From Clostridia bacterium (GTDB taxonomy: Bacteria > Bacillota > Clostridia > Oscillospirales > Acutalibacteraceae): a DNA stretch of 57,916 nt. Positions 1-57,916 of the stretch are shown in pieces (position 1 is the first letter of the stretch; every line of letters begins with the position of its first letter). The notes below the pieces were generated by a model. That model was not told the DNA's origin, ran no database searches, and was given only the letters and a program-made list of their open reading frames with translations. The stretch is from the NCBI GenBank assembly GCA_017621885.1, contig JAGASD010000026.1:1-57916 (forward strand), given 5' to 3'. Both the position numbers and the translations under genes were made by a program.

Positions 1-160
1 TCGATACTGACGTATCTTTTCCGTTGACTTATTTTCTAAGTCCGGTTTACTTTCGCAATTATTTGCGCTCAAAAAAATCTCAAGGGTTTTTTCTTTAATC
101 GTTGTTTAATTTTCAAGGTTCGTTCGCCCTCTCGTTCGGTTTCCCTCTCAAGAGTGCCCT
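1..160 (-). other. probable rRNA operon leader (gene beyond left edge)
   Basis: Read on the minus strand, this stretch follows a consensus promoter and contains the block ACCTTGAAAATTAAACAA (about 101-119), which resembles the conserved element seen just upstream of 16S rRNA genes in many Clostridia. No ORF fits it. I infer the untranslated leader of an rRNA operon whose 16S gene begins left of position 1; the rRNA itself is not in the window. Confidence 0.6.
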
Positions 161-163
161 AAG

Positions 164-192
164 ATAATATCACAACTCTTTCCCTTTGTCAA
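164..192 (-). promoter_or_regulatory. consensus promoter P2, probably rRNA operon
   Basis: On the minus strand the -35 is TTGACA (187-192), then a 17-base spacer, then -10 TATTAT (164-169). It points to the left edge of the window. This near-perfect sigma-A promoter is the second of two in tandem, which is typical of rRNA operons. Confidence 0.75.
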
Positions 193-322
193 CACCTTTT
201 TTCGCTTTTTTCACCCTATCTTTCCACCCTCCCGGGTGTTTCGGGTCGCAGCGTACAAAATGCTGATTCGGTTTTATTCTGTTGTGCTTATCTCGTCGGC
301 TTTATTGCGCCAACGAGAATGA

Positions 323-351
323 ATTATACTACACCGATATTAAAAAGTCAA
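323..351 (-). promoter_or_regulatory. consensus promoter P1, probably rRNA operon
   Basis: On the minus strand the -35 is TTGACT (346-351), then exactly 17 bases, then -10 TATAAT (323-328). The -35 lies only nine bases past the folK stop codon, so the fol operon runs directly into this promoter. An imperfect hairpin (CTCGTTGGC / GCCGACGAG, about 295-320) lies at the start of the predicted transcript. Confidence 0.75.
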
Positions 352-360
352 GAAGTTTTT

Positions 361-843
361 TCAACTTTTTTCGACTTTTTTTGCAGTGGTATTTTTACAT
401 ATATTTCTGTAGCTTTCTTCGTATTCAAAACCGAATACCTTCATATCGGGGAACAGCTCACGCAACGGCACGAGAACAAAGTCTCTCTCCCCTATCAACG
501 GATGCGGAAGTCTTAGCTCCTCTGTATCCGACACCGCACCTTCATATAAGAGCAAATCCAAATCAATCACACGCGGTCCGTACTTAAACTCTCTTACTCT
601 TCCCATACCCGCTTCTATTCCGAGACAAATACCCAGAAGTGCCTGCGGCGACTTTTCTGTTTCAACCTCTATTACATTATTATAGAAGCCGTTCTGGTCA
701 GTATATCCCCACGGCTCTGTTTCATAAACGCAGGATTTTCTTATCACGCATACACCGGGCACACGCTCAAGAGCAACAACGGCGTTTTCAATGTTGGAGT
801 ATCTATCCCCAATATTTGTACCTATACCTATTACCGCTTTCAT
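361..843 (-). CDS. folK: 2-amino-4-hydroxy-6-hydroxymethyldihydropteridine pyrophosphokinase
   Basis: This cytosolic enzyme transfers pyrophosphate from ATP to 6-hydroxymethyl-dihydropterin in folate synthesis. The 160-residue protein has the usual HPPK length and motifs: GTNIGDR (8-14), ETEPWG (41-46), GRVREFKYGPRVIDLDLLLY (81-100, with the two metal-binding aspartates) and LPHPL...RDFVL (112-124). It is the last gene of the fol operon and overlaps folB by four bases. Its stop codon lies nine bases before the -35 of a predicted rRNA promoter, and no terminator is visible between them. Confidence 0.96.
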   Translation of the reverse strand: MKAVIGIGTNIGDRYSNIENAVVALERVPGVCVIRKSCVYETEPWGYTDQNGFYNNVIEVETEKSPQALLGICLGIEAGMGRVREFKYGPRVIDLDLLLYEGAVSDTEELRLPHPLIGERDFVLVPLRELFPDMKVFGFEYEESYRNICKNTTAKKVEKS

Positions 844-1226
844 TCGACCGTCTCCGCCATTATCTGCTCGCGTGTTATTGTATCTTCAACCGCAACGTAT
901 TCAAATTCAGCTTTAATCGGTGCTTCGGGTTTTTTAAGAAGAACGGTTACACTTCTTAATTTAGGGTACTCCTGCATAATAGCAACACCAACTTTGTTAG
1001 CGGCTGTTTCAATAAGGTTATAGCTTTTTTCCGTAAACACGGCGGTTGCTGTTTTTATTATCTTTGCATAGCTTACCGTATGGTCAACATTATCACTCAG
1101 CTGAGCTTTTTTTACATCAAGCTCTGCGGTTATATCCAGAATAAAATTCTGGCCGTCAACCTTTTCTTCAGGATTAACACCATGATAAGCAAAAAGCTTT
1201 AATCCTTTAATAATTATCTTCTCCAT
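840..1226 (-). CDS. folB: dihydroneopterin aldolase
   Basis: FolB cleaves 7,8-dihydroneopterin to 6-hydroxymethyl-dihydropterin and glycolaldehyde, supplying FolK. The 128-residue protein shows the family pattern: LFAYHGVNPEEK near residues 11-22, including the conserved glutamate, and a C-terminal LLKKPEAPI with the conserved lysine near 99. The start codon overlaps the folP stop by one base and the end overlaps folK, so translation is probably coupled. Confidence 0.95.
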   Translation of the reverse strand: MEKIIIKGLKLFAYHGVNPEEKVDGQNFILDITAELDVKKAQLSDNVDHTVSYAKIIKTATAVFTEKSYNLIETAANKVGVAIMQEYPKLRSVTVLLKKPEAPIKAEFEYVAVEDTITREQIMAETVE

Positions 1227-2059
1227 TATAATATACCTCTTTTAATTGCTTGTGTAACTTTGATTGCATCAACAGTTTCCTTTACATCGTGAACTCGAAG
1301 CACTGATACGCCGTTCTGCGCAAGAGCCGCTGCAGCAGCCGCGCTCCCAACCACTCTGTTTCGGGGATTCTCTTCACCCGTCAGTATTCCTATTATTCTT
1401 TTTCTCGAAACACCGACAAGCAATCTGTAATCATCAGAGAGGCGGGAACAAGCCGAAAGCAACGCCAGGTCATCCTGACGTTTTTTTCCGAAGCCTATAC
1501 CGCAATCGTAACAAAGCCGCTCTTCCGCTATGGAATAATTTGAAGCCTTTTTTCTCATATCTGCAAAGAACTCAAGAACGTTTGTAACAACACCATTTGA
1601 ATAATCATTGGTTTCGCTTGAGGTCTTACCACCCGTATGCATAAAAATCCACCCGCAACCGTATTCATTTACACATTGCGCCATGCCACTGTCAAAGGCT
1701 CCGCTTTCATCGTTTATTATTTTCACACCGTATTCAAGACAAAGCCGTGCAACGGCAGGTCTGAAGGTATCCACAGAAACAGGAACCGTAGATGTATTCA
1801 ATACAACAGGCAAAAATCTTTTCAGTCGCTCAATTTCTTCCCCTTTTGAAACAACAACATTCCCGGGCGCGGTAGAGCAAGCACCGACATCAATGATATC
1901 GGCGCCCGCGTCACACAATTCTTTCACCCTTAGGGAAACACTTTCAATTGAAAAGCAACACCCTCCGTCAGAAAAAGAATCGGGTGTTATATTAAGTATA
2001 CCCATAACCAAAGGGTTGCCTTTTTTACTTTGTAATAATTCTTTAAAAGAAAACATCAT
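1226..2059 (-). CDS. folP: dihydropteroate synthase
   Basis: FolP joins hydroxymethyl-dihydropterin pyrophosphate to p-aminobenzoate and is the sulfonamide target. The 277-residue TIM barrel has [11 protein letters not shown] (23-33), a VDTF strand, ND near the middle and VSRKRI near residue 217. The loop that normally reads STRPG reads STAPG here (62-66), so the usual arginine is missing. The start overlaps the folE stop by four bases (ATGA) after a strong GGGGG ribosome site; either of the first two ATG codons could be used. Confidence 0.95.
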
Positions 2060-2619
2060 CTATCCCCCGAAAGAAGCGACATTACCTCTGCACGGGTACG
2101 CGCATCCTTTCTTGCCGTACCCCTCAAGGCAGAGGTTTGTGTTACGGCACCCGCCGCTCTGACACCTCGCATAGTCATACAAAGATGCTCCGCCTGAATA
2201 AGAACAGCCACGCTTTTTGCTTCAAGCTCATCATAGAGAAAATCAGCAATTTGTGTTGTAAGGCGCTCCTGCACCTGCGGTCTTTTGGCATAAACATTGA
2301 CAATTCGTGCAAGCTTGGAAAGACCTATGATTTTTCCGTCAGAAGGGATATAAGCAATATGTGCCTTTCCTACAAACGGAAGCAAATGATGCTCACACAT
2401 TGAGTATAACGGTATGTCTCTTACAATAACCATCTCATCATTACCCTTTTCATTAAAAAGCTTCAAATGAGTGTGAGGGTCTTCGGAAAGACCCGAAAAC
2501 ACCTCTTCATACATATTGGCAACCCTTTTGGGTGTTTCTATCAATCCTTCTCTGTCGGGATCTTCACCGATTGCCTCCAGAATATCCCTTACGGCTTTTT
2601 CAATTTTTGCTTTATCCAT
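2056..2619 (-). CDS. folE: GTP cyclohydrolase I
   Basis: FolE converts GTP to 7,8-dihydroneopterin triphosphate, the first step of pterin and folate synthesis. Zinc and substrate motifs are present: CEHHLLPF, then [20 protein letters not shown], then CMTMRGV. I chose the ATG at 2619, giving 187 residues, because CAGGAG lies seven bases upstream; a longer start at 2640 would add seven residues. It heads the folE-P-B-K block and follows the transglutaminase-like gene at once. Confidence 0.95.
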
Positions 2620-2639
2620 AGTACGCTCCTGTATAAACA

Positions 2640-3815
2640 TTAAAAGAAAATAGACATAGTATTCATTTTATCATCGTTGCTGTAATACACCTTTGCATTG
2701 TCAGGATCTGTAATGAGTCCGATTTCATCAAAAACCGCATACACAACACCCGAATCAAATAAACTTGACTTAGCTTGAGCCAGAACAGACGCATCGGAAA
2801 AACGCAACTCAACGCATTTATACTTTTTCTGCATTGATGTATACACCGCATTGTGAACAGATGCTTCAAACTCTTCACCTGCGCCGGTTGTAAAATATGC
2901 ATTTTCATAAACAAAATAATTGTATTTTGTTGCTGTGCACAAAGGAAGCTCCTGGCGGATGTTCCTGTATTTTATAAGAATATCGTTTGTTGTTACGTTA
3001 AAATAGGTGTGTCTTAAAACATCACTGTCACCTTTCGGATCATCCCACGTAAGGTCTGCAAAATAGCCTTCGCCGTCAAGAACAACGTAATTCCACATAT
3101 GACTTACATAATTAACACCGTCATCCGCAGACTCACCGGTTACAATACGGTTATCAATATTAAGTGCGCTCATTATATATTGAAATGCACGCGAATAACC
3201 CTCACAAGCCGCCTTGCCCTCAACAAGACAACCGTACATTGTGTTAGCAAGCGGACTTTCAGTGGGCTCCGCATATTTGCAATGATTAATTATATAATCG
3301 TGAACATACTTTTCTTTTTCGTAAACCGACGTATAAACAGAAGCGCCGTCAATGATAGCCGAGGCAATATCCTTTGCTTCCTTGAGCTTCTGAGTATACT
3401 CTTCTTTACTCAAAATATACTCTGCTTCAAAATATGTTTTAACACCTTCTGTGTAAACCTTACAATTGAGACCGAGATTAAACAAGTCTGGATTATCGTA
3501 GGAAACAGCTTCAAACACCTTAACTAAATCACCGTCACCCATTTCGGGTATTTCTATACGGTCCGGCTGAGTATATATACTTTGCGTGATAACAGAATAA
3601 ACTTTTTTCTCATTTTCGTTCAGCTCATTGTAGCAATATCTGTAATAACCCGTGCCTTCACCGCTGGCAGGTGCCGTGTAATCAAATTCAGACGGCTTAA
3701 AAGAGTTTTCAAACAAGAAATTCAACATAAAGCCTGTTCCGATAATTGCAAACGCCAAAACACCTGCTATCACCGCAACAATACTACCCTTAGATTTCGA
3801 TTTATTCTTACTCAT
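2640..3815 (-). CDS. membrane-anchored transglutaminase-like protein
   Basis: The 391-residue protein has a basic N-terminus, one membrane segment (about 11-35) and an extracellular domain. The transglutaminase-like triad is visible: Cys204 in [10 protein letters not shown], His239 in VSHMWNYVV and Asp254 in [10 protein letters not shown]. Proteins of this fold act as cysteine proteases or crosslinking enzymes; the substrate is unknown. It overlaps the LCP-like gene by eight bases and lies directly before folE, so it is probably co-transcribed with the folate genes, although no functional link is evident. Confidence 0.85.
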
Positions 3816-4707
3816 CTGAACTCTCCTCTATTGTTTCGTTTTTAATATTATCTGAAACAAAAACCTTCAATTTTTCTTTTGAATTCTTAGGTAAAAGATA
3901 TTCAAGCTCATCCTTCGCGTCCATAAAATCCACGATAGTAATATCTGTATTACAATAATCAACAATTATTGAAAATGTATTATCTGCAGAATTGAACTTA
4001 TCCGCATTATAAAATGCGTTGAATGCGGCAACCGCTATTTCAGCGTTCGCTTTCGATTTTTCATAGCCTTTTTTAGTTTCGCAGATATATTTCATATACT
4101 TATAGGTTTTATCGGGAGTAAGAACATTCTCACCCTTATTTAGTTCAAGAAACATATCCGCCGTATCATAGGCTACATTTTCAGAAATTTTTATGGTTAT
4201 ATCACCCATTGTTCTGAAAAACGATTTATAACCCGATTCAGTAAAAACTGCATAGCGGTCGATTTCTATACCATAGTATTTATTAAGGAATGTCACAACA
4301 GACTTTACACCGTTTGTAACAAGCAATTTATCACAACTGAAACCGGTTGCAGAATCTGCCAACGCACCGTCAATCGGAACAACTCTTATAGTTTTTTCAG
4401 CAAGGTCAACACTTATAATATTTAAAAATCGGGAAGCCTTTCCATCATCCGAGGTAACGGCAACGAGAAAATAATATTCACCCTCATACGAAACAGACTC
4501 TACCTCCGTTGTTTCAGGTGCCGAAGTTGTGCTCACATCACCCTGAACAAAAATATTATTAAAATCATAGTTCAAGGAACGCCACAACAAAAGCGTTGAA
4601 ACAGACCCTAAAGCAATTACAAAGCAAAGAAATATGCAAACAAGCACAATATTTCTTTTTTTGGGGTCTTTGTTTTTCTGCCTCAAATCCAGACCGTATT
4701 TAGCCAC
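3808..4707 (-). CDS. LytR-CpsA-Psr-like membrane protein (divergent)
   Basis: This is a roughly 300-residue single-pass membrane protein (membrane segment about 23-43) with a large extracellular part. FLNIISVDLAEKTIRVVPI and the later DITIKISENVAYD resemble LCP proteins, which attach anionic polymers to peptidoglycan. The hallmark arginines are not clearly conserved, so the activity is doubtful. The likely start is the GTG at 4707, six bases after GAGGTG; another GTG at 4716 overlaps that ribosome site. It is the first gene of the operon that ends with folK. Confidence 0.6.
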   Translation of the reverse strand: MAKYGLDLRQKNKDPKKRNIVLVCIFLCFVIALGSVSTLLLWRSLNYDFNNIFVQGDVSTTSAPETTEVESVSYEGEYYFLVAVTSDDGKASRFLNIISVDLAEKTIRVVPIDGALADSATGFSCDKLLVTNGVKSVVTFLNKYYGIEIDRYAVFTESGYKSFFRTMGDITIKISENVAYDTADMFLELNKGENVLTPDKTYKYMKYICETKKGYEKSKANAEIAVAAFNAFYNADKFNSADNTFSIIVDYCNTDITIVDFMDAKDELEYLLPKNSKEKLKVFVSDNIKNETIEESSDE

Positions 4708-4761
4708 CTTTTGCACCTCGTTTTATATATAGATAATCAAAAATTTTGCACATATAGAATA

Positions 4762-4790
4762 AGTATAATAAAAAACAGCAAAAAATACAA
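4762..4790 (-). promoter_or_regulatory. promoter of the LCP-transglutaminase-fol operon
   Basis: On the minus strand TTGTAT (4785-4790), 17 bases and TATACT (4762-4767) lie about 55 bases before the first gene. No other promoter is obvious before folE. Confidence 0.6.
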
Positions 4791-4818
4791 GACTGATATA
4801 GAAAGTTTACAAAATTTA

Positions 4819-4853
4819 AAACAGCCTCAACCCACACAAGGTTAAGACTGTTT
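4819..4853 (-). terminator. terminator after the rhomboid gene
   Basis: A 13-base stem (AACAGTCTTAACC with AACAGCCTCAACC as partner, two G-U pairs) with a seven-base loop is followed on the minus strand by TTTTAAATTTT. It closes the long minus-strand gene run that ends with the rhomboid gene. Confidence 0.65.
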
Positions 4854-4909
4854 GCACATCATTATAAAAAGAATAATTCAATCTGAGACACGTAACACTT
4901 TTTAACAAA

Positions 4910-5509
4910 TCAAGCAGAAAACAAATACACAAAAAGAATTCCTATTAACAATCCGCCTGCGAATCCCGACACATGCTCCCAAAAGGTTGCTTTACCCATA
5001 AACATTCCGCCTACGGTGTAAACAGCTAAAACCGCCAACGCCAATACAGACACCGGAGAAAAGAAAACTGTTCCGTTTTTTATTGCAAGCACTACAAAAA
5101 CAGCTATAAGACCGTAAATACCCGTTGAAGCACCTTCACCTTCGTGAAGCTTATAAACGAAAGTCATATAAAGCCCTGAAACAAATGCAGAAAAAACATA
5201 ACATACAAGGGTTTTCAATGTACCGAGCTGCGATTCAACAGCATATCCAACAACAAGTGTTGCGGTTATGTTGGAAACAATATGAAGTGTCCCCACGTGA
5301 AGCAAAGCTGAAGAAACAAGCCGCCACACCTGACTTTTTTTTATTTTCTTTTCAGAAAGATGCAAAGCGTGATTTATATACCCCTTATTGTGTCCCGTCA
5401 CTAACTTTTCTTTCAAAGTAACCGTTTCTGTTTTGGGTATTATCAGAAAATTATCAAGTATGTAAATTATAAAAATGATTACACAAAAGGTTATTGTAAA
5501 GATTGGCAT
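4910..5509 (-). CDS. rhomboid family intramembrane serine protease
   Basis: The 199-residue polytopic protein has rhomboid hallmarks: WRLVSSALLHVGTLHIVSN (62-80, with the HxxxxHxxxN pattern), the nucleophile Ser128 in GASTGIYGL and the catalytic His179 in EHVSGFAGG. These proteases cut membrane proteins within or near their transmembrane segments. It lies 52 bases after the ABC permease gene with no terminator between them, so it may be the last gene of the long operon that starts at the A3 gene. Single-pass surface proteins of that operon would be candidate substrates (inference). Confidence 0.88.
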   Translation of the reverse strand: MPIFTITFCVIIFIIYILDNFLIIPKTETVTLKEKLVTGHNKGYINHALHLSEKKIKKSQVWRLVSSALLHVGTLHIVSNITATLVVGYAVESQLGTLKTLVCYVFSAFVSGLYMTFVYKLHEGEGASTGIYGLIAVFVVLAIKNGTVFFSPVSVLALAVLAVYTVGGMFMGKATFWEHVSGFAGGLLIGILFVYLFSA

Positions 5510-5561
5510 ATCCTTCCCATCCCTTCTTCCGCAAATTTTAAAAATCCCTACATGTTAAAAA

Positions 5562-7052
5562 TCAGTAAAAATAATTCTTTAACGTTTTGATTACATCAAG
5601 CTTTTTCATTTTACGGTTGATCATAATAATAGTTATAACAACACTTAAAGTAAACAGCAACAAAGAAACAAAGGTAATAACAGCCGCATTTTCAAAGCCA
5701 CCGAAATTCACGGCACTGTCATTACTGTAAATATCCATAAAAAATACTACAGAATACAAAATGCTTGCCAGACTTACCGCAACACCGGACAAGCTGCATA
5801 TAACGCCCTCCGCTCTGACTGCTTTAAGAACAGATTTTATTGAAGTCCCCGAAGATACCATAACTGCATATTCACTGATATTGGAGTTTATATTCGTAAA
5901 AACCGCAATGAACGTGCTTACGATACATATCACACAAAGGCACACAGCAACTAAAGCAAAGTAATATTGAAACGAAAAAGTAAAGGAAAGCAAATCTTTG
6001 CTGTATAAGAGTATTTCTTGATCATTATAATTCCTTACAACATTAAAAAACAAAAAAGTAAATCCTGCAGCCGCGGTATAAAAAACCGTCATTGTTATAA
6101 TCTTAAAATACTTGCCGAAGTTGTTTTGAAAATTTCTTATTGCAATGTAATACTCAATACCTTTTTTCTGATAAGCTTTCGCTTTCGCTGTAAAAGTACA
6201 AATACCTATATCTGTCCCTGCAGTTTCTCTTATCTGAGTTGCGGTGTTTTTTACCGATAATTTTTTACATGCCTTTCCGGAACAAATGCAAACTGACAAG
6301 AACACAAAGCCTGTTACAACAAGCAATGCTGCAAAGGAAAAACCGAAATCAACAAACAAAGCTATATCGTTATAATTCGTATTCAGATTTTCGAACAGAA
6401 GCTCCGCCGGCTTTTCTGCGCCGTATATTCCGACAAAACCTAAAACCGAACCAACGGGGATTGCAGCGAAACAATAATACAGGCTTTCATAAAAAGCACA
6501 TTTTTTAATTTGCTTATCAGTAGCTCCTGACGCAAGAAGAACGGAAAAGAACCCTGCCCTTTCCCTTTTACAAGCAGAAAAAACAATTGAAAGCGCTGCA
6601 CGCGATATAAACAACACAACAAGCATCAAAAACGCTACTGTAAACGGCAGATTTTCAACCAATGCAACCGGTGCGAAAATCGACTCGGAGTTTTCAGCTG
6701 CAGGCGCAGGTGCCGCATCCTCATAGCTTGACGGAACGGAGTTTTCAGCTGCAGGCGCAGGTGCCGCATCCTCATAGCTTGACGGAACGGAATATTCGCT
6801 GAAAAACACGGTAAATTCAGCTATATATTCACCAATTTCAGCCATATTAGAAAAGCCGTTTTCAACAACTGTTTCCATACAATCCCCTGTCAGAGCCTCA
6901 GCCTCTGAAAGATAAAACTCAAAATAATTAACACTTACAGAAAGTGTTACAAGCAATACTGCAACCACCACGGAAATAACCGCAACAACAAAAGCGGTTT
7001 CGGTTTTGTTAAACAAAAGCCTTTTTCGGGCAATATCCTTCAATGCTTTCAT
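5562..7052 (-). CDS. FtsX-like ABC transporter permease
   Basis: This 496-residue permease has one N-terminal membrane segment (about 17-42), a short extracellular part, and then about seven further segments. Two FtsX-type modules are visible, one near 140-265 and one near 365-490. The extracellular linker (about 88-121) contains an exact 17-residue tandem repeat, NSVPSSYEDAAPAPAAE. The start overlaps the stop of the ATPase gene by four bases, so the two form a MacB-type exporter. The substrate is unknown. The nearby two-component genes suggest a stress-response or export role. Confidence 0.88.
   Translation of the reverse strand: MKALKDIARKRLLFNKTETAFVVAVISVVVAVLLVTLSVSVNYFEFYLSEAEALTGDCMETVVENGFSNMAEIGEYIAEFTVFFSEYSVPSSYEDAAPAPAAENSVPSSYEDAAPAPAAENSESIFAPVALVENLPFTVAFLMLVVLFISRAALSIVFSACKRERAGFFSVLLASGATDKQIKKCAFYESLYYCFAAIPVGSVLGFVGIYGAEKPAELLFENLNTNYNDIALFVDFGFSFAALLVVTGFVFLSVCICSGKACKKLSVKNTATQIRETAGTDIGICTFTAKAKAYQKKGIEYYIAIRNFQNNFGKYFKIITMTVFYTAAAGFTFLFFNVVRNYNDQEILLYSKDLLSFTFSFQYYFALVAVCLCVICIVSTFIAVFTNINSNISEYAVMVSSGTSIKSVLKAVRAEGVICSLSGVAVSLASILYSVVFFMDIYSNDSAVNFGGFENAAVITFVSLLLFTLSVVITIIMINRKMKKLDVIKTLKNYFY
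6686..6787 (-). repeat. perfect 51-base tandem duplication inside the permease gene
   Basis: Two identical 51-base units, 6686-6736 and 6737-6787, encode a 17-residue Pro/Ala-rich repeat in the extracellular linker. The identity at every base, including silent positions, indicates a recent duplication. Confidence 0.95.
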
Positions 7053-7777
7053 TTTTTTGAATCTCCGTTCTGCAAAACATCAGAAATAATTCTTCCGTCT
7101 TCTATTCTTAAAACGCGATCCGCTTTTTCAGCAATTTTCTCATCGTGAGTTATTACAACAAGCGTTGTATTATATTCGCGGCAAAGCTCGGTAAGTAAAT
7201 CGATTACTTCTTTGCTGTTTTTTGAATCAAGATTACCCGTAGGTTCGTCTGCAAGAACAATCGGAGGCTTACCCATAATTGCTCTGCCTATAGCAACCCT
7301 TTGCTGTTGGCCTCCCGACAACTGATTCGGAAAGCTATAGCCCTTATCAGACAGACCTAATCGTTTCAGCAGTTTTCCAACCTCTTTAAAATCAGGCTTT
7401 TCACCGGACACGATTTCTGTGAAGGCAATATTCTCCTCCACGTTAAGAACGGGAATCAAGTTAAAAAACTGATACACCATACCTATATTCTTACACCTGA
7501 ACACAGACAAATCCGTATCCTTCATCGAGTAAATATCTTCACCGCATACAAAAACCTTACCGGATGTAGGCTTTTCAATTCCGCACATCATATGCATCAA
7601 CGTTGATTTACCCGACCCGCTGGTGCCCACAATTGCAACAAATTCACCTTTGCTTATTGTTAAAGAAACGTTATTCACCGCAATTGTATTTAAATTTCCT
7701 ATTCCGTATTTTTTGGTAACGTTATCGAGACGGACAACTCCGCCGCTTAAGGTTTCAACAGAGTTATTGTTTTTCAT
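7049..7777 (-). CDS. ABC transporter ATP-binding protein (MacB/LolD type)
   Basis: The ATPase powers the adjoining FtsX-like permease. It carries Walker [12 protein letters not shown], signature [15 protein letters not shown], Walker [13 protein letters not shown] and a switch histidine in VITHDE. I place the start at the ATG at 7777, giving 242 residues. It is preceded by AAAGG and begins with [11 protein letters not shown] start 75 bases upstream would run into the hydrolase gene and has no family support. The four-base overlap with the permease gene indicates coupled translation. Confidence 0.93.
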
Positions 7778-7790
7778 ACTTTTAAGCCTT

Positions 7791-8636
7791 TCATCTTTCC
7801 TTGGCGAACAGCCACTCATCCCAATCGCTGTTTTTAAAGAAATCACCTGCAATTGTGTGACCGCCGTTTTCGTATACCTTTAATTTTACATCTCCATTAT
7901 TCTTTTTAAGCTTTTCTGACAAAAGATTATTGCTGACCACCATTAGTTCACAGTCATCCTTTGCCCAAGATAAACAGAAAGGTGTTTTTGAGAGTGCTTC
8001 ATAATCATCATCTGTCAGAATGCGGACATACGGATTTTCTTGTATTTCATCAGGAGGAGCAAATTTCTCATTATATGTGTAGGACATTGATATAACAGCC
8101 GCCGCATATCTTTCGGGGTTTCTTAGCACCTCATAAACACAGGCATAACCGCCGTGAGATGTTCCGGTAAGATATATTCTGTCAAAGTCAACATTGTTGT
8201 ATGTCTGTTTAATAAATCGGACGATTCCGTCAAGTGCTCTGCTGTATGCTTCTCTGTTATACTCACAGCTTACATCCAGATGAACGGCAATCTGATGACA
8301 CTTACGCTTGTTGAGTTTTTTTATAAGCTTAGAAAACTCAACTAACTGCACGTCATTTTTCCCGGCACGGTTCAGACCGTTTCCGTGATGATAAATTACA
8401 ACAGGATATTCCCCTTTTTCCTTAATCGGCTTATATCTGAAAAAATAACCCTCTCCCGTATTTTTATCGCAGTAAAAATATTTCTTGTACGCAGGATAAA
8501 GCAAGGCAAAACCTTGCTTTATTACTCCTGTTTTTTCCGCTTTTGCGGTCAGTCTCTTTTTATATTCTTTTATTGCTCCGCCCCGTTTGTTTAAAGCATC
8601 CATAACAAGGAAATAGAATCTATAGAACAATGGCAC
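7791..8636 (-). CDS. alpha/beta hydrolase (esterase-like)
   Basis: The 281-residue protein has an alpha/beta-hydrolase core: HHGNGLNR near 83-90 (oxyanion region), nucleophile Ser160 in GTSHGG, an acidic residue at Asp227/228 in SWAKDD and His260 in NGGHTIAGDF. It begins with a GTG codon at 8636, five bases after GAAGGTG. There is no clear signal peptide, only a short hydrophobic start. It sits between the histidine kinase and the exporter genes in one operon. Its substrate cannot be told from the sequence. Confidence 0.85.
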   Translation of the reverse strand: MPLFYRFYFLVMDALNKRGGAIKEYKKRLTAKAEKTGVIKQGFALLYPAYKKYFYCDKNTGEGYFFRYKPIKEKGEYPVVIYHHGNGLNRAGKNDVQLVEFSKLIKKLNKRKCHQIAVHLDVSCEYNREAYSRALDGIVRFIKQTYNNVDFDRIYLTGTSHGGYACVYEVLRNPERYAAAVISMSYTYNEKFAPPDEIQENPYVRILTDDDYEALSKTPFCLSWAKDDCELMVVSNNLLSEKLKKNNGDVKLKVYENGGHTIAGDFFKNSDWDEWLFAKER

Positions 8637-8660
8637 AAAAACACCTTCATAACAATTATT

Positions 8661-10388
8661 TTACTTTTCCTTTTTTATCTCGAAAAAGAATTTAACCTTT
8701 CCGTTTTCGCTGTTACAGCCGTATTCAGCGTTATGAAGAATGAAAATGTTTTTGGTTATCGCAAGACCTAGTCCGCTGCTGCCGATTGTACTGCGGTTTA
8801 CGGAATCCGATTTATAAAATTCATCCCAAACCCTCTTGATTTCGTTGCTGTCAATAGTGCTGCCGTCGTTTTCTATTTCAAAACGAACTTTTTTATTGTT
8901 TTCGCTAAGGGTAACGGTAACCTCTTTTTCAGCATATTTTACGGCATTGGAAATAAAATTACTCATAGCAATTCTTATCATTTCCAAATCGGCTTCCGCA
9001 ACAAAATCATCCGCATTTTCAACATCCTCGGGAATCAATTTCACATTCAAATCCCGTTCGCTGATTATATTTTTCATCCTTTTAAGAATGCTTGATGTCA
9101 GAGAATACAGGTCAACCTCTTCCCATTGAACGGTTTTCATTCCCGCTTCCATATGGGAAAGCTCGAGTAAATCCGTAACCATTTTGTTCATATGGTCCAT
9201 TTCACTCATCATTGTTTGGGTAATCTCTTCTTTTTCCTCTTCCGGAAGATACTCCCAGTTTTCTACGTAGCCTCTTGTTATTGCAAGAGGTGTTTTTAAT
9301 TCGTGGGCAATTCCCCTTGTAAGCTCACGGCGGTTGTTTTCTGCCGCTTGTTGCTTTTCATAGCTCTTTTTCATAACAATACACATTATGATTATTGCAA
9401 CAGCAGCAAAAATCATAATAGCAATATAAACAGGTGTTAATTCTCTGACTGCAATATTCAGAGGATGATACACATAAGCACAAGAATACGTGTAATCTGT
9501 TTCGCTATAATAATCTTTAATCTCTTTTGTTATTCTAACAGTGGAAGTAAATAAACCTTCATCAAAAACTTCAAAATGATCATTTGGATCTTTTTCCATC
9601 AAATAGAATCCGTTTTCACATACATCTTTGGCTTCCCTGTTATAAGTTTTATTCCATTTAATATAACTAACCGAATCCACAGATATCATATAATTGTCGT
9701 TTTCATAATCAAACCACTCTTCAAAATCCATGTTTCCTTTTTTTGTTTGATTATCTGCAGGAATATACCCATAAGTATTGTGGTAAATACGATCGTACCA
9801 TGTAAGTTTTTTTAAATAAACAAAAACATCGTCACAGGTACCATCTACTTCAAGTGTATTATACGAAATTCCAGCGTTTTCCCTACCATATCCGAATATC
9901 TCTGAAAAATTTGAGAGAGCATCGCTTTTGTAGTCAGACAAACTGCTGTATTCTTCAGCGAACTCATCGCCTAAAACCAAAACACGCACATCACGTTTTT
10001 TCATATCGCTCACATTTTTTTGAAATACAATACAAGGCTGATATTCAGCGATTGTTTCACCCTTATTGTTTTTTAGTATGCTATGAAAACCCACATCCGA
10101 TGAAACATACGGTCTGTTTATCATATCCAAATGCGCAAGATAAAAGGAGGGTATAACATCTAATGCATTCTCGGTATCCTGAACGGTTTCCAAATCTCGT
10201 AATTCTCCAAATTCATAGTACTCCTCAATGCAAGCATGGAAATAAGCAGGTGCCCCCTCTAATTCATTATACATATCGCTATTAATCCAGTTTGCCTTCT
10301 GAACAGTAAGAATGCAGCATCCAAAAACAGATACGCAAAGCAGAATTACTGCAATCAGGGTTGTGTTTTTACGGTATTTTTTATCCAC
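8661..10388 (-). CDS. sensor histidine kinase with B-type ectodomain
   Basis: This 575-residue membrane kinase has TM1 (about 9-29), an ectodomain (30-317), TM2 (318-339) and a cytosolic kinase with phospho-acceptor His362 (GIAHELKTPLAI), the N box SNFISNAVKYA and the G box SSGLGLAITKN. The ectodomain is homologous to the neighbouring kinase-less A and B proteins. It shares VSSDVGFHS, GETIAEYQP, VRVLVLGDEF, GTCDDVFVYL (Cys185), EAKDVCE (Cys257) and YVYHPL. It starts at GTG 10388, three bases after the response regulator stop. It presumably senses an extracellular signal and phosphorylates that regulator. Confidence 0.94.
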   Translation of the reverse strand: MDKKYRKNTTLIAVILLCVSVFGCCILTVQKANWINSDMYNELEGAPAYFHACIEEYYEFGELRDLETVQDTENALDVIPSFYLAHLDMINRPYVSSDVGFHSILKNNKGETIAEYQPCIVFQKNVSDMKKRDVRVLVLGDEFAEEYSSLSDYKSDALSNFSEIFGYGRENAGISYNTLEVDGTCDDVFVYLKKLTWYDRIYHNTYGYIPADNQTKKGNMDFEEWFDYENDNYMISVDSVSYIKWNKTYNREAKDVCENGFYLMEKDPNDHFEVFDEGLFTSTVRITKEIKDYYSETDYTYSCAYVYHPLNIAVRELTPVYIAIMIFAAVAIIIMCIVMKKSYEKQQAAENNRRELTRGIAHELKTPLAITRGYVENWEYLPEEEKEEITQTMMSEMDHMNKMVTDLLELSHMEAGMKTVQWEEVDLYSLTSSILKRMKNIISERDLNVKLIPEDVENADDFVAEADLEMIRIAMSNFISNAVKYAEKEVTVTLSENNKKVRFEIENDGSTIDSNEIKRVWDEFYKSDSVNRSTIGSSGLGLAITKNIFILHNAEYGCNSENGKVKFFFEIKKEK

Positions 10389-10391
10389 CTC

Positions 10392-11063
10392 TTACTCCTC
10401 CCACATATAGCCTGTTTTGATAACAGTCTTTATGTAATTCTTACACGGACCCAAGGCTGCTCTGAGATTTTTCACGTGTGTATCAACTGCTCTGTCATAT
10501 CCGTCATATTCAGGCCCCCACACGTAATCTAATATCTGATCTCTTGAAAGCACCTGGTTTTTATTCTCCATAAAATAAATGAGTAATTCATATTCTTTGG
10601 GTGCAAGAGTTATAATTTTATCCTCAACGGTAACGAGTCTTCTTGCAGGCTCTATTTTAAGTGCGCCTGTCCGTATTATGCCGTTCTGAACAACTAATCC
10701 GCAGTATCTTTTTATAAGCGCATTAACCTTAGCCTCAAGCACAGGCATTGAAACCGGCTTTGTAATATATTCATCCGCACCGACTTCATAACCGTTTACA
10801 ATATCATACTCCTGATTCAGGGCGGTCAGAAAAATTACGGGAACGTCATATTTCTTGCGTATTTTTTTACACACCTGAAGCCCATCCTGCCCCGGCATCA
10901 TAATATCCAGTATTATAATATCGTACACTTTTTTGTTTACGGCGTACTCTGCTTCATCGCCGTTTGAAACCGCATCCACCTGAAATCCTTTTTTAGAAAG
11001 ATAACCTGATACTATGCTTCTGAGGGATATCTCATCCTCTGCCAATAACACTTTATAACCCAT
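10392..11063 (-). CDS. OmpR/PhoB-family response regulator
   Basis: The 223-residue protein has a receiver domain (acidic pocket near 10-11, phospho-acceptor Asp53 in LDIMMPGQDG, conserved Lys near 102 in ITKPVS) and a winged-helix output domain ending in RAVDTHVKNLRAALG and GYMWEE. It is the partner of the histidine kinase directly downstream. A 51-base gap separates it from the previous gene. I saw no promoter there, so it is probably transcribed from the A3 promoter. It may bind the shared ACACA box, because its recognition helix resembles that of the second regulator (37473-38147). Confidence 0.94.
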   Translation of the reverse strand: MGYKVLLAEDEISLRSIVSGYLSKKGFQVDAVSNGDEAEYAVNKKVYDIIILDIMMPGQDGLQVCKKIRKKYDVPVIFLTALNQEYDIVNGYEVGADEYITKPVSMPVLEAKVNALIKRYCGLVVQNGIIRTGALKIEPARRLVTVEDKIITLAPKEYELLIYFMENKNQVLSRDQILDYVWGPEYDGYDRAVDTHVKNLRAALGPCKNYIKTVIKTGYMWEE

Positions 11064-11114
11064 AGTTAATTCTCCTGAACCGTGTTTTAAAATTCTGCTC
11101 TATCAATAATATTA

Positions 11115-12098
11115 TCACTTAATCACTATATTACCGTCGATATCATATACTCCGTCTTGCACACTTGTCTCAAACGGTGCATTTTCTGAGCTTTGACCTG
11201 TAAAATTCTCAAAAACACATTTCTTGTAAACGTAACCGTATGCATCTTCACAAACAATATATGCCTTTATCGGTTCCTTTCCCGTAACATCCAACTGATT
11301 TTTAAATTCAACAACAGTCGTTGTGATCGGTTTTACATCTTCTTTTATAACTTTACCGTTCTTTTCATAAACAAGCTTAGCTGTTTTTAGTTTTTCTTTT
11401 TCAATGGTAACCTTTACGGTGCTTTCACATATATTACCTTTACACAAATTTTCATAATAACCGCCCATGGTGAAATTACCGCTGCCATCTATATTGGCAA
11501 GAAATTTACGATAAAAATTAAACGTAATAAAAAGGTGCGGTTCTTCAATTTCTTCAATAACAGTACCGCCACTGTTGATTATATGTACTCTCACTGTACA
11601 ATTCTCATGTTTAGTGTGACCGTGACCCGGTTCATTGAAAATATCAGCCTCATAAACGCCCTCAAAGGTACTGCCCTCTTTTCGTTCCATATAAACATAT
11701 TTATCTGAATCGATCTGTATTTTCACCTGAGTATCAGGCTCAACCTTATTGAGAACAACGTAGAAGAACACCTCACCTGTTCTGTTATCCTCTTTCAGTG
11801 AACCTCTTCTGAATCTTACCTCTTCAACGATGCTGTTTTGTTTTTGAAGAGATTGTTTAAGCTCTTCAATACTATAATAAGCACTATTATTGAACAATAA
11901 TATTCCACTGTCAACATAATCCTTAACACTCTCAACATAATCCTTAACACTCTCAATTCTGCCGTTTTGAAGCTCTAATTCCTCAGAAATATGATTATCC
12001 TGAACAATCTGAACCACCTGCAAAATCATAACGCAGCACAAAAGAACCGCAATTAATGTGTTTTTTGAATTATTTTTCTTATTTCCGTTTTCATCCAT
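11115..12098 (-). CDS. membrane-anchored extracellular protein of unknown function
   Basis: I do not recognise this 327-residue protein. A polar N-terminus is followed by one membrane segment (about 14-30), a short coiled region with the repeat ESVKDYV (about 49-64), and a beta-rich extracellular part. Three cysteine sites (NLCKGNICES, IVCED, KKCVFEN) may form disulfides. It may be distantly related to the 18839-19321 product, which has the same layout and a similar stretch around residues 110-150. It lies between the LRR-dockerin gene and the two-component genes in the same operon. Confidence 0.75.
   Translation of the reverse strand: MDENGNKKNNSKNTLIAVLLCCVMILQVVQIVQDNHISEELELQNGRIESVKDYVESVKDYVDSGILLFNNSAYYSIEELKQSLQKQNSIVEEVRFRRGSLKEDNRTGEVFFYVVLNKVEPDTQVKIQIDSDKYVYMERKEGSTFEGVYEADIFNEPGHGHTKHENCTVRVHIINSGGTVIEEIEEPHLFITFNFYRKFLANIDGSGNFTMGGYYENLCKGNICESTVKVTIEKEKLKTAKLVYEKNGKVIKEDVKPITTTVVEFKNQLDVTGKEPIKAYIVCEDAYGYVYKKCVFENFTGQSSENAPFETSVQDGVYDIDGNIVIK
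11911..11952 (-). repeat. 21-base tandem duplication in the unknown membrane protein gene
   Basis: The 21-base unit that starts TCAACATAATCCTTAACACT on the plus strand occurs twice in direct contact (11911-11931 and 11932-11952). It encodes the seven-residue repeat ESVKDYV just outside the membrane segment. Confidence 0.9.
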
Positions 12099-12124
12099 AA
12101 CGATAACCCCTTATATAAAACAGA

Positions 12125-13739
12125 TTACATATTCAATGCCGTGTTTACAACATTCTGATACGATGATACATCTATTTTGTCAGAAACACAACCGTTTGCC
12201 GCATAAATCTGCGCAACATCGGAACTTTCGTGTGAATTCGCCATACGCTCTGCTTTTGCAACATCAAGAACATCGCAAACCGCATCACCGTCAAGATCCC
12301 CGTTAACAACGACCGTGTATGCTCCTTCAAGCTCCCCGTTGTTATTGTACATATTAACAACAGAGCCCGTACCGTATAACTCAACACCGTTTTTTTGAAT
12401 ATGATGGAGTTGCCTCAACCGTGTAACCCGAAACATTTATAATATCTTCAACATTTCTCGCACCGTTATCTGAAGTCATAATGCACATATTTTCGTTATC
12501 TATAACAGCGTCCTCGCTTGTTACATCCATTGAATACAATGTGTACGGAACATTGTAAGTCTCGGCATACCGTTGCGCCGCACTGTCGGGATAACAATAC
12601 AGCATATTAATAATTTCCAGATAGCCTATAAACTCAATTGTTTCAAGACTTTCGGGTAACGAAATCTCTCTGTCGGAAAAATACATAAGCCCTTCCGACT
12701 CAATCGTTTCAAGACCTTCATCAATTTTGATATCAACAAGACTGTTATTATTTATAAAAGATCTGTAGCTTATTTTTCTTATATGTGAAGGTACGGTAAG
12801 GGATTCAAGGTATATATAATCCTCGAAGGCTCTCGCTGATACCGTATCTCCGCCCTCGGGCAAAACAAGGTCTGTAACCAATTCATAATCCAGGTACAAT
12901 TCGCCTCCGTACGTAAGCGGATTATCCTGAAACTCCACGTTATAACACCAGTTTGCAAGATCGTCAATGTGAACCTTCAGCCCACCCTTGACATGACAGA
13001 AGGTATCACTTTCTATTTTTTTCAAGGAGTTGTCAATATAAATATTTTCAAGATAAAATGTATCGTAATAATATTCTCTGTAACCGAAAGCTCCCGACGG
13101 AACAGTTTCTACACCCTTCAAAAACATATACTCTGCGTATTTAATGCTTGAATCGATCATAAAATCCATAGAACCGTATATTGTAAGGTTATAAATATAT
13201 ATCGAATCCGCAAAGGCGTACGAATCCGTTTCAACCGCATAACCGTTTACAACCAAGGATTCAGGTCTGCCGCCAAAGCTTGTATCTGTAAAAGCACCGC
13301 TTTTGAGTTTAATTTTCTGTTCAGATGAATAAATATCCCCGAGATAAACAGGAGCCTCAAAAAACGTTTCAAAAAATGCCATAGAGTTTATGGTAACATT
13401 TTTTGCGTAGAAATACACGGGGCCCATAATAGAGCAGCTCTGAAAAGCCATTTCACCCACCTCGGTAAGATACGCAGGAAAGCTATCTATAGTACAATTG
13501 GTTCCTTCAAATGCATGAGGAGCAACCTTGGCTACATTGTAGCCGTTGATGGTATCATAAATATACACAAAAGGATATTGCTCTTCAACATCAGTACCCA
13601 CTACGGTATAAGTCTGACTCTCATTGTCAAATTCATAAATAACGCCGTCAACTGTAACCGTATTTTCGGCAAAAGCCGTAACACCCATTGTCGAAGCTGT
13701 TAAAAGTATTGAAAGTATTATGCATAAAAGTTTTTTCAT
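12125..13739 (-). pseudogene. secreted leucine-rich-repeat protein with dockerin-like tail, frameshifted
   Basis: The upstream frame (13739-12381) codes for a signal peptide (1-25) and BspA/LRR_5-type repeats such as VTVDGV-, IRKISYRSF- and LETIESEGL-type units. It then ends abruptly at SYSKKRC. The next frame continues with SKNGVELYGTG and a dockerin-like end (GDLDGDAVCDVLDV, then YAANGCV, then YQNVVNTAL). The break is an A7 tract (12390-12396 on the plus strand); six A would give one 537-residue protein. As read, the product lacks its anchoring domain. The cause could be a mutation, a slipping tract or a sequencing error. Confidence 0.9.
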
Positions 13740-13743
13740 TACG

Positions 13744-14912
13744 TCAGCCCTCTTTTATTTCATCCGGGTTTATTTTATCATCTTCATAATTAATTTTACC
13801 CGTATCTGTTTCATTATTGTTTTCTTCTATCGGCATATAAGCTTTTTCAAGAAGCTTTCTCTTTTTACTAAATAAAACATTTATAAAAACAATCAATATT
13901 ACTGCAATTGCAAGGGCAATTAAATACTCAAAATAAAGATTATTAATTGCATCAATTAACGGATGATTCACACGTGCGACACTTAAAATATAATATTCAT
14001 CGCTGTTTTTATCACAAAAAACTCGTGTATTTGAGCGGATAACGGTAAACACATTTTCAGAATAATTATCTCCGAGCATCTGATTAATTTTATAATTATC
14101 CAGATTCTGTTCACACACCTCTTTTGCTTCCAGATTATATTTAGTATTCGAATCGCAAATATAGCGCACAGCTTCCGATACACATACACAAACTTCATTA
14201 TTTTTATAATCAAGCCAATCATCAAAATTCATAGTGCCTTTATGAGTTTGTTTTTCTTTGGGAGAATAAGTGTATGTCTTGCCCGATATCGAATCGTACC
14301 ACGTAAGCTTTCCAAAATAAACCGTATCGTCATCGCATACACCATCCACCTTGAGGCAGTCTCTCAAGGGGTACCGATATTCAGTTTTTTCGTCATAAAC
14401 AGAAATATTCTCCAGAATATCCCGTGCATCAAAATTATATCTTTCTTCCTCCGTTTCAATATTACCTGTGTAATGAAACGCTTCTGAAAACTCATCACCT
14501 AAAACAAGAACACGTACATCCTCTTTGCTTTCGTCATTTATATCTTTTTCAAAAACCACGTAAGGCTGATACTTTGCCACAACTTCGCCTTTACTGTTCC
14601 AAAGTGCACTGTAAAACCCAACACTTCTTTCAGCATAATGATTTTCCATATGTGAAAGATAAAAGGCGGTAAGCAAACCGGTACCTTTACCCGATTCCTG
14701 ATTTAAATTATCCGAAGATGTATCATCAGAGGTTTTTTCCCGTAGTAATATCCTACAATGTCATCGCCCAAATCATCAACATTTCTGCTGAATACTAAAT
14801 CTCTTTCTTGTTGTTCAGCTTCCCAAAGCGTAAGGATTCCGCAACTGAAAAGCAAAGAAAAAAACACTATTAAACTTACTGTAATCTTTAATTTTCTGAA
14901 TGTTTTTTTCAT
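13744..14912 (-). pseudogene. B-type kinase-less ectodomain protein B3, frameshifted
   Basis: The N-terminal frame (14912-14703) gives a membrane anchor (MKKTFRKLKITVSLIVFF...) and stops after 69 residues. The second frame (from about 14735 down to 13744) gives the rest: VGFYSALWNSKGEVVAKYQP, VRVLVLGDEF, GVCDDDTVYF, LEAKEVCE, VNHPL, a second membrane segment and an acidic tail. The join is an A6 tract (14733-14738); seven A would give one 389-residue protein. It pairs with A3 (gap 23 bases). Ribosome site AAAGGGTG precedes the ATG at 14912. Family members with both segments intact are B2 and the ectodomain of the histidine kinase. Confidence 0.9.
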
Positions 14913-14935
14913 AAAGCAACACCCTTTAAACAGAT

Positions 14936-16363
14936 TTAATTACGACGCATTCCGATAGCTGTTTTTATGCGTTTGAACAACAATCCGGATAAAACCCCGA
15001 AAAGTGAAACCGCCATACAAGTAAGTGTCATACCGAACAAAAGCCCGGGTTCTCTGTCCCAGACAGGCACAAGAGCCCATGAGAGCAAAAGCAAAGCAAC
15101 GTTGACAACGGGATAAGTAAACTTCAGAACGGGTTTAACATCATAAACACCCATAATAAATGAAGCTGTTGTAACAATATATACCATAAGGAAAACCATA
15201 TCAGAGCCGCTCAATCTCCCGATAAACGATATCTCTGAAATCAAGGGAAGTAAAACGAGACCTATCACAGATATCGATAAGCTTATTGCATATTTTCTGA
15301 TAATCTTTTTCTTTTCGTCACTGACGTTAAACACATACCCTCTTCCGATTTTTCTGTTAATGGCTATCGCCATAAAAATTATTAAAGCAATTGTAAATAC
15401 TATAAAAATGCTGTAGGGTATCGCAGTGTCATTAGGCACCATATTTAAAGGATGAAGCATATAAACGCTCGAAACGAAATAGCCTCCGCCTATGTTTTCA
15501 ACCTTTTCAATAGCGTATGTTTTCAAATCATACTTATCTTTTCTGCTTGAGAGCACCGAAGAATCACAACCGGCTTCAAGGTAATCCTCCGAAAGACTTT
15601 TGCACACATTTTTTGCTTCATCATTGAGAGCCGTGTACGCATAAGGGTCAACAGAATTTTCTGTTAATAAAACGTACTTTTTATCTTTAAGAGTGTTTAT
15701 CCAGCTTTGTACAGATACCTTGCCCTTCCCTGTTTTATCATTTACGGGTTTATATATGTAATTTGAGTCAACCGAATCATCGGCGTTATACCACACCATT
15801 TTTTCAACGTAAATAAAGTTGTCGTCACAAGTACCGTAAATTTCTAAAGGTTTACCTTCCGCAGGGTCAAAGTTGTTTGCCTCTTTAGCCTGGGAGCAGT
15901 GCTGTATACTCTCAAAGGGGTACTTATTAATGCCCCAATCGTTTCCCCCACCGTCGGAATATTCGCTCACAAGAGTATATTCATCATCAAAAACCATAAC
16001 TCGGTAATCATCTTTACCGTCAGGAGTTTCGCCTTTTAAAACTAAGTGAGGCTTATATTCAGCCAAAACCTCGCCCTTTTCGTTTCTCAGCTCACTGTGA
16101 AAACCTACGGGCATATAGTAATCAGGCTTTTCAAAGCTGTATCCGAGATAATATGATGTTAATATATTTTGACCTTCTCCAATAGCATCCTTCATCACCG
16201 AACACGGGTCCTCTTTGGTGTTCATTACATATTCCGCATCTGCTATAATCTGCTCTGCTTCACGGCATTGCAGCTTATAACAGACAAACACCGTTGAAGC
16301 TAAAATACCCACGGACAAAAGAGCAACCGCCAAAAAGCACAATATTCTTCGTGATTTCTTCAT
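14936..16363 (-). CDS. A-type ectodomain protein A3 with multi-span C-terminus
   Basis: The 475-residue protein is a paralogue of A2 and A1. It has an N-terminal anchor (about 8-28) and an ectodomain with SVMKDAIGEG, SYYLGYSF, FHSELRNEKGEVLAEYKP, YGTCDDNFIYVEKMVWY, DEAKNVCKSLSE and YMLHPL. Unlike its paralogues it then has about five further membrane segments (roughly 330-465) instead of one. There is no kinase or other known catalytic domain. It is the first gene of the long operon that includes the two-component system and the ABC exporter. Its promoter carries the ACACA box. The function is unknown; a sensing or ligand-presenting role is inferred. Confidence 0.85.
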   Translation of the reverse strand: MKKSRRILCFLAVALLSVGILASTVFVCYKLQCREAEQIIADAEYVMNTKEDPCSVMKDAIGEGQNILTSYYLGYSFEKPDYYMPVGFHSELRNEKGEVLAEYKPHLVLKGETPDGKDDYRVMVFDDEYTLVSEYSDGGGNDWGINKYPFESIQHCSQAKEANNFDPAEGKPLEIYGTCDDNFIYVEKMVWYNADDSVDSNYIYKPVNDKTGKGKVSVQSWINTLKDKKYVLLTENSVDPYAYTALNDEAKNVCKSLSEDYLEAGCDSSVLSSRKDKYDLKTYAIEKVENIGGGYFVSSVYMLHPLNMVPNDTAIPYSIFIVFTIALIIFMAIAINRKIGRGYVFNVSDEKKKIIRKYAISLSISVIGLVLLPLISEISFIGRLSGSDMVFLMVYIVTTASFIMGVYDVKPVLKFTYPVVNVALLLLSWALVPVWDREPGLLFGMTLTCMAVSLFGVLSGLLFKRIKTAIGMRRN

Positions 16364-16415
16364 AATTATCTCTCCTTACTGAAAAGCAATAGCTTGTTTT
16401 TCTTTTTACACCCTG

Positions 16416-16446
16416 ATTATACCCGTGTTATGTGTAGTCTTTGTGT
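16416..16446 (-). promoter_or_regulatory. ACACA-box promoter of the A3 operon
   Basis: On the minus strand ACACAAAGACTACACA (16431-16446) lies nine bases before -10 TATAAT (16416-16421). The two ACACA half-sites are 11 bases apart and take the place of a -35 element, as expected for an OmpR/PhoB-type activator site. The box also encodes the last residues (HKDYT) of B2. The following leader is nearly the same as that of the A2 gene. Confidence 0.75.
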
Positions 16447-17624
16447 TGCTCCAAAAGATTTTCGGTATTATTTTCATCATTTTCTGTTGTTTCTTCAGAA
16501 GTTTTTTCTGCTTCCGCTGACTCACCCTTTTGCTCATCATCAGAGTCAGACTTAGGTCCTTTTAGCTTAAAATTCAGAAGCACACATACAAAAATTATTA
16601 AAACAAGAGCAATTCCCGCAGCAACTGCATAAACGGGAGCCAACTCCTCAACAGCCATCCTCAAAGGATGGAAAACGTACGCGCAGGAAAAAACATAGTA
16701 ATCGCTGCTATCAATGCCACTGTAAATCCGTCTTGAAAGCTTAAGCTCGGATGTCAACAGATTCCCTTCCAAGTCAGAGGAATAGGTTTCGCTGTTACAG
16801 AACAGCTCATAATCCTTTTCGCAAATCTCCTTTGCTTCTTTGTTATTATCTTTTGAATTGTTCTTATAATTGTCACCTATCCAATAATAGTCACGAATTG
16901 ATTGCATGTCAAAATCGGCATTACCGTTTTCATAATCATACCATTCTTCAAAATCAACACTTCCTTTACCTATTTGAATATCTTCAGGAATATATCCATA
17001 GGTTTCGTTATTCCAACCGGTCCGATGATACCACGTAAGTTTATTCAAATAAACAAAGGTATCGTCGCATATGCCGTCAACTTCAAGTGAAACGCCCATA
17101 ACATCGGCTTCGTCCTTACCATACCCGTAACAATAATCCAAATTATTAATAACATCGTACTCATCATAAACCCTTCCGCAGGATTCAACAAACTCATCAC
17201 CTAAAACTAAAACACGTATATCCATTTTTATTGTTTTAGAATCATGTTTTTTAAACAGAATAAACGGCTGATACTCCGCTATCACTTCGCCCTTACTGTT
17301 TCTGAGCACACTGTGGAAGCCAACATCAGAGGATACAACGGGGTTATTAGACCAATCCTCGTGTGCCAAATAGAATGCAGGGATTATGTTCAAACCATAT
17401 TTTGTATCACGAGGTCTTTGAGGATCGCCTGTACCTGTTTCTCCCCACTTATGATATTCTTCAATAATACTGCAAAAATATTGCGGTTTACCTTTAACCT
17501 GTTCATATATTTCACTTTTTTCCCACGTAGCCTTCTGATACGTCAGAGCTCCGCAGCCCAGAAGCATTGTAAAAACTATAACCAAGCTCATTATAACCTG
17601 AAGCTGTCTGATTCTCTTTTTCAT
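16428..17624 (-). CDS. B-type kinase-less ectodomain protein B2
   Basis: The protein of about 398 residues has an N-terminal anchor (about 8-28), an ectodomain and a C-terminal membrane segment (about 335-355) with an acidic Glu/Asp/Asn-rich cytosolic tail. It is very similar to the histidine kinase ectodomain: VSSDVGFHSVLRNSKGEVIAEYQP, IRVLVLGDEF, GICDDTFVYLNKLTWY, YGYIPEDIQ, FEEWYDYENG, EAKEICE and YVFHPL. I use the ATG at 17624, preceded by GGAGG; a TTG at 17630 is possible. It follows A2 with a two-base gap. It is the only B-type stand-alone gene with an intact frame. Confidence 0.88.
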   Translation of the reverse strand: MKKRIRQLQVIMSLVIVFTMLLGCGALTYQKATWEKSEIYEQVKGKPQYFCSIIEEYHKWGETGTGDPQRPRDTKYGLNIIPAFYLAHEDWSNNPVVSSDVGFHSVLRNSKGEVIAEYQPFILFKKHDSKTIKMDIRVLVLGDEFVESCGRVYDEYDVINNLDYCYGYGKDEADVMGVSLEVDGICDDTFVYLNKLTWYHRTGWNNETYGYIPEDIQIGKGSVDFEEWYDYENGNADFDMQSIRDYYWIGDNYKNNSKDNNKEAKEICEKDYELFCNSETYSSDLEGNLLTSELKLSRRIYSGIDSSDYYVFSCAYVFHPLRMAVEELAPVYAVAAGIALVLIIFVCVLLNFKLKGPKSDSDDEQKGESAEAEKTSEETTENDENNTENLLEQHKDYT

Positions 17625-17626
17625 TT

Positions 17627-18712
17627 TCAAGCCTCCTCTGCTTCAGTATTATCTTCTTCCACCTTCTTTGTACCGTTGCTTTTTCTGTACAAAAAGCAGA
17701 TTGCCGCAATACCCGCTATCCAGCCTATGCTTAAAAGACCGCCTTTCAGATAATCGGGCTCTTTCGTTGGTATGCCTGCTTCGTTTGACGGATGAATAAC
17801 AAAAGCACTTGAAACAAAGCAGCCGTCACCAATATTTTCAACCTTTTGAACGACGTATGTTTTCTCATCTTTTTCAATTTCAGGCTTCACAAGCTTTGAA
17901 GAATCGCAGCCTGCTTTAATATAAGCCTCTGAAAGTTTTTTACAAATATCCTTTGCTTCATTATCGGTTTCAAAGCCTTCTGAAAATGAATCGGGCAGAT
18001 TTTCCGTTTCCATAATAAACTTTTTATCTTTCAGAGATTTTATCCAGTTTTCAACGGGTATCTTACCTTTTTTTGAAGCATTGCTATTGGTTGTATATGT
18101 ATAAACCTCGCCGAAATCCGTGTTATACCAAACCATTTTTTCAACATAAATAAACGTGTCATCGCAAGTACCGTATATTTCAAGAGGTTTTCCGCAGTTA
18201 GGGTCAACACCCTCTGCCTCAAGCTTCTGAGAACCGAAAAGACTTATCATCTCAAAGGGATCGGTATTGTTACCCCACTCTTTAGTTTTACCGGTGGAAT
18301 CTTTACTCACAACGGTATAATCCTCATCAAATAATATAATACGGTAATCGTTTTTACCGTCAGCGGTTTTACCCTTCAACAAAAGATACGGCTGATATTC
18401 TGCCAGAATCTCGCCTTTCGTATTTCTCAGCTCGCTGTAAAAGCTGTATGCTCCCATAGCCCAATAACTCTGAGGGTTTTCAAAGTCATAACCGAGATAA
18501 TATGATTTCAATGGGCTCTGACCATCTTTAATCGCATCCTTCATAACAGAAATCGGATCTTCCTTTGTTTTCAGTATGTAATCCGCGTTTTCCTCAAACT
18601 GTTTTTGTGACTCATTGCTTGATTTGTCATAAAAAACAATTGTTGCTGATAACAACATAATTGCTATAAGACCGATCGCCACATAACAAAGCACCATTCG
18701 TGATTTTTTCAT
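17627..18712 (-). CDS. A-type kinase-less ectodomain protein A2
   Basis: The 361-residue protein has an N-terminal anchor (about 7-27), an A-type ectodomain (SVMKDAIKDGQ, SYYLGYDF, FYSELRNTKGEILAEYQP, YGTCDDTFIYVEKMVWY, NEAKDICKKLSE, FVIHPS) and one C-terminal membrane segment (about 325-343), followed by a short acidic tail. The first residues (MKKSR), leader and promoter match A3 closely, so the two genes arose by a fairly recent duplication. It is the first gene of a two-gene operon with B2. No catalytic domain is visible. Confidence 0.86.
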   Translation of the reverse strand: MKKSRMVLCYVAIGLIAIMLLSATIVFYDKSSNESQKQFEENADYILKTKEDPISVMKDAIKDGQSPLKSYYLGYDFENPQSYWAMGAYSFYSELRNTKGEILAEYQPYLLLKGKTADGKNDYRIILFDEDYTVVSKDSTGKTKEWGNNTDPFEMISLFGSQKLEAEGVDPNCGKPLEIYGTCDDTFIYVEKMVWYNTDFGEVYTYTTNSNASKKGKIPVENWIKSLKDKKFIMETENLPDSFSEGFETDNEAKDICKKLSEAYIKAGCDSSKLVKPEIEKDEKTYVVQKVENIGDGCFVSSAFVIHPSNEAGIPTKEPDYLKGGLLSIGWIAGIAAICFLYRKSNGTKKVEEDNTEAEEA

Positions 18713-18765
18713 AATTATCTCCCCTTATTAAAAAACAACAGCTTGTTTTTCTTTATTACACCCTC

Positions 18766-18796
18766 ATTATATCCTGCTTATGTGTAGTCTTTGTTT
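18766..18796 (-). promoter_or_regulatory. ACACA-box promoter of the A2-B2 operon
   Basis: On the minus strand AAACAAAGACTACACA (18781-18796) lies nine bases before -10 TATAAT (18766-18771), as in the A3 promoter. The upstream half-site is less perfect (AAACA). The leader matches that of A3 from the -10 to the start codon with few changes, including AGGGTGTAA and AAAGAAAAACAAGCT. Confidence 0.72.
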
Positions 18797-18838
18797 TGAT
18801 TTAAATTTCGTTGCACACTTTTTGTTATTCAATAATTT

Positions 18839-19321
18839 TTAATTAGTATCTGTTAAATAAATTTTATCTGTATATATTCCGTCACGGTCTTCTGTTTTTA
18901 CTATGATGAAATCAGGCTCTTCGCTTACTTCTACTGTAAAATATTCGCCATCGCGTTCTGCCTTCAAAAACTCATCACCGTCCATTATGCTTACAACAGT
19001 TTCATCTGTTATGTTTTTCGGCATAACTCTCACAATTGTATATGTACCGTGATTTTCGTATTCATAATGAGTTATTGCACCTGAATTGAAAGAAACTAAT
19101 TCTTTTATTTCTTCTGTGTTGTTATAAGTAGAATATGCATAATCTCCACCTGAGCGGATATTGAAATCCAGATTTCTTATCTCTTGCATTATCAATTGCA
19201 TATAAACCGTATGAACAGAAAGTATCGCAAAACAAAGGCAAAACAAGGATGTCACTCGCAATTCGAATTTGTTTTCACTTTTAAAAAATGTTTTTATCTT
19301 TTCTTTTGTTTCCTGTTTCAT
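18839..19321 (-). CDS. small membrane-anchored extracellular protein
   Basis: I do not recognise this protein of about 160 residues. It has a charged start, one membrane segment (about 22-43) and a beta-rich extracellular part with no cysteine beyond the membrane. The ATG at 19321 is preceded by AAAAGGTG; the GTG at 19330 lies within that ribosome site and is less likely. It begins a few bases after the cysteine-protease gene stop, so the two are co-transcribed. Its layout and a stretch with DGDEFLKAERDGEYF resemble the larger 11115-12098 product. Confidence 0.7.
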   Translation of the reverse strand: MKQETKEKIKTFFKSENKFELRVTSLFCLCFAILSVHTVYMQLIMQEIRNLDFNIRSGGDYAYSTYNNTEEIKELVSFNSGAITHYEYENHGTYTIVRVMPKNITDETVVSIMDGDEFLKAERDGEYFTVEVSEEPDFIIVKTEDRDGIYTDKIYLTDTN

Positions 19322-19333
19322 AATAGGCACCTT

Positions 19334-21196
19334 TTAACTTAATAAAGCTTTATTAACAACATTCTGATATGCTGATGTGTCTATGCTTTCTGCCACACAA
19401 CCGTTGGCGGCATAGCATTGAAGCGTATCAGAATTTTTATGTCCGTTTGCAATAATTTCTGTCTCGCTCACGTCAAGAACATCGCAAATGCCGTCACCGT
19501 TTGTATCACCCTCAACAACAACGGTAAAATCTGTTCTTTCGCCGTCGCTTTCGGTAACAGTAAGAGTTGCGCCGGTGGCTAAATTATTAATTGTTTTATT
19601 TGCAAAATCTTTCACTTCAAATATGCTGTTGTTGAATACATCAATTTTATCTTTCAGGCTTTCTAAATCATTTGAAGGTGTTATTATCAGGTTATCTCTG
19701 AAATCCGCAAAAAATTCTTCATCTTTTTCATAAATGCATTTTGTTATAGCTTGTACACATACGTTTTTTATGTTCCAAAAGCTATATGCTGTAGTATCAT
19801 TCCAACTACTTCCCGAGCTTAAAAAGCTTTCACCGGGATTAAAGCTGTAACCATCCCCGCTTTCAACAGCTAATTCCGGATCTCCTGATGAGTTACGCAA
19901 TTCAATTACAACAGAGAAAATTGTTCCCGGCTTTAACACCACATCAACGGGAACAGGAATTGTATGATAACCTGCTCTTGCTATATTTGTCTGCCATGTT
20001 GCTTGTAATTCACCTTGATCGGGAGAAGAGTAATCTTCCGGTAGATTTTTATAAATACTGACTGTTAAATCTGTGTTTGCCTGTGCAGTATAAGTTGCTA
20101 CAGAGGTAATAACCTCATAAGAATCCGCCTTGAAAACGTTTGCAACCTTCGGTGTTGAGCTAATGGTGATATATGATGAAAAACCGTTGCCGTTATACGT
20201 ATAATTATTAGTTAAATCATCCGCTCTCTGCGTAGTGTAGCCAACAAATTCTTTTAATGATGCATCCTCATAGGATATCCAGAAATAGCCCTCATTTCCC
20301 CAAGAGCTATCCCAACTGTTTTTGCAAAGCCACGCGCCGTTCCCGTCAGGACGCTTAAACAGCTTAAAATTCTTTTTTGCATAATCGTCATCCCAACCTA
20401 CGATTGTAATTGCGTGATTTGGGGTTTCTGTTGTTTTGCAATAATATGCATATTTATTATCATTAAGATTAGAATCATCGCTGTAAAATGACACCGTAAC
20501 GGCACCGTGCTCGGTTATCCATTGCTTTACATCCGTACTATCAATCAACGTTTCAGTTGATTTAAGAACTATATTGCTGTCTTTATTATATCTGTTTGCC
20601 TCACCGTAATTACCCATAGCAGTAAGGTTGTAAGGATAAAACGGATAGTCCGCCTCTTTTGCAAGACCTGACCAACGGGACAATGCTCCGGTTACATACA
20701 TCCAGTTACCGCCGCTTGAATACGGACTTGTATTTGTGGTTCCGTCACCGCTTGCGCGCGAAGCACCGTCATTAACAAGACTGTTTTTTGAAAACCACAC
20801 AAGATGAGCCTCAGAATAATCCGCACTTTCCAAATCATCTATCCCCTGAGCAATACTGTCTGCCTCAAGAGCGCTTATGGCCGAAAATGCCCAACACGTA
20901 CCGGAGCTTCCCTGATTTTTAACTGATGTTATGTAACCCTTATTTCGTGAATCGTAGCTTGCAGGAAGACTTGCAGAATAATATGTTTGCGCATCTTCAG
21001 AAAACTCAAACGTTTCCTCCTCAACCGCATCACCGTAAAACCCGTCTATCTGATAATCCACGTATCCGTATTCACTCGGTTCGCTTTCGATTATATTATA
21101 TATCTTAAAAGATGCGTCTTCTTGTGCTGAAGCAGGAAGTGCCGCAACCTGAAGAGTTAAACACAAACACAAAAATGATGCACATAATCTTTTCAT
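19334..21196 (-). CDS. secreted papain-family (C1A) cysteine protease with dockerin-like tail
   Basis: The 620-residue protein has a signal peptide (1-24, ending ASA), a short propeptide and a C1A protease domain (about 75-325). Active-site residues are visible: Gln95 and Cys101 in NQGSSGTCWAF, His261 in TPNHAITIVGW and Asn293 in CKNSWDSSWG. A beta-rich region (about 340-480) follows. The end is dockerin-like: GDTNGDGICDVLDV (about 563-576), then YAANGCV and YQNVVNKAL. The second repeat lacks a standard calcium loop. The same tail occurs on the LRR protein. It lies between B1 and a small membrane protein in the A1 operon. Confidence 0.93.
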   Translation of the reverse strand: MKRLCASFLCLCLTLQVAALPASAQEDASFKIYNIIESEPSEYGYVDYQIDGFYGDAVEEETFEFSEDAQTYYSASLPASYDSRNKGYITSVKNQGSSGTCWAFSAISALEADSIAQGIDDLESADYSEAHLVWFSKNSLVNDGASRASGDGTTNTSPYSSGGNWMYVTGALSRWSGLAKEADYPFYPYNLTAMGNYGEANRYNKDSNIVLKSTETLIDSTDVKQWITEHGAVTVSFYSDDSNLNDNKYAYYCKTTETPNHAITIVGWDDDYAKKNFKLFKRPDGNGAWLCKNSWDSSWGNEGYFWISYEDASLKEFVGYTTQRADDLTNNYTYNGNGFSSYITISSTPKVANVFKADSYEVITSVATYTAQANTDLTVSIYKNLPEDYSSPDQGELQATWQTNIARAGYHTIPVPVDVVLKPGTIFSVVIELRNSSGDPELAVESGDGYSFNPGESFLSSGSSWNDTTAYSFWNIKNVCVQAITKCIYEKDEEFFADFRDNLIITPSNDLESLKDKIDVFNNSIFEVKDFANKTINNLATGATLTVTESDGERTDFTVVVEGDTNGDGICDVLDVSETEIIANGHKNSDTLQCYAANGCVAESIDTSAYQNVVNKALLS

Positions 21197-21262
21197 TTTT
21201 TTACCCTCTTCCTTTATAGAAATACCATCTGATTTTTTACTTTCTTTATTCAGTTTTACAAA

Positions 21263-22332
21263 TCAATCTTCAATTTCAATCTCAGCGTCCGTAAAACTAT
21301 ACTCCTGCTTTGACTTTTTATTGATAATAACAACACCTGCTATAATAGCGGCTATTGCAACAAACCTGATGACACCGCCCCAATAAGTCATAGACAAATT
21401 TTTTACTGCAATACTCAACGGATGAAAAACATAAACACAAGAAAAAACATAATCATTATCAGGATTGTTATCACCGTCATCAATTGCCTTTGTTAAATAT
21501 ATGGTTGAAGTAAGTAATCCTTCTTCAAAACAGCATCCGTCTGTTTTGTTATTTTCGGAGCTTTTCTGCTCACAGATTTCTTCTGCTTCATTATTAAGTA
21601 ACTCATCCGCATACGCAACAGCACGGATAGAGCTTATATCAACACGGCAACCGTTACCGTCGCCATTAGTGTTCAGCCATTCATTAAATTCAACAGAACC
21701 TTTTTGGATATTATTTGCTTTTGGGGTAAACGTATATGTAGCTGATTCTTCATTGTCATACCATTCAAGCTTTTCAAGATAAACAAAATTATCGTCACAA
21801 GTACCGTTTACGTACACGGTGGTGGCAGCTTTATTTTTATTTCCTTTACCGTAACCGGAAACATCTTCCAAACTGCGAATGGAACGACGATTATAAACAT
21901 CGCGCTTACTGTCAAACCCAAGATCATTATATTCTTCTGTAAACTCATCACCCAATTCGAGAATACGAATATCTGAATTTGTCCTACCCGGATTTTTTCA
22001 AAAAGAATATACGGCTGTGAAAAGGCTAAGCTTTCACCTTTTTGGTTTTTCACCGTACTGTAAAAGCCTAAATCAACAGACAAAGGGTCCTGTTCATAAA
22101 CTTTTAAATTTTGGTGTGAAAGATAGAATGCTTTTTCGACACTGTTTGAATGCTCTGAATTATAACAATCATTTAAATTTTTATACAGATTCAATGTTTC
22201 GGTGCGATAATCGGTATAATGCTTTATAACATCCTTCGCCTCAAAGTATACTAAAGCACCTCGTGCTGTCAAACTGAGCAAAACAACAATTACAATTAAA
22301 AGTATTATCTTTTTCTTTTTGTTATTTTTCAT
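21263..22332 (-). pseudogene. B-type kinase-less ectodomain protein B1, frameshifted
   Basis: The first frame gives the anchor and the first third (FYLSHQNLK, DLGFYSTVKNQKGESLAFSQP, YILFEK) and then runs into unrelated residues. The other frame gives RILELGDEFTEEY, GTCDDNFVYLEKLEWYD, NEAEEICEQ, YVFHPL, a membrane segment and an acidic tail. The break is an A6 tract (21993-21998); seven A would give a single 356-residue protein. It pairs with A1, overlapping its stop by 11 bases. In the histidine kinase gene the matching position carries an intact A7 tract. Confidence 0.9.
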
Positions 22333-23410
22333 ATTGAGAATCATCCTCTTTCACTTCAACGAAAGCGTTTTCAACTACTTTTTTACTCGATTCGCGCTTT
22401 TGATAAATAACAATGCATACAGCTAAAATAAGCCAGGCTGCAAATGTAAGCGCACAGCCTACATACTTAACGGTAAGCCTTGCGCGTGCAATTTGCAAGG
22501 GATGGCAGACATAAACGCTCGAAACAAAATAACCGTCACCGATATCAGCTACCTTTTCCACAAAAAACGTTTCGAGATTTTTTATGTCACTGCTTGACTC
22601 AATTTCATCAACGTTAAATGTTTCTTCTATATATTCTTTGGAAAGTTCTTCACACAGAGCTTTAGCTTCTGCATTTTGTAAAGGCTCATCTTGATAAAAC
22701 GAGTCTGCAAGATTTGTTGCATTTATATAATAATTGGGGGAATTCAATGAATTCTTCCAGCTTTCAACAGACATTTTGCCGGAGGCTGTCTGATTGTCAG
22801 TGGGTGTGTATGTATACACAGCCTCCCCCATTTCAGTTTGCCAAATCATTTTTTCGAGATAAACAAAGTTATCATCACAGGTACCGTATATTTCAATCGA
22901 ACGCGCATCTCCGAGCGGAGCTCTGTTATTGTGCACCTCAGCACAATTCCACAATTCATTTAAGGCGTGCTTGTACCCGTCATCTTTAACCTCAACTGTT
23001 ACTCCTGCATTTCTTTTGCTTTCGTATGAAACGGTAGCATTTTCATCCCAAAATATAATCCTCGCATCTTCAACATTTTGCTCCGTTCCGCTTTCCAATA
23101 TGATAAAAGGTCTGTATGAAGCAACAACCTCACCCTTTGCATTTCTCAATTCGCTGTAAAACTCACCCTCTGTAAAATTGGGATTTTCAAAAGCATAACC
23201 CATATAATAGGAGCGTACCGCGCCAAAACCTTTGCCGTATGAATCCCTCATAGCATCTGTTGTATTAACTTTATTTTTAATTACGTATTCTGTATTTTCT
23301 GCAAACTGTTTTGCCGTGAAGTAGGTAGCAATACAGCAATACGCGGTCATACCTGCCGCAATAATTATTGTTAACACTACTACAACCGTACGATACAATT
23401 TATTTTTCAT
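22322..23410 (-). CDS. A-type kinase-less ectodomain protein A1
   Basis: The protein of about 362 residues has an N-terminal anchor (about 7-27), an A-type ectodomain (SYYMGYAF, FYSELRNAKGEVVASYRP, YGTCDDNFVYLEKMIW, AEAKALCEELSKEY, YVCHPL) and one C-terminal membrane segment (about 320-340) with an acidic tail. I chose the ATG at 23410, eight bases after GGAG; 23431 would add seven residues. It overlaps B1 and follows the small membrane protein 23443-23850. No enzymatic domain is present. Confidence 0.86.
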   Translation of the reverse strand: MKNKLYRTVVVVLTIIIAAGMTAYCCIATYFTAKQFAENTEYVIKNKVNTTDAMRDSYGKGFGAVRSYYMGYAFENPNFTEGEFYSELRNAKGEVVASYRPFIILESGTEQNVEDARIIFWDENATVSYESKRNAGVTVEVKDDGYKHALNELWNCAEVHNNRAPLGDARSIEIYGTCDDNFVYLEKMIWQTEMGEAVYTYTPTDNQTASGKMSVESWKNSLNSPNYYINATNLADSFYQDEPLQNAEAKALCEELSKEYIEETFNVDEIESSSDIKNLETFFVEKVADIGDGYFVSSVYVCHPLQIARARLTVKYVGCALTFAAWLILAVCIVIYQKRESSKKVVENAFVEVKEDDSQYEK

Positions 23411-23442
23411 AACACACACTCCATTCATCATAAATCTGCTTT

Positions 23443-23850
23443 TTAATTTTGCTTCTTACGTTTTACGGCTTTTGCTATTGCTCTCACAATAAGATTGATT
23501 ACCGTACTGACACCAACACTTACAGCTGATATTCCGCCGTAAAATAACGTAAAATAGAATAATTCCAAAGCAGAGTTTACAGTTTCTTTCATAGAAACAA
23601 TCGTGTATGCCAGAGACAGTAAGCCTATTATTAGCGGAAGGAACAATTTGATGCCGACATGTGCGTTAGTCAAGCCGAAAACAAATGAAACGCCCAAAAC
23701 CGAAAACGCTATGCTGAAAATAACACCCTTACCGTCACTGAAATCACCGAACAAAAACGCGGTGCCTAATGTAAGTAAGACTAATGCAAATAAAATTAAA
23801 ACTCTTGTAAAAAACGTATGTTTATTATATTTTGCTTCCATTTTTTCCAC
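23443..23850 (-). CDS. four-span membrane protein of unknown function
   Basis: I do not recognise this 135-residue protein. It has four hydrophobic segments (about 14-32, 40-60, 66-86 and 100-122) and a basic C-terminus (AKAVKRKKQ). It is the first gene after the ACACA-box promoter and lies about 30 bases before A1, so it belongs to the A1-B1-protease operon. Confidence 0.7.
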   Translation of the reverse strand: MEKMEAKYNKHTFFTRVLILFALVLLTLGTAFLFGDFSDGKGVIFSIAFSVLGVSFVFGLTNAHVGIKLFLPLIIGLLSLAYTIVSMKETVNSALELFYFTLFYGGISAVSVGVSTVINLIVRAIAKAVKRKKQN

Positions 23851-23874
23851 CTACTTTTTTATTTTTTTAACTAA

Positions 23875-23905
23875 ATTGTATCCGCGCAATGTGTAATCTT
23901 TGTGT
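23875..23905 (-). promoter_or_regulatory. ACACA-box promoter of the A1 operon
   Basis: On the minus strand ACACAAAGATTACACA (23890-23905) lies nine bases before -10 TACAAT (23875-23880). Box, spacing and -10 match the promoters at 16416 and 18766. Confidence 0.72.
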
Positions 23906-23940
23906 TGTTTTATGAATTTTTATATGATATTAAATGCAAA

Positions 23941-24996
23941 TCAATAATTATATCTGTTTTCGTTTTCTTTTGCGCGTTTTATTGTTCTTACAGTTATAAA
24001 TATGTTCACTGCAGATAAGCAAACAAGTGCCATTGAAAGAAGTATGAAAACAATAAATGCGGCTGAAATAGCAGTTTCAAAATCTTCGAAAGCATCCTCG
24101 GGTGCATAAGCATTATAATTCATCTTAACAAGCTCGGAAGCAACAGAGCTGATATGACTGAGGCTATCGACACAAACGTAAATACCGCGCGATTCGACAA
24201 TTCCTTCTGCTTTTTGAAAATCATCCGCTGTTGTAATTTCACTTTCAATCAACACAGAAGCAATTCTACAGAAGGTTTCCATAGTAACAAAGCACGTTGG
24301 ATCTTCAAGAGCACTCGGAGTCATAGTTTCCTTTTGTATGGTTGTAACGATAGATTTTTCAGACACACCGTTTTTTGCATCAAATGTAAGCTTTTCAATT
24401 TTATCGGAAACAAAGCCACCGTCTACAATTTTTGTTACACACACATCAAACACAGCCGTGCTGATTTCTTTATTGTAAAAGTACGCCACATCCTTCTGCA
24501 TATCATCCAAGCCTAAAAAGGAGCTGTGTTCTTCTGATATTGCAAAAACGTTAACGGGTCTTCCATCCGTATAAACACCTGAATTGATACCGTACACGGG
24601 TATAACGCTGATATTTTTACCCGGATACTTTTGTATCAGGACCTGCTTAATTTGTGCTGCGTCATCAGCAGTCACTTTTCTGTGTGTACCGTTTTCGGTG
24701 CAGGAATCAATATAAAGAGTGCGGTTTGCCATATTTTCGACGGTATCTTTTTCATATTTAAAATATTCTTTTGAATAAACAAGACCCGCAACACCGGTAA
24801 CACTTATTGCAAAGGACACAAGGAAAACCACGAATATATAAACAATTTTGTAAGGCTCAAGCATTTTTCTGGGTGTCTTTGCTCCGTCACCCAGCGCTTT
24901 ATTTATGTTTTTCTTATAAATATGGAAATAAACAAAAACGAACAAACATAAAAACAGTACAACTGCCACACTAATAATAAACAACCATTTAAACAT
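23941..24996 (-). CDS. membrane protein, FtsX/MacB-like, probable partner of the LytTR regulator
   Basis: The 351-residue protein has two N-terminal membrane segments (about 4-26 and 50-75), an extracellular domain (80-300) and one more segment (about 305-330). DSLSHISSVASELVKMNYNA followed by a membrane span resembles the end of an FtsX/MacB extracellular domain, but no ATPase gene adjoins it and the permease core is incomplete. It follows the LytTR gene by 14 bases. LytTR regulators often form pairs with membrane proteins that restrain them, so that role is possible (inference). Confidence 0.65.
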   Translation of the reverse strand: MFKWLFIISVAVVLFLCLFVFVYFHIYKKNINKALGDGAKTPRKMLEPYKIVYIFVVFLVSFAISVTGVAGLVYSKEYFKYEKDTVENMANRTLYIDSCTENGTHRKVTADDAAQIKQVLIQKYPGKNISVIPVYGINSGVYTDGRPVNVFAISEEHSSFLGLDDMQKDVAYFYNKEISTAVFDVCVTKIVDGGFVSDKIEKLTFDAKNGVSEKSIVTTIQKETMTPSALEDPTCFVTMETFCRIASVLIESEITTADDFQKAEGIVESRGIYVCVDSLSHISSVASELVKMNYNAYAPEDAFEDFETAISAAFIVFILLSMALVCLSAVNIFITVRTIKRAKENENRYNY

Positions 24997-25010
24997 TTTT
25001 CATAACCCCT

Positions 25011-25463
25011 TTAAATATTGAATGCTTCTTTAAACGCGTGATAATAGCTTCTTGTTACATCAACAACAGAATTTTCTGTCAACGTCAGCACAAATTTCAT
25101 TGAAAGCGTAGGTGTAATTTTTTTAATTTTACTCTTTGCAACTATCACGCTGACGCTAACACGAATAAAATCCTTTTTATCAAGCTGTTCTGAAAGCTTG
25201 TAAAGCCTTTCGTTTGCGTAATACTCATTATCAACGGTATGAACAATTATCTGATGGCCGAAGGACTCTATGTAAACAATGCTGTTGCAATCAACAATAA
25301 CTCGTTCATTTGTTTGCTTATCTTTTACAATAAGCTTTTCGGCAAATCCGTTCACCTTACTCAAAACCAAATCTGCAGAATCGTCAGTTTTTATTCCGTG
25401 CTGATGCAACTCACCCTCAATTTTTTCATAATCTCCGTCGGTTATATTAAGTTTAATTTTCAT
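25011..25463 (-). CDS. LytTR-domain DNA-binding regulator
   Basis: This 150-residue regulator has a short N-terminal part (1-50) and a LytTR DNA-binding domain (about 53-150). Family features are the IVYIESFGHQIIVHT strand pair, KLSEQLDKKDFIRVSVSVIVAKSKI and a final conserved Tyr/Phe region. It has no receiver domain, so it is not a classic response regulator. Ribosome site GGAGGGG precedes the ATG. A 21-base-period direct repeat upstream suggests self-control. Confidence 0.9.
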   Translation of the reverse strand: MKIKLNITDGDYEKIEGELHQHGIKTDDSADLVLSKVNGFAEKLIVKDKQTNERVIVDCNSIVYIESFGHQIIVHTVDNEYYANERLYKLSEQLDKKDFIRVSVSVIVAKSKIKKITPTLSMKFVLTLTENSVVDVTRSYYHAFKEAFNI

Positions 25464-25520
25464 TTATAACCCCTCCTCGAGCCCATAATAATTATTCTGA
25501 TAATTTGTTTCAACAATCTC

Positions 25521-25556
25521 TTCATACTTTACATATATGCATTCATACTTTACATA
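25521..25556 (-). promoter_or_regulatory. direct repeats, probable LytTR operator
   Basis: TTCATACTTTACATA occurs at 25521-25535 and again at 25542-25556, a 21-base period or two helical turns, about 60-90 bases before the LytTR gene. LytTR proteins bind paired direct repeats with this spacing, so self-regulation is likely. Confidence 0.7.
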
Positions 25557-25577
25557 AAACGGTTGTTTTTCATAAAG

Positions 25578-26162
25578 TCAATCAATAATTTTTTTATACT
25601 CACCAAAGACAATATCATTCTTATCTATATGCTTTAAACAATAAACGAGCATATATAAATCGTCTGTTATCATGGTTAGAGATAAAATCAACATAATTAA
25701 AGCGAAAAAGTGTAAAACACCTTGTGTAAACACTGTCATTAAAGTAAAAAGCGCTGAAATAATCACAAGAGGCATAATAAGACTTATTATAATTTTTTTC
25801 TTATCAACGAATCCGTTGTAAACACTCCCCGGGTCTTTATAGCAGGATAAAAGACAGCTTTCGTTAAGCTTGCCACCCGAAATCACAGTTAATTTTATAA
25901 GGTCTCGCAAAGGAATAAGCAGTAAGCTCGTAACAAAAACCCCTGCGAGAAATGCCCCGAATCTCCAATCAACAACTTTTAAAACACTGCCTTTAAGCTT
26001 TGTGCAGATAAAAAGAGCTAAAAACATTCCTAATCTCATCCGGATCATAAAAGCGTTTCTTTTCCTTTTCAGTCTTTCTCCATCATACCATTTTGTATAA
26101 CCGTTGATTTCATCTACGTTATTTTTTGCATAATCATACGCAGCATTTTTCATAATCTTCAT
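25578..26162 (-). CDS. membrane protein resembling DUF3267 with a lost zinc motif
   Basis: This polytopic protein of about 194 residues has segments near 38-55, 64-84, 125-147 and 150-172. The pattern LLLIPL-RDLIK, then KKKIIISLIMPLVII and DDLYMLVYCLKHIDKNDIVFG follows DUF3267 putative zinc peptidases, in which a HExxH motif lies where RDLIK stands here. If so, it has no zinc-dependent activity. The ATG at 26162 has GGAAGGGG upstream. The gene follows the HTH regulator, with the coding end of that gene just before it. Confidence 0.6.
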   Translation of the reverse strand: MKIMKNAAYDYAKNNVDEINGYTKWYDGERLKRKRNAFMIRMRLGMFLALFICTKLKGSVLKVVDWRFGAFLAGVFVTSLLLIPLRDLIKLTVISGGKLNESCLLSCYKDPGSVYNGFVDKKKIIISLIMPLVIISALFTLMTVFTQGVLHFFALIMLILSLTMITDDLYMLVYCLKHIDKNDIVFGEYKKIID

Positions 26163-26182
26163 TACTGTTACACCCCTTCCGG

Positions 26183-27307
26183 TCAGACACATTCTGTATA
26201 TTTTTCATTTTTCTTTATTTCCTGAAGTAAAATCTCGGGTGCATTTTTCAGATAATCCTTTAATCCGTCGTGTAAAGCTTTCGGAAACCTATTGTGATTA
26301 TGCACGACCTTAGAAACAAGGGGGGCTGAGTATCTGTACTCTCCCGAGCTGTCAATATCAAGCAGTTTAATGTGGTGGTTATAAGCGGTATCGAAATAAT
26401 CCATAGCCTTTTCAATACTACCGTTTAAAGCTTCAAGAATTGAAATCTGCAAATACAAATCTCTCATATTACTATGAAATTTACCGAATCTGCCATCCTC
26501 AAAAATTTCCTCATAAAACCGTACCAAAGAAAGTAAAATCTTTTTGCTTTCTCCCGATTTTACAAATGATATTTTAGTCATAACGGATGTTTCAATATTC
26601 TTTTTTAATTCATCAAGAAGAGTAAATATTGCTTCGCCCAAATATTCCTCGCGCTCCTCATCCTCGGAAGCAAGTACAAGCAGGCATTCACGGCTTGCAA
26701 ACACAGGAGGCTGACTTTTGGCGAGGCTTTTTGCTTTTTCAAACTCTCCCATTTTTGAGTAATCCGCAACCATCAGAAGAATTACCGCTTCCCTATCGGG
26801 GACATCATCCATAGTGAGTAATTTTTCAAACACGCTCATAGCTTCCTTCCAGAAAATGTTTTTAGAAGCATATTCCGTATCTACCGAGCCGTAATCAGAT
26901 CCACTGTCTGTTTTACTCTTCAGACCATAAGTTTTCCATCCGTGAATATGAAGCGCATAACCTAAATTCAAAAGCAGACGCGGTTCAGACGGATATCTGT
27001 AAACTGCCTCACGAAGCATAACAAGGCAATCCGTTAAATCTTCGTTGGCAGAAATCATTTTTTCACTTTTTATAAGAATATTATCAATTCTTTCCCGGCG
27101 GTCACCATCGTAGCCGAACAGCTCATCAATTGATGTGTTGAAAAAGTTTGCTATTGAAGGAATCATCTCCATATCCGGATAGCAGCCGTTGGATTCCCAA
27201 CGTGATACCGCCTGACAGGTCACCCCAAGAGCATTTGCTAAATCTTCCTGACGTTTACCGAGACTGCGGCGAAGCTCACGTATTTTATTACCTATTTTAA
27301 TCTGCAT
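26183..27307 (-). CDS. XRE-family HTH regulator with helical repeat C-terminus
   Basis: The 374-residue protein has an N-terminal helix-turn-helix (about 8-62: IRELRRSLGKRQEDLANALG, VTCQAVSRWESN) and a long alpha-helical part with TPR-like repeats (about 80-370), such as LVMLREAVYRYPSEPRLLLNL. Such regulators often sense peptides or other signals through the repeat domain. A strong GGAGGTAAT ribosome site lies before the ATG. It is the first gene of an operon with the DUF3267-like membrane protein, which may be its target or sensor (inference). Confidence 0.88.
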   Translation of the reverse strand: MQIKIGNKIRELRRSLGKRQEDLANALGVTCQAVSRWESNGCYPDMEMIPSIANFFNTSIDELFGYDGDRRERIDNILIKSEKMISANEDLTDCLVMLREAVYRYPSEPRLLLNLGYALHIHGWKTYGLKSKTDSGSDYGSVDTEYASKNIFWKEAMSVFEKLLTMDDVPDREAVILLMVADYSKMGEFEKAKSLAKSQPPVFASRECLLVLASEDEEREEYLGEAIFTLLDELKKNIETSVMTKISFVKSGESKKILLSLVRFYEEIFEDGRFGKFHSNMRDLYLQISILEALNGSIEKAMDYFDTAYNHHIKLLDIDSSGEYRYSAPLVSKVVHNHNRFPKALHDGLKDYLKNAPEILLQEIKKNEKYTECV

Positions 27308-27424
27308 AATATTACCTCCGTTATTTTATCACCGGTGTAATTTTATGATAGCTTATACGTATCAGAAAAACAATAATCAATTAGTTGTTTAAAATTCAAT
27401 CGTCGGTTGATTTAATTTGTTTTA

Positions 27425-27462
27425 TTATAGCCCTCCGAATCTTTCAATTCAGAAGGCTATAA
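27425..27462. terminator. hairpin between the GH5 and HTH genes
   Basis: A 16-base stem (TTATAGCCCTCCGAAT with ATTCAGAAGGCTATAA, two mismatches that can be G-U pairs) has a six-base loop. A T5 run follows on the plus strand, whereas the neighbouring genes read on the minus strand, where only TAATAAAAC follows. It is probably a terminator of the GH5 gene but the direction is uncertain. Confidence 0.45.
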
Positions 27463-27495
27463 TTTTTACTGAAACATTCTGAATCAGCTTTAAAA

Positions 27496-28980
27496 TCATT
27501 TAAACTTAACCCTTATCTTATGCGAACCGGGATTAGTCCTTATCTCTATTTTCCCTTGTCCGTTTTTACCCAACGGGATAAACTTATATTCACCGTCGGT
27601 CTCAATGCTCTCAAATTCTTTATGCACATAAATAACCGTCGGAACGTCATACTCTCTTTCCTGTGTATATTCCAGGGTAAATTCATTGTTTTTTCTGTCG
27701 TGCCTGTAACGCTCGATTTTACCGCAAACAGCCTGAGGCGCAGGACGGACAAGGGTATTCATAATTTCATTCTCTATTAAAAAGAAATTATAGAAAAATG
27801 CATAATGGGTCTGACTCCATTGATTTTCATCGAATTTATCAAGAAGAAAATCAAGATGTTTAAGCCAGTCGCCTCCGATACCTAAAGCGCCCCATTCACC
27901 CACAACAACCGGAACGTCCCACTTCTCCTGTGTTCTCTTTTTTTCTTCAAAAATCGACCACACACGGGAATTGCTTGCATATTGATATGCGGGTGTATCT
28001 ACCGTAAGATCATATCCGTGAGGTGAATAGCAAAGATTTTTCTCTTTCTTGCCGTCGTAATTTACGGGAGGTGCGCAAAACGGAATACCGAGATTTGTAT
28101 AATAACAGCTTTCAACAATTATAATTCCATTGTCGGTAACGTTTCTTATAGCCTTTGAAAGTCGGTTTATAAACTTTGAATAAACCTCCTCATCAAACTT
28201 TCTCTGAAGCTCGTCGCCTGCTTTGGTTACCTTACGGAACAAATCGGGATCTTCAAAGGGTTCAAGCACTCTGTGAGCTTTACCTGTAAGAAGCTGTTTT
28301 ATAAGCCAGGGTTTATTGCAACGTTTGTCGGTCAACACGGTTTTTGAAAGATTTAAAATCAGCTTTCTGAAAACCTTACCGCCGTCACTACCCGGATATG
28401 GCTCGTTAAACAAATCGAATCCGAACAATGCAGGGTGATCTTTAACTCTTTCGGCAAGGTGACACCACATATTTATGAAATATGTTTGCAAGCCCACACC
28501 GTTAACCTTAGCATCTGCCCAGAAATTATCAAAGCAATTGTGCACACCCTTGTCCCAGAAATATCCTGTTGCCCACACAAGCTTTGATTTTCTCGGTTTT
28601 TTAGTCCCTCTCAAACAAGCCCATTCGGGAGCTCCGTCACCGCCGCGTTCATCTGCAGCGCCGCCGAACAAATCCTGATGCATATCAATAAATACATAAA
28701 TACCGTATTTTTCACAAAAATCTAAAAAAGTAATTATTTTATCTATGTATTCTTCGTTATATTCATTAGGAGACGGTTCAATTGCCGCCCACGGAATACC
28801 GAGTCTTACAAGATTCCAACCGCTTTCAGCGAATTTTTTTACAGTTAACTCCGTATAATCATCATCATGCAAGCATGAAACGCGTTCAGCACATTTTTCG
28901 TTGAAATTGGTGCCGTTAAAAATCCTATGCCTGCCATATTCATCCACGAACCGTTTTCCGTCAACGATTATCTTTTCCAT
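27496..28980 (-). CDS. glycoside hydrolase family 5, endoglycoceramidase-like
   Basis: The 494-residue retaining hydrolase has a TIM barrel with acid/base Glu193 in FDLFNEPYP and nucleophile Glu362 in VVVGEWGAL. FIDMHQDLFGG (97-107) and GDGAPEWACL (114-123) resemble the endoglycoceramidase-like branch of GH5, and a beta-sandwich C-terminus (about 410-494) fits that branch. There is no signal peptide, so it should act in the cytosol on imported glycosides. AGGAGAA precedes the ATG. The SHOCT-like gene lies 42 bases upstream and may share its transcript. Confidence 0.88.
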   Translation of the reverse strand: MEKIIVDGKRFVDEYGRHRIFNGTNFNEKCAERVSCLHDDDYTELTVKKFAESGWNLVRLGIPWAAIEPSPNEYNEEYIDKIITFLDFCEKYGIYVFIDMHQDLFGGAADERGGDGAPEWACLRGTKKPRKSKLVWATGYFWDKGVHNCFDNFWADAKVNGVGLQTYFINMWCHLAERVKDHPALFGFDLFNEPYPGSDGGKVFRKLILNLSKTVLTDKRCNKPWLIKQLLTGKAHRVLEPFEDPDLFRKVTKAGDELQRKFDEEVYSKFINRLSKAIRNVTDNGIIIVESCYYTNLGIPFCAPPVNYDGKKEKNLCYSPHGYDLTVDTPAYQYASNSRVWSIFEEKKRTQEKWDVPVVVGEWGALGIGGDWLKHLDFLLDKFDENQWSQTHYAFFYNFFLIENEIMNTLVRPAPQAVCGKIERYRHDRKNNEFTLEYTQEREYDVPTVIYVHKEFESIETDGEYKFIPLGKNGQGKIEIRTNPGSHKIRVKFK

Positions 28981-29022
28981 ACCTATTCTCCTTGTCTTTT
29001 GATAAAGTTTTAATAAAAGCTT

Positions 29023-29328
29023 TTATTTTATGCTGATTACAATATGTGAATTGTCCTCAGCAACAACATCCATTAATTCGCCTACTGCACCGCTTTCAGC
29101 AAGTGCAAGAATTTCATCCAGTTTTACGCCCTCAATTGAGCCGTTACCTAAAATGCCTGATATTCCGTTACCTATTCTGGCAAAGCTTTTTACCGTAGCT
29201 AATGGGAAGGACACTTTAACGGGATTCTGACCGGGCTTTTCAATTTCAATATAAAGCTTTAAATTTTTCGAGTTATCACTATCAGTCTTTGGGGTTACGT
29301 CGTCATTAATTGTATTGAAGAATAACAT
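29023..29328 (-). CDS. small protein with SHOCT-like/DUF2089-C-type domain
   Basis: The 101-residue protein carries the pattern LKLYIEIEKPGQNPVKVSFPLATVK, followed by a short helix and VGELMDVVAEDNSHIVISI. This resembles the short domain found in YvlB-type and DUF2089-C proteins of Firmicutes, where it often accompanies membrane-stress regulators. There is no membrane segment. AAAAGGAG precedes the ATG. The role is unknown. Confidence 0.65.
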   Translation of the reverse strand: MLFFNTINDDVTPKTDSDNSKNLKLYIEIEKPGQNPVKVSFPLATVKSFARIGNGISGILGNGSIEGVKLDEILALAESGAVGELMDVVAEDNSHIVISIK

Positions 29329-29518
29329 TTCAATCGCTCCTTTTTTTGAATAAGTTTTGTAATAGTTTTATCTGACAACTTAAATATAAATTTTAACTTT
29401 ACAAAAATCAATTCACAAAACCGAGATAATTATATAAATCCGCTATATACTTGGTGAAATCAACGTTTTTTATGTATATTTTTAACAAAACGCCTTCTTA
29501 ACCGCATATTATTCAAAT

Positions 29519-31078
29519 TTATTTTATACCATAAAAACAAAGATTGCATTTTTCTTCGGGCACTGTAAGATATCCTATTTTCACAAGCTCCTCCATAAGA
29601 ATTCCTGCAACATCGGTTTTATGACGTATGTAACATAAAATGTCGCACTGTTCAATCAAATTACGTGGTACATGCTTTTTCAGAATTGCTTCAGCACCCT
29701 TACAAAGCTCAGTAGCGTAATTCTCTATAGATTTAATTGTGCAGGCAAAATCTGAGTCCATTTCTTCCTTATCTTTTTTTGTAATAACAGGAAATTCAGC
29801 TTTCATTTTTCCGTCAGAAATTAAAACTACACCTTTTTCTATCAAAAAAGCCAGATTTTCTTCATCAGATGAAATATCTTTACCAAGAATTGCCTCACAT
29901 ATAATATCGTTACAGTGGCCATTTTTAGTCCTCCACAACTGACAATTTTCTATTATGTTATAGTTTATAACTCTGTAATGAGCGGAATTTTTTTTGCTGT
30001 TCCAATCATAAATGCCGTTAAAATAGCCGTATATGTAATTATTATCATGTCCGTAAACATATCCTACTGCGTCTTCGCTGAGTTTAGGATATGAACCTAT
30101 ATCCCATAACAACCCCTCTTCGGATTTCTCCAAAAATGCAAAAAGAATATAATTTGCAATGAACCATTTTAATTTATTATCATCGAGCTCAACACCAAAG
30201 TTTTTCTCTCTGTATTTTTCAAAAGCATTTTCAATAGTGTCTGTAATACTCTTAATTACATCTGATCGGGGAATTTTTGAAAGCACTTTTTCACGAAACT
30301 CATTTTCATAATCCTCTTTGAAGATTATAAAATTTGTCTGATATTTTTCACCGATTTCCTTTATAAAATTGTGATCGAGAAGTATATCAAGTTCATCTTC
30401 AAGATAAACCGCTGATACGCCTAATTCCAAGGATAACTCCCATAAAGTCATCGGTTTTTCATATGCCGCCAAAACAATATTGCCGGGTAACCTTCTCTCA
30501 AATGTGCTCCATACATAACCATTATTTCCTGCACCCCAGAAATCAACACCAAATGTTCCTGGGTTATAACTTTTTTCGCCCAAATTCCTTTGCATCTGTA
30601 TGCCCTCTTTCAAAATTTTTCTTGTTTTAAAAAGATAGTATTTGACCATCTCAACACTGATGTTCAATTCTTTTGAAATTTCAGACACGGTTTTATTTTT
30701 TATGTAATAAAGAACGGTTACTCTGCGGTACTGTCCCGAAAGGAGCGACAGCTCCCTGCGTAGTGTCATTATATCTTCGTTTTCAATGACTCTGTTTTCG
30801 GGTGTACTCCAATTCACGCCGTAAATATCATTATTACTGCTTACACTACGGCTGTTTTTCTTTCTGATATGCTTTTTTAACGTATTTTCGGCAATACGCC
30901 AAAGATATCCGTAAAATGCATCGTCGGATTCAAGCCGTTCCACAGAAGACAGCACCGCTACAATAATATCGTTAGTCAAATCCTCAGCATCCTGCTTATC
31001 GAACAAATTTGACACACAGAATGCAAAAATATTTTTTAAATTTTCGTTAAGCAGCTGAGCCGCTGTTTCTCTTTTCAT
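29519..31078 (-). CDS. ECF-like sigma factor with long C-terminal extension (second copy)
   Basis: The 519-residue protein has sigma region 2 (about 8-75, with FDKQDAEDLTNDIIVAVL and YGYLWRIAENTLKKHIRKK) and region 4 (about 105-160, with LSGQYRRVTVLYYIKNKTVSEISKELN). A long extension follows. It starts with WGAGNNGYVWSTFERRLPGNIV and a winged-helix-like segment (TLWELSLELGVSAVYLEDELDIL) and continues for some 300 residues. The neighbour at 31168 has the same plan. No anti-sigma gene is nearby, so the extension may sense the signal (inference). Confidence 0.85.
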   Translation of the reverse strand: MKRETAAQLLNENLKNIFAFCVSNLFDKQDAEDLTNDIIVAVLSSVERLESDDAFYGYLWRIAENTLKKHIRKKNSRSVSSNNDIYGVNWSTPENRVIENEDIMTLRRELSLLSGQYRRVTVLYYIKNKTVSEISKELNISVEMVKYYLFKTRKILKEGIQMQRNLGEKSYNPGTFGVDFWGAGNNGYVWSTFERRLPGNIVLAAYEKPMTLWELSLELGVSAVYLEDELDILLDHNFIKEIGEKYQTNFIIFKEDYENEFREKVLSKIPRSDVIKSITDTIENAFEKYREKNFGVELDDNKLKWFIANYILFAFLEKSEEGLLWDIGSYPKLSEDAVGYVYGHDNNYIYGYFNGIYDWNSKKNSAHYRVINYNIIENCQLWRTKNGHCNDIICEAILGKDISSDEENLAFLIEKGVVLISDGKMKAEFPVITKKDKEEMDSDFACTIKSIENYATELCKGAEAILKKHVPRNLIEQCDILCYIRHKTDVAGILMEELVKIGYLTVPEEKCNLCFYGIK

Positions 31079-31112
31079 AAAAAATTACCGTACCTTTTTG
31101 AAAGCTTTCATA

Positions 31113-31142
31113 CATATAGTACCATTACCCTTGCCAAGGTTA
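31113..31142 (-). promoter_or_regulatory. putative ECF-type promoter of the second sigma gene
   Basis: On the minus strand TAAC (31139-31142), 19 bases and CTATATG (31113-31119) match the arrangement before the other sigma gene, with TGAAAGC downstream in both. The same spacing and -10-like word suggest that one or both sigma factors read it. Confidence 0.5.
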
Positions 31143-31167
31143 ATCGGATTTTTAAAAATTTTTTAAT

Positions 31168-32793
31168 TTATTTTTTTACGCTTAGCCAACACCCTTCTGC
31201 ACCTACTCCGTCTTCGGGCGGAACAAGTGCACCCTTATCAATAAGGTATTCAACAACCGAATCAAGGACAGGAAGACTTGCAAGACGATTTACAAAACGC
31301 CATTCATCCAGTAAGTAGAACGGTACATTTTTCTTGATAAGCTCAGCAAGTTTTTCCGCAATAATCTGCGCTTCATCTTCGAAGCTTTCCGTGTTCAAGC
31401 TTTTGCTTATATCGAAAAGCCTTTTGTTGTCTTCCATAGAAGATACGAGAACTTTTGTATACAGAACACCGTCTTCTTTATATAAATATCCGCTTTCAAC
31501 AGCTTTTGCCGCATGTTCTTTTTCTTTTTCCGACAAGCCGTTTATATTAAGACCGTCGATTGCCCTGAGTGTAAGCTGAACAGGAGATGCTTTTGAAATA
31601 TTCAGACCGCAATCAAAATGTTGTTTTATTCTGGTTATGTAAATATTGTCAAGACGAACCTTTGAAAATCCGCAAACATTTTCTGCATCAACTATATCCC
31701 AGCCGCCACCGTAATTTTTCTTATTATCAACAAAGCCATACACACTGAACGGGCGCTCGATTCCACCTGATTTTTCAAAATATTTTTCTGCTAAAACCTT
31801 TTCTACTTTTTCAGAAAACACCTTTGTTATAAAGTATATCTGCTGCCACAAAATCAAATTGAAATCCACCTTTTTATTGAGGTACGGCAACCCAAGATAT
31901 TCTTTTTTGTGTTCTTCAATAAACAGTGAAACTATATTGCATATTTGGGGCAACTGTTCAAGATACAAATCCTGCGCCTTGTTAACGGCAATTTTATCCA
32001 ACAAAATAAAATTGATTGCATATTTGCCGTTTTCTGTTCTGCGAAGCAGACCGTATTCCTCATTTGCACCTTTGGTCAGAATTTCAAGTTCTTCTTCAAC
32101 ATAAACTGTGGGAACGTTCAATTTTTCTGCAATTTCTCCCGGACTCATAGACTTTTTATTACAAAGCCATAGAACGTGCTTTGAAAACATACGTGTACAA
32201 ACATTCCGAGGATCTCCCCCACTTAAATTACCCTCACCCCAGATAACATAATCAATTTCATCAAGAGCAAGCGGTCTGTTGTTCATTTCAGTCATTTCAT
32301 TTACCTCGCTTTTTATTTTCTGCCTTGCTGAAAACAATCGCTGACGGACGGCACTCTCTCCGATTTTCTGACGCCTTGCTATTTCTGCAGTTGACAATCC
32401 GTCCAAATAAAACATAATCATAACCTCACGGTAAGCCTTTGTAAGAAACGCAATTCTTCGATAAACAGCCTCCAATAAAGCATTGCTGTTATCCTCATAC
32501 ACGTCATCCGCAACACATTTCAGAACTTCATCAGCATCACCTTCATAAAAGCTTTCGGTGTGTCGTCTTTTGTTTTTTGAAAAATCAGCATACACATTTT
32601 TTGCAACACGCCACACAAAGGAATACAAATCAATAATATCCCCATCTGTATTGGCAGCTTTTACCAACTCGAAAATAATATCAGAGCACAGCTCTTGCGC
32701 CTCATAGCTGTCGTTGGTACGAACGTAGCAAAAACCGTACAGCTTATCCATCAGTTCATCATCAAAAAATTTCAGCAATTCTTGTTTTTTCAT
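31168..32793 (-). CDS. ECF-like sigma factor with long C-terminal extension (first copy)
   Basis: This protein of about 541 residues starts MKKQELLKFFDDEL; the ATG at 32793 has GGAGG five bases upstream, and a longer ORF start at 32826 is unlikely. Region 2 (YGFCYVRTNDSYEAQELCSDIIFELV) and region 4 (LTKAYREVMIMFYLDGLSTAEIARRQKIGESAVRQRL) are clear. The extension begins VIWGEGNLSGGDPRN and includes the winged-helix-like MSPGEIAEKLNVPTVYVEEELEIL. It is a paralogue of the next gene, 89 bases downstream, with moderate similarity. Confidence 0.85.
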   Translation of the reverse strand: MKKQELLKFFDDELMDKLYGFCYVRTNDSYEAQELCSDIIFELVKAANTDGDIIDLYSFVWRVAKNVYADFSKNKRRHTESFYEGDADEVLKCVADDVYEDNSNALLEAVYRRIAFLTKAYREVMIMFYLDGLSTAEIARRQKIGESAVRQRLFSARQKIKSEVNEMTEMNNRPLALDEIDYVIWGEGNLSGGDPRNVCTRMFSKHVLWLCNKKSMSPGEIAEKLNVPTVYVEEELEILTKGANEEYGLLRRTENGKYAINFILLDKIAVNKAQDLYLEQLPQICNIVSLFIEEHKKEYLGLPYLNKKVDFNLILWQQIYFITKVFSEKVEKVLAEKYFEKSGGIERPFSVYGFVDNKKNYGGGWDIVDAENVCGFSKVRLDNIYITRIKQHFDCGLNISKASPVQLTLRAIDGLNINGLSEKEKEHAAKAVESGYLYKEDGVLYTKVLVSSMEDNKRLFDISKSLNTESFEDEAQIIAEKLAELIKKNVPFYLLDEWRFVNRLASLPVLDSVVEYLIDKGALVPPEDGVGAEGCWLSVKK

Positions 32794-32827
32794 ACAGTCC
32801 TCCAAGCGATTACGTAATGCTTTCAAC

Positions 32828-32857
32828 CATATAGTCTGTAAAAAACTCAGTTTGTTA
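32828..32857 (-). promoter_or_regulatory. putative ECF-type promoter of the first sigma gene
   Basis: On the minus strand TAAC (32854-32857), 19 bases and CTATATG (32828-32834) precede the gene. The pattern is shared with the promoter at 31113, including the following TGAAAGC. Confidence 0.5.
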
Positions 32858-32895
32858 GGTAAAAAATGAATTTTTTTGAAAAAATTTGTAAAATA

Positions 32896-33318
32896 TCAGA
32901 TTTTACTGTCAGCACGTTTTTTCAATGCGGCATTTATCTTATTTGCCTCTCTTTTCATAGATACAAAAAACATTGTAAAAGAAAATGCATAAACAAATAA
33001 CACACAACCGAGCATTAATATAATCTCCTCAGGAACGGGTCTTACCCATTCAAAAAGAATACCCAAGCCCACCATTGAAGCACTTACAATAATATAATGA
33101 CAAACCAAGGCGAAGCCTATCTTCTTGTTTGTTGAATATTCACGCTGAGTAATTACGGTTGTAATAAGCGACATAATCACCCCTACCAAAGGAATCTCTG
33201 CCACGGTATAAACGGCAACAGTCTCATATCCTACAATCATTGTATACGCAGCAAAAGCGACAGCCGTACCCGTTGTTATATATGTAAACATTTTAAGGAA
33301 TTCAGTAAAAAATTTCAT
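32896..33318 (-). CDS. DUF3021-type membrane protein
   Basis: The 140-residue protein has four membrane segments (about 8-28, 38-58, 70-92 and 98-120) and a basic end (KREANKINAALKKRADSK). Length, topology and its position directly after a LytTR gene match DUF3021 proteins, which form pairs with LytTR regulators and are thought to modulate them. AGGAGG lies upstream of the ATG. It ends the ABC-LytTR operon. Confidence 0.75.
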   Translation of the reverse strand: MKFFTEFLKMFTYITTGTAVAFAAYTMIVGYETVAVYTVAEIPLVGVIMSLITTVITQREYSTNKKIGFALVCHYIIVSASMVGLGILFEWVRPVPEEIILMLGCVLFVYAFSFTMFFVSMKREANKINAALKKRADSKI

Positions 33319-33330
33319 TGCTCCAACCTC

Positions 33331-33768
33331 CTATATTCCTAACACTTTTTTCAAAGCCGGTACATACTGCCTTGAAATAATAATTTTTTCTTCGTTCTTA
33401 AGCTTTGCTTCAAATCTGCCGTTGAACATGGGCGAAACGGACTTAATCATATTCAAATTCACAATTACGGATTTTGATATTCTTATAAAATCCCTGTTAA
33501 ACAGACTTTCTTCTATTTCATATAGCTTGAGTTTAACCTCATAGACCTGCTTTTCACAACAAGCAAACACTTTATTATCAACAGCTTCAAAATAATATAT
33601 TTTATCCGGGGATAATTTAACAATATCCCTATCGCTGTAAGCTGTCAGTCTGCACTCCTCTTCCTTTAAGCTGCAGATAATTTCTGTTATACATTCATTT
33701 AAATTCCTGCACCGAATTATGACTTCCTCTTCTTGATTCGGCTTTGGTTTTTCAACCGTTATTTTCAT
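33331..33768 (-). CDS. LytTR-domain DNA-binding regulator
   Basis: The 145-residue regulator has a LytTR domain in its C-terminal 100 residues (IYYFEAVDNKVFACC, EIEESLFNRDFIRISKSVIVNLNMIKSV, ISRQYVPALKKVLGI). The ATG at 33768 overlaps the permease stop by four bases (ATGA); a start at 33855 would overlap the permease gene far more and is rejected. With the ABC genes and DUF3021 it forms a common exporter-plus-regulator module. It probably binds the direct repeats at 35630. Confidence 0.9.
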   Translation of the reverse strand: MKITVEKPKPNQEEEVIIRCRNLNECITEIICSLKEEECRLTAYSDRDIVKLSPDKIYYFEAVDNKVFACCEKQVYEVKLKLYEIEESLFNRDFIRISKSVIVNLNMIKSVSPMFNGRFEAKLKNEEKIIISRQYVPALKKVLGI

Positions 33769-34679
33769 TTTGCACCTTTCTTTCTCCTGCTGTTCATAAC
33801 AAGCACTCCAAAAACCAAACACAAAGCACCCGTAAAAAGTAATATACCACAGCATACCGGCGGTGAAATTGCCGTATCAAACAAGCTTATATTTATTCCC
33901 ATTGTTTCACCGTAAACACTTGAAATTTCAGAAGGCACGCCCTCAAACAGCACGTTCATCATATCTTCACATATTATATTTCTGAACATAACCGTGCTGT
34001 ATATAACCGGTGTGCATTTCACCACATTCTGAAGAATGGGTGAAAGCTGACCTATAGGCAAATAAACGCCGCCAAAGAATCCCACCAAAGCGCCTATTAC
34101 CGTACCGAAGCCGCTCCAGGCGCTTTCTGTCTTTACAAGTGTAGCGAATAAATACATTATAGCAGAATATGAGAAGGAGCTTACAATTATCATTGAAAAT
34201 ATTTTCAAATGTGATAGTGCTGACAGAAAATGCGCACCCCTAAACACAAAATAAAACTCTGCAACTGTAAATGTAAGAATGCATATTATCATAGCAGACA
34301 TACAGGTTGAAGTAATATAAGCCAAAGCAATAACACCGCGTTTTACAGGTGAAGTATAAATAGCATCACTTCGTTTACTGTTTTTATCTTTTATCATAGA
34401 GGAATAAGACGAAAGGGTTACCATAACCGAATTAATCGGAACAATACCGCCTATTGTCCATGCCAAAACCAATAAAAACGCATTAGCTTCATCCTCTGCC
34501 GCATTTCTGCCGGGAAGCATCGCAAGTGCATCCGTTAAAGCATTAATGTTTATGTCTCCCAAAAAGAAAATCATAAGAACCAAAACAACAAGCATGGATA
34601 ACAGAGAGAAAAAAATCACGCCCTTATCTCTTAAATACATCAACAAATTTCTTTTTACTAATTGTACATACTGTGTCAT
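33765..34679 (-). CDS. ABC-2 type transporter permease
   Basis: The 304-residue protein has about six membrane segments (near 20-40, 70-90, 107-135, 145-170, 178-200 and 270-292) and the ABC-2 pattern with GFFGGVYLPIGQLSP. It is the membrane part of an exporter with the ATPase gene just upstream, which it overlaps by four bases. The substrate may be a drug or peptide, as is usual for LytTR-controlled exporters, but this is not shown by the sequence. Confidence 0.9.
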   Translation of the reverse strand: MTQYVQLVKRNLLMYLRDKGVIFFSLLSMLVVLVLMIFFLGDININALTDALAMLPGRNAAEDEANAFLLVLAWTIGGIVPINSVMVTLSSYSSMIKDKNSKRSDAIYTSPVKRGVIALAYITSTCMSAMIICILTFTVAEFYFVFRGAHFLSALSHLKIFSMIIVSSFSYSAIMYLFATLVKTESAWSGFGTVIGALVGFFGGVYLPIGQLSPILQNVVKCTPVIYSTVMFRNIICEDMMNVLFEGVPSEISSVYGETMGINISLFDTAISPPVCCGILLFTGALCLVFGVLVMNSRRKKGAK

Positions 34680-35566
34680 AACAATCCTCCTGTTGCATTA
34701 ATAAAAACATCGTCAAGAGTACCTTGAATCACTTCAAATGCACTGAAATATCCTTCTAAATTTTTCAATATATCCATAGCATCATTGGTTTTTTTTAGTT
34801 TTATCACAACCGCTTTACCTTCTTTTCTGCAGTCGTATTTTTTTATTTTGTCGTCAATATTCTCTTTCGTATAAATTTTCAGATAGTCAAATGCATATTT
34901 TTCTTTTAGCTCATACGGTGTCCCAGATGCTATCAGTTTACCTTTATCAATTATGATTATTTCATCTGCCTGCGCGGCCTCCTCCATATAATGAGTTGTA
35001 AGAAAAACTGTCATATTGGTCTTTTCTCTCATTGTCCTTACCGTATTCCATACCTCAATACGTGCCGCCGGGTCAAGACCCGTAGTAGGCTCATCAAGAA
35101 AAAGTATTTGCGGTGTATGCATCAGTGCCGCAACTATTTCACAGCGTCTTTTTTGTCCGCCTGAAAGATATTTATATTTTTTCTTGAGTATTTCCTCAAT
35201 ACCGAAGGTTTTGCTTAATTCCAGCGCCTTCTGCAAAGCCTGTTTTCTTGTTATTCCGTGAAGAACACCTCTGCATATAAGGTTTTCGTTTACGGTAAGT
35301 AAATCATCAAGAACATTTTCCTGATACACAACACCGATATTTTTTCTTATGTGTTTACCTTGGGATAAATCATATCCGCAAATTTTAACCTGCCCTTCGG
35401 TAGGTGCAAGTAAAGTTGACATAATATTGATGGTGGTGGATTTTCCTGCCCCGTTAACACCCAAAAAGCCCACGAACTCACCTTCAGATGCGGAAAAAGA
35501 TATATTATCCACCGCTGTAAAATCACCGTATTTTTTTGTAAGATTATTAACTTCAATAGATTTCAT
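34676..35566 (-). CDS. ABC transporter ATP-binding protein (drug-export type)
   Basis: The 296-residue ATPase has Walker A GVNGAGKSTTIN, signature LSGGQKRRCEIVAAL, Walker B ILFLDEPTTGLDPAAR and a switch histidine in TTHYMEEA. A C-terminal extension with GTLDDVFINATG is typical of DrrA-like exporters. It opens the operon of ATPase, permease, LytTR and DUF3021. GGGAGG lies before the ATG. Confidence 0.93.
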   Translation of the reverse strand: MKSIEVNNLTKKYGDFTAVDNISFSASEGEFVGFLGVNGAGKSTTINIMSTLLAPTEGQVKICGYDLSQGKHIRKNIGVVYQENVLDDLLTVNENLICRGVLHGITRKQALQKALELSKTFGIEEILKKKYKYLSGGQKRRCEIVAALMHTPQILFLDEPTTGLDPAARIEVWNTVRTMREKTNMTVFLTTHYMEEAAQADEIIIIDKGKLIASGTPYELKEKYAFDYLKIYTKENIDDKIKKYDCRKEGKAVVIKLKKTNDAMDILKNLEGYFSAFEVIQGTLDDVFINATGGLL

Positions 35567-35629
35567 AGCTATCGCCTCCCTGCAAGCTCAATTTATCAAA
35601 TTAATCATTGTTTTACAATACCGTTTGAA

Positions 35630-35661
35630 GTAAGTTGCATCTGAGAGGCGGTAAGTTGCAT
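35630..35661 (-). promoter_or_regulatory. direct repeats, probable LytTR operator
   Basis: GTAAGTTGCAT occurs exactly twice (35630-35640 and 35651-35661) with a 10-base gap, a period of 21 bases, about 65-95 bases before the ATPase gene. This is the spacing of LytTR binding sites, and the operon encodes its own LytTR protein. Confidence 0.75.
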
Positions 35662-35725
35662 AAAACAGTTGATTTTTATGTTTACATAGGGGGTTTTCAG
35701 GCCCCTCGGAATCATTCACCTCACA

Positions 35726-35767
35726 AATAACAGCGGTGATTCCGGTAAAGAAATCACCGCTGTTATT
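35726..35767 (-). terminator. terminator after the second histidine kinase gene
   Basis: A perfect 16-base stem (AATAACAGCGGTGATT with its complement) and a ten-base loop are followed by TTATTTGTG on the minus strand. It separates the two-component operon from the ABC-LytTR operon. Confidence 0.7.
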
Positions 35768-35841
35768 ATTGATTTAATTATTAAGATGTTCAGATTTCGG
35801 TCACAATGCTCAATACCGCTCCGTCATCTTAGCTTGGTTTT

Positions 35842-37476
35842 TCATTTGCTCGGGGCTATAAAATAAAACTCTACTCCGCCCTTAACGTTCTTATAGCCGT
35901 ATTTAAAGCCATGAAGAGACAATATACGTTTACACACGGCCAGACCCATTCCCGTAGAATTATCGTTTCTCGAACGAGCCTTATCTTTTTTGTAAAACTC
36001 CTCCCATATATGCTTTGCATCTACCGAGCTTATATGTTCACCTTCATTAAAAACCGAGAACTTAACATGTTTCCTTTCTTTTTCCAATGAAACTTTTACA
36101 ATTCCACCCTCTTTTGTATGCTTAACTGCATTAGAAAGGAAATTATCAACAACCAAGGCTATCAGCTCATCGTTGCAATTAATTGCAGCTTCAGCAAGAT
36201 TAACCTGTAAATCCAAATTCTTCTCTTCAAAATGCCAACTATATTTATCTATTTCTGTTTCCGCAATAATCTGCATATCTGTTTTTTCCTTTTTTACGGA
36301 AGAAATCGAATTCACCTTATTATACTGCAAAAGCGTTGCAACAAGCTTATTCATACGCAGAGCTTCGGTGTAAATAGAATTTATATAATCATCATTTTTT
36401 TCGGGTGATATATTTTCAATGATGCATTCGCATTGATTAGTAATGACCGTTAACGGTGTTTTCAACTCGTGGGCAGCCCCGCTTGTAAAGGCTACTCGTG
36501 ATATTTCCAGTTGCTCGTTTTTTTCTGTTATTTTTTTCAAATAAAAAAACAAAAAAGCACCTAAAATTATAAATACGCCTGTGCAGGCAGCAGCGGGTTC
36601 TAAAAAGTCATCAGATAACAAAGTTATACTAAAAGGCTCTCGCACAGTGTAGAAAAACATTACAATTTCTTTTTCGCCTGCTTTTATGGGGGTAATCCAA
36701 CATCCCATTTCTGCATCCTGTGAGCCGATGCCTTCACCGGTGCAATTACGCACATCGTTCAAAAAGCTTTCCGACGACATAATTTCGTTTGCTTCTTCAA
36801 GCCTTCTGTCACCATCGATTAAATATTCACTTAACAGAATAACCGCTTCGTTCCCTTCATTAAAAACAAATTCTTTTTCCGCTTTTTCATCCGAAAAAAT
36901 AATTTCTGTACTTTTACCTGTATAAGAGGATTTAATAATAATTCTAACGGGGATTATTCTGCCATCTGTTATATTATAGCTGAATTCAGAAACTTTAAAG
37001 CGATTCAACATTTCATTGAAATATTCCACTTCATCATAATGTTCCGTTTTTGTAATAACATTGTTCTTATAAAAATCGGCTAATTCATCCCGCATATCAT
37101 CCGTCAAAAAATCATCAATGTTACAGTAAACAGGCTCCTCTTTACCATCAAGTGCAATCTTGAGATAAACACCGGTTTTTGCAAGTAAATTTCCTTCTCT
37201 GTCAAAGAAAGCTATTTTATCGTAACCATGGTTCATAAACTCCAATTGTATGTCAAAAATTTTTTCAGACAGATTTAAATCAGCTTCTTCAATGCTTTGG
37301 CTGTCTTCACAATAATCTGTCACCGTTTCATAAAGATACTGCCATTCATCAAAGCACGCTATCTTATACAAAAGTGTCAACAAATTAAAGCTTGTGAAGT
37401 ATATAAAAGCCAGACATATAAGATATACAATAACAGTTGCCAAGGTCATCAGGGACAATATTCTTTTCTTTTTCAT
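35842..37476 (-). CDS. sensor histidine kinase
   Basis: The 544-residue kinase has TM1 (about 9-33), a large ectodomain (35-290), TM2 (about 295-313) and a kinase part with His336 (GAAHELKTPLTVI), N box VDNFLSNAVKHT and G box STGMGLAVCK. The ectodomain contains FFDREGNLLAKTGVYLKIAL and ends FFYTVREPF, weakly like the matching points (LRNSKGEVIAEYQP, YVFHPL) of the A/B family, so a distant relation is possible. It overlaps the regulator gene by four bases. Confidence 0.93.
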   Translation of the reverse strand: MKKKRILSLMTLATVIVYLICLAFIYFTSFNLLTLLYKIACFDEWQYLYETVTDYCEDSQSIEEADLNLSEKIFDIQLEFMNHGYDKIAFFDREGNLLAKTGVYLKIALDGKEEPVYCNIDDFLTDDMRDELADFYKNNVITKTEHYDEVEYFNEMLNRFKVSEFSYNITDGRIIPVRIIIKSSYTGKSTEIIFSDEKAEKEFVFNEGNEAVILLSEYLIDGDRRLEEANEIMSSESFLNDVRNCTGEGIGSQDAEMGCWITPIKAGEKEIVMFFYTVREPFSITLLSDDFLEPAAACTGVFIILGAFLFFYLKKITEKNEQLEISRVAFTSGAAHELKTPLTVITNQCECIIENISPEKNDDYINSIYTEALRMNKLVATLLQYNKVNSISSVKKEKTDMQIIAETEIDKYSWHFEEKNLDLQVNLAEAAINCNDELIALVVDNFLSNAVKHTKEGGIVKVSLEKERKHVKFSVFNEGEHISSVDAKHIWEEFYKKDKARSRNDNSTGMGLAVCKRILSLHGFKYGYKNVKGGVEFYFIAPSK

Positions 37477-38147
37477 TGCTCTTTCACCTCAAAGCAATAG
37501 CCTGAATTCACCACAGTTTTTAAACACCCGGCTTTTTCACCGAGAGCCTTTCTTATGATTTTTATATGGGTATCAACCACACGCTCGTCACCGTCAAAAT
37601 CGTAACCCCATACACGGCTTAAAATTATATTGCGCTTGAGAACTATGTTTTTATTGGTCATTAAATATTCAAGAAGCTGAAAATCCTTATTTGATAAAAC
37701 TACCTCTTTTTCATCTACGTATACCTTCACAGAATTTTTATCAAGGATTATACCGTTAAGAGCAATTTTATTATCAGCAGTAATCCCACGGTATCTTTTT
37801 ATCATTTTAATACATTTTTCGTAAAGAACCGACATAGGGAAAGGCTTGGTTATATAATCATCTGCACCGCTTGTGTAACCCTTCAGTAAATCCTGCTCCG
37901 TTCCGAGAGCAGACAAAAACAAAACAGGAGTTTTAAAGCGTTTTCTTATTTCACGGCAAGCCCCTATTCCGTCAAGAACCGGCATCATCACATCAAGTAT
38001 TATTAAATCGAAATCTTCACACAGGGTATAATCCAACGCATCCTTTCCGTTTTCGGCAACGGTAACATTTATACCCTTGGCTGAAAGATATTCACTTATT
38101 GTTTCCCTGATTTTCTTTTCATCATCTGCGAATAGAACTTTATACAT
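37473..38147 (-). CDS. OmpR/PhoB-family response regulator
   Basis: The protein of about 224 residues has a receiver (phospho-acceptor Asp52 in LDVMMPVLDG; ITKPFP) and a winged-helix domain (RVVDTHIKIIRKALG, SGYCFEV). I start at the ATG at 38147, giving MYKVLFADDE; AAGGTGGTG lies upstream, and a start at 38168 would add seven residues without family support. Its own promoter holds the ACACA box found before the three A/B operons, so it is a good candidate for the regulator of that set. Confidence 0.93.
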   Translation of the reverse strand: MYKVLFADDEKKIRETISEYLSAKGINVTVAENGKDALDYTLCEDFDLIILDVMMPVLDGIGACREIRKRFKTPVLFLSALGTEQDLLKGYTSGADDYITKPFPMSVLYEKCIKMIKRYRGITADNKIALNGIILDKNSVKVYVDEKEVVLSNKDFQLLEYLMTNKNIVLKRNIILSRVWGYDFDGDERVVDTHIKIIRKALGEKAGCLKTVVNSGYCFEVKEQ

Positions 38148-38169
38148 AATTTGCACCACCTTTTCCAAA

Positions 38170-38200
38170 ACAATAAAACATCCGTGTGTAATCTATGTGT
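38170..38200 (-). promoter_or_regulatory. ACACA-box promoter of the second response regulator
   Basis: On the minus strand ACACATAGATTACACA (38185-38200) lies nine bases before TATTGT (38170-38175). It matches the three A/B-operon promoters in box, half-site period (11) and spacing, and so suggests autoregulation. Confidence 0.7.
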
Positions 38201-38305
38201 TATATAAAAATAAATCATAAAATTCAGGTGTTCATTGTTTTTGACAGGCATTAATTGAAAACCGAAACTCTTTTCACGTTCAAAATAAGCTTTATATCTG
38301 ACAAA

Positions 38306-40051
38306 TTACACAAGTCCCATATATTCTTCAAGCACTAAGCCGCTTGATTCAATTGCCTTTGCAGCCTCAACACCGACATAGCGCCAATGCCAGGGCTCAT
38401 ATATAACGTTTGTAATATGCTGTTTTTCTTTTGGGTAGCGCATTATAAAGCCGTAGTCTGATGCATTTTTTTTAAGCCAACGGAATTCTGCCGTGTTCTC
38501 AAACCACTCTTCAACACACACAATATCCATTGCATAACCGAGATTATGCTCAGAGCTTCCCGGAGGCATAATAACCTTTGCCGCCAGCACTCTTGCATCA
38601 GCGTTTGAATATCCCAGACTTTCATAATATGCAATTTTTCTGTTATAGTTACGTTCTTGCAATTCGTATGAGCGGTAACCCGAGCAAGGGGTAAGATAAA
38701 CACCTTCCCTTGCGGCAGCATTGTACATTCTTTCGTAATGGACCGCAACCTGCTTGTCAAGACGTTCACCGCTTCCGCACACGTAAGTAAGATCGGGTGT
38801 ATAATCCGCAGGTATTCTGTAGCCTGAATTTACAACCGTAAGATTCCATAGTTCAGGGTCAATACCGATTATTGTAGGATTGTTGATTGTACCTGCGCGA
38901 AGGTAATCGGCATTCTTGCCGTAAACTGTCTGACCGTTTACAGCCATATATTTAAGTACAACCCCCTGTGAATCAAAGCCGCTGAAATATCCCGAGGAAA
39001 CTGCTCTTACGGTATAGCGGTAATATTGACCTTTAACTACATTTTTGTCGGTAAACTGCAATGAACCGGAATTACCAAGATAAGTCCAGTAATTCTGACC
39101 GGCACCGCGTCTGTATACGCGGTAAGCCGAGGCTCCGCTGACTCCGCTCCAGAAGAAGGTTAATTCCGCTTGCCTTGTAACAACCCTTTGCGGCACGGGT
39201 ACAAAAACACTTTTTACAAGTGCACCCGAGGGATAAAAATCACTGTACACACTTCCGCAGGTCGCAATAACCGTATATCTGTAATATGTATTTGAATTTA
39301 TTTTTGAATCCTCATAACAGCCTTTTGCTGTATTGCCAATATACGTCCAATAGCTCTGACCCGCAGCGCGTCTGTATACACGGTAACCCGTTGCACCGTT
39401 TATTACGCTCCACGAAACACTTATAAAGCCATTGCCGTTGGCTGCCTTGATATTAAAGGGATTGACAATCCTTTTGGTGTAAACACCAACAGTATCATAC
39501 GCACCGAAGCCTGCTGAATTACACGCACGTACCGTATAGCGGTAATATCTTCCGCTTACCACCCTTAGGTCAACAAAGCTACATTCGCTTACGGTGCTGA
39601 GGTAAGTCCAGTATTTCTCCCCTGCACCGCGTCTGTAAATACGGTAACTGTCTGCATCGGATACCGCATTCCATACAAGAGTTAACCCCGAAGTGACATT
39701 ATAAAGCTTCTTTATCACGGGTGCGGTTGAAGGAACTGTAATCACAGGCACCGTTGTTTCCGGCACCGTTGTTTCGGGCTCGGTTGTTTCGGATTCAGTT
39801 GTTTCGGGCTCGGAAGGCTCTGTGGTAATTTCTGTACATTCTTCTGTCGAAGACTCCTCAGCAGCCGTTTCTTCAGTAGTTGTTTCTTCTGTTGTTAAAG
39901 TCTGAAGAGATGTGGTATCCGTTACAGCTTCTGTTGACTGTTCAAAAGCAGAAGCGTTTTCATTCCCGCCCTCTTCTGCAGTTACAGGCAAAACAAAATA
40001 CATCCCCACAATCATTGCAAGAGTAAGAATTAAACACATTATTTTTTTCAT
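38306..40051 (-). CDS. secreted D-alanyl-D-alanine carboxypeptidase (VanY type) with FN3 domains
   Basis: The 581-residue protein has a signal peptide (1-25), a Thr/Glu/Pro-rich linker (about 30-110) and three FN3-like domains (about 112-200, 200-288 and 288-375), each with a RVYRRGAGQNYWTYLGN-type segment. A VanY/DacB metallopeptidase domain (about 395-575) follows. Metal ligands are in SSEHNLGYAMDI and EPWHWRYVG. It should trim peptidoglycan side chains on the cell surface. GGGGGTG precedes the ATG. Confidence 0.93.
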   Translation of the reverse strand: MKKIMCLILTLAMIVGMYFVLPVTAEEGGNENASAFEQSTEAVTDTTSLQTLTTEETTTEETAAEESSTEECTEITTEPSEPETTESETTEPETTVPETTVPVITVPSTAPVIKKLYNVTSGLTLVWNAVSDADSYRIYRRGAGEKYWTYLSTVSECSFVDLRVVSGRYYRYTVRACNSAGFGAYDTVGVYTKRIVNPFNIKAANGNGFISVSWSVINGATGYRVYRRAAGQSYWTYIGNTAKGCYEDSKINSNTYYRYTVIATCGSVYSDFYPSGALVKSVFVPVPQRVVTRQAELTFFWSGVSGASAYRVYRRGAGQNYWTYLGNSGSLQFTDKNVVKGQYYRYTVRAVSSGYFSGFDSQGVVLKYMAVNGQTVYGKNADYLRAGTINNPTIIGIDPELWNLTVVNSGYRIPADYTPDLTYVCGSGERLDKQVAVHYERMYNAAAREGVYLTPCSGYRSYELQERNYNRKIAYYESLGYSNADARVLAAKVIMPPGSSEHNLGYAMDIVCVEEWFENTAEFRWLKKNASDYGFIMRYPKEKQHITNVIYEPWHWRYVGVEAAKAIESSGLVLEEYMGLV

Positions 40052-40145
40052 AACGCACCCCCTGTATACGCTAATATTTTACTACTCTTTAAGCAAAAAT
40101 AAAAGTGTTTTAGAATTTTTTCTTAAAACCTGCATAGCATATACG

Positions 40146-40499
40146 TTATTTGCTCCTTGGCTTTGCAAATAATGACATTACAAGTCCCGCAAGCACCGCT
40201 GCCATTATGCCCCCCGAGCCTGCACATAAGGGTCCTGTCAGAATGCCCGTCCAACCCTCACTGCTTATTTTCTCAGCAGTACCTTTTGCAAGGGTTGCAC
40301 CAAACCCTAAAAGAGGTACGGTTGCACCTGCCCCTGCGAACTTTTCCAAAGGCTCAAACAATCCCAAAGCACCCAAAACAACACCGGCAACAACATACAT
40401 TACAAGTATTCTGCCGGGAGTGAGCTTTGTTTTATCAATGAGTATCTGTCCCACAACGCAAATAAGTCCGCCTACAACAAATGCTTTTAAAAAAATCAA
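40146..40499 (-). CDS. spoVAE: stage V sporulation protein AE
   Basis: SpoVA proteins form the spore membrane channel that moves dipicolinic acid. The sequence FLKAFVVGGLICVVGQ, LTPGRILVMYVVAG, PLEKFAGAGATVPLLGFG and GILTGPLCAGSGG is typical of SpoVAE. A TTG at 40499 with AGAGGTG eight bases upstream gives MIFLKAFVVGG, matching the usual family start and length (about 117 residues); the longer ORF to 40565 is less likely. spoVAC and spoVAD are not in the window. Confidence 0.9.
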   Translation of the reverse strand: MIFLKAFVVGGLICVVGQILIDKTKLTPGRILVMYVVAGVVLGALGLFEPLEKFAGAGATVPLLGFGATLAKGTAEKISSEGWTGILTGPLCAGSGGIMAAVLAGLVMSLFAKPRSK

Positions 40500-40634
40500 A
40501 ACAAACACCTCTGAAAGCACAGGTGAACCCTGTATGCCTTTAATTAAAGCATTGCGGCATATCAAACCGTTTTTCGTTTCGATATACTAAATGCTTTGAG
40601 GTTATTATTTGAAATGTATCCCATAATATACAAA

Positions 40635-40667
40635 AACGCTCTCAGCTTACTAAAAGCCGAGAGCGTT
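40635..40667 (-). terminator. terminator after the small membrane peptide gene
   Basis: A 14-base stem (AACGCTCTC...GAGAGCGTT, one mismatch) with a short loop is followed on the minus strand by TTTTTG. It ends the 40681-40860 gene. Confidence 0.75.
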
Positions 40668-40680
40668 AATAAATCAAAAA

Positions 40681-40860
40681 TTATTCAGCAACGGTTTCGC
40701 TAACGAAATCTTCGTCAAGGCAAGAGCATGAAACGTAGTTATCCTCGTCATAACCCTGGGGAGCGTTTTTAGCCTTGATTTTCTGAATGATTACGTAAAT
40801 TGCTGCTGCAGCTGCTGCGATTGCTGCGATAATGCCGATTACTTTTAAAACTTTTTTCAT
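40681..40860 (-). CDS. small membrane peptide (59 residues)
   Basis: This gene is too short for many gene finders. The ATG at 40860 follows GGGAGG. The peptide starts MKKVLKVIGIIAAIAAAAAA, has one membrane segment (about 5-26), then KIKAKNAP and an acidic tail with CSCLDEDF. It has its own consensus promoter and terminator. Similar Ala-rich one-span peptides with acidic tails occur in gut Clostridia; the function is unknown. Confidence 0.75.
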   Translation of the reverse strand: MKKVLKVIGIIAAIAAAAAAIYVIIQKIKAKNAPQGYDEDNYVSCSCLDEDFVSETVAE

Positions 40861-40901
40861 ATTTAAAATCCTCCCTGATTTTATTACAATTTATTAATTT
40901 A

Positions 40902-40929
40902 ATTATAACACACAACACACAAATGTCAA
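40902..40929 (-). promoter_or_regulatory. promoter of the small membrane peptide gene
   Basis: On the minus strand TTGACA (40924-40929), 16 bases and TATAAT (40902-40907) precede the gene by about 40 bases. Confidence 0.8.
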
Positions 40930-40991
40930 GCAAACATTATTTATTTACACAAACATTTTATAATACTGCAAATCTAAAAAGCATTTTAAGG

Positions 40992-41021
40992 TTGACATAC
41001 GGCAAGTGCAAAGGATATAAT
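40992..41021 (+). promoter_or_regulatory. promoter of the lipoprotein gene
   Basis: TTGACA (40992-40997), 18 bases and TATAAT (41016-41021) lie 40 bases before the ATG, divergent from the promoter at 40902. Confidence 0.75.
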
Positions 41022-41061
41022 CACTACAAGCTGTTTATTATGTTTTTCGGAGTGATATTTA

Positions 41062-41970
41062 ATGAATACAAAAAGAGTTATGGCGGCAATACTCTCTTTA
41101 ATTATGATTAGTTCTCTGACCTCCTGCAAAGAAAATGAAGGTGATTCCGTTGTTCAGGAAAGCTCAACAGTATCAAATAACGTTGTGGGTGAAACAGTTA
41201 CACAAAATATTTTAAACACCGAAAGTGCTGTGCTTAACACCACATCGGTATCCACCGCACAAACAACAACGCAAACCTCTTCAACAGAAAAAACAAGCAC
41301 GTCAACAGAAAGCACAACAAAAAACACACCGGCTGAAACCCGGAAGGAAGTTAGTGAATCTTCTGACAACCCTGCTGAATGGTCAAAAGAACGAATAATT
41401 GACGAATATAAAAAAGCGGCAAAGAAAACCAACGGAAATGCAAAATCAAAACAAAACATAACATTACAAAGCATAAGCATTAATAATGGTGAATATGACA
41501 GCGCAATTTCTATGGTAAAACCGATAATCGCAAAATTCATTGAAAGCAAGTCCACTGAAATCGACGGTATTACAGGTGGTTTTGAAAACCTTACTGCACA
41601 GGATGTAAAAACCGCCAAAGCATACCAAACCAACGACGGCACCGTTATTGAAATGACTATGGTTGAACAAACCTCAGGTGCAAAGGAGGATGCACTCAGC
41701 GGAAGCGTCGGCCACGCAATCGCAACAGTGGGTGACATAAGCACCGTTACAGGTGATTTGGCTGATATAGGACTTCCTCTTGAAATTTCAGAAAAAGATA
41801 CAAAAATTTATTATACCAACCCCGTTGTTAAGGTTACCATAGACGGCAACGGAGAAATCGTCAGCGGCTCCTGGAGCTACATTGTTGAAATATGCATGAA
41901 CAATTTCAAGGCTTTCGGAAAAACAGTTGATAAGGCGTCTATCACTATGGAAAACACCATTATATTGTAA
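41062..41970 (+). CDS. Ser/Thr-rich lipoprotein of unknown function
   Basis: The 302-residue protein has a lipoprotein signal (MNTKRVMAAILSLIMISS, lipobox LTSC, lipid Cys22), a low-complexity Ser/Thr linker (about 30-105) rich in TTS/STS, and a folded domain (about 115-300) with no cysteine except in a late CMNN segment. I do not recognise the domain. It stands alone between a consensus promoter and a terminator. The linker should lift the domain away from the membrane. Confidence 0.8.
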   Translation: MNTKRVMAAILSLIMISSLTSCKENEGDSVVQESSTVSNNVVGETVTQNILNTESAVLNTTSVSTAQTTTQTSSTEKTSTSTESTTKNTPAETRKEVSESSDNPAEWSKERIIDEYKKAAKKTNGNAKSKQNITLQSISINNGEYDSAISMVKPIIAKFIESKSTEIDGITGGFENLTAQDVKTAKAYQTNDGTVIEMTMVEQTSGAKEDALSGSVGHAIATVGDISTVTGDLADIGLPLEISEKDTKIYYTNPVVKVTIDGNGEIVSGSWSYIVEICMNNFKAFGKTVDKASITMENTIIL

Positions 41971-41972
41971 TA

Positions 41973-42009
41973 AAATCCGTGCTCATCAAACTGCTGTGAG
42001 CACGGATTT
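41973..42009 (+). terminator. terminator after the lipoprotein gene
   Basis: A perfect 13-base stem (AAATCCGTGCTCA and its complement) with an 11-base loop is followed by TTTTG. Confidence 0.85.
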
Positions 42010-42105
42010 TTTTGTTATTTTTACATTCCTTATTGATTACAACGAACTTTACGGGCAATACTTTTATCAGCACCTTTTACATACCTGAATTCAAGGAGTG
42101 CTGAT

Positions 42106-42876
42106 ATGTATTTTAATAAAGTTGAAATCTGCGGGATTGACACATCATCGTTAAAGGTGCTTACGGAAAAAGAAAAGGTTGCGCTCATAAATAAGGCCAA
42201 ATCGGGTGATTCTGCCGCCCGCGATAAATTAGTAACAGGAAATCTCAGACTTGTTTTAAGCGTGATTCAAAGATTTGCAAACCGCGGAGAAAATCTTGAC
42301 GACCTTTTTCAAGTCGGTTGCATCGGGCTTATGAAAGCTATAGATAATTTTGATACAAGCCACGACGTACGCTTTTCCACTTACGCCGTTCCGATGATAA
42401 TCGGAGAGGTGCGCCGTTATCTTCGTGATAACAACCCCGTAAGGGTCAGCCGTTCAATGCGTGACACCGCTTACCACGCAATGCAGGAACGGGAAAGATT
42501 GAGCAATCTTTACGGAAAAGAGCCTACTGTTGAAGAAATTGCAAAAAATCTGGGGAAACCAAAAAGCGAAGTGGTAATCGCTCTTGAAGCCATTGTTGAA
42601 CCCGTGTCTTTTTACGAGCCTGTTTATTCAAACGGCGGTGACACAATTTATCTTATGGACCAATTGGGCTCTGATGAATCTGACGGTGACTGGATTGATG
42701 AAATATCAATTAAGGAATCAATAAAAAACTTACCCCAAAGAGAAAAGAAAATACTTTCTATGCGCTTTATGAGAGGTATGACTCAGACAGAGGTAGCCGA
42801 AGAAATAGGAATATCGCAGGCACAGGTATCCCGCCTTGAAAAAAGTGCAATTGAAACCATAAAAAACGGCAAATAA
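42106..42876 (+). CDS. sigG: late forespore sigma factor SigG
   Basis: SigG directs RNA polymerase in the forespore late in sporulation. The 256-residue protein starts MYFNKVEICGID, as SigG proteins do, and has region 2 (LDDLFQVGCIGLMKAIDNFD, RFSTYAVPMIIGEVRRYLRD), region 3 and region 4 (LPQREKKILSMRFMRGMTQTEVA...QVSRLEKSAI). AAGGAG precedes the ATG. spoVAE, a typical SigG-dependent gene, lies about 1.6 kb away. SigF is the main alternative but the N-terminus favours SigG. Confidence 0.93.
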   Translation: MYFNKVEICGIDTSSLKVLTEKEKVALINKAKSGDSAARDKLVTGNLRLVLSVIQRFANRGENLDDLFQVGCIGLMKAIDNFDTSHDVRFSTYAVPMIIGEVRRYLRDNNPVRVSRSMRDTAYHAMQERERLSNLYGKEPTVEEIAKNLGKPKSEVVIALEAIVEPVSFYEPVYSNGGDTIYLMDQLGSDESDGDWIDEISIKESIKNLPQREKKILSMRFMRGMTQTEVAEEIGISQAQVSRLEKSAIETIKNGK

Positions 42877-42929
42877 AATAACAACAGCCTTCGTCTTAAG
42901 TATTTTGAAAGTAATGTAGTCTGTTTTAG

Positions 42930-42958
42930 TTGCAAAAAACAACAAATATTGATATAAT
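42930..42958 (+). promoter_or_regulatory. promoter of the GNAT-cytidylate-kinase-like operon
   Basis: TTGCAA (42930-42935), 17 bases and TATAAT (42953-42958) precede the GNAT gene by about 35 bases. Confidence 0.75.
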
Positions 42959-42993
42959 ATAGTTGAAAAAGGCGTTGCAAAGCAGGTGGTACT

Positions 42994-43413
42994 ATGGAAA
43001 TCAAAATATTTGATACTGTCCCTGAGGAAGCAAGATTTATACGCGAAACCGTTTTCCTTGACGAACAGGGCTTTGAGAAGGAATACGACGAAAATGACAA
43101 CGTAGCAAAACATATTGTTGTTTACGATAATAAAACCGCAGTTGCAACCTGCCGTGTATATTGGGACAAAGAGGTTAACTGCTACCACGTGGGAAGAATT
43201 GCGGTTCTGAAGCCTTATCGCGGCAAGGGACTCGGAATAAGGATTGTAACAGAAGCAGAAAAGCTCGTAAAAGAGCTTGGCGGAAAAGAAGTTTTCATTT
43301 CAGGGCAGTTAAGAGTTGCAGAGTTCTACAAAAACAAATTAGGTTATACGCAATACGGCGATACTTATTCAGAAGAAAACGTACCGCACGTGGCATTAAA
43401 AAAATCTGTATAA
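42994..43413 (+). CDS. GNAT family N-acetyltransferase
   Basis: The 139-residue protein has a GNAT fold with the acetyl-CoA loop RGKGLGIR (about 74-81) and VGRIAVLKPYRG before it, in the manner of ElaA/YjcF-type proteins. The substrate is unknown. CAGGTGG lies before the ATG. It shares a promoter with the next gene, 28 bases on. Confidence 0.9.
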   Translation: MEIKIFDTVPEEARFIRETVFLDEQGFEKEYDENDNVAKHIVVYDNKTAVATCRVYWDKEVNCYHVGRIAVLKPYRGKGLGIRIVTEAEKLVKELGGKEVFISGQLRVAEFYKNKLGYTQYGDTYSEENVPHVALKKSV

Positions 43414-43441
43414 AGCATTAAATCAGTAAAGGAGGATTCTT

Positions 43442-44035
43442 ATGAAAAACAAGGTTATTGCAATAAGCCGTGAATTTGGCAGTGGAGGCAGAACTGTTGG
43501 TAAGCTTGCCGCAGAAAAGCTGGGTATACCCTGCTATGACCAGGACTTAATTCAGAAAATTGCCGAAGAAAGCGGTTTCTGTAAAGAAATCGTTGAAGAA
43601 AAAGGCGAATACGCAACACACGGAAATTGGTTTTCGGGTGCATGGGGAGGAAGAGATTATTACAGCCACACAATCCAGGACAATATCTGGTTTGCCCAAC
43701 GCAAGGTTATCCTTGAGCTTGCACAAAAGGGTCCTTGCGTAATTGTGGGAAGATGCGCAGATTACATTCTTCAGGACGCCGCTGATTGCATCAGGGTTTT
43801 CATTCACGCTGACCCGAAAGCACGTGCCGAAAGAATAGTTTCGCAATACGGTGAAAGCGAGCTGGCACCCGAAAGGCGATTGCGCGATAAAGATAAAAGG
43901 CGAGCTGCATACTACCAGCTTTACACCGATAAAAAATGGGGCGACGTTAAAAATTACGACATTGCTCTGAGCACATCTTCAATCGGCATCGAAAAATGCG
44001 CCGAAATCATCGCTGATTTATACAATTCAAAATAA
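43442..44035 (+). CDS. cytidylate-kinase-like protein
   Basis: The 197-residue protein belongs to the cytidylate-kinase-like group of P-loop kinases: AISREFGSGGRTVGKLAAEKLGI forms the nucleotide loop, with GRCADYIL, RIVSQYG and KDKRRAAYYQLYTDKKWGD in the later part. It is shorter than true Cmk and lacks the usual GTxAxGKS sequence, so the substrate is uncertain. GGAGG precedes the ATG and a strong terminator follows. Confidence 0.88.
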   Translation: MKNKVIAISREFGSGGRTVGKLAAEKLGIPCYDQDLIQKIAEESGFCKEIVEEKGEYATHGNWFSGAWGGRDYYSHTIQDNIWFAQRKVILELAQKGPCVIVGRCADYILQDAADCIRVFIHADPKARAERIVSQYGESELAPERRLRDKDKRRAAYYQLYTDKKWGDVKNYDIALSTSSIGIEKCAEIIADLYNSK

Positions 44036-44054
44036 CTGTCTACATACACTAAAA

Positions 44055-44084
44055 CGGCTCTTACGCGATTTCGCGTAAGAGCCG
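44055..44084. terminator. bidirectional terminator between convergent genes
   Basis: A perfect 14-base stem (CGGCTCTTACGCGA and its complement) with a two-base loop is followed by AGCTTTTTTT on the plus strand and by TTTTAG on the minus strand. It serves both converging genes. Confidence 0.9.
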
Positions 44085-44095
44085 AGCTTTTTTAT

Positions 44096-46204
44096 TTAAA
44101 CAACGGGATGCATTTCCATATATTTTCTTTCAAGCTCGTCATAATGAGTATAATTTCCAGCCTGAATTATGAGATTTTTGGCATCCGTATACGGTTTTGT
44201 AACCGTATTATAAACCGAAGCCGCTTTAAGGTATGCACTGAGTTCACGCTTCAGCCTTATACTGTCTAAGAAGCTTGAAACCTCTCGGTTCATAATTTCT
44301 TCTTTAACCGCTTCATCCGGTTGTTGAATATTTTCAATACCGTATCTTCTGATAAAGGATGCCGAACGCATTTTATTTCTCGCATTTTTTATTGCATCCG
44401 AACGAATTTCTTTTTCTTCTGCTGTGTTACGTGGCATAGCTTTGGCTTTCGCTAAAACCTCAGCGCTGTTTTCATAAAAATACAACGCACCTTTTTCCAC
44501 GTCCTTTTGAGCCTGAGAAAGTCTTGCCAAACCGGCTCCTGTTGTAAATTTATTAAGGTCTTCCATTATTATTGCGGTTCTTTCAATGGCAAGATTTCTT
44601 TCCTTAATCTGTTTACGGGTCGCTTTATCAGCAGTTTTATCAACGTTAGACTTTGCCTCTCCGCTCAGCGCCTTTGCTTGAATTATAATCCCCATTACGT
44701 CTTCAAGCTCTTCGTCCTCCAGTTCACCTAAAGAATAATTTTCAAACATAGCACGAATTTTCAGAACGTCCACGTAAGCCTTGTGCTTATTCTCGGTCAA
44801 ATCATAGAAGCAGAACGGAATAAGGTTAAGAAGTGCACCCAATGCAGAACACAAAATAAGAACCTCAAACAGATTGTTTCTCATTGCGTCGTTATAAAGA
44901 ACGTCATAGTCGTCAAGTAAGCCCATACTCTCGTAAATCGCAGGGTAAACCATACCCGTGAAGAAACCTATAACAGTACCTATCATTCCTAAAGGACCAA
45001 ACAAGCCATCTACTCTGACGCCGGTTTTCCATTGATGATAATCCTTCATATCTGCCTGAATATTATGCTGGACAATATTCCAGAAGGTGTTTATAAATGT
45101 GTTTAAGTACCAAAGAACACATATCATTACGAGGTTTTTATAAACGAAATAAAGCACCAACAAAATACAAATATTAATGGAGTTTGCTGTAATCAGCAAA
45201 TTTCTTTTACCCATTTTCTTTATGGCAAGAGGACAAAGAAGCATTGACCACAGCGCCGCATTACCTATAACGGTATTTGCAACACCGAGCATTTCCTGAT
45301 GTGCGCCGCCGTTTCCGTAAACAAAAGACCAACCGAGTACGACAACGTAGCCCGACTCAAGGAACATAACCCAGTTAGCCGCTTGAATAATCCAGTAATA
45401 CTTATTTTTGGCAACCTCGCGAAGAGCGTCAATCATTCTCACCGGTTCAGGCTTTTTCTTGGGTAAAATAAGTCTTTCTTTTACCTTACCGAAGAATACC
45501 GTACCGATTATCAAGCCCACTATTGTGAAAACCGGATAAATAACCCTATATGTCCAGATATTGTTCAGACCCCAGGTAAGACCTGCAATCAGCGGTATAA
45601 AAAGCCCTGTAATTGTAGGTGCAAGAGAATAAATAACCTGAGAAATACTCATTACGTTTGCTCTTTCCTGAGCATTGGGGGTTATTATCTGTTGGAAATA
45701 CGTATAACTCTCATTATAAAAGCACAGGAAAATATTAAGCAGCATATACATAAACCAGACCACAACAGCCTTGGTTATGTATTCCATATGTTCATACGGC
45801 AACCACACAAACACGGTTGTTATAATAACAATCGGAAGGCCGGTCTTTTTAATAAACGGAAGAAACTTACCGCCCTCTAATTTATGGTTATCGTAATACC
45901 AGCTTCTGAATATACCGATGGGAATACCTACAAGATTAGCAACGATAAGCATAACCTGCAAATCCATCGGCTTCAAGCCTATGCTTGCACCCACAAGGAA
46001 ATTTGATGCGTCAAGACCGATTGCAGAAGCAAGCAATATCGTCCAATAAACACCGAAGCCCGCACCGCTGAGGCTTGCAACCTCTTTATAGGGAATGTAA
46101 TTCCCCTTGGCAGGCTCGTGCCAATATTCTTTTACTGTTGAAATAAGTTCCTTTGCTTTTGAAACCGGACTTTTTTTCTCACCCGTATTCATACCCAACC
46201 CCAT
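44096..46204 (-). CDS. MFS/GPH-type sugar transporter with long cytosolic tail
   Basis: The 702-residue transporter has about 12 membrane segments in its first 470 residues, with GPH-like features (SGAGFGVYWTILLASAIGL, KLEGGKFLPFIKKTG, SQVIYSLAPTITGLFIPLIAG). These proteins bring in glycosides with a cation. The last 220 residues are polar and helical (VDKTADKATRKQIKERNL, AKAMPRNTAEEKEI), far longer than the short tails usual in this family. The start is either 46204 or the ATG at 46192; neither has a strong ribosome site. It has its own consensus promoter. Confidence 0.85.
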   Translation of the reverse strand: MGLGMNTGEKKSPVSKAKELISTVKEYWHEPAKGNYIPYKEVASLSGAGFGVYWTILLASAIGLDASNFLVGASIGLKPMDLQVMLIVANLVGIPIGIFRSWYYDNHKLEGGKFLPFIKKTGLPIVIITTVFVWLPYEHMEYITKAVVVWFMYMLLNIFLCFYNESYTYFQQIITPNAQERANVMSISQVIYSLAPTITGLFIPLIAGLTWGLNNIWTYRVIYPVFTIVGLIIGTVFFGKVKERLILPKKKPEPVRMIDALREVAKNKYYWIIQAANWVMFLESGYVVVLGWSFVYGNGGAHQEMLGVANTVIGNAALWSMLLCPLAIKKMGKRNLLITANSINICILLVLYFVYKNLVMICVLWYLNTFINTFWNIVQHNIQADMKDYHQWKTGVRVDGLFGPLGMIGTVIGFFTGMVYPAIYESMGLLDDYDVLYNDAMRNNLFEVLILCSALGALLNLIPFCFYDLTENKHKAYVDVLKIRAMFENYSLGELEDEELEDVMGIIIQAKALSGEAKSNVDKTADKATRKQIKERNLAIERTAIIMEDLNKFTTGAGLARLSQAQKDVEKGALYFYENSAEVLAKAKAMPRNTAEEKEIRSDAIKNARNKMRSASFIRRYGIENIQQPDEAVKEEIMNREVSSFLDSIRLKRELSAYLKAASVYNTVTKPYTDAKNLIIQAGNYTHYDELERKYMEMHPVV

Positions 46205-46234
46205 TTCCGAAAAAATTGAAAGTATCTGTATAAT

Positions 46235-46263
46235 ATTATATTTTATTTTAAACCCGCTGTCAA
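46235..46263 (-). promoter_or_regulatory. promoter of the GPH transporter gene
   Basis: On the minus strand TTGACA (46258-46263), 17 bases and TATAAT (46235-46240) precede the gene by 30 bases. Confidence 0.8.
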
Positions 46264-46313
46264 CAAATAACCCGATTCACCTTAGAAACCTCAAATCTTA
46301 CACAATAATCTTC

Positions 46314-46342
46314 TTGTTTTAAATCAGCAGAGATGCTATAAT
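46314..46342 (+). promoter_or_regulatory. promoter of the methyltransferase-like gene
   Basis: TTGTTT (46314-46319), 17 bases and TATAAT (46337-46342) precede the gene by about 41 bases and read away from the transporter promoter. Confidence 0.7.
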
Positions 46343-46383
46343 CAACCTATATACAATACACTCTTTAAACGAGGGGGAGGAAA

Positions 46384-47055
46384 ATGAACCTTAAACTTTT
46401 CTTTCAGGCAACTGTAAAATTCCTTCTTGGTGCTGTACTTGTGGGATTGTTGGTATTTTTGCCCGCAGGCACAATAAACTTCTTTAACGGCTGGCTTTTT
46501 ATGGCGGTTCTTTTTGTACCAATGTTCGTTGCAGGAATTGTAATGATGTTCAAAAATCCTGACCTTTTGAAAAAACGACTAAACGCAAAAGAAAAGGAAC
46601 ACGAACAGGACCTTGTTGTCAAGCTTAGCGGTCTTATGTTTATCGCAGGCTTTGTTGTAGCAGGACTTACGCACCGATTCGGTTGGTACACTTTAGATAA
46701 AGGTGCTGTAATTGTGGGTACTGTTCTGTTTTTGATTGCCTATATCCTTTATGCCGAGGTGCTCAGAGAAAACACTTTTCTTTCACGTACTATTGAAGTG
46801 CAGGAAAACCAAACGGTTGTTGACACGGGGCTTTACGGAATTGTGCGCCACCCGATGTACAGTGCAACAATACTTTTATTTTTATCAATCCCCCTTATTT
46901 TAGGCTCTGTATTTTCTTTTGTAATCTTTCTTGTTTATCCGTTTATAATTACAAAAAGGATAAAAAACGAAGAAGAATTACTTGAAAAAGAACTTAAAGG
47001 ATACACGGAGTACAAAGAAAAAGTAAAATACCGTTTAATCCCCTTTGTGTGGTGA
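46384..47055 (+). CDS. isoprenylcysteine carboxyl methyltransferase-like membrane protein
   Basis: The 223-residue protein has about five membrane segments and the family motif GIVRHPMYSA (about 154-163) with a downstream KNEEELLEKELKGYTEYKEKVKYRLIPFVW. This fits the ICMT/PEMT-like group of small membrane methyltransferases. The substrate in bacteria is unclear. GGGGGAGG precedes the ATG. The next gene, a GNAT, starts five bases after the stop. Confidence 0.85.
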   Translation: MNLKLFFQATVKFLLGAVLVGLLVFLPAGTINFFNGWLFMAVLFVPMFVAGIVMMFKNPDLLKKRLNAKEKEHEQDLVVKLSGLMFIAGFVVAGLTHRFGWYTLDKGAVIVGTVLFLIAYILYAEVLRENTFLSRTIEVQENQTVVDTGLYGIVRHPMYSATILLFLSIPLILGSVFSFVIFLVYPFIITKRIKNEEELLEKELKGYTEYKEKVKYRLIPFVW

Positions 47056-47060
47056 CAATT

Positions 47061-47540
47061 ATGATTAGACTTGTAAATGCATATTCTCATAAAGAAGAAA
47101 TCAGAGAATTATTCGGCGAATACACAGCGATGCTTATTGAAGGTGACCCGAAATTCAAAGAATATCTTGAAATACAGAATTACGACAAGGAATTGGAAGA
47201 CCTTCAATATAAATACGGCCTGCCATACGGCAGACTTTATCTTGTTTATTGGGATGAAGCCCTTGCAGGCTGCATCGGTTTAAGAAAAATCACTAACGAT
47301 GTATGCGAAATGAAAAGACTGTATGTTCGCCCTGCCTTCCGCAAAAACGGTATCGGAGATTATCTTGTAAAGAGAATTATTGAAGACGCAAAAAAAATAG
47401 GATATTCAAAAATGCGCCTGGATACACTCCCCTTTTTAAAGGGAGCAGAAAGACTGTACATACGAAACGGTTTTTACGAAATCCCTTGCTATAACAACAG
47501 CCCCATGGATAACTCGATATATATGCAGTTAGATTTATAA
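47061..47540 (+). CDS. GNAT family N-acetyltransferase
   Basis: The protein of about 159 residues has a GNAT core (EMKRLYVRPAFRKNGIGDYLV with the acetyl-CoA loop, then MRLDTLPFLKGAERLYIRNGFYEI). The ATG at 47061, with GGTGAC upstream, is better placed than the 47049 start inside the previous gene. It is co-transcribed with the methyltransferase-like gene and is followed 13 bases later by the hydrolase gene. Confidence 0.9.
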   Translation: MIRLVNAYSHKEEIRELFGEYTAMLIEGDPKFKEYLEIQNYDKELEDLQYKYGLPYGRLYLVYWDEALAGCIGLRKITNDVCEMKRLYVRPAFRKNGIGDYLVKRIIEDAKKIGYSKMRLDTLPFLKGAERLYIRNGFYEIPCYNNSPMDNSIYMQLDL

Positions 47541-47553
47541 AACAGGTGGTATT

Positions 47554-49338
47554 ATGTTAAAAACTAAAATTGAATTCATTAACAACAAGCCTTTTATAAA
47601 AGTTAACGAGAACGTTCACTCTCCCCTTGCCTACACCACGTATTTTGACGAGTGCGGTGAATGGAAGGACTTTATAAAACACGGCTACAAAATGTTTTTT
47701 GTAAACGTTTCATTTACAGATTTGCCCATAAATAACGTAACGGGCTTCACACCTTTCAGAACGGGGGTTTTTGAGACAGCTACACCCGATTACTCCGGAT
47801 TTGATGAAATTGTACACAGCATTATTGAAGCTTGCCCCGATGCGCTCATATTCCCACGTATAAATATATCAATGCCCCGAAAATGGGTAGAAGAAAACCT
47901 TTATGAAACCGTAAGCACTCCTACAGGTGCAAGAGAATCCTTGTTTTCCGAAGCCTTCAAAAGCGACGGTGCTGAACTCTTGAAAACATTGCTCTCACAT
48001 ATCCGTTCCGCTGATTATGCCGACAGAATTGCAGGATATCAGCTTTGCGGCGGTACAACACAGGAATGGATTCACCACGACCTTTTCGGTTCGTTTTCTG
48101 AAATGGGAACGGAGAAATTCCGTAAATGGGCACAAATAAAACACAACACACAAAACATCAAAGTTCCTGTGAAAAACGATTTTGAAAATGACCGTTTTTC
48201 AGAAGAAACAAGGCTTTATTACGAATTTTGCAGTGAGGAAAACGCCAAAACCATTGAACACTTTGCAAGGATAACGAAGAAGCTTATAAACAACGAGCAG
48301 ATTGTTGGTGTGTTTTACGGCTACAACGCTTTTGTAAGTGACCCTATATGGGGATTGCACGGATTGCGGAATATTATTGACTCACCGTATATTGATTTCT
48401 TTTCATCACCCTGCTGCTATGACTGCAACAGAGAATTGGGTGTTGACTGGGGCGATATGCTTCCCGTTGATTCAATAAAGCTTCACAACAAGCTCTGTTT
48501 TATTGAATGTGACATACGCACACACCTTACCAAAAGGATGCAAGATTCCCGCCCCGGTGAATACCACGAAAACCAATTTTATCTACTGAACTCAAACGGC
48601 AAAAAAACAGTATGGTGCGGTCCTGATACACCTGAGCTTTCAATATCTGCAATACGCAAGGCTTTTGCACATCAGCTTACCAAATCCTCGGGAATATGGT
48701 GGTTTGATATGTGGGGCGGTTGGTATCATCACAGTGATTTAATGGACGAGCTTCAACGTCTGCGTCTTGTTTACAACAGCTTAAAAGCCAAAATCACAAG
48801 CGACTTACCGGCTGCAGAGGTTGTTCTTTTTATTGACGAAAAGGCTTACCGAAACATTGAAAGAGGCAATCCCCTTTTAAACTCTGTAAACAATTTACGT
48901 GTAGCAATGGGCAATTCGGGAATCCCGTTTGATATGTTTATGGTTGAGGATGCACCAGAAGTGCTGCGCAAATACAAAGCCGCAATTTTCACTGCACCGC
49001 GACCTTCAGAAGAAGGAAAATCCGCTGTAGAGCTGTGCAAAGAATTAAAAATACCTTACGTTTCGATTGAAGACGAAAACATTTACCACTCAACAAATGA
49101 CCTGCGTGATTTTCTTGTTGCTTCGGGAGTGCATTGCTACAATGCTGACGGTTGTGTTGTTTATTGCGGAAACGGAATCCTTGCAATTCACACAGCAAAG
49201 GACGGCTGCACAAGCTTAACACTGCCCCGAAAATATAAAATCAAACCGTTGTCTGATACCCGTGGGAATGAATTCATAGCAGATAGAATAAACATAAACG
49301 CCCCCAAGCACAGCACGTTTATATTCGAATTAAGTTAA
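47554..49338 (+). CDS. putative TIM-barrel glycoside hydrolase (GH42-like layout)
   Basis: The 594-residue protein has no signal peptide. The layout is TIM barrel (1-400: YQLCGGTTQEWIHH near 175, FIECDIRTH near 312, SGIWWFDMWGGWYHH near 375), then a Rossmann-like part (about 410-530: AAIFTAPRP) and a short beta domain. This is the plan of GH42-type beta-galactosidases and relatives. The glutamates in TQEW and FIEC are good catalytic candidates (inference). It is the first gene of the glycan-use locus. I do not assign a CAZy family. Confidence 0.65.
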   Translation: MLKTKIEFINNKPFIKVNENVHSPLAYTTYFDECGEWKDFIKHGYKMFFVNVSFTDLPINNVTGFTPFRTGVFETATPDYSGFDEIVHSIIEACPDALIFPRINISMPRKWVEENLYETVSTPTGARESLFSEAFKSDGAELLKTLLSHIRSADYADRIAGYQLCGGTTQEWIHHDLFGSFSEMGTEKFRKWAQIKHNTQNIKVPVKNDFENDRFSEETRLYYEFCSEENAKTIEHFARITKKLINNEQIVGVFYGYNAFVSDPIWGLHGLRNIIDSPYIDFFSSPCCYDCNRELGVDWGDMLPVDSIKLHNKLCFIECDIRTHLTKRMQDSRPGEYHENQFYLLNSNGKKTVWCGPDTPELSISAIRKAFAHQLTKSSGIWWFDMWGGWYHHSDLMDELQRLRLVYNSLKAKITSDLPAAEVVLFIDEKAYRNIERGNPLLNSVNNLRVAMGNSGIPFDMFMVEDAPEVLRKYKAAIFTAPRPSEEGKSAVELCKELKIPYVSIEDENIYHSTNDLRDFLVASGVHCYNADGCVVYCGNGILAIHTAKDGCTSLTLPRKYKIKPLSDTRGNEFIADRININAPKHSTFIFELS

Positions 49339-49420
49339 CAAAGATTAAAGGCTTTTAAGCCTTGCAAAAATATAAGCTGAACGGAATATTTATTAATTAC
49401 AAGTAAGAAACATACATATA

Positions 49421-49454
49421 AAAGACGGGTAGGATTTGTTTCCTGCCCGTCTTT
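49421..49454 (+). terminator. terminator after the putative glycoside hydrolase gene
   Basis: A 14-base stem (AAAGACGGGTAGGA with TCCTGCCCGTCTTT, one G-U pair) with a six-base loop. The T run after it is weak, but the position just after the gene fits. Confidence 0.65.
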
Positions 49455-49508
49455 GCATTCTCGCAAAATCACCATATACAGTCCTTATTTTTAGTGACTT
49501 TTATCAAA

Positions 49509-49537
49509 TTGTATTAGTAAGAGTGTTATGATATACT
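49509..49537 (+). promoter_or_regulatory. promoter of the GH38-MPE-MFS-GH127 operon
   Basis: TTGTAT (49509-49514), 17 bases and TATACT (49532-49537) precede the GH38 ribosome site AAAGGGTG. Confidence 0.6.
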
Positions 49538-49569
49538 TATATATATTTATTATAAAGGGTGATTTTACC

Positions 49570-52500
49570 ATGGTAGACGCAATGATAGATAAAAACTTAC
49601 TGCTGTATCGAAACAAGGCGGTTATGCAAACCGAAGCCCTTGATAGCTGGCAATACAAAACACTTGAATATACAGACAGAGAAACATATATCCCCCTTAC
49701 AGATTGGGCAGACTATGTTGATACTGCTACGTTCTGCGACCGCAACACCTGTATGATGAAAACATCTTTCACACCCAAAAAGCCTCTCGAAAACCAGGTG
49801 GCTTTTCTTGAATTGAAGGTGCCCCATGACTGTGAAGCCTTTGTTTCAATTGACGGTGTGCGTTATGCAGGCATTGACAACGGCAATCAGCGTTGCAAGG
49901 TTTTTCTTGAAGACTCAATGTACAACAGAGAAATCATCATTGAGCTGGAAATATATGCTTGTGTATTCTGTAACGACCCAAGAATATTAAGACCGCTTGA
50001 ATCGTCAACATACGTTATCGAGGACAAAGCATTGTCAGATTTTTCATACACTATGGATTTTGTACGCGAGCTTATAAAATACATAAAGAATGATTACACC
50101 AAAGCCAAGGTTATCAACCTTTTTGAAAATACAATACGCAAAAGCGACGTTTCGTTGGATTACACCGAATACCGAGAGAATGTTATAAAAATACATAAAG
50201 AATTAACAGATGGATTAAAGGCACTTAAACTTGCCGATGACAACTGCTTTATCGACTGCGTTGCTTCCACCCATATTGACGTTGCGTGGCTTTGGCGATT
50301 TAAAGACACAATCCGAAAATCGGGTCGTTCAGCCCTCAATCAGCTCCGACTTATGGACAGATATGATGAATTTGAATTTTCACTTTCACAGCCGTCTGTT
50401 TACAACTATATCAAGGAGGTTTATCCTGATATATTTGAACAGATTCGTCAAAAGGTTAAAGAAGACAAATGGCGACTTGTAGGTCCTATGTGGGTCGAAT
50501 CGGACCTTAATATTTCGGGCGCAGAATCACTCATAAGAGAATTCCTTTACGGACACCAATTCTTTAAAAAAGAATTCGGCAAAACAAGTGACGTGTGCTG
50601 GATTCCCGATTCATTCGGCTTCCCTGCATCTCTTCCGCAGATTTTCACAAAATGCGGTATGAAGAGCTTTTACACAACAAAGGTGCGTTGGCAGAATGCA
50701 AACGAATTCCCGTATAATGCTTTTGTGTGGGAGGGAATTGACGGTTCAAGCCTTTACGCAACCGTTCCCATTACCAAGGACTGCTACAACAATGCGATTG
50801 ATATTGAAAACGTAAGCCTTGCCTCCGACAAGCTCCAGCAGAAAGAGGTATGGGACCACGTTCTTATGTCTTACGGCTATGGTGACGGCGGTGGCGGTGT
50901 TACCGATGAAATGCTTAAAAATTACTACCTTCTTCAGAATGCACCCGGTATGCCCGGGGTCAAAATCAGAAAAGCCGAGGATTATTTCACCGACCTTCAT
51001 AAAAACCGCGAAAATCTCCCCGTATGGAAGGGCGAGCTTTGCGTTGAAACTCATCAAGGTACTTATACCACCATTGCAGACGTAAAGAGAAACAACCGCT
51101 ATATGGAAATGGCTTTCCGCAGACTTGACTTACTTTCGGTTATTGCAAAGCTCAAGGGCAAGGATGCAGGCTATGATGAAACTGTTAAATACTGGAAGGA
51201 CCTTCTTCTTTGTCAGTTCCACGACGTCCTCCCGGGAAGCTCAATAGACACAGTTTATGACGACGCAGAAAAAATCTATAAAAAGCTTTTGGCGTTTGCA
51301 GACCAAAAAGAAAAACAGCTTATTGCAGACACGCTTAAAAATAACGCAGATGATAAAATCACGGTATATAACCCCAACTCATTTGTGGGCAGTGCATACG
51401 TAAATGTTGATAAAAAATACGAGGGCTATGCCCTTTCCGACGGTGAAAACACATCAAACGTTATCACCGATGCTGACGGAAATTGTGTTTTCTACGTTAA
51501 AGAGCTTAACGGCTTCAGCACAAGAACCTACGAAAAAGCCGCCGCCTTCAAAAGCAACGAGGCAATAAGAGTATCTCAAGCAAACGGTAAAATCAATGTT
51601 GATACCCCCTTCTTCACATTCGACATTTATGATGACGGTACGCTCAACGGTTTCTTTGATAAACGCGCAGACAGATTTGTTGGTGACAACCTCAATAACA
51701 TTATTACCTTCAAGGACGGACCCGAATTTGAAGATGCCTGGAACATTGATAAGCAATACAAAATGCGTCCCGTTGATATGAATTGGGAAAACGCTGTAAG
51801 TCTTGTTGATACAAATGATGAACGCATCACGGTAAGAGTTACCAAAAAACACGCAAACACAATCCTCACTCAGGATATTATTGCATATCGCGATATTGCA
51901 AGGGTAGACATTGTTTGCCACATAGACTGGCAGGAGAAATACAAAATACTTCAGGTTTCCTTCCCCGTTAACGTTACCGCTACTCAGGCAAGCTACGAGA
52001 TTGCTTACGGTATTGTAAAACGCAACACTCACTCAAACACACCTGCTGAAAAATGGAAACACGAATTTGCAGGGCACCGCTTCACAGATTTATCCGATGA
52101 CGTTTACGGTGTTGCAATCCTTAACGATTGTAAATACGGACACAACGTTATTGACAACGATATGGTTATGACACTCTTACGCAATACAGATAACCCCTCA
52201 CGTTTCCGTGATACAGGTGAGCACGATTTCAGTTATTCAATATTCCCGCACCTCGGCGGATTATCTGCAGGCAGAGTTGCTCAGGAGGGCTATCTTTTCA
52301 ACTCACCCTTCATTGTATTCGAAGGCGAAGGCAGTCACGAGCCTATTGCTTCACTTTCAAACGAAGGTCTTATTATTGATTGCATAAAGCCCGCCGAAGA
52401 CGGAAACGGATACATCGTTCGCATGTATGAGCCCTACGGTGTACCGGGCAAGACTACTCTCAGGGTTGCAGACGGACTTAAAATCACAGAGGTTTCACCC

Positions 52501-52578
52501 CTTGAAGAATATATTGGTGAATACTCGGGTGAAATTCTCTATAAGCCCTTTGAAATCAGAACATTCCGCATATCTTAA
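49570..52578 (+). CDS. alpha-mannosidase, glycoside hydrolase family 38
   Basis: GH38 enzymes release alpha-mannose with a zinc-bound active site. The protein of about 1002 residues has HIDVAWLWRFKD (about 235-246; zinc ligands His235 and Asp237), nucleophile Asp347 in WIPDSFGFPASLPQ, LMSYGYGDGGGG and LCQFHDVLPGSSI, then the beta-sandwich C-terminus. I use the ATG at 49570 after AAAGGGTG; the 14 residues before it are not typical. No signal peptide is present, so it acts in the cytosol on imported oligosaccharides. Confidence 0.95.
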   Translation: MVDAMIDKNLLLYRNKAVMQTEALDSWQYKTLEYTDRETYIPLTDWADYVDTATFCDRNTCMMKTSFTPKKPLENQVAFLELKVPHDCEAFVSIDGVRYAGIDNGNQRCKVFLEDSMYNREIIIELEIYACVFCNDPRILRPLESSTYVIEDKALSDFSYTMDFVRELIKYIKNDYTKAKVINLFENTIRKSDVSLDYTEYRENVIKIHKELTDGLKALKLADDNCFIDCVASTHIDVAWLWRFKDTIRKSGRSALNQLRLMDRYDEFEFSLSQPSVYNYIKEVYPDIFEQIRQKVKEDKWRLVGPMWVESDLNISGAESLIREFLYGHQFFKKEFGKTSDVCWIPDSFGFPASLPQIFTKCGMKSFYTTKVRWQNANEFPYNAFVWEGIDGSSLYATVPITKDCYNNAIDIENVSLASDKLQQKEVWDHVLMSYGYGDGGGGVTDEMLKNYYLLQNAPGMPGVKIRKAEDYFTDLHKNRENLPVWKGELCVETHQGTYTTIADVKRNNRYMEMAFRRLDLLSVIAKLKGKDAGYDETVKYWKDLLLCQFHDVLPGSSIDTVYDDAEKIYKKLLAFADQKEKQLIADTLKNNADDKITVYNPNSFVGSAYVNVDKKYEGYALSDGENTSNVITDADGNCVFYVKELNGFSTRTYEKAAAFKSNEAIRVSQANGKINVDTPFFTFDIYDDGTLNGFFDKRADRFVGDNLNNIITFKDGPEFEDAWNIDKQYKMRPVDMNWENAVSLVDTNDERITVRVTKKHANTILTQDIIAYRDIARVDIVCHIDWQEKYKILQVSFPVNVTATQASYEIAYGIVKRNTHSNTPAEKWKHEFAGHRFTDLSDDVYGVAILNDCKYGHNVIDNDMVMTLLRNTDNPSRFRDTGEHDFSYSIFPHLGGLSAGRVAQEGYLFNSPFIVFEGEGSHEPIASLSNEGLIIDCIKPAEDGNGYIVRMYEPYGVPGKTTLRVADGLKITEVSPLEEYIGEYSGEILYKPFEIRTFRIS

Positions 52579-52603
52579 TTAAACCCGAAAGGAGTATATC
52601 GTT

Positions 52604-53899
52604 ATGGCAAAAGAGAAAAGCAGAAAAGCCAAAAAAGGATTACTCATTTTTATTTCTGTTGTTATAATTCTCGCAACTGTAATCACAGGGCTAAACCTCT
52701 TGGCTGTTCAGAATCTTTTGAAAAAAGGAGCTTCATATAACACCCTTGAAATTGAAAACCGTGTTACTCCCCAAAAGGACGAAAACGGAAACCGGTACTT
52801 TACAACCGACAGAGAGTTTAAAATAATGCACCTTACCGATATTCACATCGGCGGTGGTTTTATGTCAAAAACAGTTGACGAAAAAGCTCTCAATGCGGTT
52901 GCCGCTATGGTAACTAAAGAAAAGCCCGATCTTGTTATTGCAACGGGCGACATTGCTTTCCCTGTACCATACACAGCAGGTACGTTCAACAACTACAGCG
53001 GTGCAAAGGCTTTCGGAAATCTTATGGAAAGCCTCGGTGTTTACTGGGATGTTACCTTCGGCAATCACGATGCTGAGTGTTATTCATATTTTGACAGAGA
53101 AGCTGTTGCAAAAATTTATTCCGGTGAAGAATTTGAGCATTGCTTGTTCCAACCGGGTCCCGAAGATGTTGACGGCTACGGAAACCACGTAATTGAGATA
53201 AAAAACTCAAAGGGTATTATTACTCAAGCTATAATTTTAATTGACTCACAAGCATATGTCGAAAACACTCTCATTGACAGTATAAAAGGCAATTATGATA
53301 ACATACATCCTAACCAGGTTGAATGGTACGAAGCTGAAATCAAAAGAATGAATGCCGAAAACAGCAAAGCCATAAAAGCAATTCAAGGTGATGATGTAAA
53401 CGGCGGTTTATTCAAGCAATACGGTACAGTCAAATCTCTTGCATTTTTCCACATACCTCTCGTCGAAATGAATGACGGCTGGACAGAGTTCCAAAAAAAC
53501 GATTTCAAAGATACAAAGGATTTCAAGTATATTGACGGTATAATCGGTGAAGGCGGCAAACGCGTTTACTGCGGTTTGGGTGAAGATGACCTTTTTGAAA
53601 AAATGCTCGAGCTGGGCTCAACAAAAGCGATGTTCAACGGTCACGACCACCTTAACAGCACCACCTTTGAATATAAGGGCATTCAATTCAGCTATGGCTA
53701 CAGTATTGACTATTTTGCATACTCGGGTATTGATAAGCTTGGCTCACAAAGAGGCTGTACAATGATTACCTGCAAGCCTGATACAGCCTTCACAATTGAT
53801 AAGTACAACTATTATTCCGACAGATACAACCTTGAAGGCTTTACCCGTGAAGAGGTTACAATGCAGCTTGAGGACGTTACTTATCAAACGACTGAATAA
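52604..53899 (+). CDS. membrane-anchored calcineurin-like metallophosphoesterase
   Basis: The 431-residue protein has one N-terminal membrane segment (about 10-32) and an extracellular metallophosphoesterase domain with all metal motifs: HLTDIHIGG, ATGDIAF, FGNHDAE, FFHIP and FNGHDHLN. It lies between GH38 and a transporter in a glycan-use operon, so it may remove phosphate from phosphorylated glycans such as phosphomannose (inference). AAAGGAG precedes the ATG. Confidence 0.9.
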   Translation: MAKEKSRKAKKGLLIFISVVIILATVITGLNLLAVQNLLKKGASYNTLEIENRVTPQKDENGNRYFTTDREFKIMHLTDIHIGGGFMSKTVDEKALNAVAAMVTKEKPDLVIATGDIAFPVPYTAGTFNNYSGAKAFGNLMESLGVYWDVTFGNHDAECYSYFDREAVAKIYSGEEFEHCLFQPGPEDVDGYGNHVIEIKNSKGIITQAIILIDSQAYVENTLIDSIKGNYDNIHPNQVEWYEAEIKRMNAENSKAIKAIQGDDVNGGLFKQYGTVKSLAFFHIPLVEMNDGWTEFQKNDFKDTKDFKYIDGIIGEGGKRVYCGLGEDDLFEKMLELGSTKAMFNGHDHLNSTTFEYKGIQFSYGYSIDYFAYSGIDKLGSQRGCTMITCKPDTAFTIDKYNYYSDRYNLEGFTREEVTMQLEDVTYQTTE

Positions 53900-53941
53900 C
53901 AGATATTTATACATAAAAACCGTACAAGGAAATAAGAAGAT

Positions 53942-55330
53942 ATGATTAAAGAAAAATTAAGCAAAAAGAATTGGTTTATAATTACCCTTTTCTGCTTTAT
54001 GGGTGGTATTGCGTGGAATACGGAGAATATGTATTTCAACACCTTTATCACCAACGAAATTTATGCCGATGTATCCCAATCGGCAATTATGGGCTCCATG
54101 GAAGCTGTAACAGCCGTATCCCGAATGGTAGCCCTCTCGGCTATTGCGGCAGTACTTACCACATTTGTAATGGGTGCACTCAGCGACAGATTGAAAAACC
54201 GAAAGATGTTCATCTCTGTCGGTTACATTCTTTGGGGTATTGTTACGGCAATGTTCGGTTTAATTTCAAAAGAGAACGTTGCAAACCTCTTTAACCTTAC
54301 CGACGAAGCCAAAATACTCGGTTGTACCGTGTGGTTTGTTATCCTCATGGATATTGTCATGACCTTTATGGGCTCAACAAGTAACGATGCCGCTTTCCAG
54401 GCTTGGGTAACAGATGTTACGGTTCCAAGGCAACGACCTGCTGTTGAAACAGTGTTATCCGTTGTGGGGACAATATCATCCTTTGCCGTAACGGGTGTAG
54501 GCAGCTTCGTCCAGGCAGGTACTATCTCCTACAAGCTTTTCTTCGGAGTATTGGGTCTTGTAGTTACCCTGTGCGGTGTGTTAGGTCTTTTCCTCATAAA
54601 AGATCCCCCTCGTACCTTGCAACAAGAAGCCTCCTCAAACTATTGGGCAGATCTTTTCTACGGCTTCAGACCCTCTGTTATAAAAGAAAACTCAAAGCTT
54701 TACCTTACTTTAGCTGCATTCTGCTTTGCAATTGTTGCTTTCCAGGTTTTCTACCCCTACCTTCTTACATATGTTCAATACGTAGTTATCCCCGATAACG
54801 GCGGTGTTGAAAATCTTCTTAAAGCACCCGTTATTATAACCGCAGTAGTTGTTGCTGTTGTTGTGCTCGCGCTGATTGTAACTATGCTCAAGCTCTCAAC
54901 AAAGAAAAAAGGCTTTTGCCTCACAGCCGGTGTTGTTGTGTTAACTTTAGGCTTTTTACTTCTTTCAACAAGCACAAGCATTTATATTATTCTCATAAGC
55001 ATAGTTCCTGTTGTTCTTGGCAATGCGCTTGTTAATATTCTTTTTGGTGCCGCCGTTAAAGACTTTATTCCTGAGGGAAAAGCCGGTCTTTTCCAAGGTA
55101 TCAGAATGATATTTGTTGTGCTTATTCCTATGATTATTGGGCCGTTTATCGGTGAAACAGCCTGCAAATATGCAGCGCGAACCATAATAAACGAGGCAAA
55201 CGCAGAAGTCATTGTACCGGCAAAGGATATGTTCCTTTGGGCAGGTATTGTGTGCGTTTTTGCGCTCATACCCCTTTACTTCCTTATTAAAAAGGGCTTG
55301 GATACAAAAGAAACTGAAAAAGCTGTTTGA
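53942..55330 (+). CDS. MFS transporter
   Basis: The 462-residue protein has about 12 membrane segments with an MFS-like signature after segment 2/3 (MGALSDRLKNRKMF) and NTENMYFNTFITNEI in the first loop. It is shorter than the GPH transporter at 44096 and lacks a long tail. Its place between catabolic genes suggests uptake of the glycan or sugar handled by GH38 and GH127. AAGGAAATAAGAAG lies before the ATG. Confidence 0.88.
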   Translation: MIKEKLSKKNWFIITLFCFMGGIAWNTENMYFNTFITNEIYADVSQSAIMGSMEAVTAVSRMVALSAIAAVLTTFVMGALSDRLKNRKMFISVGYILWGIVTAMFGLISKENVANLFNLTDEAKILGCTVWFVILMDIVMTFMGSTSNDAAFQAWVTDVTVPRQRPAVETVLSVVGTISSFAVTGVGSFVQAGTISYKLFFGVLGLVVTLCGVLGLFLIKDPPRTLQQEASSNYWADLFYGFRPSVIKENSKLYLTLAAFCFAIVAFQVFYPYLLTYVQYVVIPDNGGVENLLKAPVIITAVVVAVVVLALIVTMLKLSTKKKGFCLTAGVVVLTLGFLLLSTSTSIYIILISIVPVVLGNALVNILFGAAVKDFIPEGKAGLFQGIRMIFVVLIPMIIGPFIGETACKYAARTIINEANAEVIVPAKDMFLWAGIVCVFALIPLYFLIKKGLDTKETEKAV

Positions 55331-55341
55331 GGTGACACAAT

Positions 55342-57153
55342 ATGAAAAAATGGAATTTTTATACTTCAAAAGAACTTAAACCCGAGGGTTGGCTCCGTCG
55401 CCAGCTTCAAATCCAGGCGGAGGGTCTGAGCGGAAATCTCCACAAAATATGGCCCGATATCCGCGACAGCAAGTGGATTGGCGGAAACCGTGAGGGCTGG
55501 GAAAGAGTCCCCTACTGGCTCGACGGATTTATCCCCCTCGCATATCTTTTAGAAGATGAAGAAATGATTGCGACGGTTAAAAAATACATAGATGCTATTG
55601 TTTCTGCGCAGGAGGATGACGGTTGGATTTGCCCCTGCAAAAAAGAAAGACGCTCGACGTACGATACCTGGGCAGTACAGCTTATCTGTAAAACACTTAC
55701 GGTATATTACGATTGCTCGGGTGACGAAAAAATTCTTGAGGTAATTCAGAAAATTCTGAAAAACTATTACAACCTGCTCAAAAGCGGCAAAATCCATCTT
55801 TTCAGATGGGGACAATACAGATGGTTTGAAACCTTCATTGCACTCAATTTATTATACGAAAAATATCCCGAGGACTGGATAAAAGACCTTGCAAAAATCT
55901 TAAAGGAACAAGGCTTCGACTACACCACCACAACAGAAAGCTGGAAAAAGCCCAGCCATATCTGGAAATTCAATACACATATTGTAAATATAGCTATGAT
56001 GCTTAAAGCAGAAGCTGTTTCTCACGATTTGTTAGGTGAGAATTATTCGGACAAGGCCGAAAAGCTTCGCACATTTCTTGACAAATACAACGGAACAGCC
56101 TTTGAAGGCTTTACGGGTGACGAGGTACTTTCGGGACTTGACCCCTCAAAGGGCACAGAGCTTTGCGCTGTTGTTGAACAGATGTTTTCTTACGAAGAGC
56201 TTTTTGCCCATACGGGCGAAAACAAATGGGCAGAGCGCCTTGAAATGCTTGCATTCAATGCCCTCCCCGCCACACTCACCGAAGATATGTGGGCTCATCA
56301 GTATGTTCAGCAGGTAAATCAGATTGCCTGCCGGAAGACTATGCTTATAGCTCCCTGGAGCACAAACGGACCTTATGCACACACCTTCGGGCTTGAGCCG
56401 AACTTTGGCTGCTGCACCGCGAACTTCAATCAAGGCTGGCCCAAGCTTGCTCTTTCACCATTTATGCATAAGGGCAACACAATAATCAATTCAATTATGC
56501 TGCCTTCAGTTCTTAATGATAACGGTATTGTAATAAGGCTTGAAACCGAGTACCCCTTCAAGAACAAAATGCACTATTATATAGAGGCGGATAAGGATTT
56601 CAGCTTTGTAATCCGTATACCCTCATTTGCAAAAAGCCTTAAAGTAAACGGTGAAAATGCTGACGTTAAGGACCTTGAATTTGAAATCAAGAAAGGTAAA
56701 ACTGAAATAGAAATTGAATTTACCGCCACCCCCTATTTAAAGACACGTCCCAACAACCTTTACGCTTTGCAAATGGGTTCGTTGCTTTTCTCCGTTCCCG
56801 TTAGCTATGAAAAAGAAATGCGTGAATATGTAAGAAGAGGTGTTGAGCGCAAATTCCCCTACTGCGATTATCAGTTTGTTCCGAAATCGCCTTGGAATTA
56901 CGGTTACGCGGACACAGATTTTGAAATCAAATTCAATTCTGTGAGTGATACACCCTTCTCGCAGGAGAATCCCCCCTTAACCATAAAAGCCAATATGCAA
57001 CAGATTGACTGGGGTCTTAAATTCCCTTATAAATCGATTTGCAGAAAAACACCGAAATCCACAACACCCGTTTCTGACGTTCAAAAAATTGAGCTTTGCC
57101 CTTACGGCTGTACAAGACTGAGAATGACAGAAATGCCAATCCTTAACAAGTAA
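55342..57153 (+). CDS. beta-L-arabinofuranosidase, glycoside hydrolase family 127
   Basis: The 603-residue protein has an alpha/alpha-barrel and beta-sandwich parts. The zinc site typical of GH127 is visible: Glu273 and Cys275 in GTELCAVVEQ, and Cys357-Cys358 in GCCTANFNQGWP, one of which should be the nucleophile. The family removes beta-L-arabinofuranose from plant glycoproteins. No signal peptide. GAGGTGAC precedes the ATG, 12 bases after the MFS stop. Confidence 0.92.
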   Translation: MKKWNFYTSKELKPEGWLRRQLQIQAEGLSGNLHKIWPDIRDSKWIGGNREGWERVPYWLDGFIPLAYLLEDEEMIATVKKYIDAIVSAQEDDGWICPCKKERRSTYDTWAVQLICKTLTVYYDCSGDEKILEVIQKILKNYYNLLKSGKIHLFRWGQYRWFETFIALNLLYEKYPEDWIKDLAKILKEQGFDYTTTTESWKKPSHIWKFNTHIVNIAMMLKAEAVSHDLLGENYSDKAEKLRTFLDKYNGTAFEGFTGDEVLSGLDPSKGTELCAVVEQMFSYEELFAHTGENKWAERLEMLAFNALPATLTEDMWAHQYVQQVNQIACRKTMLIAPWSTNGPYAHTFGLEPNFGCCTANFNQGWPKLALSPFMHKGNTIINSIMLPSVLNDNGIVIRLETEYPFKNKMHYYIEADKDFSFVIRIPSFAKSLKVNGENADVKDLEFEIKKGKTEIEIEFTATPYLKTRPNNLYALQMGSLLFSVPVSYEKEMREYVRRGVERKFPYCDYQFVPKSPWNYGYADTDFEIKFNSVSDTPFSQENPPLTIKANMQQIDWGLKFPYKSICRKTPKSTTPVSDVQKIELCPYGCTRLRMTEMPILNK

Positions 57154-57158
57154 TGAAG

Positions 57159-57193
57159 AAAACCACAAGATGCCGATTACATCTTGTGGTTTT
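57159..57193. terminator. bidirectional terminator
   Basis: A perfect 13-base stem (AAAACCACAAGAT and its complement) with a nine-base loop and flanking T/A runs separates two converging genes. Confidence 0.88.
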
Positions 57194-57198
57194 TGTTT

Positions 57199-57916
57199 TT
57201 ATATCCTTTTCATCAATTTAAAAAACTCTCCATCCTTATCAGCACCGTCAAAAAGCACTTCTGTAAAGCCGTATTTTCTATATAAGTGCAAAGCGTTAAC
57301 GTTGTCTTTATCAACACCGATTGTCATTTCGGTAAAATCCATCTCTTCAGCTTTTCTGATAAGGAATTCAAGAATCTCGCTACCGATACCGCGATTTCTG
57401 TACTCCTTCTTAACAATCATTCTTGAAACGTATACCCTTCTGCCCGGTATTGTGTAATCGGGATCGCCCGTATCTAAAACCAAAGCACCCTCACCGATAA
57501 ACTCTCTGTTTATTTTATAGACAAAAACAAGTCTGTTACCAATCTCGATTTCATCTCTCCATTTTTCAGCAAGGGGTTGAGCCTTCATATTCCAGATGTT
57601 TGCGCACTTGTGGTATTCTTCGGGTTTGAGTGGTTCAATAACTGTGTTGGCAAACTCTGTGAATGCTTTATTTAATACGTTGTATTTCAAATTTGCAATT
57701 TCTTTTAATGAGCGTGTTTTCATAAGATAGCGAACAAATCTGCAACCAAGAAAATACCCCACATCCGAATGTCCCTTATATGAACACCAATCACCGAAAA
57801 AGTCTTGCACACTTTCTTTGTTATCAAGACGGCGGAGATATTCCCTTTTTATTTGATTCTCATTTTTATAGCACCAATCAAGCCACCCGTCTTTATCCTG
57901 ATGATAAAACTCATCA
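57199..57916 (-). CDS. protease-like domain fused to GNAT acetyltransferase (5' end missing)
   Basis: The frame is open up to the right window edge, so the start lies outside. The visible first part (about 80 residues: DEFYHQDKDGWLDWC, REYLRRLDNKESVQDFFGDW, GYFLGCRFV) resembles the end of DUF2268-type putative zinc proteases. The following part is a GNAT domain (VYVSRMIVKKEYRNRGIGSEI, VNALHLYRKYGFTEV). A GTG at 57810 could give a shorter protein but would cut into the first domain. The function is unknown. Confidence 0.75.
   Translation of the reverse strand, partial: DEFYHQDKDGWLDWCYKNENQIKREYLRRLDNKESVQDFFGDWCSYKGHSDVGYFLGCRFVRYLMKTRSLKEIANLKYNVLNKAFTEFANTVIEPLKPEEYHKCANIWNMKAQPLAEKWRDEIEIGNRLVFVYKINREFIGEGALVLDTGDPDYTIPGRRVYVSRMIVKKEYRNRGIGSEILEFLIRKAEEMDFTEMTIGVDKDNVNALHLYRKYGFTEVLFDGADKDGEFFKLMKRI

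Follow-up and report, generated by a model that had tools for sequence, protein, structure and literature searches.

The window, by which we mean the whole analysed stretch of 57,916 nucleotides, contains a gene cluster encoding seven proteins that share one extracellular domain, and only one of them is a histidine kinase (HK). We see about an even chance that the other six, which by their sequences are kinase-less paralogs of a clostridial HK sensor domain, act as non-catalytic co-receptor subunits of this kinase.

Seven homologous ectodomain proteins in one cluster

The pairs A1-B1, A2-B2 and A3-B3 and the ectodomain of the HK form one family, with 25-45% identity to B2 (Table 1). A search of the genome itself with B2 retrieved the HK ectodomain (44%, E 2e-91) together with B3, B1 and the three A proteins (best pieces E 1e-45 to 7e-21), and A2 retrieved A3 (53%), A1 (37%), the HK and the B proteins. 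Except for one match at chance level (E 0.11), the matches of both searches were confined to the cluster. Thus, the relationship of all seven proteins, proposed in a sequence-only reading of this DNA, was borne out in 7/7 cases. That reading had also described the six stand-alone proteins as lacking a kinase, in agreement with Pfam analyses, which detected no kinase domain in their open reading frames and identified HisKA and HATPase_c in the HK, the only one of the seven to qualify as a sensor histidine kinase. No Pfam family matched the shared ectodomain. A hydrophobic helix is located on each side of the ectodomain in all intact members (A1, A2, A3, B2 and the HK), with further C-terminal hydrophobic helices in A3.

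Table 1: Genes of the cluster and its surroundings
Feature	Position	Strand	Remarks
Rhomboid protein	4910..5509	-	followed by terminator-like hairpin at 4853-4819
FtsX-type ABC permease	5562..7052	-	
LolD/MacB-type ABC ATPase	7049..7852	-	
Alpha/beta hydrolase	7791..8636	-	downstream of kinase
Sensor histidine kinase (HK)	8661..10388	-	TM, B-type ectodomain, TM, HisKA with intact H-box (AHELKTPL), HATPase_c
OmpR/PhoB-type response regulator	10392..11063	-	directly upstream of kinase
One-TM protein without family	11115..12098	-	
Secreted BspA-type LRR protein	12125..13739	-	dockerin-like C-terminus (by eye); frame change near 12387
B3, kinase-less, interrupted	13744..14912	-	head and tail in different frames, change near 14731
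A3, kinase-less	14936..16363	-	extra C-terminal membrane domain, common to sister species (50% over 117 aa)
B2, kinase-less	16428..17630	-	acidic C-terminal tail; 4-base overlap with A2
A2, kinase-less ectodomain protein	17627..18712	-	
Small membrane-anchored protein	18839..19330	-	163 aa; no counterpart at same place in sister locus
Secreted papain-family protease	19334..21196	-	lectin-like domain, dockerin-like C-terminus (dockerin by eye)
B1, kinase-less, interrupted	21263..22344	-	head ORF 21808-22344, tail ORF 21263-21955, different frames
A1, kinase-less ectodomain protein	22322..23431	-	two TM helices; ATG at 23410 may be true start

Phylogenetic analysis separated the A proteins from the B proteins plus HK (support 100/100), and a larger tree recovered both the A clade (100/98) and the B+HK clade (98/97). 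Judged from the sequences, A and B are two clades with the HK ectodomain on the B side, consistent with the earlier remark that the B proteins resemble the kinase ectodomain. The description of the genes as three adjacent pairs held only in part, as all pairs belong to the same family but the protease and the 163-aa gene part A1-B1 from A2-B2-A3-B3. Between the two small membrane proteins no paralogy was found, and the dockerin family PF00404 was not matched on the protease. A promoter scan of the sequence counted 81 sites compared to 63 (sd 7.3) in shuffles, from which no conclusion was drawn.

Foldseek comparisons of B2 against PDB and of A2 against a viral library yielded no hit that reached E 0.001. 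In the structure list for B2, at least 45 of 50 rows were, judged by their titles, extracellular sensor domains of kinases or chemoreceptors, at Z values of up to 7, a level described as common by the tool. The list for A2 was heterogeneous; its second and third entries were class D beta-lactamases. A profile search of the PDB sequences yielded nothing better than E 0.08, the viral contigs searched contained no relative, and nothing listed in literature searches of open PMC papers was recognised as this family.

The sister species and the interrupted genes

The kinase-less A/B form was found in two species (2/60 and 2/22), the second being another member of the same genus, whose locus also carries an HK. 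In a draw of 398 genomes of the family, no match better than E 2e-5 was obtained outside the genus. A one-per-species scan (84,980 species by the tool's description) with one strict DNA pattern returned a single locus; the more distant HKs were not among its results, and the window's own record is possibly absent from the set. The sister species possesses one A-B pair plus one lone A, with no B behind A3. The constant A-B pairing claimed previously is therefore seen in the three pairs of the window and the one of the sister species but fails at the sister A3, and two of the three B genes of the window are interrupted.

These interruptions might indicate that the six genes are remnants of tandem kinase duplications in the process of being lost: B1 and B3 are both broken at A runs, and the sister A3 has no following B. 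However, A1, A2, A3 and B2 are intact, and Pfam revealed no kinase remnants in any of the six. Between the two species, dN and dS, the latter near saturation, were 0.29/1.22 for A1, 0.42/1.81 for A3, 0.23-0.24/1.33-1.41 for the B1 pieces and 0.31/1.53 for the HK ectodomain. With ratios of 0.16-0.24, again at dS near saturation, A1, A3 and both B1 pieces are, by this sequence-based estimate, under purifying selection, and we regard decay as distinctly improbable.

The breaks could also represent on/off switches, slipping A runs varying which B subunits are made so that receptor composition would differ between cells. All three frame changes, in B1, B3 and the LRR gene, fall within runs of 6-7 A, affecting two B genes and one surface protein, and in the sister genome the B1 and LRR genes are both intact. 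Comparison with that genome showed none of 16 shared genes outside the cluster to be split; these controls were selected by hand, and the count does not include one more gene without a split (47557-49332, 61% identity) or the partial matches at 38947-38312 and 4209-3838. Nevertheless, Fisher's test gave p 0.16 (0.07 with B3 added), runs of at least six A or T are common (68 in 18.5 kb inside and 98 in 33.7 kb outside the cluster), and an assembly error is possible. Such switching is in our opinion very improbable.

The same sensor domain in another clostridial genus

Matches to the sensor domain, some of them partial, were detected in 47 of 85 genomes of another clostridial genus, from which the 30 best loci, one per genome, were counted. 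By ectodomain homology, the window HK and the proteins of this genus belong to one clostridial HK sensor-domain family; a branch with 100/100 support parts the two genera, with live kinases on both sides. A second kinase is located directly downstream in 21 of the 30 loci, 18 of these kinases with AHELKTP and three more representing the start of the same kinase running off the sequence end. The full-sensor protein lacks the phospho-accepting His in 20 of the 21 paired loci, with Y (18), S (1) or K (1) in its place, and 19 of the 20 His-less proteins contain the N and G2 boxes. Because the proteins without His group in what is essentially a single clade, which also includes one protein that retains it, the 20/21 should not be read as 20 independent events. 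In the remaining nine loci, the response regulator directly follows the full-sensor protein and the His is kept in all nine; loci L103 and L109 are paired, yet the His is kept. The partner kinases have a shortened sensor, and the CDD motif is absent from the available part of each of the 18. Two loci deviate further: L107 encodes a 394-aa protein with a full sensor and a HisKA-like stub with Ser but no ATPase, adjoining a live kinase and a response regulator, and in L108 the same two proteins are fused in one 852-aa frame. These findings suggest that sensors of this kind may work as teams of unlike subunits. The objection that the domain has no link to kinases, raised in the sequence-only reading against itself, was checked and does not apply: the domain is a histidine-kinase sensor domain, and the full-sensor protein of the other genus often lies beside a live kinase, having lost its own His.

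The first cysteine (GxCDD..Y) and the second (EA...C), reported earlier for all window members, are indeed present in 7/7 of them as well as in 4/4 of the sister genome. Across 39 proteins the first was conserved in 38 and the second in 12; the second occurred in 9/9 proteins of the window genus versus 3/30 of the other genus, and only G822 (L095) had lost both. Of the 30 other-genus proteins, 27 lack the second Cys although 29 keep the first. We therefore rejected the idea that the two cysteines generally serve to form a disulfide, and the family was not assigned to the disulfide-paired sensors.

Further relatives were sought among more distant kinases. In the HKs of G073, G716 and G563, similarity lies mainly in the 50-90 residues leading up to and spanning TM2. 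Because of this C-terminal bias, a relationship of these kinases to the ectodomain core is no more than suggested, and a wide family defined by the C-terminal motif was rejected. Among the other weak hits, none of the open frames inspected in G165, G178, G371, G024, G182, G383, G029 and G327 resembled the family; the weak match of G029 is a kinase aligned only near the membrane. One G073 ectodomain as query found nothing outside G073 (1/300 genomes), and four G073-type ectodomains found 3/295 genomes, their own included.

The distribution in the other genus bears on two further explanations. The A-B pairs might have a separate function as receptors or scaffolds for the dockerin-like protease and the LRR protein, or for the ABC exporter, with a common ligand as their only link to the kinase. 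In both species the cluster includes the protease and LRR genes, and three cohesin matches above cut-off were present in the genome, although one of 14 control genomes also exceeded this cut-off. Outside the window's genus, however, every protein found with the domain was a kinase or derived from one, with dead copies beside live kinases, and we consider this function unlikely. The proteins could instead be decoys that bind the kinase's ligand alone, setting a threshold or sharpening the response with no kinase contact, in line with a shared type of ectodomain lacking an output domain, three pairs per kinase and varied short tails. But the intact members retain both membrane helices, and elsewhere the HisKA helices are still present in dead paralogs, or the paralog is fused to the kinase, which argues for contact rather than mere sequestration and makes decoys rather unlikely.

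Proposed co-receptor subunits and comparison with known systems

The sequence-only reading had proposed A-B heterodimers that may bind the ligand of the kinase, present it or compete for it. The co-receptor explanation draws on the homology of the seven ectodomains, with kinase domains in the HK alone, on the A versus B+HK split, the flanking membrane helices, the estimated purifying selection and the shared locus with the HK in both species, and on the pairs of a live kinase and a His-less paralog in the other genus. If the six proteins are co-receptor subunits, an A-type ectodomain would join outside the membrane with one of B-type, contributed either by a B protein or by the HK itself, and the two would recognise an extracellular cue that might be generated by the co-encoded secreted protease. 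The membrane helices would then shift the HK between kinase and phosphatase states, and the response regulator would probably adjust the same operon. The absence of even the dimerising HisKA hairpin from the A/B proteins of the window counts against co-receptors, as the ectodomain and the membrane helices would have to provide all of the contact. Whereas the partner kinases of the other genus are shortened, the HK of the window retains a complete sensor and may thus do without partners. The interruption of B1 and B3, the sister A without B and the restriction to two species were also counted against the co-receptor reading.

More tentatively, and as an idea we would call possible rather than probable, the whole clostridial sensor family may function as hetero-oligomeric receptors whose paralogous subunits divide ligand binding and catalysis between them, one losing catalysis stepwise (His, ATPase, whole kinase), the other keeping the kinase and, in one genus, lacking the mid-sensor. 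The window would then represent the most advanced stage, where one kinase is accompanied by several A/B subunits that lack catalysis, some of which may be switched through slippage at A runs. If true, one sensor domain would offer a natural series from live kinase pairs via His-less and ATPase-less to kinase-less proteins, plus a fused form, making divided labour between unlike two-component receptor subunits testable and providing ready pairs for heterodimer studies.

In some animal and plant receptors, labour is divided between unlike subunits. RetS and GacS both have kinase regions, with different sensor domains. DivL is not known as an adjacent paralog sharing the ectodomain of its kinase, nor are YycH and YycI known as copies of the WalK ectodomain. 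Likeness to DivL-CckA or YycHI-WalK would be one of logic only; Pfam gave no YycH or YycI match on the window proteins up to E 10, where HMMER filters may hide very weak ones.

Bacterial histidine kinases are described as acting in general as homodimers (PMC9491836), and RetS-GacS is reported as two sensor kinases that interact (PMC5992135). In Caulobacter, DivL is a pseudo-histidine kinase with Tyr at the phospho-His site that acts on CckA (PMC4211667). It would share with the present case the principle of a kinase homolog working through a live kinase, and in the other genus, too, H-to-Y is the most frequent replacement (18/20); however, DivL's HK fold senses a response regulator inside the cell, whereas the window proteins have no HK domain and so are not DivL-type pseudo-HKs. 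In the other genus, the His is replaced in 20/30 loci. The ChrS pseudokinase of Corynebacterium glutamicum is likewise a catalytically dead HK whose benefit runs via a live paralog, HrrS, and the native HKs heterodimerise; it differs in its origin by laboratory evolution and in heme sensing, and heterodimers were reportedly not seen with the truncated form (PMC9491836). YycH and YycI are two membrane accessory proteins, both needed, that are probably complexed with WalK via membrane helices and change its activity (PMC7355866), and the A and B proteins would resemble them as two membrane accessory proteins of a kinase.

The gene cluster and kinship of its ectodomains

The cluster forms a minus-strand gene series ending at a terminator-like hairpin, in the order A1, B1, papain-family protease, small membrane-anchored protein, A2, B2, A3, B3, LRR protein, one-TM protein, response regulator, kinase, hydrolase, ABC ATPase, ABC permease and rhomboid. 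No Pfam family matched the ectodomain at cut-off, only ordinary parts of the cluster being recognised, and NCBIfam yielded no match for A2 or B2. Whole-genome matches to B2 and A2 were confined to the cluster except for one at chance level (E 0.11).

A first tree parted the A proteins from the B proteins plus the kinase ectodomain (100/100) and placed that ectodomain next to B2 (91/93). In a larger tree it grouped with B1 of the sister genome, another species of the genus carrying kinase-less A/B proteins (97/92; the sister B1 row is a long branch), within the B-plus-kinase group (98/97). Its nearest neighbour among the B proteins thus differs between the two trees, but its B type is settled. 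Comparison with the sister species gave dN/dS values of ~0.16-0.24 for A1, A3, both B1 pieces and the kinase ectodomain, though dS is close to saturation. The kinase part evolved slower still (dN 0.09). The sister species possesses two A proteins, one B protein and a B-type kinase, which by these counts would set two A against two B-type ectodomains.

Three A/B pairs had been proposed in the sequence-only reading; all six related genes are present, but two of them, B1 and B3, are broken into two reading frames. The LRR gene is broken likewise, and every frame change falls inside a run of 6-7 A. B1 and the LRR gene are both intact in the sister genome. Among genes common to both genomes, 2/11 inside the cluster and 0/16 counted outside are split (Fisher p 0.16; 0.07 with B3 added, which has no counterpart in the sister genome and stands outside this count). 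These frame changes may represent real decay, switching or assembly error; phase switching of B1, B3 and the gene for the secreted LRR protein is possible.

The protease and LRR protein carry C-terminal dockerin-like segments, seen by eye only and not called by Pfam, and one protein of the sister locus has a dockerin over cut-off. The window genome gave three cohesin matches over a cut-off also passed by 1/14 control genomes. On account of these dockerin-like ends and cohesin matches, the cluster may have a role in breaking down proteins at the cell surface.

Positions of features in the window and in other loci
Feature	Location	Strand	Remark
Gene series	window ~23.4 kb to 4819	minus	hairpin at 4853-4819
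Frame change, LRR gene	window near 12387	minus	A run
Frame change, B3	window near 14731	minus	A run
Frame change, B1	window near 21990	minus	A run
Tandem repeat within the ABC permease gene	window 6686-6791		2.1 perfect copies of a 51-base unit
ECF-type sigma factor (~175 aa)	window 31168-32826		370-aa C-terminal extension without Pfam match
Large protein	window 38306-40051		VanY-type carboxypeptidase domain
GLUG-repeat protein with dockerin	L017 (sister species) 287-1897		directly before A1; window without counterpart there
Joined proteins	L108 1999-4554		one frame
Separate proteins	L107 2073-4570		two genes, genome related to that of L108
Tandem kinases	L109 1789-4731		

Distribution and loss of the phospho-accepting histidine

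The A/B form was found in 2/60 relatives and in 2/22 genomes of the window's genus, own genome included in each case, and a one-per-species scan returned the sister genome as single locus. A family draw of 398 genomes contained 11 with a match at E 0.01, with no match better than E 2e-5 outside the window's genus. The class-wide search gave 4/391 genomes at E 1e-4, own genome included; the remaining three are all from a single genus outside the window's family, in which the domain resides on kinase-type proteins. One such protein (in genome G849) has Tyr at the phospho-accepting His position.

In this other genus 47/85 genomes match, several only over the last 60-120 positions, and the best 30 loci, one per genome, were inspected. 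In 18 the next gene downstream encodes a second kinase, which has an AHELKTP box, and a further three show the start of the same kinase, cut by the sequence end. The protein carrying the whole sensor has lost the His in 20 of these 21 paired loci (18 Tyr, 1 Ser, 1 Lys), L103 being the sole exception, and 19/20 His-less proteins have N and G2 boxes. The remaining nine loci have a response regulator directly behind and no second kinase in the flank examined; His is kept in all nine. For His loss in 17/18 against 0/9 loci, Fisher p is 2e-6, a value that counts few events because the His-less proteins form nearly one clade in the larger tree. The stretch between the helices measures 134-147 residues in the 18 partner kinases compared to ~280 in the window kinase, and their available part has no CDD motif; some match the profile at start and end, with the middle unmatched (G1194).

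At L107 the full-sensor protein (394 aa) has a HisKA-like hairpin as its last element, scoring below the Pfam cut-off (E 6e-5, 23.4 bits); Ser replaces His there, and the protein has no ATPase match. A live kinase and a response regulator follow it. At L108 the counterparts of both proteins occupy a single 852-aa open frame, which contains one ATPase and two stretches of HisKA, a natural joining of sensor-plus-HisKA stub and neighbouring kinase; a lost stop codon or assembly slip may give the same picture. Both tandem kinases of L109 keep the His and the shorter, short-sensor one has no Pfam ATPase match, perhaps the reverse division of labour. Boxes are intact in both adjacent kinases of G073.

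Proposed unlike pairs and comparison with known systems

From this series of losses it seems that unlike pairs are the working form of the sensor, one partner being able to forgo catalysis. The two genera lie on opposite sides of one 100/100 branch and both have live kinases, so that loss in the window's genus appears separate; if a live kinase is ancestral, dead partners would have arisen at least twice. As kinase loss is complete in the A/B proteins of the window's genus, the unlike-pair series favours their being co-receptor subunits, which would act on the kinase via ectodomain and membrane helices. This co-receptor reading builds on the homology, clades, selection, co-location and losses in two genera observed here. 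Binding, a ligand, the direction of the effect and feedback on the A/B operon are steps that we infer.

In published accounts, DivL (PMC4211667) can drive a kinase as a non-catalytic partner, as does an evolved ChrS pseudokinase (PMC9491836), and YycH/YycI (PMC7355866) demonstrate that a kinase can be driven by non-catalytic partners. The DivL-fold test places the window proteins outside the DivL type, and the Pfam domain test outside YycH/YycI; the parallel with ChrS is one of described behaviour. Three features are new: copies of a kinase's own sensor that lack the kinase, the presence of multiple A/B pairs, and the dead partners in two genera inside one sensor family.
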